Translations under genes and position numbers: made by a program
The notes under the pieces: model-generated
Told to the model about the DNA's origin: nothing
Seen by the model: the letters and a program-made list of their open reading frames with translations, nothing else
The model's database searches: none
Shown: positions 1-28,777 of the stretch, piece by piece
Layout of the letters: each line of letters starts with the position of its first letter
Numbering within the stretch: position 1 is the first letter of the stretch
Source: a virus
Virus record (IMG/VR): IMGVR_UViG_3300032087_005456
Location: 1 to 28,777 of that record
Direction: 5' to 3' (one strand)
Length of the DNA: 28,777 nt

Positions 1-2
1 AT

Positions 3-110
3 ATAGAAGGTTCCATAAGAAGAATAGAACAAATTTTAATTGGAGGTGCAGGAGCAATAATATTGTTCATGGCAGGCTTAATTGTAACGGTAGTTACATT
101 ACATGGGTAG
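3..110 (+). CDS. C-terminal end of small membrane protein (possible XhlA-like lysis protein), partial
   Basis: Only the last 35 residues are in the window and the start lies upstream. The visible part begins with a charged stretch (IEGSIRRIEQ) and passes into one strong hydrophobic helix (about residues 12-33 of the fragment) ending in TLHG and a TAG stop. A charged or coiled segment followed by a C-terminal membrane anchor resembles XhlA-type phage proteins, which act with a holin at lysis, and the next-but-one gene is holin-like. The resemblance is by eye and the fragment is short. The membrane helix itself is clear; the function is a guess. The stop overlaps the possible ATG of the next gene by 8 bases. 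Confidence 0.5.
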   Translation: MEGSIRRIEQILIGGAGAIILFMAGLIVTVVTLHG

Positions 111-297
111 AATTATGATAGAAGATTACGATAAAAAAGACATAGTGGCTCCAAAAGTCAAGAAAGAGTTTAAGTTACCTGAAGGCTGGTCAATGGTCTT
201 AAAAAGAGGTAAGTGGTGTGTAAGAGGCCTAGACGGGCGTCTACACAAGTTCGCAACTGAAAATGCGGCAAAGCTATATATTGAGGAGATGAGCTGA
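103..297 (+). CDS. Small conserved marine-phage protein, unknown function
   Basis: This 64-residue protein has a charged N-terminus and a conserved-looking core around W29 (LKRGKWCVRGLDGRLHKFAT, residues 33-52) that looks like a small beta-rich domain with one cysteine. I have the impression of similar proteins beside lysis genes of marine phages but cannot name a function. The start is uncertain: ATG at 103 overlaps the upstream stop, ATG at 115 would remove four residues, and neither has a strong Shine-Dalgarno site. The TGA stop shares one base with the ATG of the holin-like gene (TGATG), which suggests translational coupling. No membrane segment or known catalytic motif is visible. Confidence 0.7.
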   Translation: MGRIMIEDYDKKDIVAPKVKKEFKLPEGWSMVLKRGKWCVRGLDGRLHKFATENAAKLYIEEMS

Positions 298-473
298 TGT
301 TAGATTTTTTCCAATGGATACAGGCATGGATTGCCGTAGTTCCAACAATAGTGATGATTGCGTCCTTTATCGCAGCTATCACACCAACCCCAGTTGATGA
401 TGGTTGGATGAAAAAAGTGTACATGGTTATGGACTGGTGTGCATTAAACGTAGGTAAAGCAAAAGATAAATAA
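297..473 (+). CDS. Holin-like small membrane protein
   Basis: This 58-residue protein has one clear hydrophobic helix (about residues 5-30, WIQAWIAVVPTIVMIASFIA), then a TPTPVDD turn and an amphipathic tail ending LNVGKAKDK. Small phage proteins with one helix, a TPTP(V/K)DD turn and an ALN-G-AK tail are common near lysis and packaging genes of marine and other tailed phages, where they are often annotated as holins. A holin would sit in the host inner membrane and time lysis. No endolysin gene is in the window, so the lysis role rests on topology and resemblance. The ATG overlaps the preceding TGA by one base. Confidence 0.6.
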   Translation: MLDFFQWIQAWIAVVPTIVMIASFIAAITPTPVDDGWMKKVYMVMDWCALNVGKAKDK

Positions 474-584
474 ATGAGTTTAAAAAAAGCATTTACAGAA
501 GCTGTTAAGAGAGTTCAGAAAGAAACTGAACTCTCATCAGCAATTAAAAAGAGAATTAAAAACAATAGACGTAAACGTTCATAA
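474..584 (+). CDS. Very small basic protein, unknown
   Basis: A 36-residue reading frame starts at the ATG immediately after the stop of the holin-like gene. The N-terminal half looks like an amphipathic helix (KKAFTEAVKRVQKETELSSA) and the end is strongly basic (KNNRRKRS). It is too short for most gene callers. It is supported by its tight packing (no gap upstream, 2 bases to the next ATG) and by its likeness in composition to the other basic mini-proteins downstream. There is no strong Shine-Dalgarno site, so coupling to the upstream gene is likely. Function unknown; nucleic-acid binding is only suggested by charge. Confidence 0.5.
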   Translation: MSLKKAFTEAVKRVQKETELSSAIKKRIKNNRRKRS

Positions 585-586
585 AA

Positions 587-760
587 ATGACACGCTACGA
601 TATTTGTAGAACTTGTTCTCAGTTTAACAAGACTTGGAAGACTTGCAAAGTGTGCAAGTGCTTTATGCCGATTAAAGTTCTTATACCATCGGCAAAGTGT
701 CCAAAAGGACAATGGGAGAAAATAGATGGCGCTAACGAAAAAACAAATGAAGCTACCTAA
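587..760 (+). CDS. Small zinc-ribbon protein (DUF6171-like)
   Basis: This 57-residue protein has six cysteines: C7-x2-C10, C20-x2-C23-x-C25 and C38 in a CPKGQW motif. The arrangement C..C..F..T..C..C.CFM..K......CP...W matches a family of short phage and bacterial proteins I recall as DUF6171, which look like zinc ribbons. The zinc-binding geometry is visible; the role (perhaps nucleic-acid or protein binding) is unknown. It was found by direct translation and is too short for many callers. Its last 35 bases overlap the next gene (start at 726) in another frame. Confidence 0.65.
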   Translation: MTRYDICRTCSQFNKTWKTCKVCKCFMPIKVLIPSAKCPKGQWEKIDGANEKTNEAT

Positions 761-848
761 AGCATTAAGAGATGCTATTTTAGCTAAGCAAAAAGGCATG
801 CACGGAAAGAAAAAGAAACGTGGGAAGAAAAAACGAAGTCGAGGTTAA
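726..848 (+). CDS. Very small Lys/Arg-rich protein
   Basis: This 40-residue protein begins MALTKKQMKLPKALRDAILA and ends in a tail of almost only Lys, Arg and Gly (KKKKRGKKKRSRG). Seventeen of 40 residues are Lys or Arg against one acidic residue. A strong Shine-Dalgarno site (GGGAG at 714-718, seven bases before the ATG) supports it although it begins inside the zinc-ribbon gene. The LPKALRDAI helix plus basic tail recurs, to my recollection, in small phage proteins of unknown function. Charge suggests DNA or RNA binding, for example with packaged DNA, but this is unproven. It overlaps the next gene by 29 bases. Confidence 0.6.
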   Translation: MALTKKQMKLPKALRDAILAKQKGMHGKKKKRGKKKRSRG

Positions 849-1206
849 TTGGCTACAATACTTTAACAGTATAAAAAAGGTGTGCCCTTGGAGTTATCAA
901 AGTTATCTTGATGGCACAACTAAAATTACAGACTTCAATGAAGACTTTTTGATATTAAACGAACAAAACTTTGAAATATTACCTTGGGAGGTGATCGTAT
1001 ATCTACTGGGTGATGACCTTACGCTTGATGCGATTGATGAGTACGTGGCATTTTTAAATAAATGTCAAGACAAATGTGAATATTTATGGTCTCACCCAAC
1101 CTTTACCAAGGGTGGAAATAATTCCACACCAGTGCCTGTAATTATACAGCAAGATCGAGCTCGATTGATGACGCTAAGAAATGTGACTCCTCAATCAATT
1201 GATTGA
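820..1206 (+). CDS. Conserved hypothetical phage protein
   Basis: This 128-residue protein starts at a GTG inside the previous gene, with a weak GGAAAG (803-808) upstream; no better in-frame start exists. It is mainly acidic and aromatic (NWLQYFNSIKKVCPWSYQSY, residues 10-29) with a hydrophobic middle (EILPWEVIVYLLGDD), in sharp contrast to its basic neighbours. Proteins starting WLxYFxxIxxVCPWS are, I believe, conserved among marine phages, but I know no assigned function. It has no membrane helix, signal peptide or known catalytic motif. Ten bases separate it from the virion-type gene downstream, so the two may be co-expressed. Confidence 0.75.
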   Translation: MGRKNEVEVNWLQYFNSIKKVCPWSYQSYLDGTTKITDFNEDFLILNEQNFEILPWEVIVYLLGDDLTLDAIDEYVAFLNKCQDKCEYLWSHPTFTKGGNNSTPVPVIIQQDRARLMTLRNVTPQSID

Positions 1207-1216
1207 GGAAAAAGAA

Positions 1217-1981
1217 ATGAGAAGAAATAGTTTTAACACAGACAATTTTTTGAATATAGCAAGAGGAGAAGTAGGAGATACTTCTCATATTCATAAATTT
1301 GGTAGAAATCCAAACATAGGAAACGCACCAGAAACAATTTGGATGTATGGCGGTAAATATCAATACCTTGCTGTTGGAGCAGCAAGTACTCTATATGCGT
1401 ATAGTGCAAACCCAGAAGATTCAGCAGCTGGAGACGGTGCGCGAACCATAACGATTCTGGGATTAGATAACAACTTTAATGAAATAGAAGAAACAGTTAC
1501 TGTAGGTGGAGCGGCGACAACTTTAGAGTTTTTAAGAGTTTATCGTGCCTTCGTTGCTACTGCAGGTTCTACCAATACAAACGAAGGGAATGTTTTAATT
1601 TCTACTGCTTCAGGCGGTGGTGGAACAGTTCTTGCAGATATTGGAACTGTTGGAACTGGAACAACATTTGGTTTAGGTCAAACACAGCTTGCTCTTTATA
1701 CAATTCCTGCTGGAAAAACTGGGTATCTTATAACTTGGAATATTGGGGTGGCTCCAGCGAATAATAAAGCAACTGTGCTTTTAAAATCAAGAGAACTTAA
1801 TGGCGACGGGCCATTTAGAACAAAAGATATTGTAGATTTAGTGGGTGGAAATCATCATCAAAATTATTCAATTCCACTCAGGTTTCCAGAAAAAACTGAT
1901 ATTGAAGTAGTAGCATCTGGAGATACAAGTTCGATTATATCATCTTCATTTGATATTATATTGCTTGAGAACCCTGCATAA
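1217..1981 (+). CDS. Probable virion structural protein (marine-phage beta-rich family)
   Basis: The protein has 254 residues from the ATG at 1217; an in-frame TTG at 1199 was rejected because GAGGA at 1205-1209 is well placed for the ATG. It is beta-rich and Gly/Thr-rich, with YGGKYQYLAVGAASTLYAYS, a GARTITILGLD stretch, an EYLRVYRAF-like motif (LEFLRVYRAFVATAG) and LALYTIPAGKTGYLITW. I associate this set of motifs with structural proteins seen repeatedly in marine podo-, sipho- and myoviruses, sometimes found in virions. It may be a capsid decoration or tail-associated protein. Its position, well upstream of the head genes and among small basic proteins, is unusual. The structural role is inferred from family resemblance, not from a catalytic motif. 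Confidence 0.7.
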   Translation: MRRNSFNTDNFLNIARGEVGDTSHIHKFGRNPNIGNAPETIWMYGGKYQYLAVGAASTLYAYSANPEDSAAGDGARTITILGLDNNFNEIEETVTVGGAATTLEFLRVYRAFVATAGSTNTNEGNVLISTASGGGGTVLADIGTVGTGTTFGLGQTQLALYTIPAGKTGYLITWNIGVAPANNKATVLLKSRELNGDGPFRTKDIVDLVGGNHHQNYSIPLRFPEKTDIEVVASGDTSSIISSSFDIILLENPA

Positions 1982-1991
1982 GGAACATATA

Positions 1992-2168
1992 ATGCCATAC
2001 GTAGTAAGAGGATCAACAGTTTACAAAAGAAACGGTAAAAAATTAACAAAAAAAGCAAAAGCAAAGAGTAAAGCTAGTGCAGGTCGTATGTTAAGATTAT
2101 TAAATGCGATAGAGTTTGGAGGCTTCATGCCAAATGGCCGTAAAAAGAAAAAGAAGAACAGGCGTTAA
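1992..2168 (+). CDS. Small Lys/Arg-rich phage protein (MPYVVRGSTVYKR type)
   Basis: This 58-residue protein starts at ATG 1992 with AAGGA at 1980-1984. A short N-terminal motif (MPYVVRGSTVYKRNGKKL) precedes a helix-prone basic region and a GRKKKKKNRR tail. About one third of residues are Lys or Arg and only one is acidic. The V-GxxVYKK-G-K opening resembles small phage proteins of the type MxxxGxCVYKKDTGKKVG, which have no known function. Earlier in-frame starts are unnecessary given the Shine-Dalgarno position. Its last 35 bases overlap the next gene in a different frame, so its poly-Lys tail is encoded by DNA that also encodes the neighbour's basic N-terminus. Confidence 0.7.
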   Translation: MPYVVRGSTVYKRNGKKLTKKAKAKSKASAGRMLRLLNAIEFGGFMPNGRKKKKKNRR

Positions 2169-2430
2169 AAGAAGATCACTTAGCGCAAGTGTACAAGCAA
2201 CACTCAAAAGAAAAGCAAAAAATAGTAGATTTACTTATGGCCAGCTTGCAAGAGTGTATAGACGAGGACAAGGAGCTTTCTTAAGTTCAGGTTCTAGACC
2301 AGGAGTGTCTATGAGTCAGTGGGCTTTTGGAAGAGTAAATTCTTTTATCAGAGGTGGACATTCACAAGATAATGACATCAAAAGAAAGAAGACAACAAGG
2401 AAAAGACGTGGCACGAAAAAGAAAAGGTAG
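2134..2430 (+). CDS. Basic conserved phage protein with SSGSRPG motif
   Basis: A 98-residue protein from ATG 2134, preceded by GGAGG at 2118-2122 (11-base spacing). It has three parts: a basic N-terminus (MAVKRKRRTGVKRRS), a central domain (YGQLARVYRRGQGAFLSSGS then RPGVSMSQWAFGRVNSFIRG) and a basic tail (KRKKTTRKRRGTKKKR). 31 residues are Lys or Arg and two acidic. The central GxGAFxSSGSRPGxxxxxWAxxRVNSFxxGG pattern is a conserved phage domain of unknown function; I recall it as DUF5824 but cannot verify the number. The gene overlaps its neighbours at both ends (35 bases upstream; 23 bases with the GTG start proposed for the next gene). Nucleic-acid binding is plausible from charge. Confidence 0.75.
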   Translation: MAVKRKRRTGVKRRSLSASVQATLKRKAKNSRFTYGQLARVYRRGQGAFLSSGSRPGVSMSQWAFGRVNSFIRGGHSQDNDIKRKKTTRKRRGTKKKR

Positions 2431-2602
2431 TAGAAGACAAGTTGCTTATAGCAAACATGGTGTACCTAGAAAGTATGATATGGGAAGTGCTACACTTGCA
2501 AGAGTTATAAAAAAGATTGCTCAACTTTACAAAGAAGGAAAAAGAGTACCTAAAAAATTAATTGACCAAAGAATTAGACTTGGTAAAAGAAAAAGAAAAT
2601 GA
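2408..2602 (+). CDS. Small basic phage protein, unknown
   Basis: I place the start at GTG 2408 because AAGGA (2397-2401) lies six bases upstream and the product then begins MARKRKGSRRQ like its neighbours. An in-frame ATG at 2372 would add 12 residues. The 64-residue product has a basic N-terminus, a YSKHGVPRKYDMGSATLARV middle, a helix (IKKIAQLYKEGKRVPKKLID) and the tail RLGKRKRK. No known domain is evident to me. It overlaps the previous gene by 23 bases and its TGA overlaps the next ATG (ATGA). It belongs to the run of Lys/Arg-rich mini-proteins; a DNA-binding or virion-associated role is only inferred. Confidence 0.7.
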   Translation: MARKRKGSRRQVAYSKHGVPRKYDMGSATLARVIKKIAQLYKEGKRVPKKLIDQRIRLGKRKRK

Positions 2603-2880
2603 GAAAATTATTTTTATTATTAATCTGTGGTTTTGCACTAGAAGCACACCACAATACTATACACCCAGAAATAGAAATGGCAGCACATAACAAAGCAAAA
2701 CACAAAGTCTTTAGAGCAAATAAAGATGTTTATAGAACAATGGCTCAAGCGCGTAAAAGAGCAAGAGCGTTGGGATTAAGAGGCATACACTCACATGGAA
2801 GAGGTTCCGAGAAGAGATTTATGCCAGGTAGCACTCACCAAGCATATGTGAGAGCAGTAAAAAGGAAGAAAAATGGCTAG
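2599..2880 (+). CDS. Basic phage protein with signal-peptide-like leader
   Basis: The 93-residue frame starts at ATG 2599 overlapping the previous TGA. Residues 1-16 (MRKLFLLLICGFALEA) look like a short secretion signal or membrane leader. From M27 (ATG 2677) the protein is basic, with AQARKRARALGLRGIHSHGR and a FMPGSTHQAYVRA motif. The second part matches a pattern I have seen in phage proteins (A..RA..LG..G.HSHG.G...FMPG.TH..Y). The start is ambiguous: 2599 has coupling (ATGA) but little Shine-Dalgarno, and 2677 also has only a weak site. Two products, a leadered one of 93 and a cytoplasmic one of 67 residues, are possible. Function unknown. Confidence 0.7.
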   Translation: MRKLFLLLICGFALEAHHNTIHPEIEMAAHNKAKHKVFRANKDVYRTMAQARKRARALGLRGIHSHGRGSEKRFMPGSTHQAYVRAVKRKKNG

Positions 2881-3124
2881 AACAGGCGGTTTTCTAAGCG
2901 GACCTACAGGTGTTCATAATACACAAAAAATTCGTAAACATACTCTTCAACGAGGAGTTACACGAGATATGAATGCAGCTGCAGGAGCTTTAGTAAATAC
3001 AAAAAATCCAAACAGTGTTGAAGCATTTAGATATGGTTCAAGACCAAAAGCAATCGGACCAAGATTTGGTAAAACAGCAAATCCACCAAGAGCAAAATTT
3101 CCAGGAAGAAGAAGGAGAAGATAG
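2873..3124 (+). CDS. Small basic Gly/Arg-rich protein, unknown
   Basis: This 83-residue protein starts at ATG 2873 with AAGGAAG at 2862-2868, inside the last codons of the previous gene. It begins MARTGGFLSGPTGVHNTQKI, has few acidic residues, many Gly, Pro, Asn and Arg, and ends PGRRRRR. The composition suggests a poorly structured, nucleic-acid-binding or assembly-associated peptide. No domain recognised. The TAG stop shares its G with the GTG start of the following gene (TAGTG), a stop/start overlap. Confidence 0.65.
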   Translation: MARTGGFLSGPTGVHNTQKIRKHTLQRGVTRDMNAAAGALVNTKNPNSVEAFRYGSRPKAIGPRFGKTANPPRAKFPGRRRRR

Positions 3125-3366
3125 TGAGGGGTTTCATTAAAGACGGTAAACTTTTTGTAATAGAAAAAGATGGACATACTGATGTTCAATCTGCAAGAAG
3201 AAAATGTGAAAACATTATGAGAAAGTGTCAAATGATACTTGATAATTTACCAGAAGGAGAAACTTCACTACCTACCTGGTGGACAGATAAAATAGCAATC
3301 GCTGAGTATGAAATTGCATCAGGAGCAGACTACTTAGCAGGCGGACTATCCGAACAGGAAGAATAA
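3124..3366 (+). CDS. Small conserved phage protein with LPTWWTDKI motif
   Basis: This 80-residue protein starts at GTG 3124; AAGGAG at 3112-3117, six bases upstream, makes the start convincing. Unlike its neighbours it is near neutral to acidic. It has an N-terminal segment (IKDGKLFVIEKDG), a helix with two cysteines (SARRKCENIMRKCQMILDNL) and the C-terminal motif LPTWWTDKIAIAEYEIASGA followed by DYL. A similar LPxWWxxKIxxAxxYIxxxxxYL end recurs in small phage proteins and in C-termini of some phage structural or scaffold-like proteins. Function unknown. The TAA stop and next ATG overlap by one base. Confidence 0.75.
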   Translation: MRGFIKDGKLFVIEKDGHTDVQSARRKCENIMRKCQMILDNLPEGETSLPTWWTDKIAIAEYEIASGADYLAGGLSEQEE

Positions 3367-3707
3367 TGGCACTATCAAAAGCGGAAAGAGCAAGACTACG
3401 AAGAGCAGGTCTTACTCGATTAAACAAACCAAAGATGACTCCAAAGCATCGAACAAAGAAAGCAATCGTTGCTACAAGAGTCGGAGGTAAAGTTAAAATA
3501 ATCCGCTTTGGTGCACAAGGCATGGGACATAATTATAGTCCTGAAGCCAGAAGAAGTTTCAAAGCAAGACACGCAAAAAATATTGCTAGAGGAAAATCTT
3601 CACCAGCATACTGGGCGAATAAATTTTTATGGGCAGGAAAAGGAGGTTCCAAAAAGATGCCTCCTAAGTCACAGAAATTTGTTCGTGGAATTAAAAGGAG
3701 AAGTTAA
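3366..3707 (+). CDS. Basic conserved phage protein (FKARHAKNIARG...AYWANK family)
   Basis: This 113-residue protein starts at ATG 3366 in a TAATG overlap with AGGAAG just upstream. Order of features: MALSKAERARLRRAGLTRLN, a TPKHRTKKAIVA segment, a beta hairpin (GGKVKIIRFGAQGMGHN), then SFKARHAKNIARGKSSPAYW and ANKFLWAG, and a basic tail GIKRRS. The signature LSKxExxRLRRAGLxRxNxPKxTPKHxTKxxxV...IRFGxQG...FKARHxxNIxxGKxSxAYWAN is a widespread phage domain without known function. It is one of the most recognisable members of the basic cluster. A role in packaged DNA or terminase handling is conceivable because it lies two genes upstream of terminase, but this is unproven. Confidence 0.8.
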   Translation: MALSKAERARLRRAGLTRLNKPKMTPKHRTKKAIVATRVGGKVKIIRFGAQGMGHNYSPEARRSFKARHAKNIARGKSSPAYWANKFLWAGKGGSKKMPPKSQKFVRGIKRRS

Positions 3708-3928
3708 TGAAATTTCAAAAGAATACTAGAGATATATGGATTGAAACACTTTGTGAAAAGAGTGAAAAAATTTTAGTTTATCTAACTGAGAAAAAAGAAC
3801 TTAGCAATAGAGAGCAAGAACTGCAGGATTTATGCGCAGGCTTCATATACTTACATGGATTATGTGAAGATAGAGAATTTTTAAAAGAACCTGATACTGA
3901 ACTATTTGAAAACGTAACAATACACTAA
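3707..3928 (+). CDS. Small acidic protein upstream of terminase, unknown
   Basis: This 73-residue protein starts at ATG 3707 (TAATG overlap, AAGGAG a few bases upstream). It is helical and acidic: WIETLCEKSEKILVYLTEKK, then SNREQELQDLCAGFIYLHGL, ending FLKEPDTELFENVTIH. It ends in a TAATG overlap with the large terminase gene. Small terminase subunits normally lie in this position, but they are usually larger, oligomeric and carry an N-terminal helix-turn-helix, which I cannot see here. It could be a reduced small terminase or simply a coupled hypothetical protein. No clear small terminase is present elsewhere in the window. Confidence 0.7.
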   Translation: MKFQKNTRDIWIETLCEKSEKILVYLTEKKELSNREQELQDLCAGFIYLHGLCEDREFLKEPDTELFENVTIH

Positions 3929-5226
3929 TGATAGACATTTCAAGAAAGGACATCTTGTCCGACTCACTAATGGAATTTGATGAATCACGATTCATTAAAC
4001 TTCCAATCGAAGGTTATCTAGACCTACTAGGTATCGAACCTAATTCTTCACAAAAAGGTATTATTAATGGATTGAACAATCCTAAATATCGTTTTATTTG
4101 TGCCGCAGTTTCACGAAGACAAGGCAAAACTTACATCGCAAATATACTTGGACAGTTGGTATCTCTAGTACCAAACTCTCATATATTATTGATGTCACCA
4201 AACTATTCACTATCGCAAATCTCATTTGATTTGCAAAGGCAATTAATTAAACATTTTGATTTAGAGGTAATAAGAGACAATGCAAAAGATAAAGTTATTG
4301 AACTTTCAAATAATTCTACAATTCGTATGGGGTCGGTTAACCAAGTCGACTCAGTGGTGGGTCGATCTTATGATCTCATCATATTCGATGAAGCAGCCCT
4401 TGTTGACGGCAAAGATGCTTTCAACGTTGCCTTACGTCCGACACTAGACAAACAAAACTCAAAAGCACTTTTTATTTCTACACCTCGTGGTAGAAATAAT
4501 TGGTTTGCTGAATTTTGGCACAGAGGGTTCAGCAGTGAGTATCCAGAGTGGGCTTCCATTCGTGCAACCTATCACGAAAATCCACGACTTTCAGAAAGTG
4601 ACATAGCAGAAGCAAAAAAGACTATGTCAGAAGCAGAATTTAATCAAGAATATATGGCAGACTTTAATGTGTTTGAAGGTCAGGTATGGGCATTTAATCA
4701 TGAAGAATGTGTAGAAGATTTATCAGAACTTGAAATAAGAAAAATGGATATTTTTGCTGGAATGGACGTTGGTTACAAAGACCCAACAGCTTTCTGTGTT
4801 ATAGGATATAGTTGGGAAGAAGAGAAATACTACTTACTCGATGAATATTTAGATAGTGAAAGAACAACAGAACAACATGCAGTAGAAATACGAAAACTTA
4901 TTGAGAAGTGGGATATTGACTATATTTATATTGATTCAGCAGCTCAACAAACTAGATATGACTTTGCTCAAAACTATGAGATTAGTACTCTCAACGCTAA
5001 AAAGTCTGTACTAGATGGAATTGGACATGTTGGAGGAATTATTGACAATAATAGACTCATAGTCGATGCAAAATGTACAGAGTCATTAATGGCATTAGAC
5101 CAGTATCAATGGGACCCAAATCCGAATCTACTTAAAGAAAAACCAAAACACAATTCTGCCTCACACATGGCTGATGCGCTCAGATATGCTCTTTACTCAT
5201 TTGAGACTAGCATGACTACGTTTTAA
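3928..5226 (+). CDS. terL: Terminase large subunit (packaging ATPase and nuclease)
   Basis: This 432-residue protein is the DNA packaging motor and headful or site nuclease. The ATPase half shows a Walker A-type motif SRRQGKT (62-68), Walker B YDLIIFDE (148-155) with catalytic E155, and the coupling motif FISTPRG (182-188). The RNase H-like nuclease half shows D280 in GMDVGYKD, D336 in YIYIDSAA and D416 in ASHMADALRYAL, the usual three metal-binding acids. The length is typical. The ATG overlaps the preceding stop by one base. Packaging would dock this protein on the portal encoded two genes downstream. A sigma70-like promoter lies just after the stop, separating it from the head unit. Confidence 0.95.
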   Translation: MIDISRKDILSDSLMEFDESRFIKLPIEGYLDLLGIEPNSSQKGIINGLNNPKYRFICAAVSRRQGKTYIANILGQLVSLVPNSHILLMSPNYSLSQISFDLQRQLIKHFDLEVIRDNAKDKVIELSNNSTIRMGSVNQVDSVVGRSYDLIIFDEAALVDGKDAFNVALRPTLDKQNSKALFISTPRGRNNWFAEFWHRGFSSEYPEWASIRATYHENPRLSESDIAEAKKTMSEAEFNQEYMADFNVFEGQVWAFNHEECVEDLSELEIRKMDIFAGMDVGYKDPTAFCVIGYSWEEEKYYLLDEYLDSERTTEQHAVEIRKLIEKWDIDYIYIDSAAQQTRYDFAQNYEISTLNAKKSVLDGIGHVGGIIDNNRLIVDAKCTESLMALDQYQWDPNPNLLKEKPKHNSASHMADALRYALYSFETSMTTF

Positions 5227-5248
5227 CGAGACCTAGAAAAAATAATGC

Positions 5249-5277
5249 TTGACTTTATCTCCAACTTCTGCTACAAT
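5249..5277 (+). promoter_or_regulatory. Strong sigma70-type promoter with extended -10
   Basis: TTGACT at 5249-5254, a 17-base spacer, and TACAAT at 5272-5277. TG at 5269-5270 (TGCTACAAT) gives an extended -10. Each hexamer differs from consensus at one base. It lies in the largest intergenic gap of the window (about 70 bases). Transcription would start near 5284, leaving only about a dozen bases before the HNH ATG at 5296. It probably drives HNH, portal, the small HTH-like gene and protease/capsid as far as the terminator at 9199-9226. Confidence 0.75.
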
Positions 5278-5295
5278 TAGAACATAAGAATAGAA

Positions 5296-5667
5296 ATGAC
5301 ACTAAAGAGAGACTTAGTAAAATACGTGAGAGACAAAGCAAAGTCTGCGTACAAGAAAGAGTCTGCCTGTCACATTTGTGGTTCTACTGATGAATTAGAT
5401 TTTCATCATTACTACGGACTTACCGAACTACTTGAAAAATGGATAGCAGATAACAAATTAGAAATAAATGATGAAGAAAGCATACTAAGTTTACGAGAAT
5501 CATTTATTAATGAATACAAAGAACAAATATACACTAAAACAGTGACACTTTGCCATAAACATCATTTAAGATTGCACTCAATCTATGGCAAACGACCAAA
5601 GTTAATAACTGCTGAAAAACAGCAAAGATGGGTAGAGAAACAAAGAGACAAATATGGCATGGTATGA
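5296..5667 (+). CDS. HNH-type endonuclease-like protein
   Basis: This 123-residue protein has a zinc-binding HNH frame: C25-x2-C28 (CHICGS), HH at 37-38 (LDFHHYYGL), and C86-H-K-H-H with H94 (TLCHKHHLRLHS). A helical insert of about 45 residues (ELLEKWIADNK to NEYKEQIYTK) separates the two halves. Single HNH proteins next to terminase and portal are common in HK97-like phages, where they support specific DNA cleavage during packaging. Similar proteins can also be stand-alone homing nucleases. Position between terminase and portal favours the packaging role. The start codon has only a weak upstream A/G stretch and a very short leader from the promoter at 5249-5277. It overlaps the portal gene by 14 bases. 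Confidence 0.85.
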   Translation: MTLKRDLVKYVRDKAKSAYKKESACHICGSTDELDFHHYYGLTELLEKWIADNKLEINDEESILSLRESFINEYKEQIYTKTVTLCHKHHLRLHSIYGKRPKLITAEKQQRWVEKQRDKYGMV

Positions 5668-6862
5668 TTTTCTATTGGGCAGAAGCGCTCAATCAGACGA
5701 GGAAAAACTAAATCCTTCACAATATGTAATTTCTAGAAACGAAGGAATTACAGTTGATAGTCGTGAAAATATCACGAGCTATAGAAATGCCTACGAACAG
5801 TTAGAAGTAGTTAATCGTGCTGTAAATATGATTGTAGATGATTGTTCTGACATACCTTTTCTAGTTCAAGAACAAGTACTTGGAACTACACCCATCTTCA
5901 AAAATATTCGTAAGACAAGAGTTGATTTACTACTGAATAAAGAGCCGAATCCTTTTCAGGATATCAGCACTTTTAGAAGAAACATATTAGTAGATTTAAT
6001 TATTGATGGTAATATTTTTGTCTATTTTGATGGTATGCATATGTACCATCTACCTTCAGACAAAGTTACAATTGAAACAGATGAAAATACTTATGTAAGT
6101 AAGTATGTTTTTGACAATAGTATCGATTACTCAGTCAATGAAATAATACATATAAAAGAAAATAGTTTTCATTCCATTTATAGAGGAGTACCAAGACTAA
6201 AACCTGCCCATCGAACTATGCAGTTATTGGTCAATATGAGAAATTTTCAAGATAACTTCTTTAAAAATGGAGCAGTACCAGGATTGGTACTAAAGTCACC
6301 GAACACGCTTTCTGAGAAAATTAAAGAAAGAATGTTACAGGCTTGGGTTGCTCGTTACAATCCAAACACAGGTGGAAGAAGACCTCTATTCTTAGATGGT
6401 GGTCTTGAAGTAGATAATTTGACAGAAGTCAATTTTAAAGAATTAGATTTCCAAGAAGCAATTCGATCAAATGAGAGAATTATTCTTGAAGCATTAGGAG
6501 TTCCTCCTATTCTTATGGATAGCGGGAATAATGCAAATATAAGACCAAATCAAAGAATGTATTATTTAGAAACTATACTACCTATAGTAAAGAAAATAAT
6601 GAAAGCATACGAAAGATTTTTCGGTTTTAGACTTGTAGAAGATGTCACAAATGTTCCATCTCTACAACCAGAATTAAAAGATCAAGCAGCTTATTACGCT
6701 TCTTTGGTTAATACAGGTATTATGACTCCTAACGAGGCAAGGGAGAAGTTAAATCTTGAAGCAGTCGAAGGATTTGATACACCAAGAGTTCCTGCAAATA
6801 TCGCAGGTTCAGCCGCCAACCCAATCGAGGGTGGTAGGCCAACAGAAAATGAGGAAAATTAA
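5654..6862 (+). CDS. Portal protein (HK97 family)
   Basis: This 402-residue protein would form the dodecameric ring at the capsid vertex through which DNA enters and leaves. Recognisable family features are an early segment ending SDIPFLVQ, LLNKEPNPFQDISTFRRNIL (about 92-111) then a GNIFVYFDG strand, and the wing/stem region with FQDNFFKNGAVPGLVLKSPN and EALGVPPILM. The C-terminal part has the usual PELKDQAAYYASLVNTGIMT followed by PNEAREKLN. Length matches HK97-type portals. The acidic, Pro/Gly-rich tail (GGRPTENEEN) is probably flexible. It starts within the last codons of the HNH gene and stops two bases before the next ATG. The assignment is strong from motifs and position between terminase and protease/capsid. 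Confidence 0.93.
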   Translation: MAWYDFLLGRSAQSDEEKLNPSQYVISRNEGITVDSRENITSYRNAYEQLEVVNRAVNMIVDDCSDIPFLVQEQVLGTTPIFKNIRKTRVDLLLNKEPNPFQDISTFRRNILVDLIIDGNIFVYFDGMHMYHLPSDKVTIETDENTYVSKYVFDNSIDYSVNEIIHIKENSFHSIYRGVPRLKPAHRTMQLLVNMRNFQDNFFKNGAVPGLVLKSPNTLSEKIKERMLQAWVARYNPNTGGRRPLFLDGGLEVDNLTEVNFKELDFQEAIRSNERIILEALGVPPILMDSGNNANIRPNQRMYYLETILPIVKKIMKAYERFFGFRLVEDVTNVPSLQPELKDQAAYYASLVNTGIMTPNEAREKLNLEAVEGFDTPRVPANIAGSAANPIEGGRPTENEEN

Positions 6863-6864
6863 AT

Positions 6865-7134
6865 ATGAACAGAATGACAATCGTACACAAGTTAGGCGAG
6901 TATTTCCAGAAAAAAGGAAAATACATGTCTATCGACGAGTACAATAGAGAAACTGATGTTCCCATGAGGGCTCAGATTATAAAAAGAGTTTTTAACTCTT
7001 GGAGTAGAATGATGACTTATGTCAAAAACTACTATCCTAATATTGGAGTAGTTGTGAAAGCACCCGTTGTGAAAACAGCTGCACCTAAGAAAGTAGTAAA
7101 GTCTACTAAAAAGGTGAAGAAAGATGTCGAATAA
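6865..7134 (+). CDS. Small HTH-like protein with basic tail
   Basis: This 89-residue protein starts at ATG 6865 with GAGGA about ten bases upstream at the end of the portal gene. Residues 8-53 (KLGEYFQKKGKYMSIDEYNR, then PMRAQIIKRVFNSWSRMMTY) resemble the short repeat found with homing endonucleases (G..PT..EY......S..TI.RRFGSW..AL), which folds as a small helix-turn-helix. The rest is a Val/Ala/Lys/Pro tail (KKVVKSTKKVKKDVE) that looks flexible and binds nucleic acid by charge. It sits between portal and prohead protease, where a free-standing DNA-binding protein is unusual. The relation to the homing-associated repeat is by eye only. It overlaps the protease start by 11 bases. Confidence 0.7.
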   Translation: MNRMTIVHKLGEYFQKKGKYMSIDEYNRETDVPMRAQIIKRVFNSWSRMMTYVKNYYPNIGVVVKAPVVKTAAPKKVVKSTKKVKKDVE

Positions 7135-9184
7135 GATTTTTCACTGGACAAACACATTCAAGTCTCTTGGGGAACAAGCAGATGGAAGTGTTGAAATCAA
7201 AGGTTTGGCAAGCACAAACTCTCAAGATAGAGCGGGAGACGTGATTGAAGTTGAAGCATGGACAAAAGGTGGTGTAGATAATTATTTACAAAATCCTATT
7301 GTTCTTTACAACCATAATCATGACAAACCAATCGGTAGAGCAAAAGCTGTAAGAACAGTTGATAATGGATTAGAGTTCACTGCGAAAATATCAAAAGCCG
7401 CAGGTGAAATCACAGAATTAATTAAAGACGGTGTTTTAGGAGCATTTTCTGTAGGTTTTCGAGTAAAAGATGCAGATCATATACCTGACACTGGTGGATT
7501 AAGAATCAAAGATGCTGAACTTTTCGAAGTTTCTGTAGTATCAGTTCCTTGTAATCAGGGAGCAATGTTTTCCTTATCTAAGGGATTTGATAATATGGAA
7601 GAATACGAAGAGTTTAAGAAATCTTTTATTAAGACTAACTCAGCAGATTCAGTTAAAACTGAAGAAGTTGGGCAGTCTAAAGTGGCGCAAGCCGACATTA
7701 AGGAGAATCGCATGAGCGAAGAAATGAAAGCTCCTGAGGGCTTTGACCTTGATGCTTTTGCTAAGGAAGTAGCTGAAAAAGCTGCTACCAAACTAGCAAT
7801 GCAACAAGCTGAATCAAAAGCAGCTGAAGAGAAAGCAGCTAAGGAAGCTGCTGAAAAGGCTGCTCTAGTAGAAGCTGAGCAAAAAGCACAGATCGAAGCA
7901 GAACAGGAAAAGCAAAAAGAAGTTGTTGTATCAGTTATGACTGGTGCAGAAAAACTTATGGGTGACGTTGAAGAAAGATTTAACAAAAAAGGCGAAGAGC
8001 TTGAATCTCTTGTTAAAGAACTTCAAACAGAACTTAAAGAAAAATCAGAAGAAATACAACACATCAGAGAATCTAAGAGAGTTTTCTCAGATAGAGGACA
8101 ATCTGGTGATTGGAGAAAATCTTTTGAGCAAGATATATTAGACGCAAAATTTGCTGGTTTAGCAACTGGTAAAGGTTGGGAAAATACATATTCAAAATCA
8201 ATTCTTGAGAAAGTAAATCAACATTCAGGTGTTGAAGTTTCTTCAGCAGATTTTGAACAAGTAGTTTCCGCTAACGTAGAAAGAGACATTCAGAACGAAT
8301 TAGTACTAGCTCCTTTGTTTAGAGAAATTGCTATGAATTCTGCAAGTCAAATTTTACCAATCTTACCTGATGCTGGATACGCTGAGTTTGTTTCACCTGC
8401 AGGTACAGGTGCTGGTACATCACCATACGGTAACTTAGAAACCAGAGGTGATACAGTAGGTGCACCATTTACAGGTGTTACAATGACAGAAAGATCACTT
8501 TCAACAAACAAGTTGATCTCCAAGTCATTCCTAGGTAACGAAACCGAAGAAGATGCAATTATTCCAATACTTCCTCTATTAAGAGAGTCCATGGTTAGAT
8601 CACATGCAAGAGGTATTGAAAACGCTATTCTTTTAGGAAACCACGCAGACGGCGCATATACATCAGGAATTTTTGATGGATTGCTACAACAAGCACAAGC
8701 TGACTCAGACTTTACTGATGACGTTGGTTCAGGTTCACCTGCAGCCTTCTCAGCTACAGATAAAGTTTTAGCTTCTGACTTGCTCGAAATGAGAAAGAAT
8801 ATGGGTAAATATGGTGTAAATCCAAATGAAGTAGTTTATCTAGTTTCACAAGATGCATACTATAATTTACTAGAAGATGCTGAGTTCCAAGATGCTAACC
8901 TAGTTGGCGATATGGCAACAAAGCTAAGTGGTGAAATCGGACAGGTGTTCGGATCAAGAGTTATTCTTTGTGACGAATTCCCATCAAAAGCAGCTGAAAA
9001 GTTTGCTGCAGTAGCGGTTTACCCAAGAAACTATGTAATCCCAAGATTAAGAGGTGTTACAATCGAGTCTGACTACGACGTAGAGAATCAAAGAAGAGTT
9101 CTTGTGGCTTCACAAAGAATCGGCTTTGCAGACATTATCGAAGGTGCAACTTCAAAATGGGGCTTTAAATACGACGCTGCTTAA
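7124..9184 (+). CDS. Fused prohead protease and major capsid protein (HK97 type)
   Basis: This 686-residue protein joins three parts in one frame. Residues 1-155 are an HK97-type prohead protease: VLYNHNHDKPIGRA with H64/H66, GAFSVGFRV with S109 and AELFEVSVVSVP with E135. Residues about 197-320 form an Ala/Glu/Lys-rich coiled coil like the scaffolding delta domain. Residues about 320-686 are the HK97-fold capsid (LVLAPLFREIAMNSASQILP, TMTERSLSTNKLISKSFLGN near the P-domain, NEVVYLVSQDAYYNLL). The protease would cut the delta domain away during maturation. Usually the two are separate genes, though fusions are known. An internal ribosome site at 7700-7714 can also yield the capsid part alone. 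A strong terminator follows. Confidence 0.92.
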   Translation: MSNKIFHWTNTFKSLGEQADGSVEIKGLASTNSQDRAGDVIEVEAWTKGGVDNYLQNPIVLYNHNHDKPIGRAKAVRTVDNGLEFTAKISKAAGEITELIKDGVLGAFSVGFRVKDADHIPDTGGLRIKDAELFEVSVVSVPCNQGAMFSLSKGFDNMEEYEEFKKSFIKTNSADSVKTEEVGQSKVAQADIKENRMSEEMKAPEGFDLDAFAKEVAEKAATKLAMQQAESKAAEEKAAKEAAEKAALVEAEQKAQIEAEQEKQKEVVVSVMTGAEKLMGDVEERFNKKGEELESLVKELQTELKEKSEEIQHIRESKRVFSDRGQSGDWRKSFEQDILDAKFAGLATGKGWENTYSKSILEKVNQHSGVEVSSADFEQVVSANVERDIQNELVLAPLFREIAMNSASQILPILPDAGYAEFVSPAGTGAGTSPYGNLETRGDTVGAPFTGVTMTERSLSTNKLISKSFLGNETEEDAIIPILPLLRESMVRSHARGIENAILLGNHADGAYTSGIFDGLLQQAQADSDFTDDVGSGSPAAFSATDKVLASDLLEMRKNMGKYGVNPNEVVYLVSQDAYYNLLEDAEFQDANLVGDMATKLSGEIGQVFGSRVILCDEFPSKAAEKFAAVAVYPRNYVIPRLRGVTIESDYDVENQRRVLVASQRIGFADIIEGATSKWGFKYDAA
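7700..7714 (+). promoter_or_regulatory. Internal Shine-Dalgarno and start codon for separate capsid protein
   Basis: AAGGAG at 7700-7705 is followed by six bases and ATG at 7712, in frame with the protease/capsid fusion (codon 197). This is one of the best-spaced ribosome sites in the window and sits exactly at the junction between protease and scaffold-like domains. It would let ribosomes make the capsid precursor in excess over the protease. Confidence 0.75.
7712..9184 (+). CDS. Major capsid protein precursor from internal start
   Basis: Starting at the internal ATG 7712 the product is 490 residues beginning MSEEMKAPEGFDLDAFAKEV. It has an N-terminal Ala/Glu/Lys coiled coil of about 120 residues (delta/scaffold domain) and an HK97-fold shell domain ending ATSKWGFKYDAA. 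Hundreds of capsid copies are needed per virion but few proteases, so an internal start would fix the stoichiometry in the way lambda C and Nu3 share a frame. Maturation cleavage probably falls near residue 320 of the fusion (around KRVFSDRGQSGDW), as in HK97, but the exact site is not readable. The sequence supports the start; whether the full fusion is the minor product needs virion protein data. Confidence 0.75.
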   Translation: MSEEMKAPEGFDLDAFAKEVAEKAATKLAMQQAESKAAEEKAAKEAAEKAALVEAEQKAQIEAEQEKQKEVVVSVMTGAEKLMGDVEERFNKKGEELESLVKELQTELKEKSEEIQHIRESKRVFSDRGQSGDWRKSFEQDILDAKFAGLATGKGWENTYSKSILEKVNQHSGVEVSSADFEQVVSANVERDIQNELVLAPLFREIAMNSASQILPILPDAGYAEFVSPAGTGAGTSPYGNLETRGDTVGAPFTGVTMTERSLSTNKLISKSFLGNETEEDAIIPILPLLRESMVRSHARGIENAILLGNHADGAYTSGIFDGLLQQAQADSDFTDDVGSGSPAAFSATDKVLASDLLEMRKNMGKYGVNPNEVVYLVSQDAYYNLLEDAEFQDANLVGDMATKLSGEIGQVFGSRVILCDEFPSKAAEKFAAVAVYPRNYVIPRLRGVTIESDYDVENQRRVLVASQRIGFADIIEGATSKWGFKYDAA

Positions 9185-9198
9185 TTAGCGTAGAGGCT

Positions 9199-9226
9199 TG
9201 AGGGGAGCCTATCCCCTCACTTTTTT
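9199..9226 (+). terminator. Rho-independent terminator after capsid gene
   Basis: A perfect 8-base-pair stem (TGAGGGGA at 9199-9206, TCCCCTCA at 9212-9219) with loop GCCTA is followed by C and six T (9221-9226). It lies 14 bases after the capsid stop and only six bases before the next ATG. It closes the head unit that starts at the promoter 5249-5277 and probably lets limited read-through into the connector genes. Confidence 0.85.
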
Positions 9227-9232
9227 CAAACT

Positions 9233-9826
9233 ATGGCAGATTTAATAACAGTACAAGAATACAAGGACGCAGGCGGCATAAGAGGCGACAACAATGATGA
9301 TCGTCTTGCTATTTTAGTGCCTCAAGTTTCTGACCTTGCTAAAAAATATTGTGGAACAAGTTTTATAGATTATTATAGCTCTACTAAAACAGAAACTTTC
9401 AATATCAGTGATAATTATACAAATTTTGTTGTTATGAGTGAAACACCTATTACATCGGTAACATCAGTTAAAGAACGTGATAATCCGACTTCTAGTTATA
9501 TAACACTAACAAACAACACTGATTATTATATTGATACTGCAAGTGATTCTATTTTTAGAGTAGACTCAGATGGTAATCGAAAAGCTTTTAAAAAAGGATT
9601 TGGAGCAGTAGAAGTTGTGTACAATGCAGGATATTCAGCAACTCCTTCTGATCTAAAACTAGCACTCTTTGATTTAGTTACTTACTATTTAAAAGATGAA
9701 CACAAGCAGAGAATGACACTTGGTGGAGCAACTATACAAAACCAAGGTTCTGCAGGCTTAAGAACAAGTACTGATTTTCCTGACCATATCAAACGAGTAC
9801 TTGACTTATATCGAGTAATCATTTAA
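9233..9826 (+). CDS. Head-tail connector (HK97 gp6-like)
   Basis: This 197-residue protein has the helical frame of gp6/gp15-type connectors: MADLITVQEYKDAGGI, DDRLAILVPQVSDLAKKYCG, a beta segment with a YYIDT-DSIFR stretch, VEVVYNAGYSATPSDLKLAL then FDLVTYYLKDE, and a C-terminal helix FPDHIKRVLDLYRVII. These proteins form a ring under the portal. Length is somewhat longer than typical HK97 gp6, with an extra Gly/Gln loop (TLGGATIQNQGSAGL). The gene lies directly behind the capsid terminator and has no Shine-Dalgarno site of its own: the only purine-rich stretch is inside the hairpin stem. It joins the next gene by TAATG. Confidence 0.85.
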   Translation: MADLITVQEYKDAGGIRGDNNDDRLAILVPQVSDLAKKYCGTSFIDYYSSTKTETFNISDNYTNFVVMSETPITSVTSVKERDNPTSSYITLTNNTDYYIDTASDSIFRVDSDGNRKAFKKGFGAVEVVYNAGYSATPSDLKLALFDLVTYYLKDEHKQRMTLGGATIQNQGSAGLRTSTDFPDHIKRVLDLYRVII

Positions 9827-11382
9827 TGTCAGTTCAAAATCTTAGAAGAGATATACAAAACGCTTTTACTACTATAAATAGAAGAATGAGAAGCGAACTA
9901 GAAGCAAGATATAATCATACAGTTATTTGGGACGTAAGCAAAGTTGCAGAAGGTTTTAAAAGAGCTTCAAGTAAAATTGGCATACCTAAATCAATAAATA
10001 ATATAGCAAACTGGAAAAGTGCTACTACAAAAGCACTAAATACTTTTGTAATCGGTGGTGGATCAGGAAAAACCACTCGAATGATGGGTACAAAAACAGT
10101 ACAAACTTTAGAGCCAGGAAAAATATTTAAAAGAGAAGGTAAAGGTGCTTCTTTAAAATTTAGAGGAATACCAAATGCAAATGTTCGAGCTGATGGAAAA
10201 AACTTTATAGTTGATTACACAGCACCAGGAGCAAACCAAGAAAACCTTTTAAGTAATATAAATAAAGCAGTTCGAAAAGCAATTTGGGACACTTTTTTAA
10301 GAGCGCATGGACTCACAAAAAGTGATGGTACAGCTCAAGCAGGTTTAGGATTTGAAAGAAATTCACCTATAATTGGAAAACATACTAATTTTGGTCATGA
10401 TAACTTAAGTACTGTCTCTCTTCAGTCAATGAAAAGATTAGAAGGTGGTACACAAGCAGGCTCAAATGAATATGATGCTGATGTAGATCAAAAATTTAAT
10501 GATATAAATAAAAAATTTGCAGATATTGGAGTAACATTACATACAAAAGATATGTTTGAATATGTAATGGAAGAAATTCTTAAAGATGTGGATATTACTT
10601 CAGTTGATGAGTTTGATGCAAATAATTTAAACCAAGATTTTTCAAAAACAATTGAAGGAAGAATTGACCCACACAATAAATTTGGTAGTGAAAAGTCTGA
10701 TAAATCAAGAGCTTTTATAACTAAGTTTTATAAAAGAGAACTAGATAAAGCAATAAGAGCTGGTAAGTTAAAAAGTTTAAGTCCAAAACAAGCTGCTGAG
10801 TTTAAAGCAAGTGAGTCTTTTAATGAAAGTAGAAAAAGATTACTTGCATTAGTTGTTGCAGGACAAATGAGAAATAACTCTCGAATGAAAGTAGAGAGTA
10901 AGTTTAAAAAGACAAAACATTCTCAAACTAAAAAAGTAAAAGCAAAAACTTCGACAAGAAAAGGAAGGGTAAGCACAAAAACTCTTGTAGCAAAAGGAGC
11001 AAGTGTAGCTTATGGAGCAAGAGTAACAAAAAGTAATATAGGACTTAGCACTATAATGTCACAATTAAATGCTTCTTTACCAAGACATTTAAAAAGAAAC
11101 ATGGAACCACCTGCTTTACAGTACAGAGGTAGAGGAAATCCAAGTCAAGGAACAGGACCTTTTAATATAGGTGTTAGAGTTACAAGTGTAACTCCACATA
11201 AAAAAGTAAGCGGTGGGTTAAATATTAACTATACATATGAAAAATATCCTTATCAAACATTTGAACCAGGATTTAAACAGGGAAGCACTTTAAGAGACCC
11301 AAGAAAATTAATACAAGAAAGTGTTCGAGATGTAATGATAGAAAGAAAACGAACACAATTTTTAAATTTTAGAAGATACTAA
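9826..11382 (+). CDS. Large neck / head-tail joining protein, unknown family
   Basis: At 518 residues this is much larger than the roughly 100-150-residue proteins (HK97 gp10 or head-closure type) normally found between connector and tail terminator. The N-terminal part is helical (NLRRDIQNAFTTINRRMRSE), the middle contains acidic and helical segments (DQKFNDINKKFADIGV), and a basic linker (about 350-380, KKTKHSQTKKVKAKTSTRKG) precedes a C-terminal domain with ALQYRGRG, INYTYEKYPYQTFEPGF and RDPRKLIQESVRDVMIE. That last domain may be the neck module proper. I recognise similar proteins in marine siphoviruses only as virion proteins. Both ends are TAATG overlaps, so expression is coupled to connector and terminator. 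Confidence 0.75.
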   Translation: MSVQNLRRDIQNAFTTINRRMRSELEARYNHTVIWDVSKVAEGFKRASSKIGIPKSINNIANWKSATTKALNTFVIGGGSGKTTRMMGTKTVQTLEPGKIFKREGKGASLKFRGIPNANVRADGKNFIVDYTAPGANQENLLSNINKAVRKAIWDTFLRAHGLTKSDGTAQAGLGFERNSPIIGKHTNFGHDNLSTVSLQSMKRLEGGTQAGSNEYDADVDQKFNDINKKFADIGVTLHTKDMFEYVMEEILKDVDITSVDEFDANNLNQDFSKTIEGRIDPHNKFGSEKSDKSRAFITKFYKRELDKAIRAGKLKSLSPKQAAEFKASESFNESRKRLLALVVAGQMRNNSRMKVESKFKKTKHSQTKKVKAKTSTRKGRVSTKTLVAKGASVAYGARVTKSNIGLSTIMSQLNASLPRHLKRNMEPPALQYRGRGNPSQGTGPFNIGVRVTSVTPHKKVSGGLNINYTYEKYPYQTFEPGFKQGSTLRDPRKLIQESVRDVMIERKRTQFLNFRRY

Positions 11383-11840
11383 TGGCAGCACAAGGAAGAG
11401 CATATTCAACACGAAGAAGAGCAATCGTAGAAGCTCTTTGTCAGAAGTTAGAACAAATAAATGGACAAACTCCGTTTCGAGTTTCAGTTGCAGATGTAGC
11501 AAGACGACTTAAATTTTGGGACGAAGTATCAGATTTTCCAGCTATTCACGTAGGAGCGGGTGGAGAAACTCGTGAATATGCAAGTGGAAATTTTAGATTT
11601 CGCTTCTTGCAAGTAACAATAAGATGTTATGTGCATAGCGAAGATGACGTAATTTATCGTTTAGAAGAATTACTAGAAGACGTGGAAGCAGTACTTGAGG
11701 ATAATGATCCATTAGAGTATTTTGATTCCAATAATGTAAAGCAATCTACTGCTCAGACAACTGTTTTGAGCATAGATACAGATGAAGGAGTACTTGAACC
11801 TCTCGGTATCGGTGAGATAGTCGCAGAGATAAGGTACTAA
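11382..11840 (+). CDS. Tail terminator protein (lambda gpU-like position)
   Basis: This 152-residue protein has an N-terminal helix (TRRRAIVEALCQKLEQING), a FPAIHVGAGGETREYASG turn, a central beta strand (FRFRFLQVTIRCYVH), a long acidic helix (DVIYRLEELLEDVEAVLEDN) and a closing sheet (LEPLGIGEIVAEIRY). This alpha/beta plan matches tail terminator proteins, which cap the tube and stop its growth at the head-proximal end. Size and position, directly before the major tail protein, fit. The specific family call is from pattern and context. The ATG overlaps the previous stop; ten bases separate it from the next gene. Confidence 0.8.
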   Translation: MAAQGRAYSTRRRAIVEALCQKLEQINGQTPFRVSVADVARRLKFWDEVSDFPAIHVGAGGETREYASGNFRFRFLQVTIRCYVHSEDDVIYRLEELLEDVEAVLEDNDPLEYFDSNNVKQSTAQTTVLSIDTDEGVLEPLGIGEIVAEIRY

Positions 11841-11850
11841 GGAGAAAATA

Positions 11851-13026
11851 ATGGCAGATACATTTTATTTTAGCCGAGATACGAAAGTCTATCTTATTCA
11901 GAACCAGACAACAAGTGGTACTGTAAGATGGGATATTCCTGTTTTAGATGGATTTAGTTTCTCACAAGCAACAAATACAAGTGAGATTACCTTAAATGAA
12001 ATGCAAGAGCACTCAACAAATAAGAGTAGAAGAAGTAGACAAATGTTTACAGATTCATATGCTCCTGCAGAATGGAGTTTTTCAACATACATGAGACCAT
12101 TTGCATCAGTAAATGGTGCAACAGGTGGTTGGGAAGCAACAGGATCAGATAATCAACATCACTGTGTAGAAGAGCCTCTATGGGCAAACTTTGTTGCTGC
12201 AAATAGTTTAGAACCATCAGTAACAACACAGGAAGCTGCTTGGGCAGATGGTGTAACAGCAAGTACAAGTAATACTATATTTGATTTTACAGGTTCAGAA
12301 AAAGCAGAATTAGGAACTTTTGATCTTTACTTTGAAATGGGTGGAGCAGGAAGTGGAACTAAAACTGTTTATAAATTAGAAGGTGCTGTTGTAAATTCCG
12401 CAAGTATCGATTTTGATATTGATGGAATCGCAACAATTAACTGGTCTGGATTTGCAAAAATTATATCAGAAGTAGAAAGTGGAACAGTTCCATCAGGTAC
12501 TGTTTCAATTACAGAAGGTTCTGCTGCTACAGATACAGGTAACTTTATTAGAAATAGATTAACAACTCTGCAAGCAGAGAATGCAGATTCAGCTAATTTC
12601 TCAGCAAGTTATAGTTTAACTTTAACAGGTGGTAATATTACTTTTGAAAATAATATTACTTTCTTAACACCAGAAACACTTGGAGTTGTTAACCAACCTC
12701 TTGGTCATGTTACTGGTACAAGAAGTGTAAGTGGAAACTTTACTTGTTATTTAAATGCCGAGACAGATTCAAGTGCAGATTTATTTGAAGATATTATCGA
12801 AGCAACAGATGATATTGTAAACGCATTTGACTTGACATTCAATATTGGAGGTGCATCAACACCTGCTGTAAAAATTGAAATGCCAAACTGTCACTTGGAA
12901 GTTCCATCACATTCTATTGATGATATTATCTCAATTGAAACAAACTTCCATGCATTACCAGCAAGTATTGATCCAGACAGCACAGCTGATAACTACGAAG
13001 CAAAAATTACTTATACTGGAGCATAA
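11851..13026 (+). CDS. Major tail (tube) protein
   Basis: This 391-residue protein starts at ATG 11851 after a strong AAGGAG. It begins MADTFYFSRDTKVYLIQNQT and contains a TSEITLNEMQEHS-SRRSRQMF segment, FSTYMRPF, and repeated beta strands (GTFDLYFEMGGAG, ASIDFDIDGIATINWSGFAK, GTRSVSGNFTCYLN), the pattern of tail-tube proteins that stack as hexameric rings. It is longer than minimal tube proteins, leaving room for a surface domain in the Ser/Thr/Asn-rich middle (about residues 80-140). Position between tail terminator and the chaperone frameshift genes is diagnostic. A UUCG hairpin lies just behind the stop. Confidence 0.88.
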   Translation: MADTFYFSRDTKVYLIQNQTTSGTVRWDIPVLDGFSFSQATNTSEITLNEMQEHSTNKSRRSRQMFTDSYAPAEWSFSTYMRPFASVNGATGGWEATGSDNQHHCVEEPLWANFVAANSLEPSVTTQEAAWADGVTASTSNTIFDFTGSEKAELGTFDLYFEMGGAGSGTKTVYKLEGAVVNSASIDFDIDGIATINWSGFAKIISEVESGTVPSGTVSITEGSAATDTGNFIRNRLTTLQAENADSANFSASYSLTLTGGNITFENNITFLTPETLGVVNQPLGHVTGTRSVSGNFTCYLNAETDSSADLFEDIIEATDDIVNAFDLTFNIGGASTPAVKIEMPNCHLEVPSHSIDDIISIETNFHALPASIDPDSTADNYEAKITYTGA

Positions 13027-13036
13027 ATAAATTAAC

Positions 13037-13060
13037 TGGAGGGCTTCGGCCCTCCACTTT
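13037..13060 (+). terminator. UUCG-loop hairpin after major tail protein (weak terminator or RNA stabiliser)
   Basis: A perfect 8-base-pair stem (TGGAGGGC at 13037-13044, GCCCTCCA at 13049-13056) closed by a C(UUCG)G tetraloop, which is unusually stable. Only CTTT follows, so termination would be partial. It sits ten bases after the tail protein stop and just before AGGAG and ATG of the chaperone gene. It may reduce read-through or protect the upstream mRNA from exonucleases. Confidence 0.7.
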
Positions 13061-13072
13061 ATAGGAGAAGAA

Positions 13073-13507
13073 ATGACAGAAGAAATCAAAAAGACGGAAG
13101 TAAGTTTACGTAATTTACTTACTCCAAGTAAAACAGTATCAATTAATTATCCAGAATTTGAAGGATTTGATATTGATTTATGTTATCTCGCAAGAGAAGA
13201 ACTTATTAAATTAAGAAATCGTTGTGTCTCACAGAAATTAAATAGAAAGACACGAGGTTTTGAAGAAGTTCTTGATGATGAAAAGTTTTTAACCGAATAT
13301 ACAAAAGCTGTAATTAAAGGTTGGAAAGGATTAAAAATTAAATATTTACAAAAAATGGTACTTATTGATTCATCAGGAATGGACGAGAATATGGAATTAC
13401 CTTACAATCAAGAAAATGCAGAATTATTAATGCAAAATTCAAACGGATTTGATCAGTGGGTAACAGAAACAACACAAGACCTTGAAAATTTTACTATGCT
13501 CAAGTAG
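13073..13507 (+). CDS. Tail assembly chaperone (gpG-like, zero-frame product)
   Basis: This 144-residue protein occupies the place of lambda G, between the tail tube and tape measure genes. It starts at ATG 13073 after AGGAGA. Features: an N-terminal strand segment (SLRNLLTPSKTVSINYPEFE), then helices (CYLAREELIKLRNRCVSQKL, FLTEYTKAVIKGWKGLKI). It ends ENFTMLK at the TAG at 13505. Chaperones of this kind coat the tape measure during tail assembly and are absent from the finished virion. The last codons contain the slippery sequence A AAT TTT at 13486-13492, so part of the ribosomes continue in the -1 frame to make the longer gpGT form. Confidence 0.88.
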   Translation: MTEEIKKTEVSLRNLLTPSKTVSINYPEFEGFDIDLCYLAREELIKLRNRCVSQKLNRKTRGFEEVLDDEKFLTEYTKAVIKGWKGLKIKYLQKMVLIDSSGMDENMELPYNQENAELLMQNSNGFDQWVTETTQDLENFTMLK

Positions 13508-13911
13508 AGAAAATAATATCTCTACTTGAACGTCAGTTTACACAAGGTTCTATTGATGTAGATAAATATTTAAAGATATGTGAACAATTAGGTGAAGAGC
13601 CTAATCCAGAAAAAATGCCAGTGACTGTAGAGTCTTATCCATTTGAAGTACAACAGGCATTTTTTGTACATGATCTTTTACCAGATAGATGGGACGGAAT
13701 GAGCGGATCATATTTTGGAAAAGACATGGCAGCACTTGGAACCATTTTAGATATTTGGAAAATAGAAGACAAAAAGACAGTTGTTTACTTTTTAAAACAT
13801 ATTGAAGCAAAAAGAGTAGACAAGATAAATAAAGAACTGGAACAAAAAAGAAAAGCTAGAGAAAGAAGTAGCAAAGGTGGGGTAGGAAATATTCCAAAAA
13901 TTAAAAAATAA
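13073..13911 (+). CDS. Tail assembly chaperone gpGT, made by -1 frameshift
   Basis: After slippage on A AAT TTT (13486-13492) translation continues in the -1 frame from TAC at 13492 to the TAA at 13909, giving about 279 residues: 140 from the zero frame then 139 new ones starting YYAQVEKIISLLERQ. The new part has an acidic start, then a DLLPDRWDGMSGSYFGKDMA segment and a long charged helix (KHIEAKRVDKINKELEQKRK). This T-type extension would bind the tape measure. The -1 frame is open exactly from the slippery site: a TGA (13483-13485) closes it just upstream. A gene caller would report the extension as a separate ORF from ATG 13615, but that ATG lacks a Shine-Dalgarno site. Confidence 0.88.
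13486..13529 (+). promoter_or_regulatory. Programmed -1 ribosomal frameshift signal
   Basis: Slippery heptamer A AAT TTT at 13486-13492 (zero-frame codons AAT TTT; -1 codons AAA TTT), a 7-base spacer, then a perfect hairpin. The stem is 13500-13510 with 13519-13529 (TCAAGTAGAGA against TCTCTACTTGA), 11 base pairs, with an 8-base A/T loop. The zero-frame TAG (13505-13507) lies inside the stem. Spacer length and stem position are those of known stimulatory structures. Confidence 0.88.
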
Positions 13912-16900
13912 TGGCAGATTTTAAGGTAGTTGGTAAGTTAACAATTGATGATAAAGGTCAATTGGGAATAATTGCAAACAAATCAAAAGCAGCAGCAAAA
14001 GGACTAGATAATACAGGTAAATCTGCTAGAACTGCTGATCGTAATTTAAAAGGTGCTGCTCAGGCATCTTCAAATACCACTAAAAACTTTTCAAAAATGG
14101 CACAAGGCATCGAAGGAGGCCTCGTACCTGCTTATGCTACTTTAGCAGCTAGTTTATTTGCGATTACTGCTGTCTTTCAAGGTTTAAAAGCAGCAGCAGA
14201 TTTAAAAAATCAACAAAGAGGTTTAGAACTATTTAGTGAATCCACAGGTAAAAATATGCTTGGTGTAGCAGAGTCTATTCGACAAGCTACAAATGGAATT
14301 ATTTCATTTAAAGAAGCAGCTCAAGCAGCCGCAATTACAACAGCTGCAGGATTTAGTGCTGAACAAGTAGCTGATCTTGCAAAAGGAGCAAAACTTGCTT
14401 CTGTTGCTCTTGGTAGAGATATGGGAGATTCTTTTCAAAGACTTATTCGTGGTGTTACAAAAGCTGAACCAGAACTACTCGATGAATTAGGTATTATTCT
14501 TCGACTAGATATTGCTACAAGAAAATTTGCAGATGCAAATGGATTAGTTGCAGAAAAACTTACAATTGCACAAAGACAAGCTGCTGTATTTGAAGAAGTT
14601 TCAAGACAATTAACAAAAAACTTTGGAGATTTTGAAGAACACGCAGATGAATTAACAAATGACTTTGCAAAACTAGAAACTGCATTTATGCAAGTTATTA
14701 AAAATCTATCAGAATTTGTAGGTCCATTAGAAGTTCTTGCTTCCTTCTTAGCACGAAATTCAGGAGCTGCCGCTCTTGTATTTGCTGGATTTGTAACAAG
14801 TATTGCAAAACAAGCATTTCCAGCTTTAACAAACTTAACAGATGCATTTTCTACTTATGGTCAAAATGCACAAGCAAGAGCAGACCAAAGTATTGCAGCT
14901 GTACAAAGAGCTACTGATAGATTCAGATTAAGTGCTTCAGAGTTTACAAGACAAGAATTAAGAAAAAATACTGTTTTTCAATCATACTTAAAAAGAAGAG
15001 GTATATTAGAGCAAAATTTCTTCTTTAAAAGTGAAGCGAATCAAAAACGTTCTGTACGTATGATGATTGTACATTTAGAGAAAAAAGCAGCTGCAGGAAA
15101 AGCAATTAATGAAGCCGAACTTGCAAATTTAAAACTTGTTTTAAAAAGAATGGAAGCAGCTCACCAAACAACATTAGGTAGAATGGTTGCAGGAGCACAA
15201 GCAGCAGGAGCTGCTATGTCTACAGCAATTGTTGCTCCAACAGCACTTGCTCAATCTGGGTTAGCTGCTATGGCAACTTTTGTTGCAACAAGATTAAGTC
15301 CTGTATTTGCGGCATTGGGTGCAGTTATAAATGGAGCATTTTTTATATTTACAACAGTATTTATTGGAAAATTTTTATATGATTTAATCTTTTTAACAGA
15401 CGAGATGAAAGAAAGACAAGATAAATTAAATAGTGAGTTAGAAAGAACAGATCAACTATTACAATTTGCTGGAGGAACAGCAAAAAATATTTTAAAAGCA
15501 CAAATGGACGATGCAAACGATTCTATTTATGAAGTACAACAAAATTTATTAAGAGTATATAGATTAGTTCAAGCAGTAGGTGGTTTAGAAAAAATTAGAG
15601 GTTTAGCAAGTTTAGAAGGCGGTACAAATCAAACATTAAAACAACTAAGTGATGCAGAAAGACAAAATGTAGCACAACAAATAACTTCATTTATTGGAAC
15701 AACTGCAGGAGCAGACGGATTTGAAAAAAATATGCAGACTTTTGTAGATGAATTATCTAAGGAACTAAATCCTACTGGAGCTGCATTCGTTGCCGAAAAG
15801 TTGCAACCTTTACAAAATGCATTAGATCAATTTGATCCAAATAATCCTGATTCTTTAGAAGGTTTATTAAAAACACTTGCTGAGTTATTATCTAAAAAAA
15901 CTACTTTAAAAGTAGATACATTATTAACACTTTTAGATCCTTTTCAAAAAATTCAAGAAGAAGTAATTGAAACAGGAGGTCGTATTGCTGATTTAGATGA
16001 TGCTACTAAAAATTTAGTTGAAACTGCTATGGATTTTAGACGAAAATTTAGACCAACTTCAGAAGAAGCATTTGCTAAAGCAATGGAAGGAGTATTAACT
16101 GGAACAGAAGCAAAAGTAGAGGCAATTGGATCACTCGGATTTACAAAAATAATACCTAAAATGAAGGACGAAGACATTGCGGCTATAATAAGACAACGAT
16201 TTGGATTAGACGATAATTTTGAACTAGATGTGCAGCAAATTTTAGCAGAATTTAGACTAGGAGTAGAAGCTACTAAAGCATTGCCAGGACTTATTTCAGA
16301 CAGAACTGCAATAGATAATGAATTAAAATTCTTAAAATCTAAAAAAGACGCAACAAGTAAATTAGCTGCACAAGAACAACAAATAAAATTATTTCTAAAA
16401 GACGAAGAAATAATTAAGGCAAAAATAAATCAATTAGATTCTGGAAGAAACTTACTTAGCACAGAAGCACAAGCAAAATTAGATATAGAAATAGGAAAAG
16501 AAAATGAAAAACTACGTGTAATTGAACAGCAAAGAAAAGAATATGCAAGATCAATTAGTCTTATTGGAACAATAAATGATACAATGTCTCAAGGACTAGA
16601 AAAAATGTTTTTTGATTTAACAATGGGAGCTACAAACTTTGCCGAGTCTTTTAGAGGATTAATAAAAATGATTCTTGCAGAAATGGCAAAAATAGCAGCT
16701 ATGAGAATGGCTGCTTCTACAATGTCTTTTATAGGATTAGCAAATGGTGGTATTATGCCAATGGCATCAGGCGGGGTTATAAATAGAGCAAATAGCTATG
16801 CTGCTGGAGGTATAGCAACAGAACCCACTTATCTTGTAGGAGAAGGTAAATATAATGAAGCAGTAGTACCACTACCAAATGGAAGAAGTATTCCAGTTGA

Positions 16901-17069
16901 TATGAATGGTGGCAGTGGAACAAATGTAACAATTAATATAGATGGAAGTTCAACAGCAAGTGGTGGATTAGATGCAAATACAGGAAAACAACTTGGACAC
17001 ATGATTCAAGCTGCTACAATGGAAATTATTCAAAGAGAGAAACGACCTGGAGGAGTATTAAGTAGATAA
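13911..17069 (+). CDS. Tape measure protein (lambda gpH-like)
   Basis: This 1,052-residue protein sets tail length and probably aids DNA entry. It is mostly helical with Ala/Lys/Gln-rich stretches. Hydrophobic segments lie near residues 70-95 (AYATLAASLFAITAVFQGL), 284-302 (AALVFAGFVTSIAKQAF) and 450-497 (FAALGAVINGAFFIFTTVFI), as is usual for tape measures that insert in the host membrane. The C-terminus has the typical Gly-rich end (GLANGGIMPMASGGVINRA, then GGIATEPTYLVGEGKYNEAV and VPLPNGRSIPV). It starts in a TAATG overlap with gpGT and ends in one with the gpM-like gene. At about 0.15 nm per residue it would predict a tail near 150 nm, a rule-of-thumb estimate. Confidence 0.93.
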   Translation: MADFKVVGKLTIDDKGQLGIIANKSKAAAKGLDNTGKSARTADRNLKGAAQASSNTTKNFSKMAQGIEGGLVPAYATLAASLFAITAVFQGLKAAADLKNQQRGLELFSESTGKNMLGVAESIRQATNGIISFKEAAQAAAITTAAGFSAEQVADLAKGAKLASVALGRDMGDSFQRLIRGVTKAEPELLDELGIILRLDIATRKFADANGLVAEKLTIAQRQAAVFEEVSRQLTKNFGDFEEHADELTNDFAKLETAFMQVIKNLSEFVGPLEVLASFLARNSGAAALVFAGFVTSIAKQAFPALTNLTDAFSTYGQNAQARADQSIAAVQRATDRFRLSASEFTRQELRKNTVFQSYLKRRGILEQNFFFKSEANQKRSVRMMIVHLEKKAAAGKAINEAELANLKLVLKRMEAAHQTTLGRMVAGAQAAGAAMSTAIVAPTALAQSGLAAMATFVATRLSPVFAALGAVINGAFFIFTTVFIGKFLYDLIFLTDEMKERQDKLNSELERTDQLLQFAGGTAKNILKAQMDDANDSIYEVQQNLLRVYRLVQAVGGLEKIRGLASLEGGTNQTLKQLSDAERQNVAQQITSFIGTTAGADGFEKNMQTFVDELSKELNPTGAAFVAEKLQPLQNALDQFDPNNPDSLEGLLKTLAELLSKKTTLKVDTLLTLLDPFQKIQEEVIETGGRIADLDDATKNLVETAMDFRRKFRPTSEEAFAKAMEGVLTGTEAKVEAIGSLGFTKIIPKMKDEDIAAIIRQRFGLDDNFELDVQQILAEFRLGVEATKALPGLISDRTAIDNELKFLKSKKDATSKLAAQEQQIKLFLKDEEIIKAKINQLDSGRNLLSTEAQAKLDIEIGKENEKLRVIEQQRKEYARSISLIGTINDTMSQGLEKMFFDLTMGATNFAESFRGLIKMILAEMAKIAAMRMAASTMSFIGLANGGIMPMASGGVINRANSYAAGGIATEPTYLVGEGKYNEAVVPLPNGRSIPVDMNGGSGTNVTINIDGSSTASGGLDANTGKQLGHMIQAATMEIIQREKRPGGVLSR

Positions 17070-17455
17070 TGGCAACAGCAATTACACAAAATAATGGAAG
17101 TAATATTACTGGATTTTCAGCACCTGTAAGTGTAGATAAAGGATTTCAAAGAAAATCAGACCCAAAAATACATGCAATTTCTTTTGGTGATGGATATGAA
17201 CAAAGATTAGCTGATGGACTAAATAATTTAAGTCAAACAATGGACGTAACTTTTAATACTAGACCAAAAGCAGAAATAGATGATTTGGTAGCATTTTTTG
17301 AAAGTTTAGGTGGAGTATCTAAATTTAGAATGACTATTGATGATACAAATGGAACAGAGACAATAAAAGTTGTCTGCAAAGCATGGCAACAGACATGGAA
17401 CTATGATAACTACTATAGTTTATCAGCAACTTTTGAAAGAGTATACGAAGCATAA
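17069..17455 (+). CDS. Minor tail protein, lambda gpM-like
   Basis: This 128-residue protein matches the minor tail protein M family: KGFQRKSDPKIHAISFGDGY then EQRLADGLN, a DVTFNTRPKAEIDDLVAFFE helix, and a closing sheet (IKVVCKAWQQTWNYDNYYSL, SATFERVYEA). In lambda gpM completes the tail tip between tape measure and gpL. Its order here (H-M-L-K-I-J) is exactly that of lambda. It is bracketed by TAATG overlaps on both sides. The gene ends in the FERV(Y/F) signature common to this family. Confidence 0.9.
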   Translation: MATAITQNNGSNITGFSAPVSVDKGFQRKSDPKIHAISFGDGYEQRLADGLNNLSQTMDVTFNTRPKAEIDDLVAFFESLGGVSKFRMTIDDTNGTETIKVVCKAWQQTWNYDNYYSLSATFERVYEA

Positions 17456-18684
17456 TGGCAGAAAAAATAGCAATAAAGGAAATACAAGGATTAGAGCAGG
17501 CATCTCCTCTTGTAACATTATATGAAATTGAATTAGATTCAACAGGATCATCAAAATTGTATTATGTTAATTCTTTAGAGAGTGATTTAACTACTGTACA
17601 ATTGTATGACTATGATACAAATACACAGTTAAATACTTATGATGCCATACCTATAATTATGGAGGGATTTGAACATAAATCAACAGGTCCAACTGCTCGA
17701 CCTGTTATAAGATTAGGAAATGTGACAGCAACTTTTGCTACTGATTTAGGCTCTCTTAGTTTTCAAGATTTACTTGGATTTAAAGTACATAGAAGAAGAA
17801 CATATAAAAAATATTTAAAAGGAGAAGCATCTGATCCAGGATCAGGAGCAACACCAGTAGAATTTCCTAGAGAAACTTATGTAATTGATAGAATTGAAAC
17901 TGAAGATGCCCAAGAAATTGCTTTTGAATTAACAACTCCTTTTGATTTAGAAGGACTTATGCTTCCTTATAGAGTAATTGGACATAATGCCTGTTCTTGG
18001 ATATATCAAGGAGCTTCAGCAAGTGTAGCAGAAAAAGATAGACGAGGCGGTTGTATATGGAACGCAAAAAGTAAATACTTATTAAACGGTACAATATATA
18101 CTGCATATGTAAATGAAGATGATGAATATGTGATTACATCAGGAACTTCTTTTACAACCTACTCAAGCAGTGGCACAGAAGATGGATATTATAGTACTAC
18201 AACAGCATATTCAAGTGGATCAGCAGGTGGAGTATATAGATTAAAAGCAGATGGAAGTTTTGATACTTCTGTAACAGGAAATTTAACAAACTATTGGCAA
18301 GCAGCAGCGGACTCAAGCGGAGTTACACCTGCAGACGGTAACTCAAACTGGCACCGCATAAGAGTATATGGAACTTATAGTAACTCAAATACTTATTATG
18401 CTTATAGTGATGATAGATACAATGATTATGTAGTACATAATAATTTATTATGGAAAGCAAAAAGAACACAAGCGTCTGGAGGAGATCAAGTTGCTCCTAG
18501 CAGTACAGCAACAGAATTTTGGACAAAAGGAGATATTTGTGGTAAAAGACTTTCTTCTTGTTCATGTAGATTTGGATTTAATCCAATAAATCCAGGAACT
18601 GCATCAAGTACAGGAAAAGCTTCAAAAGATACTTCAAAAGTTCTTCCATTTGGAGGGTTTCCAGGTGCAAGAAAGTTTAAGTAA
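17455..18684 (+). CDS. Minor tail protein, lambda gpL-like, with inserted domain
   Basis: This 409-residue protein follows gpM in lambda order. The N-terminal half (TLYEIELD, PIIMEGFEHKSTGPTARPVI, LGFKVHRRRTYKKYL, ETYVIDRIETEDAQEIAFEL) fits gpL. In lambda the C-terminal half binds an iron-sulfur cluster by four cysteines. Here candidates are C180 (HNACSWIYQG), C200 (RRGGCIWN), C362 (DICGKRLSSC) and C369 or C371. About 160 residues separate C200 and C362, far more than in lambda, and contain an aromatic, Ser/Thr/Tyr-rich module whose end (YAYSDDRYNDYVVHNNLLWK, AKRTQASGGDQVAPSS, then FWTKGD) resembles small CBM5/12-like carbohydrate-binding modules. It overlaps gpK by 20 bases. Confidence 0.88.
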   Translation: MAEKIAIKEIQGLEQASPLVTLYEIELDSTGSSKLYYVNSLESDLTTVQLYDYDTNTQLNTYDAIPIIMEGFEHKSTGPTARPVIRLGNVTATFATDLGSLSFQDLLGFKVHRRRTYKKYLKGEASDPGSGATPVEFPRETYVIDRIETEDAQEIAFELTTPFDLEGLMLPYRVIGHNACSWIYQGASASVAEKDRRGGCIWNAKSKYLLNGTIYTAYVNEDDEYVITSGTSFTTYSSSGTEDGYYSTTTAYSSGSAGGVYRLKADGSFDTSVTGNLTNYWQAAADSSGVTPADGNSNWHRIRVYGTYSNSNTYYAYSDDRYNDYVVHNNLLWKAKRTQASGGDQVAPSSTATEFWTKGDICGKRLSSCSCRFGFNPINPGTASSTGKASKDTSKVLPFGGFPGARKFK

Positions 18685-18991
18685 GTTACTACCTGAGATT
18701 TATTCTCATGTAGAAAAAACAGTCCCATATGAAGCATGTGGACTAGTGATTGATGGCCCAGAGTTTATTCCTCTGAAAAATATGAGTGATGATAAAAATC
18801 ACTTTGTAATCGACCCAAAGATGTTCGTCAAGTATATGATGAAATCAAAAATATTATATGTAGTCCATAGTCACTATCAACAAGATTGTATGCCAAGTGA
18901 GCATGATAAAAATGTATGTAAGGCTTTAGGTATTCCATACTTAATTGTATCTTACCCAGATAAAAAGGAATATATTTATGACCCAAGTTAA
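18665..18991 (+). CDS. JAMM/MPN metallopeptidase, lambda gpK-like (single domain)
   Basis: I start this gene at GTG 18665 because GGAGGG (18652-18657) lies seven bases upstream, inside gpL; an upstream in-frame TTG at 18650 lacks such a site. The 108-residue product has a conserved early glutamate (VPYEACGLVID) and the JAMM zinc motif HSHYQQDCMPSEHD, in which two His and the final Asp bind zinc and the Ser supports catalysis. Lambda gpK joins this domain to an NlpC/P60 peptidase; that second domain is absent here. The protein may process a tail component or act on the cell wall. It overlaps the next gene by 14 bases. Confidence 0.88.
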   Translation: MQESLSKLLPEIYSHVEKTVPYEACGLVIDGPEFIPLKNMSDDKNHFVIDPKMFVKYMMKSKILYVVHSHYQQDCMPSEHDKNVCKALGIPYLIVSYPDKKEYIYDPS

Positions 18992-19772
18992 ATTATTAGG
19001 AGAATTAGGACAAAAGTTTGGAAGCGACTGGTCTTCTAGTAGTAAGCGTGCGCGTGATATTTTTAAACTTATAGATTGTCAAACTGAAGGATTTAAAGAA
19101 TACTTAATTGACTGTCATAACAAAAATATTCAATTTACAGTTCAAAATGGAGATGATTTTTTAGATGCAGATGATTTAGTCATGCCTGTATTAAAAGATA
19201 CTGTTATCATAACCCCAGTACCTGCAGGTTCAGGAAAAGGTCTTGGAAAACTTATAGCTGGATTACTTATTCTTGGAGCAATGTTTTTTACTGCTGGGAC
19301 TGCTGCAGCATTTACTACTGGAGGAAGTATGTTTGCAGGTACAGGCATGACAGCTGCTCAAGTTTTAGGTGGAACATCAAGCGCTGTTGCAGGAGGAACA
19401 ATTGGATTAAATACACTTGGCTCTGCAGTAATGATGTTAGGAATAAACTTAGCAGTAACGGGGTTAACAGAAATGTCTACAAAAGATGCAGGTAAGATGG
19501 AAAGTGACCCATCATACTTTTTTAATGGAGCAGAAAATAATATAGAACAAGGATCACCTGTTCCACTACTATATGGGAAAATGAAGATTGGTGGTAATCC
19601 AATTTCACAAGGATATGCACCAGGTAGAATAACTAATAATCGAGGATATTATTATGCAAGTAATAATATTAATTATAATGCCTCGACTTATTATGGAAAT
19701 ACAAACTATACTCAAGGAGTATGGGCAAATGATACAAATTCAGATGTAAATATAACAGAGAGCGAAAAATAA
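18978..19772 (+). CDS. Tail assembly protein, lambda gpI-like
   Basis: The protein has 264 residues from ATG 18978, with AAGGAA seven bases upstream; a longer in-frame start at 18945 has no ribosome site. Residues 1-85 form a beta-grasp (ubiquitin-like) domain ending DTVIITPVPAGSGKG. Then comes a Gly/Ala-rich hydrophobic region (KLIAGLLILGAMFFTAGTAA through MMLGINLAVTGLTEM), which is characteristic of gpI, and a motif PVPLLYGKMKIGGNPISQGY. The C-terminal 45 residues are Asn/Tyr/Thr-rich low complexity. In lambda gpI is needed for tail tip assembly and is not in the finished particle. Adjacency to a JAMM peptidase repeats the known phage pairing. TAATG joins it to gpJ. Confidence 0.88.
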   Translation: MTQVKLLGELGQKFGSDWSSSSKRARDIFKLIDCQTEGFKEYLIDCHNKNIQFTVQNGDDFLDADDLVMPVLKDTVIITPVPAGSGKGLGKLIAGLLILGAMFFTAGTAAAFTTGGSMFAGTGMTAAQVLGGTSSAVAGGTIGLNTLGSAVMMLGINLAVTGLTEMSTKDAGKMESDPSYFFNGAENNIEQGSPVPLLYGKMKIGGNPISQGYAPGRITNNRGYYYASNNINYNASTYYGNTNYTQGVWANDTNSDVNITESEK

Positions 19773-22700
19773 TGGCAAGATATAATAGAGAACCTTTTTC
19801 AGTAAAAAATAAAAGTGATTTATCGAATCCAAATAAAGATCAATATGCAATTACTTATGATGTATTAAGTGAAGGCCCGATAGAAGGTCTAGCAGATGGT
19901 TTATCTTCTATTTTTATTAATGATGTTCCAATCATACAAAAACTTGCTGATGATATAATGAAACCACGTAGATTTAGCGTGGCTACTACTGCAAGTACAG
20001 CAACAATTACAAATGCACAATTTGGAGTTATTGATGCTCTTAGTTATCAAAATAAAGAAGGTCTAGATATAGGAACTCGTTATGTTGCAATAGACAAAGC
20101 AGGAGCAAAAGGAACAGGAATCGCTTCCGCTACTGCAACAACACAAACTATAACAACTTCATCAAACTTCTTTACTTCTTCCATGGCAAATGGACTTCAT
20201 GGAACTGCTCCTGTATATTTGCGAGTTGCAGGTGCAGGACAAGATGGATCAGACTTTGTTACTAAAATCTCTACAATAGTTTCTGCTACTGAAGCAACAG
20301 TAGTGCACCCTGTTCCAACAACAGTCTCAAATGTAGATATTTTCTTTGATCACTTTTCAGAAATTGCAAGTATTAGTGGTAATACAGCAACTCTTACTGA
20401 CGCGCCTGGAGTCACTCTTTCTAGCACTTCTGCACAAGTTTCAAGTCCAGTTACAAATGTAAATTTATCAAATCTATGGAACTTTCAAAATGTAGCACTT
20501 GGTTTTAGAACAGGACATCAACTACAATCACCAATTATATTAAATACAAGTTTTGGACAGGCTTCCACACTTGCTGCTCCAAATATGGAATTACGACAGA
20601 ATGATTTAAGAGCTACAATTGGTACTACAGGAAATTTATCAAGTACTACATATAATGATGACGAATTAGATGAACCTAGTCAAGATGCAGGTACAGGACT
20701 TGATACAGTTCTTACAGATTCTTTTTTAAGTGTAAGTAATCCAAGTGAAGTTGATGAAATTCATGTAACTTTTACGTTACCTTCTTGTCATGCATTAAAA
20801 TCTTCGAGTGGAGCAAAAGGTCCTTCTTTTGTTGAATTACAAATATGGTTTGAATATAGTACTGATGGCGGTACAAATTATGAATCTGTATTAATGTTTG
20901 GACCAACTAATAATGAGATACTAAATAGAACAGGTCCAAAAGGTGGAAGAAATGTAAACTATGTAATTGATGGAGTAGCTCAGATTCCAAATGATGGTTA
21001 CATTAAACCAAGAGAAGCACAATATACAAGTTTTATAGAAGAGTTTGTTATAAATACTGAGCCTTTTCAACCTTACGATAATTTCAGACTTAGAATACGA
21101 AGAATAAATGATCTTAACTTTAAAGACGGAAGTTTTCAACATACTAATCCATGTACAGTATCTACTGTAGAATGTATTGTAAAAGACAAACTTTCTTATC
21201 CATGGACAGCATACGGTGCATTACAATTCAATGCTCGTGACTTTGACAATAATTTACCAGTAAGAAGTTATTTATTGAAAGGACGAAAAGTAAAAGTTCC
21301 TACAAACTATTTTACTCGTGATGAAACTGGAGGAGCCGCTACCTACAATCGAAATGTATCTACTGGTGCAGACGCAGGAAGCTATCAGAGTTGGGACGGT
21401 AACTTTAGAGGAGATAAAAGTTTAGCTTCAAACTCAGTAAACTATCAAGAAGTCTATACAGATAATCCAGTATGGATATTTTATGATTTACTTACAAATG
21501 AAAGATATGGACTAGGACAATTTATAGATGAAGATCAAATTGATAAATATGAGTTATTTCGACTAGCAAGATATTGTGATGAAGAAGTCTCAGATGGAGA
21601 AGGCGGAACTGAACCAAGATTTACATGTAATGTTTACTTAACAAAAACAACAGAAGCAACCTCTATGCTAAAGCAATTTGCAAGTATTTTTAGAGGAATG
21701 GCACTTTGGATAGATGGACAGATAACAGCAATTTCAGATCAACCAAAACAACCTGTTTATACATTTACAAAAGCAAACGTAAAAGACGGAGCTTTTAGTT
21801 ATGAAGGAACAGGAGAAAGATTAAAAACAAACCAAATAAAAGTAACATGGAATGATCCAACTGATAATTATAGACAAGCTATTGAGTATGTAGAAGATTC
21901 TGAATCTATTGCAACTCAGAATAGAATTATTCGAGAAGACGTACTTGCTTTTGGTACTACATCAAGAGGACAAGCACATAGACTCGGAAAATGGAAACTA
22001 CTGAGTGCTCAAAATGAAAAAGAGACTGTTACTTTTATAACAGGACTAAATGCTGCTGGATTAAGACCAGGAGATATTATTACTGTACAAGATGCAGATA
22101 AAGATAGAGCAAGTTATTCAGGTCGAGTGTCAAATACAGGAACACGAAATACAACTACAATTCCACTTGATCGATCAATTACTTTACCTTCAGATTCATT
22201 TACAACTGGGTTTCCACCAGAACTTTTACTAATATATCCAGAGGGCGGAGCATACCTAAATCAAGATAGCGCAACTATAAGTAGTACAGATTATTCAAGA
22301 GGAGATTTAATTCCAAGTGTAACAAGTTCTACCGCAGCAGCAAATCTTGTTGATGATTCAAGTAATAAAGTCGAAGTCTTTTGGTCAGAGAATGTAAGAG
22401 TAGAAAGTCAAGTCTTAAATAATAGCACAGGAACAGGAAGTGTTTCTTCACTTGTTGTAAGCTCTGCATTTACATCAACACCAAATGCAGAGGTAATGTG
22501 GGCATTAAAACTTTACAATGCTGATGGAACAGAAGCAACAGGATCAGCAAAAGACTATAAAATAATTTCAATAAAAGAAACACCAGATCAAGAATTTGAA
22601 GTAATCGGAGCCGCTTTCTATAGAAATAAATTTGATATAATAGAAAGAGGTTTTATTATTCCACCACAACCAACAGCAACTACTCCTGATCCAGATGAAG

Positions 22701-25700
22701 AAGTACCTGCACCAACAAATTTAAATGCAAATATTAAAGGTGTAGAGGAAGATGCAAGTTTTGGTTCGGCATCACATGATGTAATTATTACATGGGATTA
22801 TCCTTTAAATAGTAATGGAAATCGTTATGCTTTTGCAAGTGGATTTGAGGTTACTCATAATTTAAAAGGAAAAGAAATAACAGAAAAAGTAGGAGTACAA
22901 GATCAAAGTTTAAGAGTACCAAGAGTAGAAGCAGGAACATATAAATTAAAAATAAGAACAATTTCAAATATAAATACATATTCTTTCTATACAGAAAGAG
23001 ATTTTACTTTTGCAATACAACATTATGCTCCTCCTGGTAAATCAGTTATTAACAAAGTAAAATTTGGTGGAATTATAGGAGCTTTACCACAAATTGATTC
23101 AAGTACTGGAGTATTTAGAGTTGGAGATAGTGATGTAACTTCATTTACTTTTCAAGGCGCAGATGGAACTACATATTCAAATGTTTCTTCTAGCAGTACC
23201 CAAACAACAGTAACAAATACTGGTGGAGATGCCGCAGGAGAAAGTTATATTGTGTTTAGACAAAATGCTGCTGGTACTGGTATTATAACTAATAATGTAA
23301 GACTTTTCAATGATACAGATGCAACTCCTTCTTTTGAGTTCTGGGGTCTTGATAGTTATAGTGATGGAGTATTCGCTATGTCAGGCACAGCTACTATAGA
23401 AGCAAATTCTAATAAAATTGTAGGGTCAGGAACTTCATTTACTGCAGTAGAGCCTGGGGAGTTTGTAAAAATTGAAAACGGAACAGCTACAACAGCAACT
23501 ACAAGTGGTACAGTTTCAGATTCCACTTCCATTACTTTATCAGCAAGTAATAGTAACATAGAAGTAGGACAAACTGTAACAGGAACAAATTTAAAAGGTG
23601 TTTTAATTAGTGGAAGTACCTACTCTGATCCAGGAGAAATTTATGTTACTGCAATTAGTGGAACTTCTTTAACAGTAAATGCAAAAGTATCTATTGCAAG
23701 TGGAGAAACTTTAAACTTCACTCCATTTGTTTTATATAGAACTACAAATAATATAGAATCAGATACAGTAATGTTTGTAGATGAAATTATACCAAGAAAA
23801 TTTGAAGGTACAACACTTGAACGACAAAGTGTTGATTTAGACTCTCAAGATACAATTATTGCTAGAGTTTCAAATAATACAAAATCAGGAAACTTTACTA
23901 TAGAAGAAACTTACGCAGACTTTCCAGTTGCTGAAAATGCAATTACATTTACTCAAATTTCAAATAGTGTTATTGTAACAGAAAGTGAAGGAATTGCTTC
24001 AAATGACAATAATACAACACTTCCAACTTCAGCCGCAGTAAAAGATTATGTAGACGGACAAGTTACTGCATCAGATGATGATTTAAACTTTGCAGGAGAT
24101 AGCGGCTCAGGTACAATTGATCTTGATACAGAAACTCTTACAATTTCAGGAGATACAGGAATTACAACTACAGCTTCAGGAAATAGTGTAAGCATTGATT
24201 TAGACGATACAGCAGTTACACCAGGAAGTTATACAAATACAAACATAACAGTCGATCAACAAGGAAGAATTACAGCAGCTTCAACTGGAACTGGTGGTGG
24301 AAGTGCTACAACAATTAATAATAATGCTGATAATCGTGTTATCACTGGTAGTAATACCGCAGATACTTTAGAGGCAGAAAGTAGTCTTACTTATAATGGA
24401 ACTACACTAAGCCTATCATCTACTGCTCCAGTAATTAACTTTACAGATACAGACACAGGAGCAGATTCAGAAATTTCTGCTTCATCTTCAAACGGTAGTT
24501 TATTATTTTCAGCAGACAAAAACAATGAAACAGCAAACTCAGTAATTGATTTTAAAATTGATGGAACAACAAAATATTATATTGGAGCAAATGGAGGACT
24601 TTATCACGGTTCTTCTACACGAATTATTGATGGAAGCAGAAATTTAGAAAATATAGGCACAATATCAAGTGGAGCAATTACTTCTTTAGCAAATACGTTT
24701 ATTCTTGGAGATACTGCTACTAGCATAAGAACTCGAATAAGAAATGTAAATCAAAGTGGTTTTACAGAAACTGCAATTGATAATTATAGTTCGGGAGCTT
24801 ATCAACATCGATTAAGTATACAAACTGGTGGACACCTTAATATAGTAACTGGTGGACTAAGATTTGGAGGCACAGAAGTTATTTCAAGTGCTAAAGCTAT
24901 ATCAAATGTAACAACAATTACAAACGGACAATTTACAATTCCAAATACTGCAGGTACATCAGGTCAAGTATTAAAATGGCCTTCAAGTGGTACTGTGCTT
25001 GAGTGGGGAACAGTAACCAGTGGTACTACAACAACAATCAACAATAATGCTGATAATCGTGTTATAACTGGTAGCAATACTGCAGATACATTAAATGCTG
25101 AATCTACCATGACTTGGGACGGCGGAACTCTTGATTTTGGTAGTACAGGTGCAACTATATCAGGTGTTGGTATTTTAACTGCTGGGTATCAAAAAACAAG
25201 TGGTGATATTATTATTATTAATGGTACTGGCATACTCGATGTAAGTAGAAATTTAAGTAATATAGCTAATGCTACTTTTTCTGGTGCTGTTACTGCAGGT
25301 AATGCTTTATACTTTACAGATGGGGGAGATAGAACAATAAGAGGTCCTGCAAATAATGATTTATTTATTAATGCAAGACCGAATGGAACTAATGAAGGTT
25401 TAGGACTACAAATAAATGGTTCTACAAAATTATTTATAAACTTATCTGGAACAATTGATTTTAACTCAAGTCCTGTAGTGGGTGCATCAACAATTACAAA
25501 CGGACAATTCACAATTCCAAACACTGCAGGCTCAGCAGGTCAAGTATTAAAATGGCCTTCAAGTGGTACTGTGCTTGAGTGGGCAAACGATAATAGCGGA
25601 TCAGCTGCTGCAAACGATGCAACAATTACACTATCAGCAGGAACAAATTTAAGTGGTGGCGGAGACTTTACAACAGATCAATCTTCAAATGAGACTATTA

Positions 25701-27496
25701 CTTTTAATATGTCTACAACTCCAACAGGAATAACATCTATTAATTCACTTACAATAGAAGGAGCTTCTGGAAATCGTTTTGGAATTATACCAGTAGTACG
25801 ACAAGCTGATGGAGTAATGGAAGTTGGTAAGTATCTTGATTTTCATGCTACAGACGGTTCAACAGCAGATTATGCAGCAAGACTTTATCAATCAGGTACA
25901 AATCAACTTACAATTGATAGTGCAGGTAGAATACTTACAACAGGCGATGAAGGGCCTGGAAATGGACTTGATGCAGATACTCTTGATGGACAGCATGGAT
26001 CATATTATCAAAATGCTTCTAACATTAATGCAGGCACTTTAGCTGACGCTAGACTTTCTTCTAATGTTCCTCTTAAAGGTAGTTTAACTGCAAATACTCC
26101 AAGTAATATTACAACTTTTACATCAAATGATACACTACCTACAGCAAGCGGAAATCAGTCTGGATTACAAGTTTATCAAGATACAGTTAATGCTGATGCA
26201 TTTATGACTTTTCATATTAGTGGAGATTATGCTGTACACTTTGGACTTGATGGCGGAACAAATGACCTTGCAGTTGGCGGTTTTTCAATGGGAGCAAACT
26301 CTTATAGAATTTGGCACGAAGGAAATGATGGTGCAGGAACTGGCTTACACGCAGACTTACTAGATGGACAGCATGGATCATATTATTTAGATTACAATAA
26401 TTTTAGTAATACACCTTCAATTCCAACTGGAACAACAATAAACAACAATGCTGATAATCGTATTATTACTGGTAGTGGCACAGCCAATACTTTAAATGGC
26501 GAAAGCAATTTGACTTTTGATGGGTCTGCTTTGAGTGTGACAGGCACTATCAATAGTGGGAATATCTTTGCTAATAATGGCGAATTTACTGGTAGTTTTC
26601 TTTATGCCTCAGGAGATATAAGAGTAGGAACATCTACAGGTGCTACAAATCAAACTGGAATTGTAAAAAATGCTGGTACTACTTATGGTTTAGGTTTATT
26701 TAATTGGGGAGATGCTAACCCAATATTTATTGGTGGTAGTGAAGTTAATTTTAGAACTGAATCAGGTGCAGCTATTCCTTTAAAATCAAATGGCACAACC
26801 TTTCTTGACGCATCTCGCAATTTAATTAATGTTAATTCTTTGCATGTTGGAGGAACTTCAGTAGAAAGTGGAATATCTTTACAAGTAGAAGGAAATATTA
26901 GAGTACATGGAGGTACTGGCGGTAAAGGATCAAGAATAGATTTTGGAGATGAATTTAGGGTCATTGAATACACAACAAATGATACATTAGCTTTTAAATC
27001 GCCAGAAGATATGGCTTTTATTATTGATAACAATAATGATGGAACTACTCATATTTTTCATTGGAAAGCAAATACAAATACTGCTGATTCTGGTGGCACT
27101 TCATTAATGACATTAAATGAAAGTGGAAACTTAACAGCTACTGGCAATATTACAGCATATTCAGATGAACGATTAAAAGAAAATATACAAACATTAGATG
27201 GCTTAAAAATACTTGATATGAGAGGTGTATCCTTTATAAAAGACGGTAAAGCAGGTTCAGGTGTTATAGCACAAGAAATAGAAAAAATAGCTCCAGAATT
27301 AGTACATACAGCAGACGATGAAATGGGTACAAAATCAGTGGCTTATGGTAACTTAGTTGGTTATTTAATTGAAGCAATCAAAGAACAACAAAAACAAATA
27401 GAAGAATTACAAAAACTTGCACACCCCAAGTGTGGCATAGAAAGTTTTGACGGATACGAAGAACTTATAAAAAGAATAGAGAAACTAGAAAAATGA
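19772..27496 (+). CDS. Central tail tip protein fused to tail fibre (gpJ-like, S74 chaperone end)
   Basis: At 2,574 residues this is about twice lambda J. The N-terminus is gpJ-like (YDVLSEGPIEGLADGLSSIF, FASIFRGMALWIDGQITAIS). A fibronectin III-like region lies near residues 980-1085 (DVIITWDYPLNSNGN, YKLKIRTIS). From about residue 1400 it is a repetitive Thr/Asn/Gly-rich fibre (TTINNNADNRVITGSNTADT three times, NGQFTIPNTAG...WPSSGTVLEW twice, LDGQHGSYY twice). It ends in an S74 intramolecular chaperone, SDERLKENI from S2464, with a coiled coil (LIEAIKEQQKQIEELQKL). The chaperone should trimerise the fibre and cut itself off before S2464, leaving 111 residues. This protein would recognise the host receptor. 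It overlaps the next ATG by four bases (ATGA). Confidence 0.92.
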   Translation: MARYNREPFSVKNKSDLSNPNKDQYAITYDVLSEGPIEGLADGLSSIFINDVPIIQKLADDIMKPRRFSVATTASTATITNAQFGVIDALSYQNKEGLDIGTRYVAIDKAGAKGTGIASATATTQTITTSSNFFTSSMANGLHGTAPVYLRVAGAGQDGSDFVTKISTIVSATEATVVHPVPTTVSNVDIFFDHFSEIASISGNTATLTDAPGVTLSSTSAQVSSPVTNVNLSNLWNFQNVALGFRTGHQLQSPIILNTSFGQASTLAAPNMELRQNDLRATIGTTGNLSSTTYNDDELDEPSQDAGTGLDTVLTDSFLSVSNPSEVDEIHVTFTLPSCHALKSSSGAKGPSFVELQIWFEYSTDGGTNYESVLMFGPTNNEILNRTGPKGGRNVNYVIDGVAQIPNDGYIKPREAQYTSFIEEFVINTEPFQPYDNFRLRIRRINDLNFKDGSFQHTNPCTVSTVECIVKDKLSYPWTAYGALQFNARDFDNNLPVRSYLLKGRKVKVPTNYFTRDETGGAATYNRNVSTGADAGSYQSWDGNFRGDKSLASNSVNYQEVYTDNPVWIFYDLLTNERYGLGQFIDEDQIDKYELFRLARYCDEEVSDGEGGTEPRFTCNVYLTKTTEATSMLKQFASIFRGMALWIDGQITAISDQPKQPVYTFTKANVKDGAFSYEGTGERLKTNQIKVTWNDPTDNYRQAIEYVEDSESIATQNRIIREDVLAFGTTSRGQAHRLGKWKLLSAQNEKETVTFITGLNAAGLRPGDIITVQDADKDRASYSGRVSNTGTRNTTTIPLDRSITLPSDSFTTGFPPELLLIYPEGGAYLNQDSATISSTDYSRGDLIPSVTSSTAAANLVDDSSNKVEVFWSENVRVESQVLNNSTGTGSVSSLVVSSAFTSTPNAEVMWALKLYNADGTEATGSAKDYKIISIKETPDQEFEVIGAAFYRNKFDIIERGFIIPPQPTATTPDPDEEVPAPTNLNANIKGVEEDASFGSASHDVIITWDYPLNSNGNRYAFASGFEVTHNLKGKEITEKVGVQDQSLRVPRVEAGTYKLKIRTISNINTYSFYTERDFTFAIQHYAPPGKSVINKVKFGGIIGALPQIDSSTGVFRVGDSDVTSFTFQGADGTTYSNVSSSSTQTTVTNTGGDAAGESYIVFRQNAAGTGIITNNVRLFNDTDATPSFEFWGLDSYSDGVFAMSGTATIEANSNKIVGSGTSFTAVEPGEFVKIENGTATTATTSGTVSDSTSITLSASNSNIEVGQTVTGTNLKGVLISGSTYSDPGEIYVTAISGTSLTVNAKVSIASGETLNFTPFVLYRTTNNIESDTVMFVDEIIPRKFEGTTLERQSVDLDSQDTIIARVSNNTKSGNFTIEETYADFPVAENAITFTQISNSVIVTESEGIASNDNNTTLPTSAAVKDYVDGQVTASDDDLNFAGDSGSGTIDLDTETLTISGDTGITTTASGNSVSIDLDDTAVTPGSYTNTNITVDQQGRITAASTGTGGGSATTINNNADNRVITGSNTADTLEAESSLTYNGTTLSLSSTAPVINFTDTDTGADSEISASSSNGSLLFSADKNNETANSVIDFKIDGTTKYYIGANGGLYHGSSTRIIDGSRNLENIGTISSGAITSLANTFILGDTATSIRTRIRNVNQSGFTETAIDNYSSGAYQHRLSIQTGGHLNIVTGGLRFGGTEVISSAKAISNVTTITNGQFTIPNTAGTSGQVLKWPSSGTVLEWGTVTSGTTTTINNNADNRVITGSNTADTLNAESTMTWDGGTLDFGSTGATISGVGILTAGYQKTSGDIIIINGTGILDVSRNLSNIANATFSGAVTAGNALYFTDGGDRTIRGPANNDLFINARPNGTNEGLGLQINGSTKLFINLSGTIDFNSSPVVGASTITNGQFTIPNTAGSAGQVLKWPSSGTVLEWANDNSGSAAANDATITLSAGTNLSGGGDFTTDQSSNETITFNMSTTPTGITSINSLTIEGASGNRFGIIPVVRQADGVMEVGKYLDFHATDGSTADYAARLYQSGTNQLTIDSAGRILTTGDEGPGNGLDADTLDGQHGSYYQNASNINAGTLADARLSSNVPLKGSLTANTPSNITTFTSNDTLPTASGNQSGLQVYQDTVNADAFMTFHISGDYAVHFGLDGGTNDLAVGGFSMGANSYRIWHEGNDGAGTGLHADLLDGQHGSYYLDYNNFSNTPSIPTGTTINNNADNRIITGSGTANTLNGESNLTFDGSALSVTGTINSGNIFANNGEFTGSFLYASGDIRVGTSTGATNQTGIVKNAGTTYGLGLFNWGDANPIFIGGSEVNFRTESGAAIPLKSNGTTFLDASRNLINVNSLHVGGTSVESGISLQVEGNIRVHGGTGGKGSRIDFGDEFRVIEYTTNDTLAFKSPEDMAFIIDNNNDGTTHIFHWKANTNTADSGGTSLMTLNESGNLTATGNITAYSDERLKENIQTLDGLKILDMRGVSFIKDGKAGSGVIAQEIEKIAPELVHTADDEMGTKSVAYGNLVGYLIEAIKEQQKQIEELQKLAHPKCGIESFDGYEELIKRIEKLEK
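24307..24384 (+). repeat. Fibre repeat A, copy 1
   Basis: Encodes TTINNNADNRVITGSNTADT followed by LEAES in the fibre part of gpJ. Copies 2 (25028-25105) and 3 (26429-26510) encode nearly the same residues, with many third-position differences, so the protein rather than the DNA has been conserved. Confidence 0.8.
24913..25007 (+). repeat. Fibre repeat B, copy 1
   Basis: Encodes TITNGQFTIPNTAGTSGQVL and KWPSSGTVLEW. Its last 48 bases (24960-25007) are identical to 25536-25583 in copy 2, including third positions, which points to recent duplication or gene conversion. Confidence 0.85.
25028..25105 (+). repeat. Fibre repeat A, copy 2
   Basis: Encodes TTINNNADNRVITGSNTADT followed by LNAES; closest to copy 1 at 24307-24384. 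It immediately follows repeat B copy 1, so A and B may move as one unit. Confidence 0.8.
25490..25583 (+). repeat. Fibre repeat B, copy 2
   Basis: Encodes TITNGQFTIPNTAGSAGQVL and KWPSSGTVLEW. The first half has a few substitutions relative to copy 1; the last 48 bases are identical. Confidence 0.85.
25982..26008 (+). repeat. Fibre repeat C, copy 1
   Basis: Encodes LDGQHGSYY after an NGLDADT segment. It differs by one base over 27 from copy 2 at 26360-26386. LDGQ(H/D)GSYY is a motif of many marine-phage fibres. Confidence 0.8.
26360..26386 (+). repeat. Fibre repeat C, copy 2
   Basis: Encodes LDGQHGSYY after a GTGLHADL segment, preceded by WHEGNDG. Nearly identical in DNA to copy 1. Confidence 0.8.
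26429..26510 (+). repeat. Fibre repeat A, copy 3 (diverged)
   Basis: Encodes TTINNNADNRIITGSGTANT followed by LNGES. It follows repeat C copy 2 and is the most diverged copy in both DNA and protein. Confidence 0.75.
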
Positions 27497-28590
27497 CATT
27501 ACAAACATCAGGCTCAATATCATTAAATGAAATTCATGTAGAAGCGGGAGGTACTTCAGGTACTACTGCTTCTATTAATGATGCTGATATTCGTAGTATT
27601 GCAGCAAGTATTCCTTCAGGACATTCACCAATGCCTTTTTCTTTTTGGTATGGCGCTCCTTTTAGTGTAGGTAGTTGGCCTACAGGAGCAGGAAGTATTA
27701 CAGAGCCTTTCTTTGGTCCAATTATTGGATATGATACTAACTCAGATGGAACAGGCTCTGCTTATATGAGAGTAGAATTTAAACACGATACAGCAAATAA
27801 TCGAATTGAATTTAGAAAAGGAACAGTAAAAGATGGAACTGTTACTTATGCTTATGCTTATTTAACATATTCTGGAGATGTTTTAGATGATTCAAATTCA
27901 ACAAATCAATTTCAAGTTACAGTAGATTGGACAAATAGTGATACGACAGGAAATGGAACTGTAAATTATACTGAACCAAATACGAATAGAAAGTATAATT
28001 CTGGAACAGATCTTCCGTGGGAACAAATTAGTACTAGTTATGGAACTCCGTGGGAGTGGGGAGTTTCTTCAACAGGAACAACTACATCAGAAAGAGAGGT
28101 TACTGCTACGTTTTATATAAGAGTCAAAAAAGGGGATATATATTTTCCTTTTGCAACAGGTTATACAAATTCTGGATCAAAAACTTATAGTATTTCAGCA
28201 AGTGCAAATTCAGAACCAGTAATTTTCTGTTTACATTATGATATGCAGGTAGAATTACTAAATGGTACTCTTGTAAATGTAAATTTTGTAAAAGTAGGAG
28301 ATATGATAAAAACAAGAAAAGGATATACTCGAGTATCAGATGTAATTACAGAACATATGCGAGAAGGATACTTTATTGTAGATAATAATCTAAAAATTAC
28401 TGATGACCACCCTATTGAAGTAAATGGTAAATGGGTAACACCAGTAGATTATGTAGGAATGAAACAATATATAACAGGAAAAGTTCCAACTGTTTATATA
28501 GAAACTGAAAGTGGAGATTATTTAACATTTGCAAATGGCAAAGCATGGAACGTAAGTGGAGATTATAAAGATGGCTTTAACAAAGACTAA
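27493..28590 (+). CDS. Tail protein with C-terminal Hint (intein/hedgehog-like) domain
   Basis: This 365-residue protein starts at ATG 27493 overlapping the gpJ stop. Residues 1-55 (LQTSGSISLNEIHVEAGGTS to PMPFSFWYGA) match the N-terminal domain of many marine-phage tail or fibre-associated proteins. A beta-rich middle (about 60-240) follows. From C246 the sequence looks like a Hint domain: FCLHYDMQVELLNGTLVNV with nucleophile-position C246 and a KVGDMIKTRKGY loop, then ITDDHPIEVNGKWV with T303 and H306 as in the TxxH block, and YLTFANGKAWNVSGDY. The protein ends GFNKD, without the His-Asn and Cys/Ser/Thr that close an intein. It may self-cleave or form an ester/crosslink like hedgehog or bacterial intein-like domains, or be inactive. 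Confidence 0.8.
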   Translation: MTLQTSGSISLNEIHVEAGGTSGTTASINDADIRSIAASIPSGHSPMPFSFWYGAPFSVGSWPTGAGSITEPFFGPIIGYDTNSDGTGSAYMRVEFKHDTANNRIEFRKGTVKDGTVTYAYAYLTYSGDVLDDSNSTNQFQVTVDWTNSDTTGNGTVNYTEPNTNRKYNSGTDLPWEQISTSYGTPWEWGVSSTGTTTSEREVTATFYIRVKKGDIYFPFATGYTNSGSKTYSISASANSEPVIFCLHYDMQVELLNGTLVNVNFVKVGDMIKTRKGYTRVSDVITEHMREGYFIVDNNLKITDDHPIEVNGKWVTPVDYVGMKQYITGKVPTVYIETESGDYLTFANGKAWNVSGDYKDGFNKD

Positions 28591-28777
28591 AACTATTGTA
28601 AGGTGTGAAGTTTACCCTGTACCAGATAGAACGGCACCACAAGTTATGGTAATGTATAATCATACTTTTGAAGATTCAGAAGATAGTGAGTTACCTCTCG
28701 TTGCTCCAACGACAAAAATTCTAGAAGCAACAGATGCAGATGGTAATGCTACCGATGTCAGCCAAGAAGATTTATTA
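28571..28777 (+). CDS. Small conserved tail-region protein (MALTKT family), partial
   Basis: The first 69 residues are in the window; the gene continues past the end. It starts at ATG 28571 inside the Hint gene (20-base overlap). It begins MALTKTKTIVRCEVYPVPDR, followed by VMVMYNHTFEDSEDSELPLV, an acidic segment and TDVSQEDLL. Small phage proteins of the form MALTKTxTIxRxEVYP...V.V.YE.TWDDxxDxDLP...VSGED are common near the end of marine-phage tail modules; function unknown, probably virion or tail associated. The match is from memory of the pattern. Confidence 0.75.
   Translation, partial: MALTKTKTIVRCEVYPVPDRTAPQVMVMYNHTFEDSEDSELPLVAPTTKILEATDADGNATDVSQEDLL

Follow-up and report, generated by a model that had tools for sequence, protein, structure and literature searches.

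A putative −1 frameshift signal with a covarying hairpin that holds the G stop codon in a marine phage tail-assembly gene pair

A tail-assembly gene pair from a marine phage raises the question of whether a heptamer and a hairpin at the end of its upstream gene form a programmed −1 frameshift signal, and of what it means that the stop codon of that gene lies within the hairpin. The pair is located in a 28,777-base IMG/VR virus record, the whole of which was analysed and is called the window here; the G/GT genes, their two neighbours and the signal elements are on its + strand. Gene G (13073..13507) is a 0-frame tail assembly chaperone ORF of 144 aa (phrog_313, E 2e-10). The T domain (13492..13911) lies in the −1 frame, matches another tail assembly chaperone family (phrog_3914, E 5e-19) and would be joined to G by a shift, giving a GT fusion of 279 aa. 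The major tail (tube) protein gene (11851..13026; phrog_3575, E 2e-53, and Phage_tube_2) is located upstream of G, and the ATG of the tape measure protein gene (13911..17069; phrog_3779, E 6e-39) overlaps the T stop codon TAA (13909-13911). As in known G/GT pairs, the G and T ORFs overlap and are flanked by the major tail protein gene on one side and the tape measure gene on the other. G carries a slippery site close to its 3′ end, T is open in the shifted frame, and relatives keep this combination of slippery site and open shifted frame. The GT fusion is homologous over its whole length to the GT tail chaperones of T5-like phages, and homology in the −1 frame starts at the slip site and continues onward. 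The relatives compared were IMG/VR contigs, and no GT relative was confirmed in bacterial genomes.

The 3′ end of the 0-frame ORF at 13073-13507 reads ...GAA AAT TTT ACT ATG CTC AAG TAG. The slippery heptamer A_AAT_TTT (13486-13492) follows the X_XXY_YYZ pattern in the 0 frame of this ORF and is followed by a 7-nt spacer, ACTATGC (13493-13499), and then by a hairpin made up of a 5′ arm TCAAGTAGAGA (13500-13510), an 8-nt loop (13511-13518) and a 3′ arm TCTCTACTTGA (13519-13529). The arms are fully complementary and form a stem of 11 perfect base pairs, and the 0-frame stop codon of G, TAG (13505-13507), is paired within the 5′ arm. The last −1 frame stop codon 5′ of the slip site is TGA (13483-13485), after which the −1 frame is open from the heptamer to the TAA at 13909-13911. 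An earlier note on this DNA had described the heptamer, the 7-base spacer and the perfect hairpin, and every coordinate held to the base; its claims that the −1 frame opens at the slip site and that the TAG sits in the stem were borne out as well.

The hairpin was predicted to fold at −18.2 kcal/mol, compared with −6.3 ± 2.0 kcal/mol in dinucleotide shuffles (z −5.8), and this stable structure begins 7 nt 3′ of the heptamer, within the 5-8 nt expected of stimulated −1 programmed frameshift signals. When all 103 X_XXY_YYZ heptamers on the + strand of the window were considered in any frame, with folds placed 5-8 nt past each, the fold that follows the heptamer at 13486 was by far the most stable (−14.3, with the runner-up at −10.7). 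An Rfam search of the window returned no match. No upstream Shine-Dalgarno-like stimulator was seen when the sequence at the slip site was inspected by eye.

Relatives were collected by profile scans, which yielded 80 loci of the GT family of the window, and 56 distinct sites were compared after duplicates and two divergent sequences were dropped. AAATTTT was found exactly 19 nt 5′ of the 0-frame stop codon in 55 of these 56 sites, the exception (L013) carrying GAATTTT. The 5′ arm is nearly invariant across the clade of the window, with a core CAAGTA(G/A) that is invariant or covarying, while the 3′ arm pairs with this fixed, stop-bearing arm in one of two registers. Class A comprises 39 sites including the window (3′ arm CTACTTG, loop of up to 14 nt), and class B comprises 16 sites (for example, GAGCAAGTA-N7-TACTTGCTC). 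A tree built from the proteins minus the junction requires at least two switches of register. The full class B stem starts 3-6 nt after the heptamer, below the usual 5-8 nt, and this spacer is short unless the ribosome melts the basal pairs. In the nearest cousins of the window (L011 and L012) the hairpin has only 8 bp and, taken singly, is not significant against a synonymous null (p 0.12 and 0.17).

Selection on the RNA was examined 3′ of the stop codon, where only the −1 frame codes and synonymous codons can therefore be redrawn without changing GT. Against this protein-preserving null, the real sequences folded better in 58 of 63 loci (p ≤ 0.05). With pooled codon usage, 93% of the 56 sites passed (median z −3.6), compared with 7-18% in six other stretches of the T domain used as controls (medians near 0, one at −1.0). 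In the class A 3′ arm, the second of the Leu codons (13525-13527) is CTT at every site with Leu at this position (37/37, out of 39 class A sites), and CTT makes up 16% of the Leu codons elsewhere in T. Paired bases were found in 96.9% of cells in class A, compared with 22-40% when the partner was slid by 1-3 columns, and in 96.3% of cells in class B, compared with 26-45% when slid. Cells in which both bases had changed numbered 14 in class A (5.7 in shuffles) and 10 in class B (2.9 in shuffles). The third base of the stop codon is paired with position +17 in 39/39 class A sites (TAG-C in 28, TAG-U in 6, TAA-U in 5 and A-C in none). According to the protein tree, the stop codon changed three times independently within class A, with a matching change of the partner base in two of these cases, and because independent changes are so few, the covariation of the stop base is consistent with pairing and not significant alone.

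These comparisons bear on a rival explanation in which Gln-Val and Leu-Leu codons happen to be complementary and the stem is a by-product of chance or of protein coding. The motif does have conserved amino acids, and four of the eight pairs in the core of the stem show no variation. However, the protein-keeping synonymous null was beaten in 93% of loci at the junction and not elsewhere in the gene, and the stem carries compensatory changes, so that next to no weight is left for coincidence. Judged from its relatives, the hairpin is not a chance feature, and the synonymous-site and pairing results indicate that it is a selected RNA structure, independent of the protein. The earlier note had proposed covariation in homologous phages and conservation of heptamer and stem as checks on its reading, and both came out in its favour: the pairs covary in class A and class B, the heptamer is kept in 55 of 56 sites and the hairpin beats the null in 93%.

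The favoured reading is that of a programmed −1 frameshift signal that would fix the ratio of two tail chaperones, G and GT (probability about 0.9). It is the reading that the earlier note had put forward, and it is strongly supported by the gene families, the conserved heptamer, the selection at synonymous sites and the covariation. The majority of ribosomes would pass A_AAT_TTT without a shift, unfold the hairpin and terminate at the TAG in its 5′ arm, producing G. A minority would pause at the hairpin, 7 nt further on, with tRNA-Asn and tRNA-Phe on AAT TTT; the two tRNAs would then slip in tandem and re-pair on AAA TTT, and translation would continue as ...ENF/YYAQVEK... to produce GT. This hairpin-aided tandem slippage of tRNA-Asn and tRNA-Phe on A_AAT_TTT is the most likely mode. 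A_AAU_UUU falls within the H_HH.U_UU.Y heptamers, a class that works efficiently in E. coli (PMC4066793); tRNAs and ribosomal behaviour may differ in the host of this phage. Each 0-frame ribosome would unfold the hairpin and exit at once, so that the hairpin could refold before the next ribosome arrives. The sequence elements, their conservation, the selection on the hairpin and the gene family are established by the sequence comparisons, and from these we infer that slippage occurs, how efficient it would be, that the hairpin stimulates it and what refolding would lead to. By analogy with lambda, G would coat the tape measure protein and T would recruit the tube protein.

The shift could instead be produced by the heptamer alone, as in lambda, with the hairpin serving mRNA stability, transcription pausing or processing. 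According to a review, stimulators seem to play no part in the G-T shift of certain tailed phages (PMC5009743), and many members of a sister family (below) are without a hairpin. Against this stand the constant distance between hairpin and heptamer, the recurrence in an independent sister clade of hairpins that begin 5-8 nt past the heptamer, and the lack of a U tract 3′ of the hairpin or of any terminator call here on the + strand, and we therefore consider a heptamer acting without its hairpin improbable. A terminator or promoter role for the hairpin was rejected, given that there is no U tract and no terminator call on that strand. T might also be made without any frameshift, by re-initiation past the stop codon or by transcriptional slippage, and the stop codon does adjoin T. 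However, no ATG, GTG or TTG was found in the −1 frame within ~110 nt 3′ of the stop codon in most sequences, the window included, so that T is probably not started separately near the junction and re-initiation was rejected as its source. Homology in the −1 frame moreover begins at the slip site itself. Runs of 4 bases of A or T are short for polymerase slippage, and the site offers just 4 A and 4 T. Neither route to T is given more than a token chance beside programmed frameshifting.

The meaning of the stop codon within the stem was approached through a sister family found with L006 as the query and represented by 55 distinct sites. T is in the −1 frame in this family as well, and the heptamer is almost always G_GGA_AAC (GGGAAAC), one codon upstream. 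No significant hairpin was found in most of the 55 sites. In 14 of them a significant hairpin of 7-10 bp lies 5-8 nt after the heptamer, with the stop codon in its loop (for example, GACCAACT...TAA...AGTTGGTC). This layout was noted in family members L141, L144, L146, L150, L154, L160 and L163-L174. About a dozen sister members have the stop codon placed as in the clade of the window relative to the Phe codon, and ~11 of these are hairpin-less. With three arrangements among homologues, the position of the stop codon is independent of the hairpin. Hairpin-less and loop-stop sisters make the same gene pair, and the hairpin-less homologues just mentioned keep the stop position, so that on the simplest reading the window's clade may have built its hairpin around an existing stop codon. 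The position of that codon was probably already set by codon constraints (in the −1 frame, a Gln-Val/Ile pair), with the hairpin probably arising later, on and around it.

The earlier note had taken the stop codon within the stem to be the key point. The feature is real and conserved in the clade, but sister phages carry the stop codon in a loop or have no hairpin, and by this comparison of homologues it is a trait of the window's clade and not a requirement. It had also been proposed that a terminating ribosome must first melt the stem. The geometry is right, because with 13505 in the A site the whole 5′ arm is covered and the stem has been melted, but ribosomes of both frames melt it. The feedback between termination and frameshifting that the note drew from this layout, and by which the G:GT ratio might be set, is tentative.

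The stop codon within the stem could nevertheless be a selected device that sets G:GT by translation load. In one version, a terminating ribosome keeps the hairpin open, and frameshifting falls when ribosomes are crowded; in the other, prompt exit lets the hairpin refold, and frameshifting stays high. Consistent with such a device, the stop codon lies in the 5′ arm in essentially the whole clade, this arm stays in place while the 3′ arm moves, and the third base of the stop codon and its pairing partner covary. In SARS-CoV-2 a stop codon in stem 1 raises frameshifting and its removal halves it, in a manner that depends on ribosome load (PMC8168617). However, any paired base, a stop base included, is expected to covary, and a stem that starts 7 nt past the heptamer would overlap a stop codon at 12 nt by geometry alone. 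Sister clades manage with the stop codon in a loop or with no hairpin, and hairpin-less homologues retain the same stop position. In L028 the stop codon has moved 9 nt downstream and is mostly in the loop, and its bases are only 30% paired; the low pairing makes this site ambiguous as a case of a hairpin tracking a moved stop codon, and it was not accepted as one. We regard the device as unlikely. The fuller proposal, that stop codon and hairpin are one selected unit, that termination first opens the hairpin and then frees it, and that G:GT senses the spacing of ribosomes on the late mRNA, is tentative and rated a little lower still.

Among known systems, lambda G/GT has the same two genes, lying between the major tail protein and tape measure genes, and its shift has the same direction and purpose. 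The lambda slippery heptamer is G_GGA_AAG, whereas in the window A_AAT_TTT is followed by a covarying hairpin with the stop codon inside it. Xu, Hendrix and Duda reportedly described the lambda −1 frameshift and many phage homologues in 2004. Lambda-type G/GT frameshifts in many phages have also been reviewed (PMC5009743). The closest parallel in stop placement is SARS-CoV-2 ORF1a/1b, in which the 0-frame stop codon is located five codons past the slip site within the first stem of the stimulator (PMC8168617); likewise, the stop codon of the window is the fifth codon after the heptamer and lies in the stem. The nearby stop codon raises frameshifting in that virus, which has been explained by prompt exit and refolding (PMC8168617). 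The SARS-CoV-2 signal differs in its pseudoknot, its U_UUA_AAC heptamer, the eukaryotic ribosome and its polyprotein product, and it has no homology to the window. E. coli dnaX, IS3 and IS911 share a slippery motif, a spacer of ~5-8 nt and a downstream hairpin or pseudoknot, and in an IS3 construct a 0-frame UGA is located within the pseudoknot region (PMC4066793, PMC5009743). Their genes and heptamers differ from those of the window, and an upstream Shine-Dalgarno-like sequence serves dnaX and IS911 as a further stimulator (PMC4066793, PMC5009743).

G/GT shifting, the heptamer type and the stop codon within a stem are each already known singly. A literature search that covered few subscription papers returned no description of a covarying hairpin that includes the stop codon in a phage G/GT gene, and a search with the same coverage gave no clear report of a stop codon within the stem in bacterial signals. 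In the lineage of the window the covarying hairpin is clearly under selection, and its sister lineages have no hairpin or carry the stop codon in the loop; with such natural variants it becomes testable in a laboratory bacterium how a hairpin and the placement of a stop codon set a protein ratio.

T5-like phages (Demerecviridae) were compared at the same junction. T is in the +1 frame relative to G in all 13 records examined (L089-L093 and L175-L182), and the junction reads TTT followed by CGT or CGA (TTT_CGN), with its Phe aligned with the slip-site Phe of the window; L175 (JSF12) is less clear, with TTT 39 nt 5′ of the stop codon. The T5-like and window fusions are homologous end to end (E down to 6e-49) and have this Phe codon in common, whereas T is in the −1 frame in the window, and the direction of shift would therefore differ between homologous genes. 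A −2 shift instead of +1 would reach the same frame. The T5-like junction belongs to the P-site UUU_C type known from influenza PA-X (PMC3498833), and UUU_Ynn has been noted as +1 prone (PMC5009743). No clear report of a T5 +1 shift was found in a literature search that covered few subscription papers. Shifting by +1 at the same codon in T5-like phages would add a case of homologous genes that differ in shift direction. The solutions found at this Phe codon (no stimulator, a stop codon in the loop and T5-like +1) would form a natural series for studying the effect of stop placement.

Several other features were observed in the window. A GC-rich hairpin, TGGAGGGC-TTCG-GCCCTCCA (13037-13056), lies between the major tail protein stop codon and the G start, in a region (13022-13075) predicted to fold at −16.9 kcal/mol, and it may lower or insulate G expression compared with that of the tail protein. 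A single ORF of 686 aa (7124-9184) encodes a prohead protease (Peptidase_S78) fused with the major capsid protein, and just 3′ of this fusion gene a T run accompanies a terminator-like hairpin, TGAGGGGA...TCCCCTCA (9199-9226). Further downstream, a 2574-aa tail protein (19772-27496) ends in a Peptidase_S74 (endosialidase chaperone) domain, and a tail-region ORF (27493-28590) has a C-terminal Hint domain (Vint, E 6e-13). Near the start of the record, a perfect 10-bp hairpin, GAGAGTTCAG...CTGAACTCTC (509-535, z −4.9), was found, and small overlapping, strongly basic ORFs (Lys/Arg-rich) form a run at 1950-3707, one of which matches DUF5824.
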